Below are positions 1-64,000 of a stretch of DNA of 64,000 nt, one piece after another. This stretch comes from Linum tenue (Eukaryota; Streptophyta; Magnoliopsida; Malpighiales; Linaceae), in NCBI GenBank assembly GCA_946122785.1, contig CAMGYJ010000006.1, forward strand, positions 54,208,066 through 54,272,065, given 5' to 3'. The notes under the pieces were generated by a model that saw nothing but the letters and a program-made list of their open reading frames with translations, did not search any database and was not told the DNA's origin. Both the position numbers and the translations under genes were made by a program. Position 1 is the first letter of the stretch. Each line of letters starts with the position of its first letter.

Positions 1-212
1 TTTCCTTCATGATTAAACAATGTGTAAACTTTATATATAAATAGTTATTTATTGTGTATCACTTAAACAAACGGACGACTCATGTTATTCGTAATGATTA
101 AGACATCACGTGAAACTTATATATGTATCTTATTTGAATAATTTTGTGAATTATTTGATTTAAACTGAATCATTAGTTTCTTACCACGGCGAAGCGCGGG
201 CCAAAAAACTAG
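1..212 (+). mobile_element. Putative Helitron 3' terminus
   Basis: Around 184-212 there is a GC-rich hairpin-prone stretch (CGGCGAAGCGCGGGCC) followed by an A-run and CTAG at 209-212, with T as the next base. A short GC hairpin a few bases before a terminal CTRR, inserted next to T, is the usual 3' end of plant Helitrons. The AT-rich bases to the left would be the element's interior. The 5' TC end lies outside the window and no Rep/helicase coding is visible, so it is probably non-autonomous or only a terminal piece. Confidence 0.5.
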
Positions 213-351
213 TTCATGTTAGAGTGTAATTTGTAATATGAAAGCACTTGTTATATAATCACACAAAATTGCTAAAATTAAGTGACTAAAAGTATCAGGA
301 AAGCTTTCCTTGAGCGAAAGATAAACTGGTTGCAGCAATAACAAAAAAAGA

Positions 352-690
352 TCCACTCCTGGCGTTCTAAGAAGCTCAGCTAGGCTACAACTTGTATCAT
401 CAGTCTTGATGGGAGTTCTCCAGTACTGGATGCAGGTCTTTGTTCTACCCAAAAGAGTGCTAAAGTAGGTTCAGGGGGTCTGTTCGCAGTTTCTCTGGCA
501 CGGTGGGGAGTAAGGAAGAGCAAAGGTCATCTGGGAGCGCATAGGCTAGGCCAAGAAAAAAGGAGGCCTGGGGATATAAGAGCGCTAGTAGCCTGGAATA
601 AAGCCTGTAGAGTCATGGAGAGGCAGCCAGGTCTGCAGAAGAACTTGTTAGGCAGGCTAGTCATGATTTGAGTTTTGTGAGTAGCTAGAT
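352..690 (+). pseudogene. LINE reverse transcriptase relic (C-terminal part)
   Basis: Forward translation from about 370 gives a run typical of the end of plant LINE reverse transcriptase: SSARLQLVSSVLMGVLQYW, then VFVLPKRVLK, a stop, then VQGVCSQFLWHGGE and another stop. A later frame at about 550-640 reads RALVAWNKACRVME. These match the conserved thumb region (R.QLISSVL...YW...F.LPK; GGLGI..L..WN.A). In-frame stops and frame changes make this a dead fragment. No poly(A) tail or target duplication was located. Confidence 0.75.
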
Positions 691-1137
691 ACCTGAATAT
701 GCTGAAGATCAAGTACGATCTCATTCTGATATTTATCACCATTATTGTAGCTTTGATTGGTGTGCTTTTGGACGGAAACCAAAGTGATAGTTTCAATTTA
801 GACCATTAGACCATAAGTCCATAACCATATACCCCTGACGACTGACATATATACCTTCGAAATGACTAATACTAATAGTGAGCAAATTAAAGAGGATAAA
901 GCATTCCCGCGTGCGTAGTAAAAGCAGGTAAACTTTATTATTTATTACATTAATATAATTACACATGCAAATAAGACAAACGAACCCATCACTTCATGCA
1001 TGGCCTTTCACATGACAACGACCACCAAAATGGCCCACGTACATACGCGGCCACCCTTCCTTATTGCGTCTTTTCAACAAAAGCGGTGCTTAATTTTAAA
1101 CGCATCATTAACTCCACAACTAATCAAACCAACACAT

Positions 1138-2592
1138 TTAGGCAGCAGTAGTAGTCGTAGTAAAATTGAAATTTGCACACGTGGTCTGCCTCCCAAACAG
1201 CAACCCGCTAAACCCGACCCTCGAACCCGCCAGATCGAACTCCACAAGATTGTTCTCCAGCTGGTACCCGCCCACCACGATCGCCGTCCTCGGGCTCGAC
1301 CCGCCGTCCACAAAACCCAGGCACGCCACGTCATCGCTCACCTGCACCATCGTGTTGGCGCCGAACAGGCTCAACCCGACCCTCCCGTTCTCCATCACCA
1401 GCTCCACCGTCGGCACCCCGTACCCGAGCCGCGTCACCGTCAGGCCCTGCGTCCTGAAGCAGAACCCGAACGGCGCCACCGCGCTCGCCCTCGTCACGTT
1501 CCCCGCCGCCGCCACGAAGGCGTTCGCCACCGTCGCGTAGATCGACGACTCCAGCACCGTGTAGGGGTCCACCGTGCTGATCTTCGTCCCTCCCCTCCCC
1601 GTCGCGGCGTCGATGGAGAGCAGCGTGGAGTTCAGGTTCGGGACGGGCTTCCCGCCGACGTTGATCCCCGTCACGGGGATGAAGTACTCGGAGGACGGCT
1701 CCCCGGCGGTGGAAGCGCCGGCCGTGCTCACCGGGTTGATCAGCAGCCGGGTGTAGGTTAGCGATTGGGATGTGTACTGGACGTTGGGGAGGAAGTTGTA
1801 CGGCCCGTTCCCGAAGAAGACGACGCCGTTTGAGGACCCCAAGCAGACCGCAAACTTCCTCGGGAAGCTGAAGGCCGCGGCAAACTGGGATGGCAGCGCG
1901 ATCCTCGTCCTGCCTGTACATCGTGTCGGCATCATATAAATTAAATGTTATTGTTAATTTATCTAATCCGAATGATCTCTTGATCTGCAGTCAAATATCA
2001 ATATTAATTAATACGTACCGAGTCCTGCCACGCCGGCAGATGGTGGGGCCAGGCCGCGGGTGAGGAAGCTGGGGGCGCACGCGAAGAGGAAGCGGGGCAC
2101 GGAGACGGAGCGACCCGGGTTGGATCCGTCGGTGGAGTTGAGGGAGATAAGGTCGGTGGCGAGCTCGCCGGATGTGGAGGTGGAGGTGATGGGGTTGTAA
2201 GGGAAGATCCCACAGGTGTTGTTGTTGCAGCCGGGGGTGGGGCGTGGGGTGGAGAAGCAGTCACCGCAGGCGGTGGAGGCGGCGAGGGAGCAGAGGGCGG
2301 AGCCGCAGCGGGCGGGGCGGTAGGTGGAGGAGAGGTAGGGCTGGTCGCAGTTGACCCAGAGGGAGTCGCCGCCGAGGTGGAGGAGGAGGGTGAGAGGGAC
2401 CGGCGGGGTGCGGTGGAGGAGGGTGGTGGTGTATTGGCGGGTGGCGGTGTCTTTGGTGACGGAGAGGATTAGGGATTTCGGGCGGAAGGATGGCTGCTGG
2501 GCGAGGGATGGTTGAGGGGAGAGGGAAAGGAGGAGGAGGAGAAGGGCGGAAGAGGCATGAAGGAAGCGGTTGTGAAGGGAGGAAGCAGCCAT
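1138..2592 (-). CDS. Secreted pepsin-like protein, xylanase inhibitor / EDGP / basic 7S globulin type
   Basis: Two coding exons, 2592-2019 and 1913-1138, joined across a 105-bp GT-AG intron (donor GTACGT, acceptor TGTACAG), giving 449 residues. Residues 1-31 are a signal peptide with a poly-Leu core ending SLA, so the product should be secreted to the apoplast. The body matches the plant TAXI-I/EDGP family: LWVNCDQ, SSTYRPARCGSALCS, CGDCF, CNNNTCG in the N lobe and VDPYTVLESSIY, FGFCFRTQG, CLGFVDGG, VGGYQLENN in the C lobe. The canonical catalytic D-T/S-G of aspartic proteases is missing: the first site reads LHLGG and the second ISTVDPYT. That fits a non-proteolytic inhibitor or receptor-like member, as is known for TAXI, XEGIP and EDGP. 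Exons are GC-rich relative to flanks. Which ligand it binds (GH11 or GH12 glycanase, or other) cannot be read from the sequence. Confidence 0.92.
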
Positions 2593-2646
2593 TGTACGTT
2601 GTGTTTGGTGGATGTACTATGCGCTGTGGGGTGTTCATGTGGTGTT

Positions 2647-2653
2647 ATTTATA
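2647..2653 (-). promoter_or_regulatory. TATA box of the EDGP-like gene
   Basis: On the minus strand TATAAAT lies about 55-60 nt before the ATG at 2592, which would give a 5' leader of roughly 25-30 nt. It is the only good TATA motif close upstream. Confidence 0.55.
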
Positions 2654-2882
2654 GGTGTGGTGCCGTGCCATTTTCCATTTCCTATGACATTATCATCTTT
2701 GGAACCTCCATAATTTTGTTCTTTTGTCGTAACAAAACGTACGTATGAACAAACCCCTATTTGAGATGGTGTGTAAAATAATTAATTATTTACGAGATGT
2801 AACATTCTCTTCTCTTCTTGACACGTCATAACAAGAAGGAAAAGTTTTCTTGTCTCCTGTGAAAAAAAAAACATTTGTCTCT

Positions 2883-2891
2883 GATCAGTTC
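2883..2891. repeat. Left 9-bp target site duplication of the MULE
   Basis: GATCAGTTC, identical to 5130-5138. Confidence 0.85.
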
Positions 2892-2979
2892 GACTTTTTT
2901 CCAGAAATAGCACCTTTAAAAAAAAATTACAAAACTAGCACCCGCCCAAAAATATTTACAAAACTAGCACCCTTTTTTA

Positions 2980-3362
2980 TTGACCGCACCCTCCAGGTGC
3001 GGTTTACATATAAAACGCATCCCCAAGGTGCGTTTTAAATGTAAACCGCACCTGGAGGGTGCGGTCAATAATGGTGGGCCTGAACCGCATCTGGGCCATG
3101 CGGTTTCATGTCTGGCCTACATGAAACGCATGGCCAAGGTGCGGTTTAGGCCTGACCTACCTAAACCGCACCTTAGAGATGCGGTTTCTGCCTCCAAGAA
3201 CAAACCGCATCTCTAAGGTGCGGTTTGGCCATGTAGACCGCACCCCCCAGGTGCGGTTTACTTGTCAATAATTCTCCGACAACTGCCAAAGCCATGCAGA
3301 GAATAATGGACGTAGGGCTGCATGGTAGACTAAAACCGCACCCTAGAGGTGCGGTTTTCACA
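2980..3362. repeat. Left subterminal hairpin array of the MULE
   Basis: About nine successive imperfect palindromes of 22-28 bp, each of the form AAACCGCAcc...ggTGCGGTTT, for example at 2982-3004, 3043-3066, 3166-3188, 3202-3228 and 3334-3359. Stem ends (CCGCA/TGCGG or ACGCA/TGCGT) are kept while loop bases vary. They are head-to-tail with short spacers. Confidence 0.9.
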
Positions 3363-3373
3363 ATTTTTTCCCC

Positions 3374-3450
3374 TATATAAGACTTGCCGGAAAACCTCTA
3401 CTCTTCACACCTCTCATTCTCCCTCTCATTCTCTTTCATTTTTCTGTTGT
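3374..3450 (+). promoter_or_regulatory. Inward-facing promoter-like region, left side of the MULE
   Basis: TATATAA at 3374-3380 is followed by a long CT-rich leader (CTCTTCACACCTCTC and similar, 3400-3450), the usual TATA plus pyrimidine-patch layout of plant core promoters. It points into the element. No coding sequence could be assigned to it. Confidence 0.4.
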
Positions 3451-3459
3451 ATACCTATA

Positions 3460-4228
3460 TTTATTTAGTGTGTTTGCCATTAAGATTAACTCGTAAGTTT
3501 ATTTTGTGTTACTTTTTCTGTTGTATATCTATATTTATTTAGTGTATTATAGCGGATTATTGTTTGTGATTCCTAGCAAAAATGTACACGTTTATTATTA
3601 TTAGTAAGGATTTTTTTTCGTATAACTAAATTAATTAAATTAAATTATGCGACATAAAACATAATTTTATTATCATAAAAAGACATTTCATATTATCATA
3701 AAACAAACGTCCTAAATTAATTAACATAATAACATTGTCAATGAATAATAATTTAAAGAGGTACATACATATTATCGTAAAACAAACATACTAAATTAAT
3801 TAACATAAATAACATTGTTAATGAATAATAATTTAAGTAGAAACATACATATTCAAATGTTTGGTAAATAATTTAATCGTATTAGTTGTTTTAAATAATT
3901 TAATCGAATACAAAGCAACACTCGTTAGACTCTTAGAAGAGGTATACATCTTCTTAGAAACGCAGTCTTTTTGACAGAAAAAGGGGGGATCCGAGGATCT
4001 CTTAATACCCGATTTTCCCAGGTAATGGGAGGATATGATAATCGCTTAAAACCCCATTTCCTTAGACGTGCATCTCTTTATAAAGAGTCGAAGTAAGTGG
4101 CGCTATGTATTCGATTAAATTATTGAAAACAACCAACACGATTACAAAATAAACATAAATTAATTTTATATTACACTAGGCACATTAACAAAATAAAAGA
4201 AGGACAAATGGTGAAGAATTGTATGTAC
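3460..4228. other. AT-rich MULE interior, no recognised coding
   Basis: AT-rich sequence with loosely repeated units (ACAAACATACTAAATTAATT and AACATTGTTAATGAATAATA occur about twice each, and AATTTAATCGAATACA recurs near 3898 and, inverted, near 4110). No long ORF is present. It may be the collapsed remainder of the captured gene. Confidence 0.4.
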
Positions 4229-4489
4229 CGGGTGATCGTTCCAAACATCCCTTGACCGATGGTTGGTTTGGTCGTACAAGTCGGTTGGATCCACCGGTCC
4301 TTGCTCGAGATAATACCGTTGGTTGTATATATCGACGTCCTCCCCAACCTACGAGAAAATAACAACGAGGTTAGTACATAGATTAATTAAAAAACTTATA
4401 ACAACAACAAAGAGTAAACCAAAATAATGAGTACATACCGCTTGAAATTCATCAACAAAAATTCCTTCTCCTTGCCACCAATCGGCCAT
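4229..4489 (-). pseudogene. First two exons of a plant-mobile-domain (PMD/MAIN-like) gene carried by the MULE
   Basis: Exon 1 is 4489-4439 (17 codons from ATG, beginning MADWWQGEG) with donor GTATGT. Exon 2 is 4348-4229 (40 codons) after acceptor CTCGTAG, followed by another donor-like GTACAT. The intron is phase 0 and both exons stay open. Exon 2 reads YYLEQGPVDPTDLYDQ then NHRSRDVWN, which resembles the N terminus of plant PMD/serine-threonine-phosphatase-7-long-form/MAIN-like proteins (GP.D.S.L..Q..HRS..IW). The PMD core itself is not seen, so this looks like a 5' gene fragment. PMD genes are known to travel in MULEs and LTR elements. Family assignment is by motif memory only. Confidence 0.55.
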
Positions 4490-4619
4490 TATTTCGGCGT
4501 AATTCGGACAGAGCTTCGGCTCGACTCGGAGGGTTTTGAGGAAAAAACCTAAGAAATGTTTACTGATGGCAGATCGGACTTAGCCGCAACCAACAGACCA
4601 CTATTTCCTAGGCTTTTGG

Positions 4620-4714
4620 GAGGGGAGGGTTTAGTTAGAGAGATAAATTGTAGAGAGAGGAGGAAGAATGGGTTGTGGTGTGAAGAAATGAGAGGGGGAG
4701 GGGGGGTATTTATA
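4620..4714 (-). promoter_or_regulatory. Inward-facing promoter-like region, right side of the MULE
   Basis: On the minus strand TATAAATA (plus 4707-4714) is followed by a CT-rich stretch to about 4620 and then by the ATG at 4489. This is a plausible promoter and 5' leader for the plant-mobile-domain-like exons. Confidence 0.5.
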
Positions 4715-4715
4715 C

Positions 4716-5042
4716 CCATCAGACCGCACCCCCCAGGGGCGGTCTGGTAATTTTGGCCTGAGCAAAACCGCTCCCTCCCGACGCGTTTTGCGTTTACCTA
4801 GGGCTGACCGCATCTCGGGCGAGCGGTCTGCAGTCTTTGGCGCGGATCGCTCCCCTGGCAAGCGTTCAGCCGCCCGATCGCGCCTCCATCCAACGGTTTG
4901 AAAACCGTTCCGCAGCTGGCGCGGATCGCATTGCTGGCATGCGTTTCGTAACGGAGACCGCGCCTCCATGATGCGGTTTATATGTAAACCGCATCCTTCA
5001 AGTGCGGTTTACTGATAAAACGCATCTTGGAGGTGCGTTCCA
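4716..5042. repeat. Right subterminal hairpin array of the MULE
   Basis: A second set of about seven or eight palindromes of the same type (AGACCGCACC...GGGGCGGTCT at 4720-4744, TAAACCGCAT...GTGCGGTTTA at 4984-5011, and others more diverged). It mirrors the left array and lies inside the right terminal inverted repeat. Confidence 0.85.
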
Positions 5043-5129
5043 TAAATATAGGTGCTATTTCTGTCAATTTTTTCATATGTGTGCTAGTTTTGTAATTTTT
5101 TTTTAGGGTGCTATTATTGGAAAAAACTC

Positions 5130-5138
5130 GATCAGTTC
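5130..5138. repeat. Right 9-bp target site duplication of the MULE
   Basis: GATCAGTTC, identical to 2883-2891. Confidence 0.85.
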
Positions 5139-5258
5139 AGGCACAAAAGTTATATATGTTCGGGTATTTAAAGTAACCTACTTTACCACATAATTTATAA
5201 GAGCGCGTAAAAAAATTATTAGTTGATAGATGAGATCATTATGAAGCATAAATATAAA

Positions 5259-5290
5259 CTAGCTTTAACCCGACCCGTTGGTCGGAGGAC
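5259..5290 (-). mobile_element. Putative Helitron 3' terminus (minus orientation)
   Basis: Read on the minus strand, a hairpin CCGACC-AACG-GGTCGG (plus 5270-5285) is followed by GTTAAAG and CTAG (plus 5262-5259), with T next. This is the Helitron 3'-end layout. The element would extend rightward; its 5' end was not found. Confidence 0.4.
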
Positions 5291-5494
5291 CGAAATTTCA
5301 TTTATAAGTTTGGAGCTCATGAAGATGGTGAGAGCGATATCTTATTACATGTAAAACTTAGAGAAATCAGCTGGTTTGACCAACTGATCGAGCACTGAGC
5401 CAAACTTCAACTCCGTACATCGTTTGCAAGGGAAGTGGTTCTTCCTCCCCAATTTCATAATTTCGCGTTCTCAAATCCTAGACCCTCGCTAGAG

Positions 5495-5622
5495 ATGGAG
5501 ATCTTTTCGCGGACAACTACTCTGGCTGCTGTGACCAGCTCCTCTGACTGCCACCCATGGCATCATCATCGTCAATCGCCTCCACCTCGTGGATCTTGCC
5601 TCCCGCTCTCCGCACGAGTCAG
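5495..5622 (+). pseudogene. Orphan first-exon-like segment
   Basis: An ATG at 5495 opens a 42-codon reading frame rich in Ser, Thr, Pro and His (MEIFSRTTTLAAVTSSSDC...) that ends at a good donor, GTCAG|GTATGG, at 5622/5623. The composition would suit a plastid transit peptide, but no following exon was found and I do not recognise it. It may be a fragment captured by the Helitron that seems to begin at 5259, or chance. Confidence 0.25.
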
Positions 5623-6001
5623 GTATGGAAATTTACTTAGTGGTACCATAAATCCACCCTCATTTGTTTTGTCGCTCAAAGCTCAAATCATTATGTTGCA
5701 ACCTATATCTTTAAAAGTATTAAATGTGGGCCAACCAATTGGGTTGATCCTAAAACCATTAACCCATAACTCATGTGCTTGATCGCATCAACAGTTTGAT
5801 CTAGCCATTCGAGTTAACAACCTTGCTTAGTATAGATTTATTTACCAACTAAACAACCATTAATATCGCTAAAAATGTATGCTTTTAATTTTATAGTTAT
5901 ATGGAAATTTATATTTATTACTGGGGAGAATTGCATTTCAGGAAATAAATGAAAATGGCAAGAATCCACCTAAATGCAATTGGAGTGCTATTATAACCGA
6001 G

Positions 6002-6383
6002 CAAGGTTGTCAAACTGGTTTATACCGTTGTGCTGGTTTGGCAATTAAAATGGTACGACCGATGGTATAACCAGTTTGTGCCGGTTCATGCCGTTTTAAA
6101 AAAATGTGAAAATAATTAATATACAATGTATTTAATCATATATAAAACATATTTGTGGACAATTTAGTTACAATCCAGCAAATATCATCAACTTTTAACT
6201 ATTAAATTCATAAAATGAATAATAAATTAATTTTTTATTAATTAAATTCATTAATATGATGTCATTTTGCTTAGAATGCATAAGTCGATCATACCAGTGG
6301 TGCCATGCTGGTTTCATGACCAGCACAGGTTGAACCAAATTTAACCGGATGGCATGCAAACAACATGACAATTGACAACCATG
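6002..6383. mobile_element. hAT-type MITE
   Basis: 382 bp. Ends are CAAGGTTGTCAA and, reversed, CATGGTTGTCAA, flanked by the 8-bp direct repeat TAACCGAG (5994-6001 and 6384-6391). An 8-bp duplication and short CA(A/T)GG-type inverted ends are hAT features. The interior has further inverted symmetry (accaGT/GCTGGTT motifs) and no ORF. Confidence 0.8.
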
Positions 6384-6829
6384 TAACCGAGACAAACCTC
6401 TTTAACTTATATACCCAATGAAGTAGTAATCTCATGAAGTTAAGGTCTAGATAAAAAACAAAATTGTCAATTGTATGTTGACGAAGATGAACCCTTAACT
6501 AAAATGTTTGCAGAGCCCTACATATACAGTTGGTTAATGCATAAATAAAGAAAGTTTATGGTATGAACTAAGACACCCAATCACTACTACCCCTTGAAAT
6601 AGCAGGCGGGGAACAACATAGAGGAATATAAATTGGCGACCTAACAAAAACTAAGTACTCTAAAGGATCGTCGTGACTCATGACAACTGAAGCAATTTTT
6701 CTCGATTGAGGCAAGGGGAAAATTACTTGAACTTCAGTGGTTGCACTCTCAACTGTTATGTGGATGATATATGAGTTTGAAGCAGCGCACGACGAAGTGG
6801 TGATCACATCCTTTACTCCCAGAGAAGAG

Positions 6830-6968
6830 GTATGCATTTTTCTCGAGTAAAATAGAAGTAAATCATGGTGAAACGGTCATGAAACACAGGCCATCAGTTG
6901 GCAAGATTGGTATGCATTTTTCTTGAGTAAAATAGAAGTAAATCATGGTGAAATGGTCATGAAACACA
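6830..6968. repeat. Direct duplication, about 65 bp, two copies
   Basis: The segment starting GGTATGCATTTTTCTCGAGT near 6829 recurs near 6908 with a handful of substitutions, each copy ending GGTCATGAAACACA. Confidence 0.8.
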
Positions 6969-8630
6969 TTACTAAAACACGAACATCCAATTGAAATAAA
7001 TTAAGGTCGATGACCTCGCAAAAGTAAGAACTTGTGGCTGCTTATATAAAATCCCCAATGACCGGTGCTGGTTAACTTCCCAATGCATAAGAAGTAACTA
7101 CAAAACTCATTGCAAAATGTATCAACGGGTCTTTTACATGAAAGCAACTAACTGGTTTAAGATGGGATGAATCTCGGAACATTGAAGGTTTAAGAGCAGA
7201 TGAAGGCAACCATTAATAATTGGAGCTTCACTTTCTTTTTAGCTCTTGTGATTGTCCGGAGTACATGAATAATGGATTTAATAAGTAATTCCAAAATAAA
7301 GAAGAAAAAAATGAAACTGCATTGTGCTCTCCTAATCTCATCTCCAAATCTACACCAAATAATTGAAACGAACTCAAACCAAATAGTTCACGAAGGAACT
7401 AACCAAAATTTGATCCTAAGAAATTAATGCTTCCAAAGGAATGATGCGTTGGAGTCTCAAACTTATAATACGATGCAAATAGGATTTTTTTATAGAGCAA
7501 AGACGCTCAATGTACAGTCACTACTCATCATACGATTCTAATCTCCGAATCAATAACTTAGATACTTTTTGTGTTACTACTCTTCCATAGTGCAAGAGGT
7601 AACGAAATATAAATTGATTTGAAGAAGTAAAAAAAGTTATGAGTTTGGAATTATAAAAGGTGATTATAAAGGGAATATAAATGGGAATTACAAAATTACT
7701 CGTCATTGGTGATATTAAGGTGTTAATTTGGTGAATTTTTAATGAGTATAATAATAATGATGATTATAATTGGTGGCGTAAATTTGACGAACTGACATGA
7801 ATCTATAAAACGGTTGAAACCGACAGAACACTGAAAACAGAAGTTTATAACGCTCGGCTTTGCTGGTGAGATGGAACTAATCAATGCAGGAACATTTGAA
7901 GTTACTTCCACCGTCTTTTGATAAATAATTCCATTGACCAGTTGGTGATGCAGTGATCAAAGATATAATACCATTGTTTAAACGTATGCTTACTTAGTAC
8001 ACTAAAATCTCATAAGTCCTCGCATAAATATTTGTTTACCTTCCGGTTCCTGCCAGCCTACTCTTCCAATGAATTACTCATAAACCACATCACCCTCTGC
8101 AGAGGTTAAATGACATATATTCAGTGTACTGTGTACTGCCTTATAGAATTTATTCATATAGAATTAAGGGAAGGATACATACCCTTTGGGGAGATGGAGC
8201 CTAGGGAATTCTTGCTCTATTGATCACTCTAAATTGCCCTCAACCGCCCAACACAGCATACAACACTCTTGTTTGCTGAGCAGGTCACCATCTCTCATTT
8301 CTCTTCATCAAGCAACCAATCCAAGCTGTCCACCCATGATTAATAATACATGGCACAACATTAAAGAAATATAAAAGAAGCAATCGGAATTCACCTTTCC
8401 ACGCTTCAGCGAATCGATCACAGTATCAAGAGATTCAGGCTCCACTGATGAAGAACTACTCTTGCCACTTGCAGGTATGTAATTTCTCCAAGTCATCAAC
8501 CACGAAGAAGACACCAAATATTACCTGCTGCCTAAAGAAAGGGAAACATTTTTGCAGCTACCAACTTCTCATGATTTTGATTCTGTTTGTGTTTCAAAGC
8601 TCTGCATCACAGGCATGATGGTTAGAAAAA
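6969..8630. other. Gene-poor stretch with isolated exon-like minus-strand pieces
   Basis: No complete gene. On the minus strand 8474-8396 reads SGKSSSSSVEPESLDTVIDS and ends at a GTGAAT donor-like site; 8300-8230 reads RDGDLLSKQECCMLCWAVEG before a stop. They look more like decayed coding than random sequence, but I do not recognise them and could not link them. The same first segment has a good plus-strand donor (TTGCAG|GTATGT at about 8475), so even the strand is uncertain. Confidence 0.2.
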
Positions 8631-8639
8631 ATAGAGTAA

Positions 8640-8957
8640 ATAAATTTGATCAGTTGTAGAGAAGTAATCCAAAAGTAAAGCTAACTAAGTGAATCCTCCA
8701 CACAGGCAACTTCAGAAAGCTCATTACTACAATGAGCTTCACTTCAACAGTAAATAAATCTGATCAGCTGTAGAGAAGTAATCCATAAGTAAAGTTCTCT
8801 AAGTGAATCCTCCAGACATGCAACTTCAGAAAGCTCATTACTACAATGAGCTTCACTTCAACAGTAAATAAATCTGATCAGCTGTAGAGAAGTAATCCAT
8901 AAGTAAAGTTCTCTAAGTGAATCCTCCAGACATGCAACTTCACAAAGCTCATTACTA
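8640..8957. repeat. 114-bp tandem repeat, about 2.8 copies
   Basis: The word TGATCAG(C/T)TGTAGAGAAG begins at 8647, 8761 and 8875, a constant spacing of 114 bp. Copies two and three are nearly identical and the first is more diverged. The array breaks off at about 8957. Confidence 0.9.
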
Positions 8958-8999
8958 CAAAAATCAACGGTTTAACTATATCCACCATAATAATTCGAA

Positions 9000-9072
9000 T
9001 TAAGATTACCTCGTGAAGTAATGGGGAAGGGTGAAACAATGATCCTTTTCCAGCTCTCGAATACGTGCAGTA
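9000..9072 (-). other. Exon-like segment, unidentified
   Basis: On the minus strand a strong acceptor (TTTTTCTTCTGTAG at about 9083-9073) and a donor (GAG|GTAATC at about 9010) bracket about 63 bp reading CTARIRELEKDHCFTLPHYF. I cannot identify the protein or join the segment to other exons with confidence. Confidence 0.2.
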
Positions 9073-9164
9073 CACCTACAGAAGAAAAATGCAGGAAAGG
9101 GCGATTATAAAGGGAATATAAATTGCTCCCAATAAGACACGTTGTGCTGACAAACCCAATCCCT

Positions 9165-9470
9165 TTCGAATTAGTTTCAAGACTTCCCAGTACGGATCTT
9201 TACTTGTTTTGTGGCTGCATTACTTAGAAATTGCAGCGCTCAGTGATGCCTCTGCTCCCCATGTTGGCCTAGCCTCAACCTCAGAGCTACCAGCCACTCT
9301 TCTCATGTATTTCTGTCTACTTTATTTGTTGTCATTATCCACCTCACAATTGAGTTGAAAATCCTGTAGGACATGGCATTTGTTGTATATTTCCCCTCAA
9401 AGATCCGTCTATTCCTCTCCTTCCATATACACCAGTAAATAGCATAAAGAAGACTTAGAAATTTTAAAGC
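9165..9470 (-). pseudogene. LINE 3' coding relic
   Basis: Minus-strand translation from about 9465 reads LLYAIYWCIWKERNRRIFEG and continues IVRWIMTTNKVDRNT before a stop. W.IWKERNRRIF.G is the typical end of the zf-RVT region of plant LINE ORF2. It is short and broken. Confidence 0.6.
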
Positions 9471-12120
9471 TTTTGCTTATCTTGCAACTTCATGTTTAAG
9501 CTCTGTAAATTCTGCCATGGACTTCTTCTCCATAGCTTCTTTCTTTGGTTCTTTGGTTTTTCCTTCTTTTATCCTATATAAACCAGCAGCAGCATTGCAA
9601 AATTAAAGAATCAGAATTACAACAGGAGGGGAAAAAGTGTTGCATCAACCAAAAACAAAAAAGAAGCTAAGAAGAGAAGGATTCTGGTCATGAACAAAAA
9701 AGTCCCCAAGTTTCAACTCTAAGTTCTCACATAAACCAATCAACAACCAGTCCAGATTAGATCAGATTTTACTTCCACGGATATTTGACAAACAACAAAT
9801 AGATATGAGCATCAAACATCACTTGGGCAAATAATAAAAGTGTAATTAAATTTCTTCTAGGATGTTAAGTGTAATGGAATGTTAATATACCTGAAAGTCA
9901 GCATTTTTGGAATGTTGGTTATATTTTTTTACCACAACATCTTATATTGTGGCCGACTATGTCGATCATGGTGCAGAGAGCAACAATTACCGATACCAAC
10001 TCGTAACTTGTAATTGGAAGTCTAAAATGTGATCAGTTTCTAACTGATTTACTGAAAAAATCAAAGGAAATTATGGAATATGTTAGCATAAATAAGTACC
10101 AGCTGGTGATAGTCTCTTGGCTTCGTAAAGGTTGAATCGCCATCTTGAGAAACAAAATGATCTGCTAAAATTAGCAAGCAGAAAGCAACTCATGGCAATT
10201 TGAGAGAAGGATAAGGTTCAATTGGAGACAAAAAAAAATTGACATACATTCAACTGCAACAGCCTCAGTAGTTATCAACTATTGTCAGTTGATGTAGTGG
10301 AACCCCACCTGCAAGCAGTAATAAAGAGGGTTAGAAGCTAAGTGAGAACACAAGAAGGTAAGAATGACAACCTAACACCAACCTTAAGAACCAATATAAC
10401 CTAGATATAATCAGTAAGAATATATAAAGAAACATAAGCCAGCCAGATAAAATAATCAAGCTTCTAATGGAAGAGAACTGATGCAAGGCAAGAAAATGGT
10501 AGGATTGAAAAGGGAAACCTAACTGGAAATATAGTGGGGATAGAGATGTATGCTTAATTATGTATTCAACAGTAGGTGATGCACACTAAGTATAGGAAAA
10601 TCTTGGTAGATGCCAGGTAGCTTAGCTCTAAGAATTCATGGAAAAAATAGTAGGCCAGTAGTTTTAGCTCAATTGGTCTGCTGCAATTTTGATAGCATCA
10701 ATCCAAGGGTATCTGGTTTTAGCTTCTCTCCAAGCTATTAGCAATTCGTCATTGTCATTCCACTGTAACTACATGACCAAATAGATGCATTCTACTGGGA
10801 ACTCATGTTGAGATACGATTAAAGTGTTGTAGTTGTGGCCTTAGAAACACCGATGGATCGCCTTTGGGGGGATTTCTTCTAAAAAATTAGTCCATTTATG
10901 GCAATCCGAGTTAACATCTAAAACAAAAGTAAACAAACACAAATTATGGCAAAAGAAACCGTAAGGAAATGACACCGCCAAAGGAAAAGGAACCAGTGCC
11001 CAAGTAATGATTAAGAAACCCAATTAAAGTTTTCAAACTATAAGTTACAACTGAAAATAAGGAGTTTAAGTAATCACATTGTAGTTATTAGTTGCAGCAA
11101 AATACATCTCACAATTTATATAGCTGCATAAGGAGACAGATAAACTGGCAGGCTCGATCAATTTATAATGGAGGCTCTATGACATCAATCAAGAATCTCG
11201 ACGTCCTAAGGAGGCCTAACACATTAGGGAGCAACCTTGAGGAGGCAAAATGAACTAAAGATAAAGGTAAAGAGATGAAACAACATCGATCAATACCATG
11301 AATGACTGTCGATTTCAGTTTGATGTTTGAACTCCACTATACCCAACCGGAACCGGTCTTGTGTTGTTACCTCTGCTTCCTTGTCCTCTGATTTGGGCTG
11401 ACATATTATGTCAAACTAATCAATATAAGGAAATTTGAATCCGACAAAGAAGGAAAAGTAGAAATGCAAGAAACAACTTTAATGGAGACCACCCTCACTG
11501 TTATAAGCAAATCAACCACGAACCATGCATAATAGAAACATAAGCATTAATATCAAAGCTTGTTGGCGCCAACTGTGTCCTTAACTTTGTTGAATCCATG
11601 AGAAACAAATTAAAATTAACCTATAATCCAAACAAAGCTCACATGTCAAGCCAATAATTCTGTCAAAACCCAGAAACAACTAATATATAAAGAGAATATG
11701 TTCAACCCTCACCCATGTTCATGTGTAACCATACACCACAAAGCTTCTGAAGTCCTTATTATCCAGGCTTTGTGAAATCTTATTGTGTTTTTTATGATGA
11801 AAAGATATGGGAAGAAATTATATATAAATTAACCTCCATTTTTATTCATAAAAACAAAGATCTACATTATTAATCATGATCGAGTAATTTTCTAATAATT
11901 TACCCACGGAGCAAAGAATCAAATCATTTTAATGATACAATAGTAGAGCTGATAGCATCAAACCAAAACGAACGTACAATGAAAGACCTTGCTTATATTA
12001 CGTGAATCCAATGAAGTTTTGGTTCAGTCCTGCCACAGTGAAATGGGGAAATTACTCAACAACATACTACACACAGGACCAAGCAATCATATATATTCTT
12101 TTAAATCATAACAGCAAGTG
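9471..12120. other. Long stretch without a supported gene
   Basis: AT-rich with only short, poorly coding frames. Several GT/AG-like sites occur but no chain of exons could be built. It may hold introns or untranslated parts of a decayed or lowly coding locus. Confidence 0.3.
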
Positions 12121-12144
12121 AAGGCAATTAATTGGCAGTCAGCA

Positions 12145-12222
12145 ATGGCGCGGCAGGCCCTTCGTTCTCTGCCCAGCACCACGAACAACAGAATCAGTCG
12201 GCTGAGAAGCCTCCCAAATGAA
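12145..12222 (+). other. Possible short first exon, strand ambiguous
   Basis: Plus strand: ATG at 12145 opens 25 codons (MARQALRSLPSTTNNRISRL...) up to AAG|GTAGTT. Minus strand: an acceptor CTTCTCAG at about 12210 is followed by PTDSVVRGAGQRTKGLPRHC and a stop, i.e. a plausible last exon. Both cannot be right. CT-rich, UTR-like sequence at 12530-12640 lies nearby. No family recognised. Confidence 0.2.
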
Positions 12223-14230
12223 AGGTAGTTGTTTATATCATTAATCACTCTCGATAATAAGTTGATTAAGACTGGGTTTTGCTTGCTTGGTTGCTGCCGA
12301 CTTATGTAAAATTCACAAGAACATATGTGGAGTCTACATGTTAATTAGATAGGTTATCAATAAGGTTTGGATGTCATATAATCGAACAAAACCCTAATAC
12401 AGGCGTAGATAGAGGGACACTAACCATTTGATAAAAGGCTACTTCGAAGGTCATGAAGCGGCTCGTCCTCAATGCAGACTCCCGCCAGTGATTCATCCCC
12501 CGAGTCAGCAGGTGGGACTACGGAAGAGGTGCGTCAGTCTCCCTAACCCTCTCTTTGTGTCGCCTCTCCGTCTCCCTTATCCTTTCACTGCCCCCTCCTA
12601 CTTTCCTCGCCGCCGTCGAAATCAAGTTCCGCCAGGACTAACCTGATACACGCCAGGTTTGGAGACCCCGTTGACAGATGGAGAAATTGGTTTTGCACAG
12701 CTTGGATCCAGAGTACCAGAAAAGGAAGTTAGAAATTGGTTTTGCGACAGACAAAACAACCTGCGGAGAAAATAGGAAAATCGCCAGAAAGGTAGAGAGA
12801 GGGAGTAGTTTTCAGTGTATAGGAGAAGATAAAAAAAAACCCGCCTATATGGGCTGCCACATCAGCTTCCTCAAATCACTCTACGAATAGGAAAATTTGA
12901 ATGGGGTGGGCAGTTTTACTTTTCAGTTATAAATGATACTATAGATTATCTCCATTAATAATGATGAGACAAATAATTAATTTTCTCCTTCAATAGTAAA
13001 AGAGACTTCTTGATCACAAGAAATCTTGCTCCTAAATTACCCGTGGTGCCAGTAATGTAGCTAGAAATTCAACTACGTTTGGTCGAAAGTTAGTCTTGAA
13101 TTAGGGAGTTCTTAGTTCACTTCTTACTCTCAACAACCTATTATACTTGATTTTTGTGGATTCTTTCAAACAACCAATATGCAAATGACTCACCTCGATA
13201 TGAATTGCATCTGCCATTGAGATATGATTAACACGTTTTATCTAACTGTGTAATTAGCATTCCTTATCATCCATCTTCATATGTGGCTGGCGGTGGTGTA
13301 AAGTGTTTAGAATGTCAAACGAGGCGATTTTGATTGAAGCAGTCGGTACAAAGAAGGACTAGAAGGAGGGAGGATTGTGGACAGCTCATGAGAATCCAGA
13401 TATCGGCTTTTGACTTTCTTCCGTTTGACCACCCCTAGTTTTGTTAAGCCCTTCACGTATGTATATTGTATTGGACTGGACTATCACAAAATTCAATTTC
13501 TTTGCCATTGTTTTGAAAAAATGTCAAATTCTTTACAGCCAATTTAGAACGGACTGGTGCGTTCTGATGGAAATTGGGTTTATTTAGTTAAATAGAGAGA
13601 GATTAAGAAAACGAATTCTATGCGTTTCAAAGAAGAGAAAATATTTCTACAAAAAAAAAAAAATAGAGAAAATAGAGACGGTCATGTACAAACTTTCGAC
13701 GTGATGGTTAATGTTTGTGATACCTTATTACTTGGTTGTATTGAGATTATTGATAGCATAATTTATTTATTTTTTTTTATGAATGGCAATATATAGTATA
13801 AGAAATCAGTACTTATATAAGGGAGTTCACCAGACTTGGTGGTGGTGGCGACGGCGAGTGGGAGGTCGACGGGGGAGGCTAAGGGGTTGAGGGTTTTTCT
13901 CGTGTATAGGAGAGAGGGGTTGGGTCGAACATATGAGGATTAGAAGAAAGAAATTTTTTATTTTTTAATTAATATGATAATTAGGTGGAAACTTTAAAAT
14001 GTTAATTTATTATTTTTAATGGCTCCACATCACACATTTAATAATCAACTATAAGAGTTGATTGCCACATCAAACAAAGTTAACGGAGTTGGACGGAGAG
14101 TCACCAAACTTGAACGGTGTAACTGATTTGAATGACTACAAATGAAATAAAATAATTTTAGTGGCAAACATGAAACTTTTTAGTAATTCTAGTGACCAAA
14201 CTTGTAATTTACCTTTTTCTGCCTAGTCCA
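12223..14230. other. Intergenic stretch without supported gene
   Basis: Contains CT-rich sequence (12530-12640), A-runs (13650) and AT-rich tracts. The short frames at 12428-12646 and 12678-12890 show no recognisable domain. Confidence 0.3.
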
Positions 14231-14250
14231 GTAATATTACACTCGCCACA

Positions 14251-15116
14251 CCTTATCCTCAAAAAATAATGAATCGCTATTCGTCGCCCTATAATTTGAA
14301 TTATAACACCCTAAATAGTACTAAATTAACATTCATACCCCTATACCCAATTTCAATCACTAATAGCTAACTCGGATTGTCGTCCAGACCACCAACCGTC
14401 CGACCACCGCTTTCGTTCCCCCAACCTGCCGCCGCTCCCATTCCCCCACTCCGCCAACCTGCTGTTGCTGAGGAAGGAGAAAGAAGAAGCATGAGGTAGA
14501 GTTTAATGGTTATAGTTATATTTAACTTATATTTAGTCAGCCGCTGTCGTTCCCCAGCCCAGCCGCCCATCGATCCGCTGCTGCTGTTTTTTTTTTTTTT
14601 TTCCAACACAGGCAATTTCATTCGTTGATTTCTAGCATTCATTCAAGAACAGACAGATTGCAAACACAAAGGGGCACCAAAGATCAATCAATTTTCGACT
14701 TCTTATCATCCAACCTAGCGTTCATTTCATTGCAGAATCAATCAATGAAGATCTGCCAAAACACACATATTGAAATTACAAATTCCCAGCCATTCAAAGG
14801 CAACACGCCAATGCCCATGATTTTTTCCAAAACTATTCGAAGCTAACTTCAGAAGCCAACAATTACCATTCCAATTTATGCAGTAGTTAACTACTTACGA
14901 TTATCTGAAAATATAACTAATTTGCAGGGAAAAGTGAAAAGGGAATTTAACTGGCACGACAGTGAATGAGTTCAAGCGGCATCAAATCGCTGTCTTGAAG
15001 AGGCAAATCGATTAATGGTGGCGGTGCGGTGGGTGGGGGCGAAGTAGTGATGGTCAATTCAGAGTATTTAAGTCATTTTAATGAAAGTTAGGGCAAAGAA
15101 TAGCAATCCCCAAAAG
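14251..15116. mobile_element. Possible TIR element, unclassified
   Basis: A 17-bp direct repeat ATATTACACTCGC(C/T)ACA flanks the region (14234-14250 and 15117-15133). Inside are imperfect inverted repeats: GAATCGCTATTCGTCGCCCT at 14271-14290, and the reverse of 15090-15111, which reads GGGATTGCTATTCTTTGCCC. The interior has a GC-rich part (14385-14470), a T16 run at 14587-14602 and no intact gene. The inverted repeats and duplication suggest a DNA transposon, but the TIR and repeat do not abut, so the class is open. Confidence 0.4.
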
Positions 15117-15133
15117 ATATTACACTCGCTACA

Positions 15134-16108
15134 ATTTGATCTACGAAACACTGTAAGAGTGGCAAAGTAACTTGGAATGGTAGCACATGGAGGATTTGCT
15201 TCCTGATATCCAAAGCTGGAATATGACCAACTCTGTCAAGCATACTTAGCAGTGACATCTTATGGCCAGGACCCAGGAGTCAGGACAGACAACTATCGTA
15301 TTAAAATTACACCAGAGTAAAATCTCAAAGGACCGGTTCAGGGCGATGTAGATTCTCGAGCATCTAAAGGTTCTTCTGGTGCTGTAGAAAACCTCTTTCA
15401 ACAACTACTCATGAGTCATGACTCCTACAGTGCGGAAAACAAAAGACATTGATTCTCACTTCTCAACTGTCAGATGCTCACCTATATGCGAACGCATCCT
15501 ATTTCGGCATTGTGGCTCCATGGCTTTCATAATCCTAACTCGAGGAATCTAAGTCACGTTGAGCAAAACCAACATAATCTCTTGAAGAATGGGAATCTAG
15601 GACAGGGCCCAGGGGTAGTACTTTTATCTAATAATGTCAGCTTTTTCACAGTTGAACCATGGATCCCAACACACCCATACTAAAGATCAGTCTCCTCTCC
15701 AAAACACTGATCCCAGACTCCGAAAAAGGTCTTCTAATCAGATCATTCAATGAACTGAGATAGCCATTTCATAACCACACGAATCTATTGCTGCCTGCGA
15801 GGACTTCAGAGTCTAAACAGAAGAAATTCTAAATTTGGCGAATACCTACGACAAGTACAAACACTCGAGCATAGAAGAAGGCAGCACCTTTATATACCTA
15901 GACCTGACGTTCCTGATACTTGAATTACGGTCAAGTTTTTCAATTGTGAGAAGTTCGCATGATACAAGAGATCGACAGAGAGTTAGTTTTTTTCTTTGAA
16001 GAGTAATAATATCAGCAGAAGAATAGTCTCGAGAAGACATACCTATTGACATTAATGTAGGCTTAGCAAGTGGAACCCAAAAGAAAATATCATTTTCTCA
16101 TTTGTCTC
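15134..16108. other. Downstream flank of presenilin
   Basis: Presumed 3' untranslated and intergenic sequence of the minus-strand presenilin gene. No coding evidence. Confidence 0.35.
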
Positions 16109-17576
16109 TCAGAACATCAACAGATTCGTTGCTGTCCCAACAACAAAAGGTTCCATCAATAACCGCGTTAAGAAGTAAAAGACGACTCCCAATGCTATTG
16201 AGATCGGGAGAGCCGGCAGAGCTTGACGGCAGACCGACAACAAAATGAGAGTGCAGCCAAGCCCTGAAATAATAGCAAGGTAGCATGCATACACTGTCAT
16301 TAGATCATACATTGCAGCCCTACCAACAAGGACACTGTAGAAAATGAAGTCTCCTAGACCCAGCTTAATCCCACTACTTGCTAACTCAGACTCCGAACCA
16401 TCATCATCCATCCCTCTCTCGGCACTCTCATTCCCACTGCCACGTCTCCTAGACTCAACCAGAGGAGATCTTTCTTCGTCTGCAACAATCTCAGGGGCAT
16501 CACGACTGCCAACAACTACCGAATACTCTGATCCAACACTGCTTGAAGATGACCTTCCACCCAAACCACCACCCACCAGTGGAGACCTCTCAACTTCATC
16601 TCCTTGTCGCAGAAGACCTTCCAAATTCCCTGGATTCGTGGACTCGGATACAATAACTTCTGGATGCACATTCTGCTCGCCACCTTCCCTAGTCCCAATG
16701 TGGTTCCCAGAGACGGGTTGCATCTCCACTGATCCCGATTGTGAAGCTGCACCAAACAGAAGCTCCAAGCTCCGGCCTTGATGACGTGAATTGGCTAAAA
16801 CAGTTGGCCGTGCTTCATATATCAGCGCCGGTAGCTCCTCGTCCCTGCTTTGGGACAACTCGACCAACAACTTGAGTGGCCCAGCAGGTGCCAGAACTGC
16901 AACCAAATCATAGATTGCTAATGCTACTAGCAGCGTCCAAGTAGTCCATTCTGGTAACTTCGTAAACCAAGCTGCCACAAATATTCCCAGTGCTACCATA
17001 TATGATTGCCTCAAGAAGATTGGTATGCCACTGGAGAAGACCGATAATACACCCACAATTGTAAAATTGAACAGCAAAACAAAGCAGGTGATTGAATCGA
17101 CGGGTACTGAGAAGTGCTGAATTATTGACAGGAAAATCGAGCCCCCCATGCTCCCTGGCGATTCAGTAACGAATAAACTCAAGAATCAGAATCAAATCCA
17201 CCAAAACGAGCAGAGGATCAAAGCTAGGGAAGTGGGAGATTATCCTACCCAGCACGAAAAATGCGGAAAAGCGCATGTAATTCTTCAAGAATCCGGTCCA
17301 ATTGTAGTAGTAGAGCAGAACGAGAAGGAAAGTGACGACGGCAATTATGATGACGAAAACCAAGGCATTGAGCAAGGCGCCCTCAAGCTTCTGGACAGTG
17401 GAGTCGGTGGGTACCTCCAGGTAAACGAGGTTAGCAGCGGAGCGAATCGGCGGCGCTGAATCGGTGGCAGGGCAGAGGGAGTAGACGATCAGAACTACCA
17501 GAAGCATGCAGATCGAGACTGGGGACATTACTCCGATGATCTCCACCCCGATCGATTCCAGTATGCTCGACTCCAT
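16109..17576 (-). CDS. PSEN: Presenilin (catalytic subunit of gamma-secretase)
   Basis: Intramembrane aspartyl protease of endomembranes. Two coding exons, 17576-17249 and 17154-16109, are joined across a 94-bp GT-AG intron (phase 1; donor GTAGGA, acceptor TCGCCAG), giving 457 residues, close to other plant presenilins. The catalytic aspartates are both present: D192 in ALAIYDLVAV (TM6) and D378 in LGLGDFIFY (TM7). The PAL motif (QALPALPIS) near the C terminus is intact. Hydrophobic segments such as ICMLLVVLIVYSL and the conserved LPEWTTWTLLVALA are visible. A long Glu/Ser-rich loop lies between TM6 and TM7, as in plant members. The chosen start (MESSILESIGVEIIG) matches the family N terminus; an in-frame ATG 16 codons upstream (17624) is possible. 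No defect seen. Confidence 0.96.
17155..17248 (-). other. PSEN: Intron of presenilin
   Basis: GTAGGA...CGCCAG, 94 bp. Splicing restores the frame as V-L-G-S-M-G-G-S across the junction, the family consensus at this point. Without it the first exon's frame would end in LEFIRY and a stop. Confidence 0.9.
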
Positions 17577-17734
17577 TTCCAGGTTCGTCGGAGTCGAGAA
17601 CTTTTCTGGGTCTTTCCGGTTCAATGCATTTTCCCGGTGGGGAGCATTTGTAAAATTAGGGTTGTTCTGTTGAATTGGGAATTGTACTGCTTACTGCTTC
17701 TTGTTTGCCCGAGGAAAACTATTTTTCTTTGATT

Positions 17735-18080
17735 TCTATTTGGTCCGGACTGTTTGGTTTTACTCGAAACCGGATCCTATAATCCGGACCGGGATCGGAC
17801 TGGGACCGGATAGCAAACAATCCAATCTCATATTCGGGCTTAGATTTGAGGTAAAAAAAACCCGGATAAAGACCAGATAAGAGACCCCAACACTCAAATC
17901 CCCACGAGCTCAATCTAAAATCATAATCAAATTGGGACCGGACCGGGTCAAAATCGAACCGAATCAAGACCGGACTGTATCCAGTTCAATCTTTGGTCCT
18001 TATATTCCCAAAAAAAAAACCGGACTAGGACCGGATCAATTTGGTCCAATTTAACCGGACCGGACCGTATAGCCACCCCT
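17735..18080. repeat. GGTCCGG-rich MITE-like sequence
   Basis: Dense in CCGGACC/GGTCCGG words (GGACCGGACCGGG, AACCGGACCGGACCG and others) and ending AGCCACCCCT at 18071-18080, the reverse of the AGGGGTGGCT end of a common plant MITE type. The matching left end was not found, so it is likely truncated. Confidence 0.5.
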
Positions 18081-18089
18081 AAAGCCTAG

Positions 18090-18345
18090 TGTAACACTTT
18101 AGGCAAATCTCACATCGACAAAGCACGGGAGATATCAATGGTTCATAAGTAAGAAAACGACCTTAACTGACAAGACGCGTTTTGGGGTGTAATGGAGGAG
18201 TTCTTGTGAGAATTCCGAAGTTAAACGTGCTCAGTGTGGAGTACAAGGATGAGTGACCTTATGGAAAGTCATCCTAAATTGCACCCCAAGTCGAAATCCG
18301 TGCTGGTGTAGAGGCCCATAGCGGACAAATGTTCAGTTTGCTTGG
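18090..18345 (+). mobile_element. Cassandra-type TRIM LTR carrying a 5S rRNA segment
   Basis: Begins TGTAACACTTTAGGCAAATC and continues ACATCGACAAAGCACGGGAG, the start of Cassandra LTRs. The middle (about 18208-18287) matches the 3' two-thirds of plant 5S rRNA: TCCGAAGTTAAACGTGCT, then AAGGATGAGTGACCT and TTGCACCCC. No second LTR or primer site follows, so it is a solo or partial LTR. The right boundary is approximate. Confidence 0.75.
18211..18259 (+). promoter_or_regulatory. 5S-rRNA-derived internal Pol III promoter boxes in the Cassandra LTR
   Basis: Box A-like AGTTAAACGTGC at 18219-18230 and box C-like GGATGAGTGACCT at 18247-18259, each a base or two from the 5S consensus. Their activity is not known. 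Confidence 0.6.
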
Positions 18346-18559
18346 TGGTAGAGATTGTGTTCGATCGTCACCGCCGCCGAGACTGGTAGTGGTAGTTGTC
18401 GCCATCTGAAAGTTAGCGGGTATTAAATGTTGGATATTTGGTTGAACCAGACTAACCAAGTTAAACCGGTTTTTGGTTGGACCGACCAACTGGTTTGGGA
18501 TTAGATCGAGCGAACCAATATTGAAATTTCATGAATGGACACATTGGCGGTTGCATTAT

Positions 18560-18725
18560 TTTATGGATAGGATGACCTTACGGATAAGGACAACCTTATG
18601 GATAGAGACAACCTTTCATATGAATAAAGATCCTTCATATGGATAAGGACAACCATTCATATGGATAGATGCAACCTTTCATATGGATAAATGCAAACTT
18701 TTGAATGGATAAAGGCAACCTTTCA
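18560..18725. repeat. Degenerate tandem repeat, unit about 25-28 bp
   Basis: Successive variants of GGATAAGGACAACCTTTCATAT from 18571 to 18725, about six copies with substitutions and short indels. Confidence 0.8.
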
Positions 18726-19671
18726 TGAAACAATGTATGGATTCAGACTCTACAAATATATGTGTGGGATGGCTGATGCCACATACCATCAAACAGATTC
18801 TTCTTCTTTCTTCCAAAAATTTCAAAGTATGCTTTAGTGTTCTTGAGCCTAGAACCTAAAATGGTGATAGTTTTATCCTCGGGAGAAATTTCATGTAACT
18901 CAATGCTTTTATAGAGGGTGGAAATATTCTTTTTAGAAAATGAACGTTGTTTACGACTCTATCACAATCCTGGTCACCCGGTCTCGGGCTATCGTACGTG
19001 TACCCTCGTCTCAAAAGTCCCAACAATCGAAAAGAATAGTTTCCGGTACGATGGCTCGAACTGCTCTTTACAAGAAACCGATTCCGGTCTATAGAATTAT
19101 GAGAATGTTTGATGATGAGTTTTTCATCGATTGTAGTAGAAGATGACTTTTCTTTGTACAAGTCTCATGGTGTATTCCATATCCGGAAGGTAACTTGGAA
19201 GAGGGATGATTTGAAGATGAGGAAGAAGGAGAATGCTTCGTATAATAAAGAAATAAGAGAATGACAATTACCTTTGTGTAGGTCTCATACTCAATGGTGT
19301 AATTTATCTGATTCTCTATTTTGAGATTTACAAAGTCTTAGAAAATTTTTGATTTGTCTAAGTGGTTTGATGGTGTGATTTTGTCTAGTGATTTATGTTA
19401 TTTTAAGCAAAGGAGACGAAAATGTATATACAATGTTTGATGATACTGGTAATAGAGTCGTCATATGTTTGTGTGTAGATGATATATTTATCTTTGAGAC
19501 CAATCAAAGATAGGTGGACTTTACGAAAAAGTTTTTGTCATCTAAAATTTCCCATGTGGGACATCGGGGAGGAAAAGTGATTATGTGTATTGAATCAAGC
19601 GAAACGACAAAAATATTTCCTTCTCTCAATTTTTCTGCATGAGAAGGTACTTGCAAAAATTTCATAGTAGG

Positions 19672-19683
19672 AATTGTCGTGAG
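19672..19683. repeat. LINE target site duplication, left
   Basis: AATTGTCGTGAG, repeated at 20802-20813. Confidence 0.8.
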
Positions 19684-20801
19684 AAGGTACAAGCAATTTT
19701 GATCATTGCTCTATCCCTTCATTTGAAAGATGACCATCTCATATGACACTATTCTCCCACAGGATATTACACAGTTTTGGAAGTTGCTCTGGAATCTTCC
19801 AGTGCCGCCGAAGCTCAAAATTTTCTTTTGGAGGGTGGTCAGAAAGTTTCTTCCTTTGCAAACAGTCCTACTACATAAGACTTTGGTGACCTCGACCACT
19901 TGCCATGTCAGCTCAGACGGCCCGAAGACATTTAACCATTGCTTTTTCCATTGCAGGGTGGCTCACCCTTTATGGATTCTTGCTGGTTCTATAGATGTCC
20001 GTAACATCTTGGAAAACTTGCAAATGGATGATGCGTGGAAGACCATGTTCTTCTCGCTCCACCTTTCTAAGTTGCAAATAGCAGAGGTGGTCTTTCTTTC
20101 TTGGAGAGTACAGAAAGGGCGATGCTGGGCAGTCCACGGCGGCATACAATATCTACCTTCACCTCTTCTCCGACAATTCCGATTCCATGTAGATGAGTGG
20201 TGAGCAGACAATGCTGAAGCAGGTACGGCTCCAGGATCTTCCTCCTCTTCAGACCTAGCACCCCAGCGCAAGCCCAACCAAGACTTGTCAGGTATAATAG
20301 TCTCGCGCATAATGAATACGCCAATTGCTGCTTCCCACGCCTTTCTGGTGCGGTTTGATGGAGCTGTCAAAAGGGATCATGGAGTCAGCATTGGCTTCAT
20401 CGGATTCGGCTCCCTTGGCGCTCTTCACTTTGCACTTGGTAAGTTTTATGATGGGATCCAAGACCCTTTCCTCGATGAACTCTTAGCACTCCGTGATGCT
20501 ATGAACTGGTGTCTAACTCGGGGTTTCTTGTCTGTCAAATTCTTTGGTGATTCCCAATTGGTGGTTCGCCGAGTTCTGTCTTGGTTCGCCGAGTTCTACT
20601 AGAAGATGCTCACATACTATCACAGGAGTTTGACTTCAGCTCTTGCGCGTACGCTAATCGTAGCTTAAATAGGGCCGCCCATTTTGTGGCAAAACAAGCC
20701 ATTTCATCGGAAGTTCGACTATTGGTCGACTTCCGCACGGTGTCATGTTCTGTACTCTGACTATGTGACTCTTTGATCTACTTCCTGTCTATGTAAAAAA
20801 A
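19684..20801 (+). mobile_element. 5'-truncated LINE insertion in the copia relic
   Basis: Flanked by the 12-bp direct repeat AATTGTCGTGAG (19672-19683 and 20802-20813) and ending in an A9 tail (20795-20803), the signature of target-primed LINE insertion. Removing it and one repeat copy rejoins the copia frame. It holds the zf-RVT region (FWKLLWNLPVPPKLKIFFWR at about 19773-19830) and an RNase H domain. About 1.1 kb; the 5' end including endonuclease and RT is missing. Confidence 0.85.
20312..20760 (+). pseudogene. LINE RNase H-like domain
   Basis: Plant RVT_3-type RNase H at the end of the LINE. Acidic positions are visible in LVRFDGAVKRD, FLDELLALRDAMNW and VKFFGDSQLVVRR, then YANRSLNRAAHFVAKQAI after a stop at 20600. 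One in-frame stop and loss of the upstream RT make it non-functional. Confidence 0.75.
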
Positions 20802-20813
20802 AATTGTCGTGAG
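20802..20813. repeat. LINE target site duplication, right
   Basis: AATTGTCGTGAG, after the A-tail; the first A residues are shared with the tail. Confidence 0.8.
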
Positions 20814-21403
20814 TTAAAGACCCTAATGGATCCAAGTATGGAACTTATGGTTAATACTGGAAATAAGTTTTACAACTGGAGTATTTCATGTTAAATTGGA
20901 TGCTTGATGTATGCAATGACTTGCATAAAACTATATATCACGTTGCGGTATGACCATTAAGTAGGTGTTTGAGTAATCCTAGTGCTCATCATTTGGCATG
21001 AAATGAGGAATGTACTAGGATATCGCAAAGATACATTGTATTGGTTTATAGTGGCTTTCCATCCATTCTGGAAGGATTTATTGATGTTAGTTGGATTTCT
21101 CATGTCAAAGGTGATACTTCAACTTCGAGATGAATCCTCTTGCATAAGGGAGATGTCATATATTGGGCCTCTAAAAAGCAAACTTGCATAATTGGTTTCA
21201 CTATGGAGTCAAAATTATGTTATGGTTGAGAGATTTGGTTATGATATTTTTCATGGCCTAAACAAATCTTACTTTATTACTATCTTTTTTGTAGTAATGT
21301 TACATTGGCTAAGGCAAATAGCCAAGTGTGAAATGAAAATTGCGGTCATGTCGGAGTTATACACGGTACAATCTATGAATTGATCACTTATAGATTTGTC
21401 TAT

Positions 21404-21408
21404 GTACA
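21404..21408. repeat. Target site duplication of element A, left
   Basis: GTACA, matching 42488-42492. Confidence 0.85.
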
Positions 21409-22250
21409 TGATAGACCGTTAATTACACATGTTTTACCCCTATTCTTACACCGTTTGAGATGTGGTTTCTCGTGTTTTAGGCCGATTTCACGCTAGGTTG
21501 TGCATGTTTGTGATATTTCAGGTCCTAGTACGTGAATGGAGGCTTGGGAGCGAGTTTGGGGGCGATTGGACGAAGATCGGACGCGTGGCGAGGTGCTGAG
21601 GAAGCCACACGGGCATTCCTGGAACCCACACGGCCGTGCAAGTCATGCTCGTGGCCGTGTGATTTGTGCCGAGAGCAAACACGGGCAGGGTGGAATTTCC
21701 ACACGGCCGTGTGACCCTGGCCGTGTGGGAAGCCTGAAGCTCGATTAATTGAGACGCAGCGTTTTGGAAGCCACACGGGCAACTGGGTAAGCCACACGGC
21801 CGTGTGGCCTGCCCGTGTGAGTCGGGAAATCTGGGTTTTTACCCAATTCCGAGCCACAAGTGAGAGAATCGATTTTCTGGAGCAAAAACAGAGTTTTAGA
21901 GAGAGAAAGAGCGAAGAACAAACCCTATGAGCTATTTGGAGTGGATTTCTCACCATTGAAGCCTAGATTGCGTCCCCAGGAGTGAAGATTGACATCCCAG
22001 AGCAGATTTTCCTCATCTTTATGAGTATGACTACTCTGATTTCTATTTTCTTCTCTCTCTATGGAGTAGAACCATTCTCTCACTTGGGTATGAAGAACCC
22101 TAGTTCCATGTGTTAGGGATTTGATTGTAATGACTTGGGATAATTATACAGTTTGGTTTTAATCGAATGATGCATGATTCATTGAATTGATTGAAGTCCG
22201 ATCAACTTTTCTTGATTTCTGCTGCAACCTGAGATAGATAGAATCTGATT
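21409..22250 (+). repeat. Element A 5' LTR (truncated)
   Basis: Matches the first ~840 bp of the 3' LTR at 41134 and stops after TAGAATCTGATTA, where the 3' LTR goes on with GGTTGTTAGAGC. It contains the CACACGGCCGTGTG palindromes at about 21612-21820. Confidence 0.9.
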
Positions 22251-22262
22251 ATTCGTAGAAGA

Positions 22263-23604
22263 GATCGACGACTCCTTCCCGGGTGAGCGATTGCTGGCGA
22301 TGACACTGGTGGACAGCGTGGCCCCTTGGTATTCTGACTTTGCCAATTATCTGGTGGGCAAGCAGTTACCCAAGGGGATGGCTACTCATGCAAAGCGCAA
22401 GTTCTTCTCCGATCTGAAGCATTACTTCTGGGAGGATCCTTACCTCTTCAGAATCGGAGCAGACGGTGTGATCCGGCGCTGTGTCATGGAGCACGAGATG
22501 GGAGACATCCTGTCTCAATGCCACGAGGGACCTACTGGAGGTCACCATGGAGGAAACCGCACGGCACGGAAGGTGCTACAGTGGGGCTTCTATTGGCCCT
22601 CGCTCTTCAAGGATGCAGACACCTTCGCACGACAGTGCGACCGCTGCCAACGGTCAAGTAACATTTCTTCCCGGGATGAGATGCCCCAACATATCTCTAT
22701 TATTTGTGAAATTTTTGATGTTTGGGGTATCGATTTCATGGGCCCATTCCCTCCATCTTTTGGCAATCTGTACATATTGGTTGCAGTGGACTACGTCTCG
22801 AGGTGGGCAGAAGCTCAAGCCATGCCCATCAATGATGCAAGACGGGTCTGCTCATTTCTGAAGCAGCTGTTCTCCCGGTTTGGGACACCTCGCTCCATCA
22901 TTAGTGATAGAGGAACCCATTTTCAAGGGCAATTCACTAAACTCCTCTCTCGCTATGGCGTTAAGCATCAGGTGTCGGTGGCCTACCATCCCCAGTCAAA
23001 TGGGCAGGCCGAGCTGACGAACCGGGAGCTAAAACGAATAATTGAAAAGACGATGGATCAGTCCCGCAAGGATTGGTCCACCAAGCTCGATGATGCTCTT
23101 TGGGCGTATAGGACGGCCTATTAAAATCCGATTGGCACTTCTCCCTATAGGCTTGTCTATGGGAAGGCGTGCCATTTGCCGGTAGAGCTAGAGCACAAGG
23201 CCTTCTGGGTCATTAAGCTGCTAAACCTGGATTTGAGTGTTGCATGTACAGAACGTAAGTTGCAGTTGCTGGAGTTGGAGGAGTGGCGTTACCACGCCTA
23301 CGAGAACACCCTGCTCTACAAGGAGCGCACCAAGCGTCTCCACGACGCTCGGTTGAGGGGCCCGAAAGAGTTTCAGGTAGGTGATCATGTTCTACTCTTC
23401 AATGAACGCCTGAAACTCTTCCCGGGCAAGCTCTGTTCGAGGTGGTCGGGACCCTTCACGGTCACCCAAGTTTTCCCGCACGGTGCGGTGGAGATCAGCA
23501 ATGCTCAAACCGAGCCATTCAAGGTGAATGGCCACCTCCTAAAGCTGTATTTGGGAGGTGCTGTCGAGCGCGCAGAGCTGCTGATCAAGCTCGAGGACCC
23601 TTAG
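22263..23604 (+). pseudogene. Element A integrase remnant
   Basis: Collinear with the integrase half of B's polyprotein. HHCC zinc finger ([11 protein letters not shown] ... CDRCQR), catalytic-core motifs ([32 protein letters not shown]) and the C-terminal domain ([19 protein letters not shown]) are all present. The frame runs from the deletion junction to the normal pol stop but is broken by one TAA at 23122-23124, where B has AAG. Without gag, RT and RNase H, and with no start of its own, it cannot be a working integrase gene. Confidence 0.92.
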
Positions 23605-23779
23605 TTCCTCTACTGGCGTCCAGCTAAAAGACGGTAAAGAAGCGCTTGTGGGGAGGCAACCCCACCGAGGTTTGCATTTTCTTACCTTTGTCCTTTTGAT
23701 TTTTGTGTTTTTTTTGAGTCTTGAGGTGTTGTTCCAGAGTCGAATGTCATTTTTGAGTGAAAACAGGTTGAATTCGGGG

Positions 23780-24130
23780 CTCCAGCAGTCCACACGGCCA
23801 TGCCTGAAACTCACACGGCAGTGTGGTTTTGAGCCCTTGGCAGTGTGAAGGCTCGGCATAATCCACACGCCAAATGTGCATTTCACACGACCGTGTGGAT
23901 TACCTCGGCCAGGCCGTGTGACCGACACGGGAAACTCTGATTCTCACACGGCCGTGTGGTTTTGAGCCCTTGGCCGTGTGAGCTCTCGGCATTTTCCACA
24001 CGGCCAGATGTGCATGTCACACGGCCGTGTCGGCCAACACGGGCACACCCCGCACCTCACACGGCCATGTGAACCTGTCCGTGTGGCTCAGCCACGGGCT
24101 ATAAATTCGGTCGACACGGCCGAGTGGTCA
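23780..24130 (+). repeat. Element A pol-ORF2 spacer array of CACACGGCCGTGTG palindromes
   Basis: Repeated CACACGGCC, GGCCGTGTG and full palindromes with CACGGCCGTG core (for example near 23945 and 24018), spaced by 10-30 bp. Position and spacing mirror B's array at 32950-33385 but with outer bases CA...TG instead of TG...CA. Confidence 0.9.
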
Positions 24131-24928
24131 GAAAATTCAAAATCACTCGCCGGAATCCTCCCCCCCTCGCCGGAAAACCGCGACTTTTCACCCTCCTTGG
24201 CGAATTTCGGCCATTTTTGGTCGGTTTTTCACAAATCCAACACCACACCCACCCTTCCCTCACCATTATCGGCCTATCCCTCGTTTTTTAGGTGATTTGG
24301 GTCGATTTTGAGTCACCGGAGGCGATTTCCGGCAAGGCTCCGATGAGCACTTCCGGGCACTTTTTCGGCTTTTCGTCGCTTCCATCGGCTTCCCCTCATC
24401 ATCCCCAACACCTCTACTTGAGTCTCCAGGTTTGATTTTGCCCTTAACTATGTTAATTAGGGAGAATTGGGTGTTAGGGTGCATGTTTAGAGAACCTCTT
24501 TGAATCTTGTGAATTTTGTGCAATTGATTGAGGGGAATGCTTGGATTATGTCTGAGTTGTGTTGGGCAATGTCCCCCTTGCTAATTTGAGCCCTTGTGTG
24601 CAAGAATTTTGCCAATTTCATGCTTAACTTAATAGTGCACACAAGGTGTTCGATGAAATGCCTGTTTTCCATGCCATGTTGTGGGCACCGGTTGGGGCCC
24701 TTAATGATGTGATTTGAGGGTGTATTTGCTATGGATGTGAACCTTAAGTTGCCTAATTTATCGTGAATGTGCATCCCCACTCAGATTATGCTTGATTGAT
24801 CGAGTTTTTCACCCCCGAACTATGGATGAAACCATGGTTAGGCTGTTTTCTGTTCTTAAGTGTGGGGGTGTGATTGACCTTTTCTTTGGCTCTTTTGGTT
24901 CCACTTTGGGTTGTTCTTTTGCAGGATC

Positions 24929-25731
24929 ATGACGAAACCCGACCCCAAGCACCCGTTCATTCGGGATTTGAAGCGGGGCCCCTACCAGGATCGGTTCAAG
25001 CAGGTCCTAGCCTGCTCGTTTGGGCAGCACCACTGCTGGTCCAGGCGAGAGTTTGAGCAGTTGCACTGCTATGAGCACTTCGCCGCCATCGTCACCAACC
25101 GCCCGTGGCGCCGTTTGCTCTACATCCGCGAGAAGGTCTACCACGAGCCCGTGCTGGAGTTCTACACGACCTTCAAGCACGCATCCACGGAGAGCTGGAC
25201 AGACAGTAACGCCGTCAAGTTCCGGCTCGGCGGTGTACGTGTACCACGGCCTATGAGCTACCACGAGCTGGCCGCTGCTCTCGAGCTCGGCCTGGCCGAT
25301 AGTGAGGAATTCGTCACCGAGGTCAACGATCCGGTGGGTGTGAACTTCAGGACGCAGTACACCCGCCTCGCTCAGCCAGGCCAGCAGCGTCCCTTCACTG
25401 CAGGGAAGACGAAGGCTAGCACCCTGCAGCTCGACAACCGCATCCTCCACCACCTGCTGGCAAAGTCCTACACCCCAGCTTCGGACAGCGCCAGCGCCAT
25501 CACCAAGCGGGCCCTGTACTTCATACAGTCTATCCACCAGGCCGACCATCCTCTCCACTTGGGTTCTGTGGTGGCCAGAACCTTTGAGAAGAGTGCTTCC
25601 GAGTTGAAGAGCCTGCACTGCACTCCCCTCATCACACGCCTGGTCACCTACTTCGGGTTTTCACTGCAGGGGTGCACAGTGTAGGGGAGCACTAGTGTCT
25701 TCGGCAGAGAGACGATTAGTCGCATGCACCT
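24929..25731 (+). pseudogene. Element A ORF2, 5' part (env-position protein)
   Basis: Homologous to B ORF2 from MTKPDPKHPFIRDLKRG onward, with the shared motifs EFYTTFKH, SYHELA, ASTL, LLHHLL.KSYTP, DHPLHLGSVVARTF and LKSLHC.PLITRLVT. A stop (TAG at 25682-25684, where B has GAG) interrupts it, and B is inserted 50 bp further on, in frame with the rest at 38730. The start follows a splice-acceptor-like TTTTGCAG at 24917-24924. Confidence 0.88.
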
Positions 25732-25736
25732 GCTGC
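25732..25736. repeat. Target site duplication of element B, left
   Basis: GCTGC, matching 38730-38734. Confidence 0.85.
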
Positions 25737-27077
25737 TGATAGACCGTCATTTACACATGTTTTTACCCTCATACTAACACCGTTTGAGGTGTTGATTCTC
25801 GTGTTTTAGGCCGATTTCACGCTAGGTTGTGCTTGGTTGTGTTATTTCAGGTCCTAGTACGGGAATGAAGGCTTAGGAGCGAGTCTGGGGTCGATTGGAT
25901 GAAGAACGGACGAAGGGCAAGCTTTTGGAGGAGTGCACGGCCAGACCAGGGGGCTGCACGGCCGTGCACTAGTGCCATTTGGCCGTGCGCCTCATGACGA
26001 GAGCTTGCACGGGCACAATCCAGGCTTGCACGGCCGTGCGCCTGGCCGTGCAAGAAGGCTGAGCTTAATAAACAAAACGGTGCGTTTGATGTTGCACGGC
26101 CAGATTGGGGTGGTGCACGGCCGTGCACCTGCCCGTGCACCTGGGGAAATCCGGTTTTAGTGCCTAATCCGAGCCAAAAGTGAGAGAATCGTTTTTTCAG
26201 AGCAAAAACAGAGCCCTAAAGAGAGAAAGTGCGAAGAACTCATCCTAGAAGCTATCTTGGAGCTGGATTTCATCGAATCGAGCCTGGAGATCGCCATAGG
26301 AGTGAACATCATCGTCCCGGAGCAGATTATCCTCATCGTTATGAGTATGACTAATCCGATTCTTGTTTTCTCTTCTCTCTCTATGGAGTAGAACCCTTCT
26401 CTCACTTGGGTATGAAGAACCCTAGTTCCTGATGTTAGGGTTTTGATTGTAATGACTTGGGAGTGATATTATTGTTTGATTTTAATCGAATGACGCATGT
26501 TTCATGAATTGATTTGAGTCTGATCAGCTTGTTTCAATTTCTGCTTCAACCTGAGATAGATAGAATCTGATTAGGTTGTTAGAGCCTCTTCATTCGATAG
26601 TAGGAGATTGGCTATACGAGAGTTAGCCAGTTTACTGCTTTGTACTGGTGTTCTTGGCGCCAGTAGTGGAGTTCTGTGTTCATAGCCTCAGCTTTCTATC
26701 CCGGTGAAGACTAGTCGTCTGCCGGGTAGTTAGACTGAGAGGGCTTGGTCAGCTTAAGAGATTCCAAGCTACTGTCGGATCTTCCGCAGTCTAATCAACA
26801 GTAAATCAACCCAGGGAATTACAATTGAACCTAACTAAGGGGCTAGGGGGACTCAATCCCGAGTGACTCTTAACTGCTTTTGAAAACCGAACCATTTCCT
26901 GCTTTCTTACTGCTTTTGCTTAAACAACAATCATTCGAACTAAGTTGCTAGATAATAGAGAATCACGGAGTAAGCAGTAGATCTAGACCTCGGGTTGATA
27001 ATTAAACTTGCCTGTTACTGCATTCCCGGACTGCGATTGCACTTGGTCGCAGTTTGGTGTTGTGTTTTGGCGTGTCA
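25737..27077 (+). repeat. Element B 5' LTR, 1,341 bp
   Basis: TGATAGACCGTCATTTACAC ... TTTTGGCGTGTCA. It carries TGCACGGCCGTGCA palindromes and half-sites at 25935-26145. Differences from the 3' LTR that I found are near 25861, 25995, 26219 and 26989. Confidence 0.95.
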
Positions 27078-27083
27078 AGTTTT

Positions 27084-27101
27084 TGGCGCCGTTACCGGGG
27101 A
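27084..27101 (+). promoter_or_regulatory. Element B primer binding site
   Basis: TGGCGCCGTTACCGGGGA, six bases after the LTR end. It matches the 3' end of tRNA-Asp (complement) with one mismatch, the usual primer of Athila elements. Confidence 0.8.
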
Positions 27102-27213
27102 CCCCTCTAGGTTATTGGGGAAACGTGATAATTTGTTACTCTAGCTTTTATTTTCCGTATTTTATCTCTTCCACCTGTGTGCCTTCACGGGTTGCTTCTA
27201 CTGATTGTGTGCA

Positions 27214-27219
27214 GGTAGT
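27214..27219 (+). promoter_or_regulatory. Candidate splice donor just before gag
   Basis: GTGCAG|GTAGTG with the cut after 27214, seven bases before the gag ATG at 27222. Joined to the acceptor at 34197 it would remove gag-pol exactly and make ORF2 the first ORF. The pairing is inferred. Confidence 0.35.
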
Positions 27220-27221
27220 GC

Positions 27222-30200
27222 ATGACCCGTAGCCAGTCGGGAGATCTACTACCATTAGACCAGGAGCTTGAACGAACTTGTAGGAACTTCAAGCGGGCTC
27301 TAAAGGCGCGACTGGCTGCGGAGGAGGCGCTGTCACAGCTGCAGTTAGAAGAAGAAGAAGAAGAAGAAGGCGAGATGGGGGATCCTCAGAACCACAATCT
27401 GATCCCCGAGGAGCAGACCATGGGATCCTACTGGACCGCAAGGGCTGCGGACATGAGGTCACCTATTCAACACCCTCAGGTCCCAGCCAACAACTTTGAG
27501 GTGAGCACCTCCGTGATCACCATGCTGCGCGGTTCAGTAGTGTTCCGTGGTAAGGAGGGAGAGTGCCCTCGATCACACCTCAGGCGATTCCACGAGCTCA
27601 TCGATGGAATCAAGATCAACGGGGTCCCAGCAGATGCCATCCAGCTGCGGTACTTCCCTTTCACTCTTGAGGGGCAGGCCAAGGAGTGGCTAGACACTCG
27701 ACCTCCGGGCTCCATCACCACGTTCGCCAACCTGGCGGACAAGTTCCTCACCCGCTACCATCCTCCATCCAAGACAGCTGATCTCCAGAAGCAGATTACA
27801 CACTTTTCTCAGGATGAGGATGAGACCATTAGGGATGCTTGGGAGAGGTACACCAGCCTCTTTCTCAGGTGTCCCAACCATGGTTTCAATGATGCGTTTA
27901 AGGTGGGCACCTTCTATCACGCCCTCTTCCCGGAGGACAAGCAGCTGATCGATTCGGTTTGTGGCGGGAACATGCTGACCAAAACCCCGCCACAGCTGAA
28001 TCAACTCTTTGAGGAGATGGCGGAGAATGGTTATGACTGGGGCACTGCCAGGAGATCGAGACGAGCACCTGGAAGGGGCGTGCATGCTGTGGGCACCCAG
28101 TCATCTGATCTGGTGCAGGTGGTATCGAAGCTGGTTTCAGCTATCGATCGTTCTGGTTTGATTGCAGGTACCGGACAGCCGCAGGCGATGCACTGCCAGT
28201 GGTGTGAGAGCTCTCATCACACCGTGGAGGACTGTCAGGCTATGAGGGAGTCGTCCACTCCCCAGGAGCAGGTGGATTTCATCGGGAATGCCAGGCGCTT
28301 TGACCCCTACAGCAACACCTATAATGAGGGGTGGCGCCAGCATCCTAATTTTTCTTGGGCTGGGCCAAATCCCAGACCACCAGCTCCCCAGGGACCTCCC
28401 GGTTTCCAGAGGCCTCCATTCCAGCCCAGACAGGGGCAATTTCAGCAGCAACAGCAGCCACTCTACCAGCCCAGACAGGGGCCAGTTCCACCTCAGTCGC
28501 AGGCACGACCATTTCCACAGGCTGAGGCAGCCCCAGCACAGGTTGACCCGATGGCGGAGCTGAGAGATCTGGTGGGTTCTTTGGCCTCCTCCAGTGCGAG
28601 TAAGTTCACTAACATTGAGCAGTTCATGGAGAAAGCTTCTGGCAAGTTCTTGGAGCTAGAAGCTGGTCAGAGAAACACACAGGCTGTGCTGCGAGATATA
28701 CAGACCCAGCTTGGTGGTGTTGCACAGGCTGTTGCTCGGAGGACTCCAGGTACCTTGCCTGGTCAGACTATTCCTCACCCGCAGAACCAGGATGAAAACT
28801 GCAGTGCCATCACAACCAGGAGTGGCAAGGTGACTGCAGATCCACCTGTTCGAGCAGAGGAGAAAGAGACCCCTGCTTCAGCACTTCCAGCTAATCAGGA
28901 AGAAATGGAGAAGGAGGTTGAGGTGCCTGCTCCTACACCGCAACCAGTGGTGAAGGAGTATGTACCCCAGCTTCCCTTTCCTACTCGGTTGCACAAAGAC
29001 CGACTGGAGACTGAGTTTGCCAAATTCATGGCAATGCTGAAGCAGGTGAATATTAGCATGCCCTTCGTGGAGGCATTATCGAAGATGCCCAAGTATGCCA
29101 AGTTCATGAAGGATCTCCTCACCAATAAGAGGAAGCTTGGGGAGCTGTCTACGGTGATGCTGAACGAGGAGTGTTCTGCCATCCTGCAGAACAAACTACC
29201 AGAGAAGCGAAAAGATCCAGGGAGTTTCACTATCCCTTGCATGATTGGTAGTTTGCATGTAGGGAAGTCCTTGGCGGATTTAGGCGCTAGCATTAATGTC
29301 ATGCCTTATTCATTGTTTAAGAAGCTAGGCCTAGGTGAACCCAGTAATACTAGGATGAGCATCCAGCTCGCTGATAGATCTATTGTGCATCCTAGGGGTA
29401 TAGCAGAGGACTTGATAGTCGCAGTAGGGCCATTTTCATATCCTGTTGATTTTGTGATTTTGGACATAAATGAGGATGTTGATGTGCCATTGATACTGGG
29501 TAGACCTTTTCTCGCCACCGCCAAGGCACTGATTGATGTTAATGATGGGAAGCTGATTTTGAGAGCTGGGGGTGAACAAATCACCTTCTCTGTTTCTGAT
29601 AATATGAAACACCCCCAGCTCCATGATGATCTTGATTACTGTGATGTTGTTGCTGATTTTGAGACCGCACTCGCCATCACGAGTGCGGGTACTGATGATT
29701 TCCTTGAGCGTTGTCTTTTGCTAGGGGAACAGGCATCACAGGATGTGCAGCTGGCGGAGCAGCTGGCGGAGCTGGACGAGGCTGCGAGCGAGGGGCGAGA
29801 GATGCCATTCCAGCCGATTCCCGTCTCGCCCCGGCTCGCTACATCATTGGAGGAGCCACCAGAGTTGGAGCTTAAACCCCTCCCATCTCATCTGGAGTAT
29901 GCATTTCTCCGGGAGGGGAATAAGCTCCCGGTTATTATTAGCTCGGATCTGACCCCCGAGCAGAAGAGCAAGCTGGTGGCTCTGTTGCAGAAGTATGCCC
30001 GGGCCATGGCATGGAAGATCACTGACATCAGAGGCATTAGCCCATCCTTCTGCTCTCACAGAATCTTAATGGAGGATGAGGTTAAGCCAGTCAGACAGCC
30101 GCAGAGGAGATTGTCTCCTAACTTGGAGGCAGTGGTCCGGGCAGAGATCGTGAAGCTCATGGATGCAGGGATCATTTTTGCTATATCTGATAGCAAGTGG

Positions 30201-32765
30201 GTCAGCCCCACTCAGGTGGTCCCGAAGAAAGGCGGGATGACTGTGGTCCCGAACGAGAAGAAGGAGTTGATCCCGATGCGGACCGTGACCGGCTGGAGAG
30301 TCTGCATCGATTACCGGCGCCTGAACGACGCCACCAGGAAAGATCATTTTCCCCTACCTTTCATTGACCAGATGCTGGAGAGGTTGGCGGGCCATGAGTT
30401 CTACTGCTTCCTGGATGGCATGTCTGGGTACTTCCAGATTCCGATTGCACCGGAGGATCAGGAGAAGACCACATTCACTTGCCCCTTCGGCACTTTTGCT
30501 TACCGGCGGATTCCATTTGGGCTGTGTAACGCACCGGCGACCTTCCAGAGATGCATGCTGGCTATCTTTGACCGACTGGTTGGAGAGATCATGGAAGTCT
30601 TCATGGATGATTTCTCGGTATATGGAGACTCCTTCACTCATTGTCTCCATAACCTGGAACTCGTTCTGAAGAGGTGCGAGGAGACGAATCTGGCACTCAG
30701 CTGGGAGAAGTGCCATTTCATGGTTCGTGAGGGTATCGTGCTTGGGCACAAGATCTCCAAGAAGGGGATTGAGGTAGATCGCGCGAAGATTGAGACGATC
30801 AGTCAGCTACCTCCTCCCGTTTCTGTGAAGGGGATTCGCAGCTTTCTGGGTCATGCAGGCTTTTACCGGCGCTTCATCAAAGACTTCTCGAAGATTGCCC
30901 TGCCGTTGACCAAGCTGTTGGAGAAGGATGCGCCATTCCAGTTCACTCCAGAGTGCACAGCCGCATTTGAGACTCTGAAGGAGAAGCTTACCCATGCCCC
31001 TATCATGGTGACTCCTGACTGGTCTCTTCCTTTTGAGCTGATGTGCGATGCGAGTGATTATGCAGTCGGAGCAGTTCTGGGTCAGAGACGCGAGAAACAC
31101 TTCCAGCCCATCTACTACGCGTCGAAGACCTTGAACGACGCACAGGAGAACTACACCACCACAGAGAAGGAGCTCCTCGCTGTGGTGTATGCATTTGACA
31201 AGTTCCGACCCTATCTGGTGCTCTCTCATGTGGTGGTTTACACTGACCACTCGGCGATTCGTTATCTGATGAGCAAGGCTGATGCCAAGCCTAGGCTCAT
31301 CCGCTGGATCTTGCTGCTGCAGGAGTTCGATATCGAGATCCGGGACAAGAAGGGAGCCGAGAATGTTGCTGCTGATCATCTTTCACGGTTGGAAGCCCCT
31401 CCGGTGGACAACTTCGAGGAAGAGATCGACGACTCCTTCCCGGGTGAGCGATTGCTGGCGATGACCCTGGTGGACAGCGTTACCCCTTGGTATTCTGACT
31501 TTGCCAATTATTTGGTGGGCAAGCAGTTACCCAAGGGGATGGCTACTCATGCGAAGCGCAAGTTCTTCTCCGATCTGAAGCACTACTTCTGGGAGGATCC
31601 TTACCTCTTCAGAATCGGAGCAGATGGCGTGATCCGGCGCTGTGTCATGGAGCATGAGATGGGAGATATCCTGTCTCACTGTCACGAAGGACCCACTGGC
31701 GGTCATCATGGAGGAACCCGCACGGCGCGGAAGGTGTTACAGTCGGGCTTCTATTGGCCCTCGCTCTTCAAGGATGCAGACACCTTCGCACGCCAGTGCG
31801 ACCGCTGCCAAAGGTCAGGTAACATTTCTGCCCGGGATGAGATGCCCCAACATATATCTGTTATTTGTGAAATTTTTGATGTTTGGGGTATCGATTTCAT
31901 GGGCCCATTCCCTCCATCTTTTGGCAATCTGTACATTTTGGTTGCAGTGGACTACGTCTCGAGGTGGGCAGAAGCTCAAGCCATGCCCACCAATGACGCA
32001 AGACGGGTCTGCTCATTTCTGAAGCAGCTGTTCTCCCGGTTCGGGACACCTCGCGCCATTATTAGTGATAGAGGAACCCATTTTCAGGGGCAATTCACTA
32101 AACTCCTCTCTCGCTATGGCGTTAAGCATCAGGTGTCGGTGGCCTATCACCCCCAGTCAAATGGGCAGGCCGAGCTGACGAACCGGGAGTTAAAACGCAT
32201 AATTGAAAAGACGGTGGATCAGTCCCGCAAGGATTGGTCCACCAAGCTCGATGATGCTCTCTGGGCGTATAGGACTGCCTATAAGAACCCGATTGGCACT
32301 TCTCCCTATAGGCTTGTCTATGGGAAGGCGTGCCATTTGCCAGTAGAGCTAGAGCACAAGGCCTTCTGGGCCATTAAGCTGCTAAACATGGATTTGAGTG
32401 TTGCAGGTACAGAACGTAAGTTGCAGCTGCTGGAGTTGGAGGAGTGGCGTTACCACGCCTACGAGAACACCCTGCTCTACAAAGAGCGCACCAAGCGTCT
32501 TCACGACGCTAGGTTGAGGGGCCCGAAGGAGTTTCAGGTAGGTGATCGTGTTCTGCTCTTTAATGCACGCCTGAAACTCTTTCCGGGCAAGCTCCGTTCT
32601 AGGTGGCCGGGTCCTTTCACGGTGACCCAAGTTTTCCCGCATGGTGCGGTGGAGATCAGCAATGCTCAAACCGAGCCATTCAAGGTGAATGGCCACCTCC
32701 TAAAGTTGTACTTGGGAGGTGCTGTCGAGCGCGCAGAGCTGCTGATCAAGCTCGAGGACCCTTAG
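27222..32765 (+). CDS. Element B gag-pol polyprotein, 1,847 residues
   Basis: One uninterrupted frame. Gag: retrotrans_gag-type core at about residues 140-260 ([25 protein letters not shown]), then a Pro/Gln-rich tract, and before it a CCHC knuckle [14 protein letters not shown] at about 325-338. Protease: [10 protein letters not shown] at about 685, with D-L-G as the active triad. Reverse transcriptase: [22 protein letters not shown] and the catalytic FMDD box at residues 1127-1130. RNase [33 protein letters not shown] at about 1265-1385. Integrase: HHCC finger at about 1485-1530 and D1558, D1616, E1651, with 34 residues between the last two by my count. C-terminal integrase domain follows to the end. 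All catalytic residues are present, so it should encode a working replication set. Gag and pol are fused in one frame without a visible frameshift or stop. Confidence 0.95.
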
Positions 32766-32945
32766 TTCCTCTACTGGCGTCCAGCTAAAAGACGGTAAAG
32801 AAGCGCTTGTGGGGAGGCAACCCCACCGAGGTTTGCATTTTCTTACTCTTTTTCCTTTGATTTTGTGTGTTTTTGAGTCTTGAGACGTTGATCTGGATTT
32901 CCGTGTCGTGTTTGAGTGAAAACAGGTTGATTTCGGGACCCCAGC

Positions 32946-33390
32946 AAGGTGCACGGCCAGAAAATCAGCTTGCACGGCCGTGCACATCCTCGGCCATGCC
33001 GTGCGCGCTCTCGCACCAAGTTGCACGGCCAAAAGTGCATTGTGCACGGCCGTGCACATCCTCGGCCAGGCCGTGCGCGCTCTCGCACCAAGTTGCACGG
33101 CCAAAAGTGCATTGTGCACGGCCGTGCACATCCTCGGCCAGGCCGTGCGCGCTCTCGCACCAAGTTGCACGGCCAAAAGTGCATTGTGCACGGCCGTGCA
33201 CATCCTCGGCCAGGCCGTGCGCGCTCTCGCACCAAGTTGCACGGCCAAATGTGCTATGTGCACGGCCGTGCAACTCACTCGGCCAGGCCGTGTCGGCCTG
33301 CACGGGCAAAATGTCAAGGTGCACGGCCGTGCGCCTCTGCCCGTGCAGCCGAGCACGGGCTCTATAAATGGCCGTGCACGGCCATTTGGG
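32946..33390 (+). repeat. Element B pol-ORF2 spacer: 72-bp tandem repeat of TGCACGGCCGTGCA palindromes
   Basis: TTGCACGGCCAAA begins at 33021, 33093, 33165 and 33237, an exact 72-bp period, with a partial copy before and diverged copies after. Each unit holds one full palindrome, one half-site TGCACGGCC and one GGCCGTGCG. The period is a multiple of three and lacks stops, which makes several long but spurious frames here. Confidence 0.93.
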
Positions 33391-34190
33391 TCAGAAACCC
33401 ACTTTTTCTCGCCGGAATCCTCTCCCCCTCGCCGGAAAACCGCGCCAAACATACCTATTTTGATTTTTCCGGCCACTTTGGGTCCGTTTTTCACCAAACC
33501 AACACAAAACCCATTCTTTCCACACCCAAGGCGGCCTATCCCCCGAGTTTGAGCGCGTTTGGGCGACATTTTTGTCGCCGGAGGCGATTTCCGGCGAGAA
33601 TCCGGCGAGGCTCCGACGAGCATTTCCGGGCAGATTTTCGGCATTTCGTCGCTTCCATCGCCTTCCCCTCATCTTCCCCTACACCTCTACTTGAGTCTCC
33701 AGGTTTGATTTTGCCCCTAACTTTGTTAATTTTGGAGAATTGAGTGTGTAGGGTGTTTGTTAGAGAATTTTTGTGAATCATGCGATTTGTGTGAAATTGA
33801 TTGAGGGGAATGCATGGGATGTGATTGAATTATGTTGGGCAATGTCCCGTTTGTTTGATTGAGCCCTTGTGTGCAAGAATTTGGCCAATTTCATGCTTCA
33901 CTTAATAGTGCACACAAGGTGTTCGATGAAATGCCTGTTTTCCATGCCATGTTGTGGCCACCGGTTGGGGCCCTTATTGATGTCGTTTGTGGGTGTTTTT
34001 GCTATGACTGTGAACCTTGAGTTGCCTACTTGATTGTGATTGTGCACCCCCACCCGGTTTATGCTTGATTTATCGAGTTTTTGACCCCCGAACTATGGAT
34101 GAAACCATGGTTCGGCTGCTTCCTGTTCTTCAGTGTGGGGGTGGACTTGACCGTTTCTTTGGCTCTTTTGGTTCCACTTTGGGTTGTTGT
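33391..34190 (+). other. Element B spacer between palindrome array and ORF2
   Basis: Noncoding: Cys/Gly-rich 'CGCCGGA' sequence at 33410-33640, then AT-rich sequence, then AGTGTGGGGGTGG (34132) and a pyrimidine-rich run to the acceptor. Element A has the same order at 24130-24920. Confidence 0.6.
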
Positions 34191-34197
34191 TTTGCAG
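34180..34197 (+). promoter_or_regulatory. Conserved splice-acceptor-like site before ORF2
   Basis: GGGTTGTTGTTTTGCAG ends at 34197, and the ORF2 ATG follows after four bases. Element A has GGGTTGTTCTTTTGCAG ending at 24924 and also four bases before its ATG. Confidence 0.5.
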
Positions 34198-34201
34198 GGC
34201 A

Positions 34202-35533
34202 ATGACACAACCTAATTTCCAGCACCCGTTCATCCGGGATCTCAGGAGGGGTTCCACCGCAGCGCGCTTCAAGCAAGTCGTGGAAACCCCGTTTGGCGCC
34301 CACCATTGCTTCTCCAAACGGGAGTTTCGGCAATTGCACTGCTACGACCAGATTTCCGCCGTGCTCGCCAACCCTGCATGGCGCCGTCTGCTCCAGATCT
34401 GCGAGACGTGCTACAACGAGCCGGTGTGGGAGTTCTACACCACGTTCAAGCACAACTCCACGACCAGGTGCCATGATAGTACAGCCGTTCAATTCAGGCT
34501 GGGTGGGGTCCCCCGATCCTTGAGCTATCACGAGCTGGCTGAGGCTCTCGACCTCGGCCTCGTCGATGATCGGGACTACGTCGCCGAGCTTAAGGAGCCG
34601 GAGGTGGACTTTAAGAGGCTGTACACCAGCCTGGCTCAGCCTGGCCAGACGCTTCCGTTCAAGTCTGGGAGGACGAAGGCATCGACCCTGCGGATCGAGT
34701 ACCGACTTCTCCACCACCTGCTGGGGAAGTCTTACACTCCTACATATGATAGCTCCGGCCACATCACGAAGAGGCCCCTGTACTTCCTCGATTCGATCCG
34801 CGAGCGCGACCACCCCCTCCACCTGGGTTCGGTGGTGGCCAGGACATTTGCGAAGACGGCCAAGGAGCTGAAGAGCCTCCACTGCGGCCCCCTCATCACC
34901 CGCCTGGTCACCTTCTTCGGCCTCTCACTGCAGGGGTGCACCAAGGAGGGGGAGACCCAAATCTTTGGCGCGGCGACGATCGGGAAGATGCTGTTGTTGC
35001 GGGACAGGAACGGTGTTCAGTGGGTCGAGGGATTTCCGGAGCCCGAGGAACCCGAGGAGGAGGCTGACGATGCGGTGGACATCGATGAGGTGGATGCTGC
35101 TGTGGATGCTGCTGCGGCTGCTGCTGATGATCCCCCACCGACTGACTTCCATTTTGGGGGTGGCAGCTCCACTTTCCAGGGCCAGGACTACTTCACCCAG
35201 CAGTTCGAGCAGCTGCGGATACAGAACCAGCTGCTCCTCGACCAGCAGGTGCAGTTCCAGCAGCAGTACGCGGCAGATCAGGCCGAGTACCGGCACAGGC
35301 TGGACACGATCCAGGCTCAGCAGGGCGTGACTCTCGCCCATATCGAGCGGGAGAAGCGCCGTTCCCGGCGCATGCAGGAGGTTCAGCAGCACCTGCTTCA
35401 GCTGGTTCCGGGCGAGCCACCTGTATGGAGGACTCCCTGGGACGACTCCCCTCCACATGACGGCGCGGCTGGCGCTGCTGGTGATGATGCATTCATGGAT
35501 GACATCGACTTCACCGATCTTGGCGACGAGTAG
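34202..35533 (+). CDS. Element B ORF2, env-position protein of Athila type, 443 residues
   Basis: Intact ORF between pol and the 3' LTR. Residues 1-245 form a conserved globular region (HPFIRDLRRG, WEFYTTFKHN, SYHELAEALDLG, LLHHLLGKSYTP, HPLHLGSVVARTF, LKSLHCGPLITRLVTFFGL). This resembles the plant-specific putative transposon proteins of Athila elements (ATHILA ORF family), by memory only. Residues about 275-325 are acidic and Ala-rich, 335-400 are a Gln-rich coiled coil with a basic REKRRSRR patch, and the C terminus is acidic. I see no signal peptide or membrane segment, so an envelope role is not supported; a nuclear or nucleic-acid-binding role is equally possible. The start is the first ATG after an acceptor-like site. 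Confidence 0.85.
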   Translation: MTQPNFQHPFIRDLRRGSTAARFKQVVETPFGAHHCFSKREFRQLHCYDQISAVLANPAWRRLLQICETCYNEPVWEFYTTFKHNSTTRCHDSTAVQFRLGGVPRSLSYHELAEALDLGLVDDRDYVAELKEPEVDFKRLYTSLAQPGQTLPFKSGRTKASTLRIEYRLLHHLLGKSYTPTYDSSGHITKRPLYFLDSIRERDHPLHLGSVVARTFAKTAKELKSLHCGPLITRLVTFFGLSLQGCTKEGETQIFGAATIGKMLLLRDRNGVQWVEGFPEPEEPEEEADDAVDIDEVDAAVDAAAAAADDPPPTDFHFGGGSSTFQGQDYFTQQFEQLRIQNQLLLDQQVQFQQQYAADQAEYRHRLDTIQAQQGVTLAHIEREKRRSRRMQEVQQHLLQLVPGEPPVWRTPWDDSPPHDGAAGAAGDDAFMDDIDFTDLGDE

Positions 35534-37371
35534 GCTGTACTCGTTGCCCGTCTCAGTGTGTTTGTTTTTGTTTTTTTTTCAGACTTTTGAGTGTTTGCTC
35601 CCTGTGTGCGGAGCTTGGACTTAGTGTCGGGTGTTTTTTGTTTTTGGTTTTTCATTTGTGGTTTGATGTAGCCGTCTGGGCTAACACTTATCCCTAACAC
35701 CAGTGTGCTAGTGTTCTGATGTTCGATTTGTGCAGTATTGACCACTTCCCCGTTCGCTTCTCGCTGACTGGTCCACTTCCAGTCCCCCAGCAGTGTTCTT
35801 ACCCGGTAACATCGTTCCCCTTATCTTTCCCTCTACTCCATTGAGGGCAATGTCGTGCTTAAGTGTGGGGGGATGTTTTGTATCGGTTGGATATTTTAGA
35901 TGGTGCTTGGAGCCTAGTCCACTGTCCGAATCTTACGATTTGAGGGCTCCAAGTACTGCTGTTTGATCATATTGGCACTGTGTTTTGATGGATGAATTGA
36001 TTGGTTTTCGGATTAATGCATGACAACTTGTTTGCGACTAGGACAACCTATGATGAGGACTGAAATGTGCAGTAGAACGATGTAGGGGTTCAGTTTTTCA
36101 ACTGTTTGCTTGCCAACTGTGACTTGATCTGATTACTTGTTCTTGACAGTCGTTTATGCATCTAGTTCAGGGTATCAGAATGTGAGATAGAGCATATAGG
36201 TAGCCATGTGAGATTTGAGCCTGCTCGTTTCTTTCTTGTGTGATAGATCCCTCTTCCATGATGTGTAGCATTCACGTTGTCACTAGCTAAGATGATGGGG
36301 GCATAGGATTAGCCCACGCCCAAAACTGACTGTCCTGATGTGTCATATCCCCTAGTCAGCCCCTTTGAGCCGTGTGTTATCCTTTCTTTTGGTCTATAAT
36401 GAGAAAATCACCCTTGTTGCATCTTTTAGAAGGTTCCACAGAGTGGTTTATATATATTCTGCTGTTTCTGCTAAAGTCTATATGAGTGTTGGAGGTAGTG
36501 CTTAAATGTTGGGCATGTGTTTGAAATGTGCAGAAGTGGTGGCTCTCTTAAGAAATGAAAAGAAAAATAAAAGAAAAAAAACAAAGAAAAAGTGAAAGCA
36601 AAAGAGAGCCACTACCAAAAATCTGAATAATGCCCAGTAAGTAGTGTTTCTTAGCAGTCTGGCTTGGAAATGCTGATGTTTATGCCTCCTTCGCTCTTGT
36701 GCTCTTAAGATATTGAGTAATGCAGGATAGCAGAAAGAAAATACCGGGTTGTTGACTGTGGTTGTGTGTTTGGAAAATGTGGAACCTTTTGCTATGAATA
36801 CTTCCACCACCTAAAAGGCCTTTTCCCCATGTCCAAGACCCTAGCCAGTCATTTGAACCTGTGTCTAAGACCTCCTGATTAGTTAGTGGTGACACCCCAT
36901 ATGTGAACTCTAGCATTTAGAGGCTGCCATCATGGTGAAGAGATGATAGGATTGAGAGAAATAGCATGCGCATCTTTCGCATCAAATTGTCCTGACCCCA
37001 CTGGTCGAGAGTGAGTGATTCATTTTCATTTTCTATATGCTCTTGTACCCCGGTGAGGACCTAGATTGCTCGGTCTCTATTCTGATGTTTTGAGTTGGAT
37101 GCATGAGTTGACTGTTTTGAGTAAGTGGTTGAATCAAGTCTAGGTTGGCCAGTGAACAGAAGGGAGACTCTTCCTTTACTCGATTTGCTGCACTCGAATG
37201 TCCTTTGTGGTGGTTGTCCAGGTTGTTGTTGAGGTTGTGCATGTGTTGATGTTTGAAAACCAGTGCGATTCACGTGTTCTGTGCCTTTATGACTTGTCCC
37301 CAATGTTGGTTGATTGAAATATGTAAGCTTACCTAGTGTCTGACTTGGTTTGCTTGGGGACAAGCAAACGG
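35534..37371 (+). other. Element B 3' noncoding region
   Basis: About 1.8 kb with no credible ORF. It holds a second polypurine-like AAGTGTGGGGGGAT at 35861 and the hairpin at 37293-37364. It is collinear with A at 39293-41118 and well conserved, which suggests a role in the RNA. Confidence 0.6.
37293..37364 (+). repeat. Inverted repeat just before the polypurine tract (element B)
   Basis: CTTGTCCCCAA at 37293-37303 can pair with TTGGGGACAAG at 37354-37364 (11 bp, about 50-nt loop). The same pair occurs in A at 41038-41049 and 41098-41109. Confidence 0.75.
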
Positions 37372-37373
37372 TT

Positions 37374-37388
37374 AAGTGTGGGGGAGTT
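37374..37388 (+). promoter_or_regulatory. Polypurine tract of element B
   Basis: AAGTGTGGGGGAGTT directly abuts the 3' LTR TG at 37389. It primes plus-strand DNA synthesis. Confidence 0.85.
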
Positions 37389-38729
37389 TGATAGACCGTC
37401 ATTTACACATGTTTTTACCCTCATACTAACACCGTTTGAGGTGTTGATTCTCGTGTTTTAGGCCGATTTCACGCTAGGTTGTGCTTGGTTGTGTTATTTC
37501 AGGTCCTAGTACGTGAATGAAGGCTTAGGAGCGAGTCTGGGGTCGATTGGATGAAGAACGGACGAAGGGCAAGCTTTTGGAGGAGTGCACGGCCAGACCA
37601 GGGGGCTGCACGGCCGTGCACTAGTGCCATTTGGCCGTGCGCCTCACGACGAGAGCTTGCACGGGCACAATCCAGGCTTGCACGGCCGTGCGCCTGGCCG
37701 TGCAAGAAGGCTGAGCTTAATAAACAAAACGGTGCGTTTGATGTTGCACGGCCAGATTGGGGTGGTGCACGGCCGTGCACCTGCCCGTGCACCTGGGGAA
37801 ATCCGGTTTTAGTGCCTAATCCGAGCCAAAAGTGAGAGAATCGTTTTTTCAGAGCAAAAACAGAGCCCTAGAGAGAGAAAGTGCGAAGAACTCATCCTAG
37901 AAGCTATCTTGGAGCTGGATTTCATCGAATCGAGCCTGGAGATCGCCATAGGAGTGAACATCATCGTCCCGGAGCAGATTATCCTCATCGTTATGAGTAT
38001 GACTAATCCGATTCTTGTTTTCTCTTCTCTCTCTATGGAGTAGAACCCTTCTCTCACTTGGGTATGAAGAACCCTAGTTCCTGATGTTAGGGTTTTGATT
38101 GTAATGACTTGGGAGTGATATTATTGTTTGATTTTAATCGAATGACGCATGTTTCATGAATTGATTTGAGTCTGATCAGCTTGTTTCAATTTCTGCTTCA
38201 ACCTGAGATAGATAGAATCTGATTAGGTTGTTAGAGCCTCTTCATTCGATAGTAGGAGATTGGCTATACGAGAGTTAGCCAGTTTACTGCTTTGTACTGG
38301 TGTTCTTGGCGCCAGTAGTGGAGTTCTGTGTTCATAGCCTCAGCTTTCTATCCCGGTGAAGACTAGTCGTCTGCCGGGTAGTTAGACTGAGAGGGCTTGG
38401 TCAGCTTAAGAGATTCCAAGCTACTGTCGGATCTTCCGCAGTCTAATCAACAGTAAATCAACCCAGGGAATTACAATTGAACCTAACTAAGGGGCTAGGG
38501 GGACTCAATCCCGAGTGACTCTTAACTGCTTTTGAAAACCGAACCATTTCCTGCTTTCTTACTGCTTTTGCTTAAACAACAATCATTCGAACTAAGTTGC
38601 TAGATAATAGAGAATCACGGAGTAAGCAGTAGATCTAGACCCCGGGTTGATAATTAAACTTGCCTGTTACTGCATTCCCGGACTGCGATTGCACTTGGTC
38701 GCAGTTTGGTGTTGTGTTTTGGCGTGTCA
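37389..38729 (+). repeat. Element B 3' LTR, 1,341 bp
   Basis: Same length and near-identical sequence to 25737-27077, beginning directly after the polypurine tract and ending GCGTGTCA. Confidence 0.95.
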
Positions 38730-38734
38730 GCTGC
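38730..38734. repeat. Target site duplication of element B, right
   Basis: GCTGC. Removing B and one copy restores the reading frame of A's ORF2 across the site. Confidence 0.85.
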
Positions 38735-39292
38735 GTGAGAACCGCGACATCCTGTGGATCGAGGGGTTTCCGGAACCTCAGATCCCAGAGGAGGACCAGC
38801 CAGCGGACGAGGAGGATGAGGCTGCTAATCATGTGGAGCCCGAGGAGGTGGATGATGCTGCTGCCCCCCGCCCCACCACCTTCGAGTACGAGGGTGGCAG
38901 CTCCGCTTTCCCCGGGCAAGACTACTTCACCCACTAGTTCGAGCAGCTGCGTATCCAGAACCAGCAGATCCTTGACCAGCAGCTCCAGTTCCAGCAGCAG
39001 TATGCGCCTCACCAGGCCGAGTACCAGCATAGGATGGCTGCTTATGATGAGCGCCTGGACATGATGGCAACCCAGCAGGGGGTGACACTGGCTCATATCG
39101 AGCGAGAGAAGGCTCGATCTAGGCGCATGCAGGAGGTCCAGCAGCACCTGCTCCAGCTGCTCCCGGGCGAGCAACCAATCTGGAGGACTCCCTGAGAGGA
39201 CTCTCCATTTTCACCTCCCCCAGCTGATGGTGATGATGGTGATGACGCTTTCATGGACGACATCGACCTAGATAACCTTGGCGACGAGTAGG
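38730..39292 (+). pseudogene. Element A ORF2, 3' part
   Basis: Continues A's ORF2 after B. It reads LRENRDILWIEGFPEP, an acidic stretch, then FEYEGGSSAFPGQDYFTH before a TAG at 38935 (B has CAG). A Gln-rich coiled-coil region and HIEREKARSRRMQEVQQHLL follow. A TGA at 39193 interrupts it again, and it ends DNLGDE at 39292. The stops fit decay after loss of function. Confidence 0.85.
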
Positions 39293-41118
39293 CTGTACTC
39301 GTTGCCCCTCTGAGTGTGTTTTCATTTTAGACTTTTGTGTGTTTGCTCCATGTGTGCGGAGCTTGAACTCAGTTTGTCGTTTGTTTTTGTTTTCTTTTTC
39401 TTTTGTGGATTGTTTATTTTGTAGCCATCTGGGCTAACACTGATCCCTAACGCACAGTGTGCTAGTGTGTTCTTGATGTTCGATTCGTGCAGAACTGTCC
39501 ATCTTCCCGTTTGTTTCTCGCTGACTAGTCCACTTCCAGTCCCCCAGCAGTATTTCAATCCGGTAACATCGTTCCCCTTATCTCTCCCTCTACTCCATTG
39601 AGGGCAATGTCGTGCTTAAGTGTGGGGGGTGCTTTGTATCGGTTGGAATATATATATGTGTGCTTGGAGCCTAGTCCGCCGTCCGAATCTTACGATTTGA
39701 GGGCTCCAAGTACAGCTGTTTGATCATATTGGCACTGTGTTGTGATTGATGAATTGAATGGTTTTCGGATTGATGCATGACAACTGGATTGTGACTAGGT
39801 TAACCTATGATGATGACTGAGACGTGCAGTAGAGTTGTGTAGGGGTTCAGTTTTTCAACTGTTTGCTTACCAACTGTGACTTGGATTGATCACTTGTTCT
39901 TGTCAGTCGTTTATGCATCTAGCTAGTTCAGGGAATCAGAATGTGAGATAGAGCATATATGTAGCCATGTGAGATTTGAGCCTGCTCGTTTCTTTCTTGT
40001 GCGATAGATCCCTCTTCCATGATGTGTAGCATTCACGTTGTCACTAGCTAAGATGATGGAGGCATAGGATTAGCCCACGACCAAATTGACTGTCCTGATG
40101 TGTCATATCCCCTAGTCAGCCCCTTTGAGCCATGTGCTATCCTTTCTTTCGGTCTACAATGAAAAATCACCCTTTTGCATCTTTTAGAAGGTTCCACAGA
40201 GTGGTTTTTACATGTTTTCTGCTGTTTCTGCTAAATTTAATGCGAGGGTTGGAGGTAGTGCTTAAAAGTTGGGCATGTGTTTGATATATGTGCAGAAGTG
40301 GTGGTTCTCTTAAGTAATGAAAAGAAAATGAGAGCAAAAAGAGAGCCACTACCAAAAATCTGAATAGTGCCCAGTAAGTAGTGTTTCTTAGCAGTCTGGC
40401 TTGGAAATGCTGACATTTATATAACCTCCTTTGCTCTTGTGCCCTTGAGAATTTGAGTAATGCAGAATGGCAGGAAGGAAATACTGGTTTGTTTGACTGT
40501 GATTGTGTGGATTTGGAAATGTGGAACCTTGTGCTATGAATACTTCCACCACCTAAAAGGCCTTTTCCCCATGTCCAAGACCCTAGCCAGTCATTTGAAC
40601 CTGTGTCTAAGACCTCCGGATTAGTTGGTGGTGACACCCCATATGTGAACTCTAGCATTTAGAGGCTGCCATCATGGTGAAGAGATGTTAGGGATTGAGA
40701 GAATAAGCATGCGCATTTTTCGCATCGAATTGTCCTGACCCCACTGGTCGAGAGTGAGTGATTCATTTTTCATATTCTATATACTCTTGTACCCCGGTGA
40801 GGACCTAGATTGCTCGGTCTCTATTCTGATGTCTTGAGTTTTGTGCATGAGGTGACTGTCTTGAGTAAGTGGTTGAGTCAAGACTAGGTTGGTTGGTGAA
40901 CAGAAGGGAGATTCCTCCTTTACTCGATTTTGCTGCACTAGAATGTCCTTTGTGGTGGTTGTCCAGGTTGCTATTGAGGTTGCTCATGTGTTGATGTTTG
41001 AAAACCAGTACGATTCACGTGTTCTGTGCCTTTATGACTTGTCCCCAAGTTTGGTATGATTGAAAATGTGAGCTGACCTTGTGTCTGACTTGGTTTGCTT
41101 GGGGACAAGGAAACGGTT
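39293..41118 (+). other. Element A 3' noncoding region
   Basis: Collinear with 35534-37371. It contains AAGTGTGGGGGGT at 39618 and the inverted repeat before the polypurine tract. No credible ORF. Confidence 0.6.
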
Positions 41119-41133
41119 AAGTGTGGGGGAGTT
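41119..41133 (+). promoter_or_regulatory. Polypurine tract of element A
   Basis: AAGTGTGGGGGAGTT, directly before the 3' LTR. Confidence 0.8.
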
Positions 41134-42487
41134 TGATAGACCGTTAATTACACATGTTTTTACCCCTATTCTTACACCGTTTGAGATGTGGTTTCTCGTG
41201 TTTTAGGCCGATTTCACGCTAGGTTGTGCTTGTTTGTGATATTTCAGGTCCTAGTACGTGAATGGAGGCTTGGGAGCGAGTTTGGGGGCGATTGGACGAA
41301 GATCGGACGCGTGGCGAGGTGCTGAGGAAGCCACACGGGCATTCCTGGAACCCACACGGCCGTGCAAGTCATGCTCGTGGCCGTGTGGTTTGTGCCGAGA
41401 GCAAACACGGGCAGGGTGGAATTTCCACACGGCCGTGTGACCCTGGCTGTGTGGGAAGCCTGAAGCTCGATTAGTTGAGACGCAGCGTTTTGGAAGCCAC
41501 ACGGGCAACTGGGTAAGCCACACGGCCGTGTGGCCTGCCCATGTGAGTCGGGAAATCTGGGTTTTTACCCAATTCCGAGCCACAAGTGAGAGAATCGATT
41601 TTCTGGAGCAAAAACAGAGTTTTAGAGAGAGAAAGAGCGAAGAACAAACCCTAGGAGCTATTTGGAGTGGATTTCTCACCATTGAAGCCCAGATTGCGTC
41701 CCCGGGAGTGAAGATTGACATCCCAGAGCAGATTTTCCTCATCTTTATGAGTATGACTACTCTGATTTCTGTTTTCCTCTCTCTCTCTCTCTATGGAGTA
41801 GAACCTTTCTCTCACTTGGGTATGAAGAACCCTAGTTCCATGTGTTAGGGATTTGATTGTAATGACTTGGGATGATTATACTGTTTGGTTTTAATCGAAT
41901 GATGCATGATTCATTGAATTGATTGAAGTCTGATAAACTTTTCTTGATTTCTGCTGCAACCTGAGATAGATAGAATCTGATTAGGTTGTTAGAGCTACAT
42001 CATTCGGTAGTAGGAGATTGGCTATACGTGAGTTAGTCAGTTTACTGCTTTGTACTGGAATCCAATTCCAGTAGTGGAGTTCTGTGTTCATAGCCTCAGC
42101 TTTCTATCCCGGTGAAGACTAGCCGTCTGCCGGATAGTTAGACTGAGAGGGCTTGGTCAGCTTAAGAGATTCCAAGCTACTGTCGGATCTTCCGCAGTTT
42201 AATTAACAGTAAATCAACCCAGGGTAATTACAATTAAACCTAACTAAGGAGCTAGGGGGACTCATTCCCGAGTGACTCTTCCTTGACTCCAGAAAACCGA
42301 ACCATTTCCTGCTTTTTACTGCTTTTACTTTGAACAACAATCACTGGACTTAGTTTGCTAGATAATAGATAATCACGGAGTAGGCAGTAGATCTAGACCC
42401 CGGGTTGATAATAGAACTTGCCTGTTATTGCATTTCCGGGCTACGATTACACTTGGTCGCAGTTTGGTGTTGTGTTTTGGCGTGTCA
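41134..42487 (+). repeat. Element A 3' LTR, 1,354 bp
   Basis: Starts TGATAGACCGTTAATTACAC directly after the polypurine tract and ends TTGGCGTGTCA. It carries the same palindrome array as the 5' LTR (about 41328-41540). Confidence 0.9.
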
Positions 42488-42492
42488 GTACA
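42488..42492. repeat. Target site duplication of element A, right
   Basis: GTACA, matching 21404-21408. Confidence 0.85.
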
Positions 42493-42556
42493 CATAGGAC
42501 CACATGTTACGTGAAGGTTCTAACCTGAGAAATACACGTAACAATTGGTATCAGAG
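42493..42556 (+). mobile_element. LTR end and primer site of an older LTR retrotransposon
   Basis: CACGTAACA at about 42535-42543 followed by TTGGTATCAGAG at 42545-42556 looks like an LTR 3' end and an initiator-tRNA-Met primer site. Element A therefore seems to have landed in the LTR of an older element. Whether that LTR belongs to the copia relic on the left cannot be settled here. Confidence 0.5.
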
Positions 42557-43995
42557 TCTGGTTTCCAACGACTGGATCTAGGAAAGATGCTTTCAACGAG
42601 ATCGCCTTCCAACATCATAAAGGCGAAGGTCATACCCCTGGTTCTCGTTGTCCAATTCATCCAATCGGCTACGAGAAGGGTGATGATCCCATGACACCAC
42701 GTGATGGTGTGAGAAAACGACATAAACGGTTGTTCTGGAATAGTGATTGCGGTTCAACCATTGGCTCAAGAAGGATGTACAAGGGAGTCTTTATGTCCTA
42801 CCAGAGAAAGAGGAGGAAGAAAGAGCAAGAACATTCGAACGAGGCATGGTTTAACACGTAGTCCTCCCGTGACGAAGCTGTTGCCATTGTTTCACCTGTA
42901 GTTCTACCTGTCATCATCACCATCGACGTACCACAGTAAACGATGAGGCGATCATTGTGGTGGATCCACCGAAGAACAACCACGAGGAGAAAGCGCTTCT
43001 CCCTCTCTCGTCTACTTTTCCCATTCCGATTGTAGTGAGAGCACCATCAGGTGAGTTCAACCTTCATACACTATCTCTCAACGCCCTCATGAAGCTAGCC
43101 CTAGCTCGGAACACGCCGCCAGCAACAACGACCAAAACCGCACCATACCTACCGTTTTTGTTTCCAATCCATGCCTACGAGGAAGCCCAATTTATCACCA
43201 TGCCCGTTGCCGATGTCAACTCCACCAAGTTGAAGCCTCCGTTCGACGACGAGAAGGAGCTAACCGTAGCACCTTCCTCATCATTCTCTACCGATGAGGA
43301 GCTCACCATAGCTCCATCATCATCACCATCTGCGCAGCTAACCCTAGCTCAAATTCTACCATCGATCGCACTACCACCATTCACCGTAAGGACCTCGACT
43401 GTCGTAGCAGAGGAGTTTGTGATCGCTGCCACACCAGCAATCACCACCACTGAAGACGAGGAGATAATCGTAGTTCCCTCTTCATCACACGCAACATCAT
43501 TACGTGAAGAGCCTCCCGAATTTGCCGCCACGACTTTCACCGCGGATCAGGGACAACCTTCAGTTCGAATAATCGTAGCTCTGAGGCCACGGTACGCTGC
43601 TGATCTAGAGGACTCGCCGGAGATCCTGGATCGGTTCACATCATCACCGTTGACCACCAGTCCTAACCGAGGGACAACGTCAACACCACCTATTTCCGTC
43701 ACAGCTGCTGCCGCGTCAATCACGGCACCGCCAGCTCGAATTGGAGACCGTAGCCTTGGGTACGATGCCTGAGCACGTGAAGCAAGCGCCAAAGGAGTTG
43801 GTGCCTTCTTAGACCGTGGAGAAGGTGACTTACGCAACTACGAGTGCTGCTGAAGAGGGTTTAACGAGTAAGACAACGTTATACAAGGAGCTCGCCTTAG
43901 CTCCAACGTCACCGCACCTAGAAACGACCACCATCGATTCTGCCTCCCCAACTTTTGTACGAGTTGTCCACAACCCGGGCTTCTTCTTGATTAAT
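42557..43995 (+). pseudogene. Unidentified coding-like region after the primer site
   Basis: A 271-codon frame at 42957-43772 is rich in Ser, Thr, Pro and Ala, with repeated ELT(V/I)APSSS units. Flanking frames (42557-42870) are broken by stops. Its place right after a primer site would suit a degenerate gag or leader region, but no gag domain or zinc knuckle is visible and I do not recognise the protein. The low-complexity composition could hold the frame open by chance. Confidence 0.3.
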
Positions 43996-44059
43996 TCAAT
44001 GTCCTGATATTTTCCTGTTTGGAATGACATACCGGTTATTAGCAGCGGGTCTTCTTGAT

Positions 44060-44256
44060 TAATTAAATTTCTCGATATTGTCCTATTGTGATGGCTTGCT
44101 TACGACAGGTTCATAGCTAAGTCTTGCATAGAGATAGACAAAGGTTAAAACCCTAACGAGAAGAGTCGAGTACGGCCAAGTATCCGTACCTACTACAACT
44201 CGGACAAGGCCCAATATTAACACGGTTTAAGTAACTGCAACACTCCCCCTCAAGCG
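44060..44256 (-). mobile_element. Possible LTR edge with polypurine tract (minus strand)
   Basis: On the minus strand CTTGAGGGGGAG (plus 44243-44254) is followed by TGTTGCAGTTACTTAAACCG, the layout of a polypurine tract and LTR start. The other end was not found. Confidence 0.35.
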
Positions 44257-44505
44257 AAGACATGAATGACAAGAATGTCGAGCTTGAAAGAAGGAAATGT
44301 GAAAAACAAGCATGATGGCTTAAACAACAAAACTCAAGATGAATAACATCTCAGACGAGGTTGATTGGAGACGACTGACTCTCTCTCTCTGAACAACTGA
44401 TGATGGAGACGGTTGACTGCGTCTCTTGAACTTGAACACACTCGGTACATCGCGATCGACTTGATGACTTAGCTAGTCGACCAACGTATGTTGACCTTGA
44501 TACCA

Positions 44506-44798
44506 TGTCATAAACCAGTTGGTCCCAGTAACTCGATTTGTTGGGAGAAGGTTACGTTGGATCTTATACCAGTCTCTAACACACCCCCTAAACGAAAGCC
44601 AACTCACGTGCTTAAAGTTTGCATAGGCCCACCATAACTTGTGCTTTTAATCAACTGGTTAATATTGGGGGTCGTAGAGATTCGAACACACGAACACATG
44701 ACCAAACCAGCTCTGATACCATGTCCATAAACCAGTTGGTCCCAATAACTCGAGTTGTTGGTAGAAGGTTATGTTGGATCTTATACCACTCTCTAACA
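44506..44798 (-). mobile_element. TRIM element (miniature LTR retrotransposon)
   Basis: Two direct repeats, 44506-44581 (76 bp) and 44722-44798 (77 bp), differ at about eight positions. On the minus strand each starts TGTTAGAGA and ends ATG(G)ACA. Next to the right-hand copy is the primer site TGGTATCAGAGC (plus 44710-44721), and next to the left-hand copy is a purine tract TTTAGGGGGTG. That gives a complete 293-bp LTR-internal-LTR unit. No target duplication is evident. The sequence left of 44506 (GGTATCA on the minus strand) looks like a second primer site, so this may be part of a tandem. Confidence 0.75.
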
Positions 44799-47189
44799 GT
44801 TCAATCCTTAGCACTTCCACTAATACTTCTCGTCGTGAAAGTGGTAGCATGTTCACCATTTTCCTCACAGCTCCGCTGCAAGGCTTCTGTTTGTTACTTG
44901 GTTTGTCTGGCCCTGATATCGAAATGGTAAAGTTAGCTTTGGAGGTAACTCTATTCGTGCTGTATTTTTTGGGGATAATGCTGAACAAGGTAGCTTGTTT
45001 TCAGGAGACATTCAACCGGGCTGAGAAGTTGTTGTCTTCGTCCTTAAATAACTGGGGAGCTTGTTTAGTGTTGTGGATGTTGTTCACGTATACTATATTT
45101 CTTGCAACACAAGTCACATGAAGAAATCAAAATGACAAAAGATTAAGAACAAGAAAACACGACTCATGCATAAACCCCGTCTGAGCCAATAGAATTCACT
45201 ATTTCTCCTTAAGGAATTTAGTTCCCCTCTACGGTACCCAAGGTTAATGGAACTATTCCTTCCATGATAGAACGGACGTACCTTTCCTGGCGTACCGGTA
45301 CTTGAAACCCCAGAAACCATCGAACACAACGAACGACGAGAAGTCACACGACTCTATTTTCTTTTATGTTTTTGTAGAGAGGAAAAATGAAATGAAGAAG
45401 AAAAACACATTTTCTTTCTTTTGGCTTAAAAATCCTTGAAAGAAAACTCACATATGAAAACAGAGGGGGTTGGTGCTATTTATAAAAAAATGAAGCGGTG
45501 TGGGTGAAGAGATGTGACCCTTCGGGTGGGTGGTTACACCCCAACCAACGCATTGGTTCGTTTTAAAACTATGAACCATTGCATCGGTTCAGCCCATGGT
45601 AGTTGGACCGGTTGGTTCACTCCAACCGTCATATCAATTCGGTTCAACCAATTCAGGTTGGCATATAACCCAATCTAACCGAATACTCACCAACTATTGG
45701 CTTCTTCCCCTTTTATTTCCATTCACACCATTCAAAATCCCAACAATTAGGGCGTCAGAATCCCTTGTTCCTATTTGGGCATAGGTGCTTGGCGATCCTG
45801 ATAAAGCACCAGGGGGTGCTTTTGATCAAAGTAACGCAGCAAACACACTCTCGAACGATAGATGATGGATAGGTAGAATTCTCGCCACAATCAAGGTGAT
45901 TAATCGATTGATAAGAGAACTTGCTAAACGATTCTGGAATCCACTCAGAATAGCTTCACAAGGGTCTTGTAATTAGCTAAGGAATCCACTCGTAGCTAAT
46001 GACAATGGGTAAACTCTCGAGACGCAACTCAAGAACTCAAACACTCGGTTTGTATTTAATTCAATCAACTCTGCTTTACAACGTGAATTGGAAAGGTATT
46101 TAAAGACAATAAACCCTAATACAACCCTACATGAACAAGGAAACTAATTAGAACAGGAAAAGGCACAATAATTCGTGTAAAACAAGGTAACTTGCAAGCC
46201 AAGAAACTGACTTAAAACGCAAGCAAGTCTGCCTAGGAAAACAGGCTTCATAACATCTTTGAGCCCTTCGAAACTGGTCTTCTAGGTTGATCCGAACTCA
46301 ACCAATTCCTTGCCGTTGTAGAAGAAAACTTCCTCTTTCACCTCCAACTTGAATCATCCTGAGATCATGCTCCAAACTCCAGATATAGGCCTTCAAAGTT
46401 GGCATCTCAAAACTGTTTTCTGCCTTAGCCAGATTTTGGCAGTTTTCAGAATTCTTCATAGCATTTTTATACGTCTGGAAAGTGACCTTCTGGACTTCCT
46501 CTTGAGCCACCAAGCATACCAACTTATAGATAAAGTGTTTATCTTCAAAACAAGTTATCAAACACCAATTTTCATTGAGCCAATTAAGAGAACCATACCT
46601 CCAAAGTTGGTACCTTGAAACTGTCTCTATACTTATCCAAATTCTGCCTTTCTTCTTTCCAACCTTGATAGCTTCTTTGGCAAGTAATTTTGGATCAATG
46701 ATTGACCCTATTAGGATCATATCAGATCCCTTCCTTAGGCGACTAATTTTGAGGTATGGTTCTTTTTTGGTTAGGTTTCTCGGCCTTTCCAGCTTCTGCC
46801 ATTTGTAGGTGAAAACCATTTAGGTTTAGCAATGAATGTAGGTTTCAGCAAAAAAGAACCCTCATTTGCTTTCTCTCCACAACGCGTTTTCATTCTTCGA
46901 CATGCACGTTAGATTGAAATCGGTCAATTATTACTGCAAGTCACTTTTAGTGAAATGTTGATCTATGCTTTGCAGCCTTCCAAATACCATGATTCTCTAA
47001 TTTACCAAATGTTATTGACCTCAGTGATTCACCTTTCATGTGGTCCACTATATGCATGCTCCCTATAAAAACGATAAAAGTCGAGCGTTTAACTAGGTTC
47101 AATTTACTCTTATACCCTTATTTCATTTATTTGTCCTTCTCTTTGTCATCCGAATTTGAGTCAAATTCTTTGTTTGTTTATGACCAAGG
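44799..47189. other. Region without an identified gene
   Basis: Holds a 116-codon plus frame (44771-45121) and a 173-codon minus frame (46819-46298, beginning MVFTYKWQKLERPRNL). I recognise no domain in either. The latter is long for AT-rich noncoding DNA but has no neighbours or splice context to support it. The rest looks like decayed repeat sequence. Confidence 0.3.
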
Positions 47190-47194
47190 TTTTC

Positions 47195-47308
47195 GTTAAA
47201 AACACACATTTGGGCCAAAGCTTATAGGAGAAAGAAAGTCCTCACAGATTGCAGAGGGTAGAGCTACTCTTTTAGCTGTGACCATTATGAATGAGATGAG
47301 GTGGGAGC
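47195..47308 (+). pseudogene. LINE RNase H-like domain, part upstream of the insertion
   Basis: Reads QIAEGRATLLAVTIMNEMRW up to the LTR at 47309 and resumes as EPYVLESDCKSIITSL at 50530. This is the region around the second and third acidic residues of plant LINE RNase H. Confidence 0.65.
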
Positions 47309-47859
47309 TGTCACCAACGAGGCTCAAGAGTCGAGGGAGGCTGGTCGAGGTATATGGAGGCATTTAATAGCAAGGACGCGACGAGGGCGTCGCGAGAATA
47401 GGTGGGGGAGGATGTCACGCGTGGCGGGCGACATGGCGAATGATGTGGTGGATCATGACCAAGTCAAGCACGTGTGGCATTAAGGAAGACCTAGTAGCAT
47501 AGGATGCTCCTAGGAGTCCCCATCTTGAAGATGAGCTTAATGGTGCACATAAAGAGCCACATTATGAGGTGGTATAATGGTGTGCATTATGGGGGAAACT
47601 TAATGGGGTGTAGTAATGAGGAGGGACCATTATGAGGGGCATTGATGCCTTGTATGAGGAGAGACCTATATAAGGATCCATCTCCCTCACTTGTAACTCA
47701 TCCATCATTTTTGTGAACAATACAACTATAGAGTTTCTCCCATCTTCTTGTGTCTTCTTCTTATGAGTTGAGTGAGTTTGAGAGCTTGTGAGAAGGCTGC
47801 CTAGCATCTCTAAAGGAATTGAGAGCTAGGGCCGCACGACCAAGAGTAAGGTCGTGACA
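47309..47859 (+). repeat. 5' LTR of the gag-only element
   Basis: 551 bp, starts TGTCACCAACGAGGCTCAAG. Contains a short hairpin CGCGACG-AGG-GCGTCGCG at about 47378-47395 and a possible TATA (CTATATAAGGA) at about 47670. Confidence 0.9.
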
Positions 47860-47861
47860 GT

Positions 47862-47873
47862 TGGTATCAGAGC
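47862..47873 (+). promoter_or_regulatory. Primer binding site of the gag-only element
   Basis: TGGTATCAGAGC, complementary to the initiator tRNA-Met 3' end, two bases after the LTR. Confidence 0.85.
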
Positions 47874-47947
47874 CTGGTTCTCAAAGAAGAACCAGTGTCC
47901 TCACTCCCCAAGAAGGAAGAGAAGAAAGAGTGAGAGCCTCACCAAAG

Positions 47948-48960
47948 ATGGTTGGATCAGAAGTCCATGACGATGCTGAGAAGCAACGTGGAAGAGATCC
48001 CCACCCGGGCTCGAGGCCAAAAGGCACGTTGAGCGCTCGAGATCCTCTCAAGTCTCTAGAGAAGAGAGTCTCTAGAATGGAGGTGAAGCTTTCCGAAGAT
48101 GTCACTGTCATGGAGGATTTGGGTGCTAACTTGACCCAAATTCAAGGTGATGTTCAAAGTGTGGCGGCTAGAGTGATGAGTTTGGAGGTTGGCAATGAAG
48201 GGCTTCGAGATGAGCTCATGGCCCTCATCAAAGACACCATCTCCACCGCCATGAACGAGGCCATTGAGGTAATGAAGAAGGCGGTTTCTGCGGAGGTGAC
48301 CGTCTTGAAGGAGGAGGTTGCGGAGCTCAAAAGCAAGGTGACGCTTGTGAAGAGGGTCATGGCTAACGGACCTGCCGCGGCACAACCTACCTCGACCATA
48401 GAGATTCCAAGACCAAAGAGCTTTCAAGGGTCGAGGAATCCAAGGGAGTTAGAGAACTTCCTATGGAGCTTGGAGTAATACTTCGAAGCTTCGGGTATTC
48501 GAGATGAGAATACCATGGTAAAAAATGCACCTCTTTACTTGAGTGATGTTGCGGAGAAGGACCCAAGGCAATATCAATAAAGGGACGTGCGTGATGGAGT
48601 CATGGGATGACTTCAAGAGGGAGATCAAGAGGCAATTCTACCTCGAGAATGTTGAGTTTGAAGCCCGGTCGAGACTAAGGAGGCTTGCTCACGAAGGAGA
48701 GATTCGAGGGTATGTGAAGGAGTTTTCCGAATTGTTGCTCGAGATCCCCGACTACACCGGCAAGGATGCCATGTTCACCTTCCTTGACAGTCTCCAACCA
48801 TGGGAAAAGTTGGAGCTACAACGGTGAGGTGTGCAAAGTCTTGCCGAGGCAATGGCGATTTCCGAGTCCCTAGTCGAGTACCACGAGCCGGAGGAACGTG
48901 TGGAGTTTGGAGACAATGGAGGTGGATGCGACTATGACACACGAAGGCGTGGTAGACTGG
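47948..48960 (+). pseudogene. Gag of the non-autonomous element, broken
   Basis: The ATG at 47948 (MVGSEVHDDAEKQRGRDP) opens a frame with a coiled-coil stretch (ANLTQIQGDVQSVAARVMSL, KKAVSAEVTVLKEEVAELKS). It then enters the gag core (IPRPKSFQGSRNPRELENFL) and meets a TAA at 48476 just before YFEASGIRDEN. The core continues in another frame as ESWDDFKREIKRQFY ... LRRLAHEGEIRGYVKEFSEL and stops at 48825. One nonsense change and at least one frameshift make it defective in this copy. Confidence 0.75.
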
Positions 48961-49058
48961 ACTAAGGAGGTAGTCATAAGGTTGAGAAACCAGAAAATCC
49001 TTTCTTGATTTCTTTGTGATGGTCCGCATCGTGTGAGGGATTCCCAAGGAAGCACAAG

Positions 49059-49960
49059 TTGTCGGCAATGAAGGCCGTACCAGCAGAGTTCTCGAGCTCG
49101 GAAGAGGAAGCAGAGGCGACTACAAGAGTGGAGCCCCATGTCGCGAAGATTGGTTTCATGAGGAGATTGAGCGCCATCAAGCGGACGGAAGAGCCTCCCC
49201 ATCCTGAGCAACACGGCCAATGCTTCGTAGAGGCAAAGCTCAACCAAAGGAAAACAAAAGCCTTGGTTGATATCGGGGCAAGCTGCAACCTTCTCGACGT
49301 AGATGAAGCGCGGAGGCTGGGCATCACGTACTAGAAGACACAAAGAGGGTGGATGAAGGCCTCCAACTCAAGGGCCACAAGAACTCATGGAGTAGCGCGC
49401 CAGGTGCCACTCAAGCTTGGAGGATGGACCGGGGTAGAGGACTTTGAGGTGGTGTCGTTGATGATTATCAGGTCATCATCGGCATGGAGTTCATGGTGCG
49501 GGAGAAAGCTTTCTCGATCCCCCACGCCAATAGATTTTGCATCAATGGCGAAGCAAGATCGGTTCCCATGACAAGAGAGCAACTCGAGCTAAACAAGAGG
49601 TGTCTGGCAAGGCACGGGCAGCGAGAAGTGGCAACGATGGTGGAGGTAGCGGCTCACTCGAAGACTCATTGGAGAAGGACGAGAAGGAGGAGTGCACAAC
49701 ATCGTGGAGCCATGAGAGATGCGGATGAGTCATCTTCGACTTTCCAGGAGAAGCAAGGGAAGGCCACCATGATAAAAAAGGCGGGACACTCGAAGACGCG
49801 ACGGAGAAAACCGCGAAGGAGTGCGCAACTTCATGGGAGCACAAGGCTCGAGAGCAAGCCACGGCCATCCTTGGTTTGGATGAAGGTGCAACGAGACCTT
49901 GCAAGCAATGAAGCTAAGGCAAGGGAGGCGTCTGCCAAAGAGCCACGATGAGGGTGTCGT
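49059..49960 (+). pseudogene. Retropepsin-like remnant and tail of the gag-only element
   Basis: RKTKALVDIGASCNLLDVDE at about 49246-49305 is the aspartic-protease active-site region, with D-I-G in place of D-S/T-G. A shifted frame gives EFMVREKAFSIPHANRFCI, the usual C-terminal half. Beyond 49560 is a degenerate duplicated segment (HSKTHWRRTRRRSAQHRG and HSKTRRRKPRRSAQLHG), then the polypurine tract. Confidence 0.65.
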
Positions 49961-49978
49961 GGATTGAGTGGAGGATAA

Positions 49979-50529
49979 TGTCACCAACGAGGCTCAAGAG
50001 TCGAGGGAGGCTGGTCAAGGTCGATGGAGGCATTTAATAGTAAGGACGCGACGAGGGCGTCGCGAGAATAGGTGGGGGAGGATGTCACGCGTGGCGGGCG
50101 ACATGGCGAATGATGTGGCGGATCATGACCAAGTCAAGCACGTGTGGCATTAAGGAAGACCTAGTAGCATAGGATGCTCCTAGGATTCCCCATCTTGAAG
50201 ATGAGCTTAATGGTGCACATAAAGAGCCACATTATGAGGTGGTATAATGGTGTGCATTATGTGGGAAACTTAATGGGGTGTAGTAATGGGGATGAACCAT
50301 TATGAGGGGCATTGATGCCTTGCATGAGGATAGGCCTATATAAGGAGCCATCTCCCTCACTTGTAACTCATCCATCATTTTTGTGAGCAATACAACTATA
50401 GAGTTTCTCCCATCTTCTTGTGTCTTCTTCTTGTGAGTTGAGTGAGTTTGAGAGCTTGTGAGAAGGATGCCTAGCATCTCTAACGGAATTGAGAGCTAGG
50501 GCCACACGACCAAGAGTAAGGCCGTGACA
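49979..50529 (+). repeat. 3' LTR of the gag-only element
   Basis: 551 bp, same ends as the 5' LTR, about 96% identical by eye. Confidence 0.9.
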
Positions 50530-50850
50530 GAGCCGTATGTGTTGGAATCAGATTGCAAATCTATTATCACAAGTCTACAGCAGCAGTTAGAAGACTTAAC
50601 CAAGACATGTACCATCTGCAGGTCAATTATGAAAGAGGTAGAAGCCAGAGATTGCAGAGCCTGGTAATAAACTCCAAGGGAAGCCAATATGGTGGCTCAC
50701 AAGCTTGCCCACCTTTCTTGCATGATGATGAATGAATGTATCTGATGGACAAAAGATTTTCCTCCTGAGATCTTGGACATTGTAATGGTTGATTTGAGCC
50801 GTGTGGAAAATGAATAAAAGCAGGAAATGTACTTATCTAAGAAAAAAAAG
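50530..50850 (+). pseudogene. LINE RNase H-like domain, part downstream of the insertion, and 3' end
   Basis: Reads EPYVLESDCKSIITSLQQQL, later EANMVAHKLAHLSC (the AH.LA motif) and DFPPEILDIVMVDL, with stops at 50663 and about 50739. An A8 run at about 50842-50850 may be the tail. Confidence 0.7.
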
Positions 50851-51389
50851 GAGAAAGGAAGTTTGCCCGGAAAGCAGATTTGTCGGCGACGGATCTGTCT
50901 CCTAACACACTCTCTTTTCTTTTTTATTTAGTTTCCCTATTATCTTTAATTGACTCGTATTTTTTTTGTATCAAATCCCAATTGAAATATTTTTATATGG
51001 ATTCATTAGATTTTATATAGTTTACACAACGATTCGATATGAATTTGAATTTTTTTTAAGCCATGATCACGTATTCACGTGTCACATACAATCACATATT
51101 CATGAGTCACATTCTTATATGACAAAGTTACTAAAACTACGCTAATATTATTAAGTTTTATAACAGTATAAATGACTGACTCATCTGCCACTATAACTCA
51201 TTAGACACGTTCTTAGTCTACTGAGTTATTAAACAATATCAATATCTTTCAATTTTGTACCACCAGAATACACAACAATTTCATGTATGTCAAATACATT
51301 ATCATTGGGTACAAATCAAGTTATCTTAACGAGAGAAAAATCATAGTCTGGTCTACTGACCGAGTTCAAATCTAGTTTACAATATAAGT
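50851..51389. other. AT-rich stretch, nothing recognised
   Basis: No coding or repeat structure identified. Confidence 0.4.
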
Positions 51390-51399
51390 TGCTTGTTAA

Positions 51400-52985
51400 A
51401 GGGTATCTATTTTACCGGACATATGTCCTCCATTCTCGGAAAGGATCCAAAGCCTCCTGAATTTGGTCCGACCAATAGAGGCTAAGGGGTATTTGTTGAA
51501 GGGGCTGATCAGGGTCATTGGGAACATAAAAAGAACGAAAATCTTTAAGGAGCCATGGATACCGTTATTTGACAGAGGGAAAATCTCCAACCAGAGGGAT
51601 GATGACTCTGTTGTGGCAAATTAGATCAACCATGGCGGGGTCAAATAGAGGGAAGATCTTATGAAAAATATGATTGCTCAGTCTGATCTCCATGCGATTC
51701 TGAGCATCTCTATTGGTCTGGAAGATGCCTACGATTTTTGGTCATGGAGACACACTATGAACAGAAACTTCAAGCAGATTTAGCTAAGTTGATCCTTTGA
51801 CCACTTAATCCCTCATAAACATTAAGGACCTCAATCAGATTCTCGCATTCCTACACCGACCCTCTAAGGAATAAGTAAGAACCGTCTGCGAAGAACATAT
51901 GAGAAATATGTGGGGCCTTGGGGGAAACCTTAACCCTAGATAGCTTCCCTTCCTCAATGCTTTTCGAATGAGAGCCGCAAATCCCTCCGTGCAAATGACA
52001 AACAACAGGGGAGATAAAGGGTCACCTTGTCAAGTCCCCTCGTTGATTGGAAAAACTCAGACAGGGTGCCATTCATAAGGATCGAGAAAGACGATGATGT
52101 CAAGCATTCCTTGATCCACCTAATTCATTTCGGATCGAAACCTAATTTTTCTAAAACCGCGAGTTGGAAGTGCCACTTGACTCTATTATAGGCTTTCTCC
52201 ATATAAACCTTTATAGCCATGTAGCCCTTCTTGCCCTTATTTTTAATATTTTGGTAATGCATCAATTCGTGTCCAAGCAAGATGTTATCGACAATTTGTC
52301 ATTCCCGAATGAAAGCATTTTGCCCCGACGAAATAATCTGAGGGAGGAATTGGGCCAAGCGTTCAGACATGATTTTGGCAATGATCTTATACACGAATTG
52401 GCATAAAACTTATGGGCTTCAAATGTCTTATATTCTCCACATTGTCCACTTTGGGAATTAAATCCAGCCAAGTGTGATTGAAGTTTCGCAACATTCGCTC
52501 CGTTCTAAAGAAGGAGCAAACAACATCAACCAATGACTCTCCAACAATACCCTAAAATGATCGGAAGAATTTACCAGTGAATCCGTCTGATCCAGGTGCT
52601 TGTGTGGATCCAATCAAAAAGATAATTTGCCGAATTTCAAGAGGCCGGAGTTTAGCCGTCAATACCTCATTCATAGCATTCGTTACTAGCCTATCAATCG
52701 GGAGGTCAGCCACACATGCAACCATATTCGCCACTTGATTCTCAGAGGTAACAGAGTCTAAAAAAATTAATAACAATGTTTGCCTTCCCTTTTTCCTCCT
52801 TTATCCAGTCCCCATTATCATCATATAAACCTGCCACGAAATTCCACTTTCTCCTCGCCTTTATGATTGTGTGAAAGTATGATGCATTACAATCACCTTT
52901 ATTGACCCAACTTACCCTAAATTTCTGCTGCTAGTAAATTTCTGTCTCCAGGTCTCATAACGTACCCTAGTTGATGGGGTGGACC
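51400..52985 (-). pseudogene. LINE reverse transcriptase relic
   Basis: Minus strand, from right to left: NKGDCNASYFHTIIKARRKW (about 52910), APGSDGFTGKFFRSF (about 52560), NFNHTWLDLIPKVDNVENIR (about 52440), GYMAIK and EKAYNRVKWHFQLAVLEKLG (about 52180), then SHMFFADGSYLFLR (about 51880), where the catalytic box reads FADG instead of FADD. Many stops and frameshifts interrupt it. No endonuclease, 3' tail or target duplication was recognised. Confidence 0.8.
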
Positions 52986-52989
52986 TGTG

Positions 52990-53750
52990 TTATCCGATCT
53001 GTCTTTGCCGGAGGGTTTTGATATTCCGCAAGGAGTTCATTGTGCCTGCCTTACTCTAGTCATACAAGAGGTGGGGTAGGCGTTGGAGGCGCACCGAGAG
53101 CCTGTTCATTGGGGACCCATGAATTGGTTCATTCCACACGTTAGTTACCATTGCTCGTACCTCAGGATTATATGCCCAACGAGCATCTATCAGAAGAGCG
53201 GACGACTATTACGAGTGTAGGTTTATCTGACAATAACAAGGCTCGATGGTTACATCCCCGATCCATGAAATACTTCACTAAAGTGTCTGCGAATTTAATC
53301 GACCCAAGACTGAGAACAAAGAGCTCGATCTAGTCTCTCACAGATGCAAGGCTGACCCATCCACTTCTTAGTGTAACTAATTTGATCACCCTGGTAACCT
53401 GGGTCGCGGAGACCCAAATTCTGCACAAAGTCCCTTAGAGTTATTGATCGAGCAAGGTTCCAACGATTCCCACCTTCCTTATCACTCTTCGCCCACCTTC
53501 CCTGGTCGTTTATCCATTATAGTTAGATGAGTTGACGATTTTCCATGGCTCATGCGCTAAGGAGCCGCGTGGACGTAGTAATGTGCTCTCGACAAAGCAT
53601 TTTTTACGTCGTTGGATGGGGATGTGGTAAGATTTTGATTCTTGTCGGTATCTGATCAATGGTGGGTGCTTAAGTGTATTGTAAAATCAGTTGCAGAAGA
53701 GCAAGGCTTGGTGAACGAGGACAGGCGGGCGCACTCACGCAAGTCGCAGG
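52990..53750. other. Region without an identified gene
   Basis: Only short frames. Probably further decayed repeat sequence. Confidence 0.3.
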
Positions 53751-53757
53751 CCTAGAT

Positions 53758-54458
53758 AGGGCTGCAAATGAGCTGCTCGAGAGCAGCTCTGCGTTCGACT
53801 TGGGAAAAACTCGTTCGAAACTCGACTCATTTACTAACGAGCCGAGCTTGAGTTAAGCCTTATGTAGCTTGCGAGCTATATCGACTCGGTGGCTTGTCGA
53901 GCTCAACTCGTGAGCTAGATCGTTTAGAGCTCATGATATGTCTCAACTCTCAACATTGTGGCTAGAGAGCCAACTCAATTATCGACTTATGAACGAATCG
54001 ATCTATATGAGCTTGTTTTTTTTTTATAATTGATAGGATTTTTAAATTATACATCTGACCCTATATGAAGTTATCCACGTAGATTATGTGAGTAAATATG
54101 TCTTATTTAATTTTAAAAAGAAATTATGTATCATAAATTGCTTCGATACTATGAAATAACATAATTTTGACTAGTTAAAATTTATTAACTAAACAATACG
54201 ATACCACAAAGTATAACATGAGATTAGTTAATATGAACAATTAATTATTATTATTATTATTATTTTCATCTTGACATTAATCACATGTATCATACATGAC
54301 ATACAAAATGAATATATAAAATACGAGTCAAAATTTTAGTAACCAAACTAGCTCGAACTCGACTAGACTTGTTAATAAACGATTTGAGCTCGAATTCAGT
54401 TTGTTTATTAACAAGCCGAACTCAAACCGGGTAAAACTTGGTTAATTTGCAGCCCTAG
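53758..54458. mobile_element. hAT-like non-autonomous element
   Basis: About 700 bp with ends TAGGGCTGCAAATGAGC and, reversed, TAGGGCTGCAAATTAACC. The interior is rich in GAGCTCGA-type words. GCCTAGA occurs at 53751-53757 and 54460-54466, giving a 7-8 bp target duplication with slight decay at its edge. No transposase. Confidence 0.75.
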
Positions 54459-54479
54459 AGCCTAGACCCAGGGCCTGGC

Positions 54480-55622
54480 TGCTGGCTGCTACAATCGCTG
54501 GAATCGGAAAAAAAAGGGGCCCGAATAGTTTCTTTTGTTGCGTTGTCCGAAGGGGCAAAATTTTATTTGCAAATCCCCAGGAGGAGAGCCTCTCTGTTTC
54601 AGGTCGCGAAGGGGAAACTGGCCGGCGGGTGGTTGCAGCGACGGTGCCGACTCTGTTTTTCCACCTGGTCACCTTCTCGTTCGCCTCTTCTTCCCCCCTC
54701 CGCACTCTCTACTTGCTCTTTCCCTTTTGTGGTGATAAGTAGCTAGCAGGATTGAAGATGTGTATTTTGAGTTTATTAGCTGCTTCTGCCTGTTATCTAT
54801 TAACTAATTTCACTAGGTTTTATTGCCAAAGAGTAGGAAGAAACTACGAAAAAAGTTATATTTTCTTGCTGGGTTGTGCTGATGAACATCTGTTTTTAGA
54901 GCTCAATAATACTTCGGACTGCTCTTGGCTGTTATGGGTTTGTTTGGTGGGCTGCTGCTGCTCTTAACTTAAGAATTAAGAATTTTGTAAGTACTGGTCT
55001 ATCGATTGAAGAAGCTGTAGATAACTGGACATTCGTATGATATCTTGCTCGCTGCTTGCTAGTGGGGATTGTGTTGTAGTATGGACTTCTCTTTCGGCAA
55101 GCAGACGCGGGCTTTTCGTTTTGTGTTTCTTAGAGGCTGTCTATGGCGTTGTTGGCTTTATTTGTTAGCTTGCTTCAATGGTGCGTGGAAAGTCTCAGAG
55201 CAATCGTTTGATTTTCCCCCCTTGTTGCTGAATGTTTACGGATTCATTACTAGGACAGTAAGGAGGTAATGATGGCGATGGGGTATGATGTGGGATTGTT
55301 TGAAAACATTAAGTAGTTTGTTATATGCATAGTAAGTATGTGTACAGTGTGTAGCACAGTTCCCATGTCTTTGTGGCGACTGTATCCTCTGTCTGTCTGT
55401 TTCTTTTTCTCTAGCTGCCCCATCTAGATTTCTGTCCACTGAAGTGATTTAGAATGTAGTAAAGTATTTAAATTTGCTTGTTTTATCATCTTTATTCTTC
55501 AGTTGTTAGCATTAACCCTCTTCTTGCTTTGGTTCTTTGAACAAAGAAGTACTAATCATAAGCGCAATGTTAATTATGCAGGAGTTGATTCGTACTTGTA
55601 TACAAGCTAGTATAATAGCAGG
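54480..55622 (+). promoter_or_regulatory. Upstream and 5' leader region of the CID gene
   Basis: CT-rich stretch at 54657-54725 (CTCTTCTTCCCCCCTCCGCA) looks like a promoter/leader. The small frames in it have no recognisable domain. The start codon at 55623 is about 0.9 kb further on, so a 5' UTR intron is likely but not mapped. Confidence 0.4.
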
Positions 55623-58600
55623 ATGAGCGGTGACTTGTTTGATAGACAGGTACTATCAGACAAGTTGGCAAAGCTGAACAGTTCTCAACAAAGCATCGAG
55701 TGTATCCTTATCCAATATTACCTGATATTAACTATAGCTTTCTTAGTGTTAGGTTTGTTCGCTTGAAATCTCAATTTGCAAACATAACCTTGTTCTAAGT
55801 ATTTTATTTTCATAATAAATTTTGAAATTAGAGAAGAATTAGTTTGTTCCAAAATTTCATTGTGGACTTCATTCAAAGTACATGCGGTTGCTACAGTAAT
55901 TTCATTTGGCAAGAATTGAATAATGTATGCTAATTATTTTCTGTCATTAAGATTGTAGTCCAATCTACAATTGAGACAATTAAGACATTTTATAAGGTAT
56001 AAGTTTTAGCTTGTGCTACAGAAAAACAGCTTCTAAATAATTAGATGTTTACGGTGAATAGTTATTTCAAGACTTTAGATTGAAGAATTCCGTTGGTTTG
56101 AGCTATGCAGTTCACTTTTTCTTAGCTGAAATAAAGACACCGTACATCTCTCAGCTCTAGAACACTTGCACTCATTGATGTGTGCGTTTTGTGACATGGG
56201 CCATAGGTCAGATGTTCGAGTGCTTGTACATAATCTTTTCCCGGATAACAGAGGATTTGTGTATTTTTACTGCTTCACTTTTTGATTTTTAGGTTCTCCC
56301 TTCTGATTCTTTTCTTAACAGATCACCCATAGTCAGATATACACCCATAATGTTTTTGCATGCCTGATAACAAATAAATTCAATATAGTCTAAGAGGGTG
56401 AAGTCCCTACACCCTTGGAGGGTTTCTGTAGCAGCAGTTTTTGAGGGTGTGAAAATCGTAGCCTGCTTCACTAGATTAGTCATGTAGAAGAATCTCAATA
56501 TCTTTTTGGTGCTCAGGTCACTGGAAAGCAGCATGGCCTGGCCATGGTGAACTGGGTGATGATATGTTTATCATCTTTTGAGATTTAGGTGGATACGATA
56601 TGGTTTTCTGTAGCTGTATTCTTCTCCCATCATTATCTCTGGCCATGCTGGGTGATGATATGTTTATCATCTGTTGAGATCTAGGTCGGTACAATATGGT
56701 TTCTGTAGCCGTATTCACAGTAATATGTTGCCAAGTATATGGTTTCTCCCATCCGTATCTAAAATAATATCACCTGTTCACAGTAATATGTTGCTTTAAC
56801 AGTTAGATTAGCATTGTCACGCTGGTGTATATCACACCGGAAAAAGGCAAGACAAGTGGTTGAAACATGGAATCAGTACTTCACCTCATCGCAGAGAGAG
56901 CAGCGTGTCACATTCTTATACTTGGCAAATGACATCATACAAAACAGTAAGCGCAAGGGCAGTGAATTTGTTAATGAGTTCTGGAAAGTTCTTCCTAAAG
57001 AACTCAAAATTGTCTATGAAAGCGGAGATGAGCAGTCAAAGAAAGCAGTTGCCAGACTGGTGAGTTATTATTAATTGAGTTTTGCTTCTTTTGTGGCTAT
57101 TGTCCTTACACTTTGGCGAATGAGTCGAAATTGATTAATTTCTTCACTTTTCTGAGATTTTTTGTGTATGTAACTATGGCTTCTTGCGTCCTACTCCTAT
57201 ATGTTGATGGTGGGCGATTGTGCAGTTGGGATAATCATTATGCATGACGTTAGGTATATGTCTTCTCGTCTTTTGGTTGCTTTCATTTGTTCGTTGAACT
57301 AGTTGAGGGTTTAAAGTATGATATTCTGAAATAATGCAATGGCTAACGAAAGTACAAGTACTCTGTGGTGCACTATACTGGGTTGTTTGAATTTCTGCCT
57401 TGCTCTCTGTGGCTGGGAACCACCTCTCTATTTTATCTCCGTGGTACCTCTTCACTTCAGTGTGCTCTATGGTGCCAATGCTATGAATCTGAATCCGTTC
57501 TTGTAAATGCTGTGCCTTGTTCTTTCTGTCCACCAGATTAAAGCTTTTGTAGAATGGAAGTTATTGATATATATGGGTCTTTGTGTTCCTTTTTTTATTT
57601 CTTTAAGTTATGTTTCCGATTTCTGAAGCCTATCTGGAATTTATAATGGAACCACCGAAGCATTCGATTGTACATCCATGTGGTTCAAACAATATGAAAT
57701 TTCCAGATTCAAATTTTTGTGTCCTATTCTTGCAAAGTTATTTTATTTTGGCACCTTTTAGATCCTATTTATTTTATATTTTGTTGCCATCTTTTGTTTC
57801 AGGTTGCCATTTGGGAAGAAAGGAAGGTGTTTGGTTCCCGTGCCCTGAATCTAAAGGATGAAATGCTTGGTAAAGTTCCTCTGCCTCCAGTAGTGAGCAA
57901 TGGAAAGAGCTCAAACCAGATCTCGAACCAGATATCAAACCCTATCAAGATAGTGAAAAGGGATGCCAGCTCGTTAAGAATTGTGAGCATTTCCGTCTAA
58001 GTTTTAACTGTCGTGTAAATAATTACTGCTACCTATCATAAGTCTTGTTGAAATTGCGTGGTTGGTTTTCATCCTTTTTGGTATCTTGAAATCAGAAACT
58101 GATGGTGGGATGTATTCCGGAGAAGATATTGACTGCATTTCAATCTGTTCTTGATGAAAATCAAACCGAGGAAGCTGCAATGGATAAGAGTAGTGCTGCC
58201 GTGTCTCATTTGGGTAAAATCAGAGAAGACATAGAAAGTACATCAATTGCAGGTAGGCAGTCCCCTTCAGATACTTATAGAGTTGGGATTTAACAGCTTC
58301 TGATTCTACAGGTTCGTGAACGTAGTCTGTGCTTGACGTCACCTCTTGTCGCTGTACAAAAATAATTGTACTTATTTGAATGATTGAGTTTTCTTGAGTA
58401 GTTTGATCATAATGTCATTGCTACAGAGAATAGCAGCCATGCAATGGGATCTTTCTATCTATTTACTGATTAGCTGATAGTTGTACCCCCAAACGGTATA
58501 TTTTAAATGAATTTTGTTCAAGTATAGATTGAAGATATTGCATCATTCCCATTCGGAAAGTTTTGTGGGCTTAGTGAGGGTAGATAACATGTTATTACTT

Positions 58601-61600
58601 ACCTCCTTCATAAGGTCCAAGTTTGTTTTATGAGTTATTACTTACCTCCTAGTAGGATGCATTTGGATACGAGGATTTGGTGTTTGGAATTTGGAATTCC
58701 GAGTTCTAAATCATTTGTTCGGATACTAAATTATTTGGATTTTTGTATTAGTGAGTTTTTTTCTTACTTCCAAGTGCCTTTTTCCCCTGGTGGACTGGAA
58801 ATTCATGTTTCTGTCAATTTTGGACTCAAGGGAAATAAGCTATTGCTGCCTCCTAGCACTATTTACATTTACTCACTGCATTGTCTTCAGGGGAATAATT
58901 GACCATGTTTGTCGATATTGAACCTTTGTCTATTCACGGCCTCTTCAGGAAATCAGCCTGGTCCTGCACTGGTGGATGAGCTACAGGCGCAGGAAAATGT
59001 CCTTCAGCAGTGTGCTGGCCAGCTTGAAACTGCTGAAAAATTACATACGATGTTGATTACACAGCTTAAAGAAGCACTTAAAGAACAAGTAAGTTCGTAT
59101 GAATGTCAAGTTTAAGTCTTCATAAACGTTGTGGTATGAATTTCAATTTAAGTTACCTTGCTCATTTCAGGAGTCAAAGCTTGACATCGTTCAGTCTCAG
59201 TTACAAGTAAGAATTCCTGTATTTAACCCATAAATCAATGTCAACTCACATAGTCCCCTCCTCTTTTGAATGTCTACCAGTACATAGTAAATTCTAGCTA
59301 AGGAGAGTGTTATTATTATTATTTTAAACTCTCACCTAATAATTTAATTCCAATGGTCATTCACAAATTCACTTCCATCCGTAGGAATCAGGATTACATA
59401 AGTTGAAACTACGCTGCTGTATTGTTAGCTATAGTAAGAAAGAAAAGCTAAGTGAGTGATCCCTGAAAGTTGAATTCCCTCTATATCCTGATAAAGAGAA
59501 TCATGGCATTTTCTGCTCCCGTTGGCATTCACATAAGATCATGACTCTTGTGTATCCAAGAGCTTGATATATTGTTTTGAACCATGTTTAAGCTAGCCCA
59601 TTAAGACTTGACCTGGCATGTTGACAACTGATGTGCACATAGAATGCAGTAGAATTTGTTTAAAAGCTTGGAAGTCTAAAGTAACAGCTGTTAGGGGAGC
59701 TACTGCAAGACTCAGGTTGGAGAACTTTCACGAGTTATAGCAAGAGATTCCTGTATAAGTTTTGTGATGATCTCGTTGTTAATTTGCTTTTGAAGCTTTG
59801 TTAAAACAAAACATGCATGCAACTAGATTCTGGTTTAATCAGATATCTGCTAATAAGTTTTCCCTCTGCTGTTTAGTTATAACGTGCATTTTTTTCTATC
59901 CTTTATCTACATTCTTAGGTGCATGTTGTAATGCTTGACGTGAGGCCTTCAACCTTCACGACATCTTGTAGTGCTTTCTCTAATAAGTCTCCATCCTATT
60001 TTTTTTGCTCAACCCTGGTGCCGAGCATGGGTGATACCACTGTAAGAAGTAAGAACTATGAATCTAGGCGTCTCCATCTGAAGTTCCACAGTTGTAAACA
60101 AATGTTGAATTAAGGATTGAAAAAGTTTATTTATAAGGGGTTGAAATAGATTAGAAAGATATAATTTAGAGGAAGTATTTGGGAAGATCAAGAGAGAGAA
60201 AGAGAGGGGAAACGACGAGGAGGAGATGTGAAGGTTAGGGGGTTCAACTGAAGCTAGATAGAGAGGGAAGTAGGGATGACAATTGAACACGAACTCTCGA
60301 GTACCCAACTTGACTCAACTCGGTCAAAGCGGGTATAAGTCAGTGTCGACGGGTTTTGGGTCAGGTGTGGATTCTACCCATTTTTTAAATTTGCGGGCTT
60401 GGGTTTTACCATAACCCAACCCGCTTTCCATTTGACCTGCACCCAAAAAGTATAACGACGTTATTTTGTATATAACATTAACAATATCGATAATATATAG
60501 ATATTATTTGTCTTTATGTCTATTATAAACCTAATAATATAAAATATGGATATTACGTGGGTGTTATTAGTCTTTGTAGGGATGTATTTGTAGAATTTTT
60601 TTTCGAGAATATTAGAATATGAGTGTTCAGAAAAATAATGTATAGTTATGGATGGTTGTAAACCCATGCATGGGTACCCGTTAGGTTGGGTTGTATTTGC
60701 TCTTCTAAAACACATTAGGTATTTTACCAGATTTTTTAATGGGTGCACTCGCTAAGTTGAATGTGGGCTTAGAACAACTCAACCTAATCCCACTCATTGC
60801 CATCCCTAGAGGAAAGAGAGAATTAGAATTGGACTATTATGTTCTGTATTGTATTTGCTTAATGAGAAAGTCTCTACAATTACAAGATATAAAATCCTAC
60901 TAATTCACTCTAACGATCCATAATTTAGCACCATAACAGAAATACTCAAATAACTCTAAAAAAGTCGCAAAACATAATAAAATTAATAAATTGGTTCAAA
61001 TAGTAAATTAAAACAAACTTAATGTTTCTATTGGTTTTTCAAATCCGTTGGGACATGGATTTGGTGCCATCTAATCCAACATTCAAACTGCCTCTTTATG
61101 TTCACTATCTACCGATTGCATTCTACTATACCAACGACATTTTTGCCCAGCTGCTACTTTATCACGCTCTATAGTGCATGGTTGAGGCTGATATGCTTTT
61201 CTGTACAGGTTGTAAGAGGTCACATCGAACAATCTAGCAATCTAAGGAAGAGGTTAACTACTGCATTTGTCCCCGGCCCATCATCTACAACCACCCCCTC
61301 AGCGTCAGATGGCACAAGAGTTGCTGTCGAGCACATTTCTTCTTCACCAGGACAGCCAACAACAACAAGCACTCTGCCTCTACCTCAGCCTAATTCACTC
61401 TCACAGCCTGCAGCAACGGTTTCCTGTGCTGCACCTCTCCAACCTCCGGCTGCTGCTGACGACGAAAGCAAGAAAGCAGCTGCCGCAGCTGTTGCTGCTA
61501 AACTCTCCGCCTCCTCATCATCAGCACAAATGCTTACATCGGTCCTCTCATCCCTTGTTGCTGAAGAATTGAATGGTAATTCCTTTAAGTCTTCAGGATT

Positions 61601-62033
61601 TGCCGACCTTTTCCCTCCAGAGAAGCGGCCTAGACTAGAGCAACAGACTTCTGAGACCAATTCAAACAACAGTATGGCGGCCTTTTCATTTGGTACTTCG
61701 CAGCCACCATTGCCACCACCTCCACCTCCAATGTCTCAAACTAGCACGCCGGCAAACCAATACATGCAGCAACCTGGTTGTATGATGGCTGCTAGCGTGA
61801 TGCCGCCTTATGGGTATGGAACTAGCAGCAACTTTCCTCCACCTCCCATGCCTCCTCCAAATTTTGGGTTAAGCAGCATGCCGTGGCAGCCTACCTCACA
61901 GCAGCAATTGCAGCCTCCGGAGCAGCAGCAGACACAGACAACAAGTGGAGGGTACTATAGGCCACTGGGGATAGGGGGTTTCAATGGGCAAATGCATCAG
62001 GCAACTACTACACCTCCTGTACCGAGGCAGTAA
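55623..62033 (+). CDS. CID-domain protein (RPRD/Rtt103-like, RNA polymerase II CTD-interacting)
   Basis: Seven exons: 55623-55701, 56812-57059, 57803-57982, 58096-58252, 58949-59088, 59171-59206, 61209-62033. All junctions are GT-AG and keep frame, giving 554 residues. Residues about 1-140 are a CID (DKLAKLNSSQQSIE, WCISHRKKARQVVETW, REQRVTFLYLANDIIQNSKR, FVNEFWKVLP, VAIWEERKVFGSRALNL), which binds the phosphorylated C-terminal repeats of RNA polymerase II. About 228-300 is a coiled coil (LVDELQAQENVLQQCAGQLE ... VVRGHIEQSSNLRKRL) like the dimerising region of human RPRD1/CREPT. The rest is Pro/Gln/Ser-rich and probably disordered, with PPLPPPPPPM and QPPEQQQTQT. The likely role is nuclear, in transcription termination or 3'-end processing. 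It appears intact. Confidence 0.92.
60271..60808. mobile_element. hAT-type MITE in the last intron of the CID gene
   Basis: 538 bp with ends TAGGGATGACAAT and, reversed, TAGGGATGGCAAT. Flanking 8-mers GAGGGAAG (60263-60270) and GAGGAAAG (60809-60816) differ at one base, consistent with an aged 8-bp duplication. It accounts for about a quarter of the 2.0-kb intron. Confidence 0.75.
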
Positions 62034-63514
62034 GCTTATCGAACAGGGTCATTAAAGAGAGAAGACCGGCAGAAGTAATGAAGTGGGGAAAACCTCTGCA
62101 AAGCCATTTAGTACCAGAAGATAGTAATTTGACCATATTCTGTGTATAAATGTCGTTTAAAGTAATAGGACCCACTTTGATGTCCACCTTTGAGCAGAAT
62201 TTGCTGTGGGTGGTGGGGTCGTTAATGGTCATGGGATTATGCAAATTTTCCCACATAGTCGTGACTGGCCTAATTTAACTCCAGTTCTTGCACTATATAT
62301 GTTAGATGCCGTGTCTTGGGAATGCTTCCTCCGCTGTTTAGTTTACAAATTCGCAGTAGCTGCTTAGAAGGATGGATGGGGCGATGCTGTGTTGTCTTTT
62401 AGATTGTCCCAGGAGAATATAAACAGATTTAACATGTTTTATTTCTGGGTTGATTTTGGTATTAAGGGATTTCCTTGACGGCAGGTGGGAGAGCAATTGA
62501 ACTTGGTCGGTACATTTTCTTCACTAGGGATGTGAACTGTGAAGAAAAGATTACGAGTTAACTATTCATGCATTGCATGATGTCACCGTTCTGGATGGTC
62601 CTGTAATTTCTTCTTGATTTTAGCAATGAAAGTGTGGTGAAGACATTATCAGGACTATTGAGATAATGGATTTGGTTGCGAGGATTAATGACCCATAGTG
62701 TGAGTTGCTCCCCTGTGTTTTTTTTTGTCGGTCCAACTATCTTTTGACAAAACTCTTCATTCTAGTTTAGAAAGTTCTAGGCTCGGGTTTGGCGATTTGT
62801 AGTTTAGACTTGCCACTTTCCCTTTTTATTTAGGCGGGCTTGGGGTTTATGCTATTAAAGATGTTCTGCATTATGCTGGTGTCTCGTTTGCAGTCTACGG
62901 AGTTGCTAGCTCCTTTTAGTATACTATCTCCTGGCCCTGCTTTTGATGACGCCCTAGGCACCTTTAATGAGTTTACATATTCTGATATCTTACGTGACTC
63001 TTGTGGAGTTGCTGTCCCAAAACTTACAAAGAAAATGACGCATATACTTTGTGAAGGTTGCTACTATTTCAGATTCTGTTTTCTTGTTCACTACGCGTCA
63101 GGTGGCCTTGTGGAAGTCCCAGCAAAGTGCACACTCTTCTGGTTGGTTGCACGATGTTCTTATTGCTGGGTTGGGGCAGTCTATGAATGGGAGAACAAAT
63201 CATAGTGTGCTTAGTTGGTAGTCTCAGCAAAGTCCCGTATATTTCATGGCGATGTCTTAGGAGATCATGTTGTGTCCTTTGTTGGTACTGTGAAGCATTA
63301 AGCATCGAAAGAAACTCATTTGTGACACCGTACTGGACATCTGTTACATGTCTGGGATATCTGATGGTAGGGAGGTTGATATCGGTTTGGTTGATGAGCA
63401 TGGTGGACCCCTTCGTCTGTGGGTTTGCTTCTTTATTCTTGGGACATTGGGGGGATGTGTGTGTCGATATGACTGGATCTTCGCCTTTGACTTAGACTGG
63501 GATAACTGGTTCCA
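62034..63514. other. 3' flank of the CID gene and unassigned sequence
   Basis: The first several hundred bases are the likely 3' UTR. At 62880-63040 a plus frame reads APFSILSPGPAFDDALGTFN and then VAVPKLTKKMTHILCE. It looks like the remains of a protein-coding exon, but I cannot name the family. No complete gene. Confidence 0.3.
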
Positions 63515-63517
63515 TGG

Positions 63518-64000
63518 CAGCTTTTTTTTTTTTTGAATATAAACTTCATTTCATTCAAACCCCTGAAACGGGAAGGAGGTTACAGCAAAGGAGAGATAAT
63601 ACAAAGAACAGTGATCCAATCAGTAGGGAGAGAATTCAGTCGACAATTGCCGGCGACCCAGTCCGCCTTCGTTTTAAACTTTCGATTAGTGAACTTCACC
63701 CTAATCCAATCTGAATCACGAAGAATCTTTGTAATCTTTGCAAGGTGAGCATAGCATCTCCACGGCCAAAGAGATGGATCCAACACCAAGGCATCTACAA
63801 GGGACTTACAATCCGAAAAGACCTCCGTTGGTGTACGATCCAAGGCAGCCATCTGACATGCCTCAAACATCGCATGCGCCTCCGACTCAATAGGAGTAGA
63901 ACAAATGACCCTACCAGCCCGCCCATCACTTATCTGTCCGAAGGGATCAGTAATAACTACCCCGAAAGCCGCCTCCTGGGAGTCACTGTCAAATGACCCA
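63518..64000 (-). mobile_element. 3' end of a LINE (minus strand), running off the window
   Basis: A T16 run at about 63519-63534 is the poly(A) tail of a minus-strand LINE. The frame from 63999 down to 63580 is an open RNase H domain with acidic positions in SFDSDSQEAAFG, IESEAHAMFEAC and VFSDCKSLVDALV, and WVAGNCRLNSLPTDWI near the end. It has no stop within the window, so it may be a younger copy than the other LINE pieces. The rest lies beyond position 64000. Confidence 0.8.

What the first reader, a model, noticed from the sequence alone, without database searches (positions are those of the whole stretch)
21600..33390. Two related retrotransposons carry the same palindrome array with a family-specific, concerted change in the outer bases
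Elements A and B both have clusters of palindromes with core CACGGCCGTG, in the LTR and in the pol-ORF2 spacer. In A the full palindrome is CACACGGCCGTGTG at both sites (LTR 21612-21820 and 41328-41540; spacer 23780-24130). In B it is TGCACGGCCGTGCA at both sites (LTR 25935-26145 and 37585-37795; spacer 32946-33385). The flanking dinucleotide has changed on both arms and at two sites more than 5 kb apart, while surrounding sequence stays alignable. That looks like co-evolution with something recognising the site: a self-encoded dimeric DNA- or RNA-binding protein (ORF2 is a candidate), or loop-loop RNA dimerisation or packaging. I know of no described function for it. Gene conversion spreading a variant is an alternative.
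Basis: partly seen in the sequence, partly recalled or inferred. Interest (0 to 1): 0.88.

Follow-up and report, generated by a model that had tools for sequence, protein, structure and literature searches.

The report
Matched palindrome arrays in plant retrotransposons
Two related jumping genes in a flax-genus plant carry the same clusters of short mirror-image DNA words in two places each, and those clusters and the element's own extra protein differ far more between the two than the sequence around them does, which suggests that the protein may recognise the words and switch its own element on.

Summary
Both Athila-type elements carry arrays of a 9-bp half-site, two outer bases plus CACGGSC, singly and as palindromes, in the LTR and again between pol and ORF2. 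Outer bases are CA in A (18 of 24) and TG in B (30 of 38; CA 0 of 38). In the LTR array cores agree between A and B at 70 of 72 positions, outer bases at 4 of 24, linkers at 69 of 130. New points: (1) the spacer array is an inverted relative of the LTR array, with no sign of LTR-spacer exchange since A and B split; (2) the only TATAWAW in each spacer lies near the array's end, upstream of ORF2; none is in the LTRs; (3) on a backbone 5-16% diverged, ORF2 (Ks 0.64-0.90) and both arrays (0.55-0.60) are islands of deep divergence. Best reading, unproven: protein-binding sites of the LTR promoter and of an internal ORF2 promoter, recognised by ORF2. Sireviruses (Ty1/copia) are reported to carry CGG-CCG palindromes in the LTR and 5' of env, so this is a variant in another superfamily. 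Only two elements were compared; genome search was unreachable.

The parts
21409..22251 (+). Element A 5' LTR, truncated; joined directly to integrase
   Evidence: 97.4% to 41134-41983; target duplication GTACA at 21404-21408 and 42488-42492 read
21606..21819 (.). A 5' LTR palindrome array: 12 exact half-site cores, outer bases CA at 10 of 12
22252..23604 (+). A integrase region (one in-frame stop); 95.0% nt and 95.8% aa identical to B, Ks 0.167
23791..24121 (.). A spacer palindrome array (inverted relative of the LTR array), partly decayed
24100..24106 (+). TATAAAT near the end of the A spacer array (one more half-site follows), candidate internal promoter
   Evidence: only TATAWAW in the 1,324-bp spacer, both strands
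24321..24928 (+). A ORF2 leader / presumed intron; acceptor-like GCAGG at 24921, donor-like AGGT at 24428 (one of three AGGT there); backbone-like divergence (0.155)
24929..25684 (+). A ORF2 N-terminal part (ends in a stop), weak match to PF20167
25737..27077 (+). Element B 5' LTR, 1,341 bp, 4 mismatches to the 3' LTR; target duplication GCTGC
25934..26139 (.). B 5' LTR palindrome array: 12 half-sites, TG at 10 and CG at 2
27219..32765 (+). B gag-pol open frame: Retrotrans_gag, Asp_protease_2, RVT_1, RT_RNaseH, integrase (rve)
   Evidence: scanned in four pieces
32950..33383 (.). B spacer palindrome array with 72-bp tandem units: 26 half-sites, TG at 20, CG at 4
33363..33369 (+). TATAAAT near the end of the B spacer array (two overlapping half-sites follow), homologous place to A
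   Evidence: only TATAWAW in the 1,436-bp spacer, both strands
34202..35533 (+). B ORF2, 443 aa plus stop (P0002 starts one codon upstream): PF20167-like domain, predicted long helix, basic stretch, acidic C-terminus, no TM-like segment
37389..38729 (+). B 3' LTR
37586..37791 (.). B 3' LTR palindrome array
38735..39291 (+). A ORF2 C-terminal part (two in-frame stops before its end), Ks 0.90 to B
41134..42487 (+). A 3' LTR
41332..41545 (.). A 3' LTR palindrome array; two half-site cores differ from the 5' copy by CG to TG or CA

Best explanation
The arrays are clustered DNA binding sites for a dimeric or multimeric protein, in the LTR promoter region and in an internal TATA promoter that drives ORF2. 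The recogniser is most likely ORF2 itself, acting in the nucleus as an activator or anti-silencer of its own element. The two lineages carry different matched sets (LTR array, ORF2-promoter array, ORF2). Recombination between families has kept the backbone alike, while mismatched sets were selected against. Shown: the arrays, family-specific half-sites, conserved cores with diverged linkers, inverted LTR-spacer relationship, the TATA near the array end, and the divergence islands. Inferred: promoter activity, DNA binding, nuclear role, and selection against mismatches.
For: LTR array A versus B: cores 70/72, outer 4/24, linkers 69/130. LTR and spacer arrays are related in inverted orientation (p <1/300, 0.017, 0.003, <1/300 in the four LTR-spacer comparisons with 5' LTRs; forward 0.63, 0.19, 0.38, 0.12), with no excess within-element similarity. 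Half-site to palindrome spacing 21-22 bp in regular units, about two helical turns, while linker sequence varies. TATAAAT only near the array end in both spacers. Divergence: integrase Ks 0.167, leader 0.155, 3' UTR 0.095, LTR remainder 0.117, against spacer array 0.60, ORF2 Ks 0.64 (N) and 0.90 (C), LTR array 0.55; 4-fold sites differ at 18/195 (integrase) and 60/128 (ORF2), by transversion 9/195 and 37/128, so CpG decay alone is not the cause. No TM-like segment in 15 of 15 ORF2 proteins of 300 aa or more (max KD19 1.40; usual threshold about 1.6, recalled); 7 of these 15 reach a C-terminal DAFM[DN]DI acidic motif, the other 8 end without it. A sunflower Athila ORF with the same Pfam match has a predicted NLS (PMC11728184, passages).
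Against: n = 2 elements. No DNA-binding fold found: both AlphaFold models are poor (mean pLDDT 41.7 and 36.5), the PF20167 match is below its cut-off in 6 of 6 proteins scanned, no PDB sequence relative at E up to 5. An acceptor-like site precedes the ORF2 ATG, so ORF2 could come from a spliced LTR transcript; a review states that env-like genes use the 5' LTR promoter (PMC7264820, passages). The LTRs lack a TATAWAW. In Arabidopsis Athila, LTR and env come apart: of four recombination events, family VI explicitly has LTRs of VII and env of IVc, and two further families took a foreign env (PMC2410132 section 7). Six env-containing Sireviruses lack the boxes (PMC2829016, passage), so an env-like gene does not require them.
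Confidence: 0.4

Rival explanations
1. Host-factor array: the half-sites bind a host transcription factor (or paralogues), and the two families use different ones. ORF2 divergence is unrelated family divergence.
For: Sirevirus boxes of the same type matched mainly stress-related plant cis-elements in a database comparison (PMC2829016 section 9). No DNA-binding domain shown for ORF2.
Against: Does not explain why ORF2, lying between leader and 3' UTR of backbone-like divergence, shares the deep divergence of the arrays.
Confidence: 0.25
2. Neutral mosaic plus homogenisation: A and B are products of template switching between old families; arrays stay uniform through slippage and conversion between units, without co-adaptation.
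For: Athila families recombine often, with LTR and env separable (PMC2410132). B's spacer has 72-bp tandem copies with identical linkers. LTR units 1 and 3 share a core variant within each element (CACGGGC in A, CACGGCC in B) and align at 85-86% over 36-41 bp (5' LTR unit 3 against 3' LTR unit 1). An array type inherited with each old family would also give agreement.
Against: LTR and spacer share outer bases without sharing linkers more than across elements. Unit 1-unit 3 linkers (0.42 in A, 0.58 in B) are hardly more alike than the same unit between elements (0.50, 0.42), so conversion between LTR units is not demonstrated. The leader is less diverged than its neighbours (85/608 against ORF2-N 194/740, p 3e-8; against post-array 61/195, p 2e-7).
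Confidence: 0.25
3. RNA function: palindromes act as hairpins or loop-loop contacts in the element RNA (dimerisation, packaging, long-range LTR-spacer pairing), or as a source of host siRNA.
For: Changes are compensatory in both arms, as expected of stems too. 6 of 6 CG variants in B (5' LTR + spacer) lie in the 3' arm, where U-G pairing would survive (few independent events). The predicted LTR-spacer duplex is more stable than with shuffled LTR linkers (A -254.7 against mean -215.1, sd 8.0; B -271.3 against -254.9, sd 8.9). Maize Sirevirus palindromes attract small RNAs (PMC10760457, passages).
Against: Each array alone folds no better than linker-shuffled versions (z -1.5, -1.0, 0.1, 0.3; 60 shuffles each). 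The duplex result follows from the inverted homology by itself. 21-22 bp phasing fits duplex DNA. No Rfam match at gathering threshold in 21000-42600.
Confidence: 0.1

Closest known systems
Sirevirus repeated motif (RM) boxes (Ty1/copia), PMC2829016
   Same: Palindromic boxes with CGG-CCG core, many copies in the LTR and more 5' of the env-like gene, one consensus per element; regulatory role and an internal env promoter were proposed there (section 9 and passages)
   Different: Other superfamily (here gypsy gene order); no LTR TATA found here; here half-sites in phased units, inverted LTR-spacer relationship, a TATA near the spacer array end, and ORF2-array divergence islands (whether Sireviruses have the last three was not checked)
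VANC / VANDAL anti-silencing system of Arabidopsis, PMC5735166
   Same: Short motif arrays in non-coding parts, differing between families, evolving with a self-encoded protein that binds them (passages)
   Different: DNA transposon; motifs arrayed in one orientation, tandem-repeat driven; binding and loss of methylation shown there, nothing shown here; homology of ORF2 to VANC not tested
Foamy virus Tas with LTR promoter and internal promoter, PMC4929722
   Same: A self-encoded protein that binds both the LTR promoter and an internal promoter (abstract)
   Different: Animal retrovirus; no sequence relation tested; function here inferred only
Grande gene23 (maize Ty3/gypsy)
   Same: Accessory gene between pol and 3' LTR encoding a nuclear protein from its own promoter (title and passages in PMC11963269 and PMC7264820; original not read)
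   Different: Antisense gene; different protein

Membership tests
Athila (Ty3/gypsy) | gag, protease, RT, RNase H, integrase in gypsy order | tested here: met
   four pieces of the B frame
Athila (Ty3/gypsy) | env-like ORF downstream of pol, PF20167-type | tested here: inconclusive
   E 9e-9 but 35.9 bits, below the 45-bit cut-off; 6 of 6 proteins scanned are below it
Athila (Ty3/gypsy) | placement in an RT tree | not tested
   no reference Athila RT set was fetched
Sirevirus RM system | CGG-CCG palindromes clustered in the LTR | tested here: met
Sirevirus RM system | further boxes 5' of the env-like gene | tested here: met
Sirevirus RM system | TATA shortly after the boxes in the LTR | tested here: not met
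   no TATAWAW in four LTR copies, one of them truncated
Sirevirus RM system | Ty1/copia Sirevirus backbone | tested here: not met
   gypsy order, integrase last
VANC-like anti-silencing | encoded protein binds the motif and removes silencing marks | not testable with these tools
   needs binding and methylation assays
Tas-like transactivator with internal promoter | internal promoter upstream of the gene | tested here: inconclusive
   conserved TATAAAT near the array end; no transcript data

The most novel reading that the evidence does not exclude
The 'envelope-like' ORF2 of Athila is not an envelope but a self-encoded, sequence-specific nuclear regulator. Its specificity and its two target arrays (LTR promoter and its own internal promoter) form one co-adapted self-recognition set, kept together while families exchange the rest of the genome: a plant counterpart of foamy virus Tas, and possibly the common reason for the palindromic boxes of Sireviruses.
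Probability: 0.33. Interest if true: 0.82.

Novelty: new variant of a known kind. Interest (0 to 1): 0.62.

Why it matters
The role of env-like genes in plant retroelements is called unproven or unclear in PMC2829016 and PMC7264820 (passages). Matched arrays and ORF2, with the sequence between them recombining, would give a concrete and cheaply testable function (regulation rather than infection), and would explain how closely related families in one nucleus keep their activation separate.

Tried and rejected
Viral contigs: 17 and 40 stretches with the A and B palindromes, and an ORF2 search with 2 pattern matches, 0 confirmed. The 57 loci were scanned for half-site density; the highest was 6 per 250 bp. 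Only parts of L053 (top of that list) and L015 (two palindromes) were read; they look bacterial to me and show no such array. Literature: motif letters, 76 papers, 30 listed, none on plant retroelements by title, 46 not seen. Searches for Athila palindromes or an internal env promoter: 24 papers, 20 listed; 131, 15 listed; 13, 13 listed; 15, 12 listed; by title and start of abstract the close matches were the Sirevirus paper and its database paper. Wright and Voytas 2002 and Bousios 2016 are not held. Structure: two AlphaFold jobs were too poor to search with, so no fold search was run. LTR-to-spacer conversion of longer tracts rejected as main cause. CpG decay rejected as the sole cause of the islands by transversions. 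A weak HLH hit in ORF2 (E 0.11) was not relied on.

Limits of the statistics: half-sites are not independent. Array alignments are uncertain; ORF2 and post-array stretches, which are also islands, align better. Reverse scores may be raised by the near-symmetry of the units: A LTR against B LTR in reverse also reached p 0.043. The unit search allowed only 11-13 nt linkers (12 of 13 units found had 12), so spacing rests on the distances. The TATA chance (0.009, 0.004) is for windows chosen around the site. The segmentation did not split the leader from its neighbours; that split rests on the Fisher tests.

Full report
What is there. The window holds two nested LTR retrotransposons. B (25737-38729) is young: its LTRs are 1,341 bp with 4 mismatches, the target duplication is GCTGC, gag-pol is one open frame with gag, protease, RT, RNase H and integrase matches, and ORF2 is open. 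A (21409-42487, target duplication GTACA) is older and broken: its 5' LTR runs straight into integrase, integrase and ORF2 carry stops, and B sits about 50 bp after the stop that ends A's first ORF2 part. At the rate quoted in PMC2410132 (1.5e-8), B is roughly 0.1 My old (my arithmetic). The host is probably a Linum: every ORF2 relative listed is from Linum trigynum (15 of 15; 23 of 23; 15 of 15), the best at 85% identity.

The arrays. The unit is a 9-bp half-site, two outer bases plus CACGGSC, in both orientations, single or fused as a palindrome. There are 84 exact cores in 1,766 bp of arrays and 11 in the other 62 kb. A has CA outside at 18 of 24, B TG at 30 of 38 (one LTR per element plus spacer). 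In the aligned 5' LTR arrays the cores agree at 70 of 72 positions and the outer bases at 4 of 24, while linkers agree at 69 of 130. The core is therefore held, and the outer pair replaced, in sequence that has otherwise drifted. CA and TG are the two products of CpG transition from CG, and CG is present at 6 of 38 B half-sites, so a CG intermediate is plausible (inference). Half-site to palindrome distance is 21-22 bp in the regular units, about two turns of DNA.

The two arrays of one element are inverted relatives. After setting every half-site to one spelling, so that linkers and layout count, LTR and spacer align in reverse orientation better than in 300 linker-shuffled controls: p <1/300 (A LTR-A spacer; the same with A's 3' LTR), 0.017 (B-B), 0.003 (A LTR-B spacer), <1/300 (B LTR-A spacer). 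Forward gives 0.63, 0.19, 0.38, 0.12. A caution: the units are nearly symmetric, and A LTR against B LTR in reverse also reached 0.043. A test without normalising gave the same direction (reverse 0 of 500 and p 0.004; forward 0.13, 0.19), as did BLAST (23944-24033 against 41440-41351). The within-element scores (75, 74) do not exceed the cross-element ones (74, 82). So the duplication appears older than the A/B split, and there is no sign of LTR-spacer exchange since. Conversion between LTR units is not clear: units 1 and 3 share a core variant within each element, but their linkers (0.42, 0.58) are hardly more alike than the same unit between elements (0.50, 0.42). B's spacer did grow by tandem copying (identical linkers in three units).

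Promoter signs. TATAAAT occurs once in each pol-to-ORF2 spacer, near the end of the array (24100, 33363), and TATAWAW is absent from the four LTR copies, both strands. Chance in the 101 bp around it is 0.009 and 0.004, for windows chosen after seeing it. ORF2 begins 829 and 839 bp further on, just after an acceptor-like TTTTGCAG|G; a donor-like AG|GTTTGAT is shared at 24428 and 33701 (one of three and two AGGT). This fits an internal promoter with a leader intron, or equally a spliced LTR transcript.

Divergence islands. Backbone between A and B: integrase 95% identical (Ks 0.167), pol stop to array K2P 0.158, leader/intron 0.155, 3' UTR over 1.8 kb 0.095, LTR start 0.156, LTR remainder 0.117. 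Islands: spacer array 0.60 and the 195 bp after it 0.41; ORF2 Ks 0.64 and 0.90; LTR array 0.55 and the 172 bp after it 0.36. gag to RT could not be compared, because A lacks it. Segmentation of the 3' half places changes at 39276 (ORF2 stop at 39291), 41310 and 41720; of the 5' half only at 23685 under the penalty used, the leader being separated from its neighbours, in segments that I set by eye from the sliding profile, by Fisher tests (3e-8 and 2e-7). Fourfold sites differ at 18/195 in integrase and 60/128 in ORF2 (p 2e-14), by transversion 9/195 and 37/128 (p 2e-9). Protein-level selection does not raise synonymous divergence, and transversions exclude CpG decay as sole cause, so these islands most simply have older ancestry: A and B are mosaics. 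In the ORF2 tree B groups with L. trigynum P0003, P0004 and P0006 to the exclusion of A (support 100/100), while A and P0011 sit in an unresolved fork beside them; the A/B split of ORF2 is thus older than the split of B's ORF2 from its nearest L. trigynum relative. Athila families are known to recombine (PMC2410132). That the old parts are ORF2 and both arrays, separated by younger leader and 3' UTR, is the strongest hint that they belong together. It rests on one pair of elements.

ORF2. It matches PF20167 below cut-off. It has no TM-like stretch, a long helix at 329-402 in an otherwise poor model, a basic stretch EREKRRSRR, and an acidic end DDAFMDDIDF, whose like is present in 7 of 15 proteins of 300 aa or more, B's own included, the other 8 ending without it. 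In the second clade (27-38% identical, rows P0025-P0034) 2 of 10 rows show a related end. Resemblance of that end to acidic activation domains is recalled, not tested. The sunflower Athila ORF with the same Pfam match has a predicted nuclear signal (PMC11728184, passages). Two relatives bear the UniRef name 'aminotransferase-like plant mobile domain'; [quoted passage not shown] These are leads only.

Against known systems. The nearest is the Sirevirus RM: palindromes with CGG-CCG core in the LTR, and, in nine env-bearing elements, further copies mostly before the gene (77 of 79 linker copies), each element with its own consensus; the four RM elements without env have none there (PMC2829016, section 9). 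Six env-bearing Sireviruses lack the boxes (passage). Its authors call the motif Sirevirus-specific against 'classic' elements and support, without identifying it, an internal env promoter. The present case is the same arrangement in a gypsy-type element and adds the TATA, the inverted relationship and the ORF2 coupling. VANC/VANDAL shows that motif arrays and a self-encoded binder can evolve together; foamy virus Tas shows one self-encoded protein acting on LTR and internal promoter.

Verdict. The most likely mechanism is DNA recognition at two promoters, with ORF2 as leading but unproven recogniser (0.4). Results against: Arabidopsis recombinants in which LTR and env come apart (one explicit, two by a foreign env, of four), the splice alternative, the LTR-spacer RNA duplex that cannot be excluded, poor structural evidence, and n = 2.

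Noticed in passing
21722, 21815 and 25995 (with 3' LTR partners): Differences between LTR pairs include CG to TG or CA changes, two of them inside A's half-sites: methylation-type decay of the arrays.
   Followed up: partly
25934-26128 and 21606-21806: Units 1 and 3 of the LTR array share the core variant (CACGGGC in A, CACGGCC in B), a possible but unproven sign of homogenisation within the array.
   Followed up: partly
about 42545: Right flank of element A holds TTGGTATCAGAGTC, which looks like a Ty1/copia primer-binding site (recalled motif), so A may have landed at the edge of a copia-type element.
   Followed up: no
16109-17185, minus strand: Presenilin gene part (PF01080, E 1e-93).
   Followed up: no
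2008-2616, minus strand: Frame with xylanase inhibitor N-terminal (aspartic-protease-like) match (PF14543).
   Followed up: no
P0025-P0034 (Linum trigynum proteins): A second clade of ORF2-like proteins, 27-38% identical to B's, several with an arginine-rich patch (RPRRR); its arrays would be worth typing.
   Followed up: partly
L015 267-399: Unrelated viral-collection contig with two perfect CACACGGCCGTGTG 119 bp apart, in what look to me like bacterial repeats.
   Followed up: no
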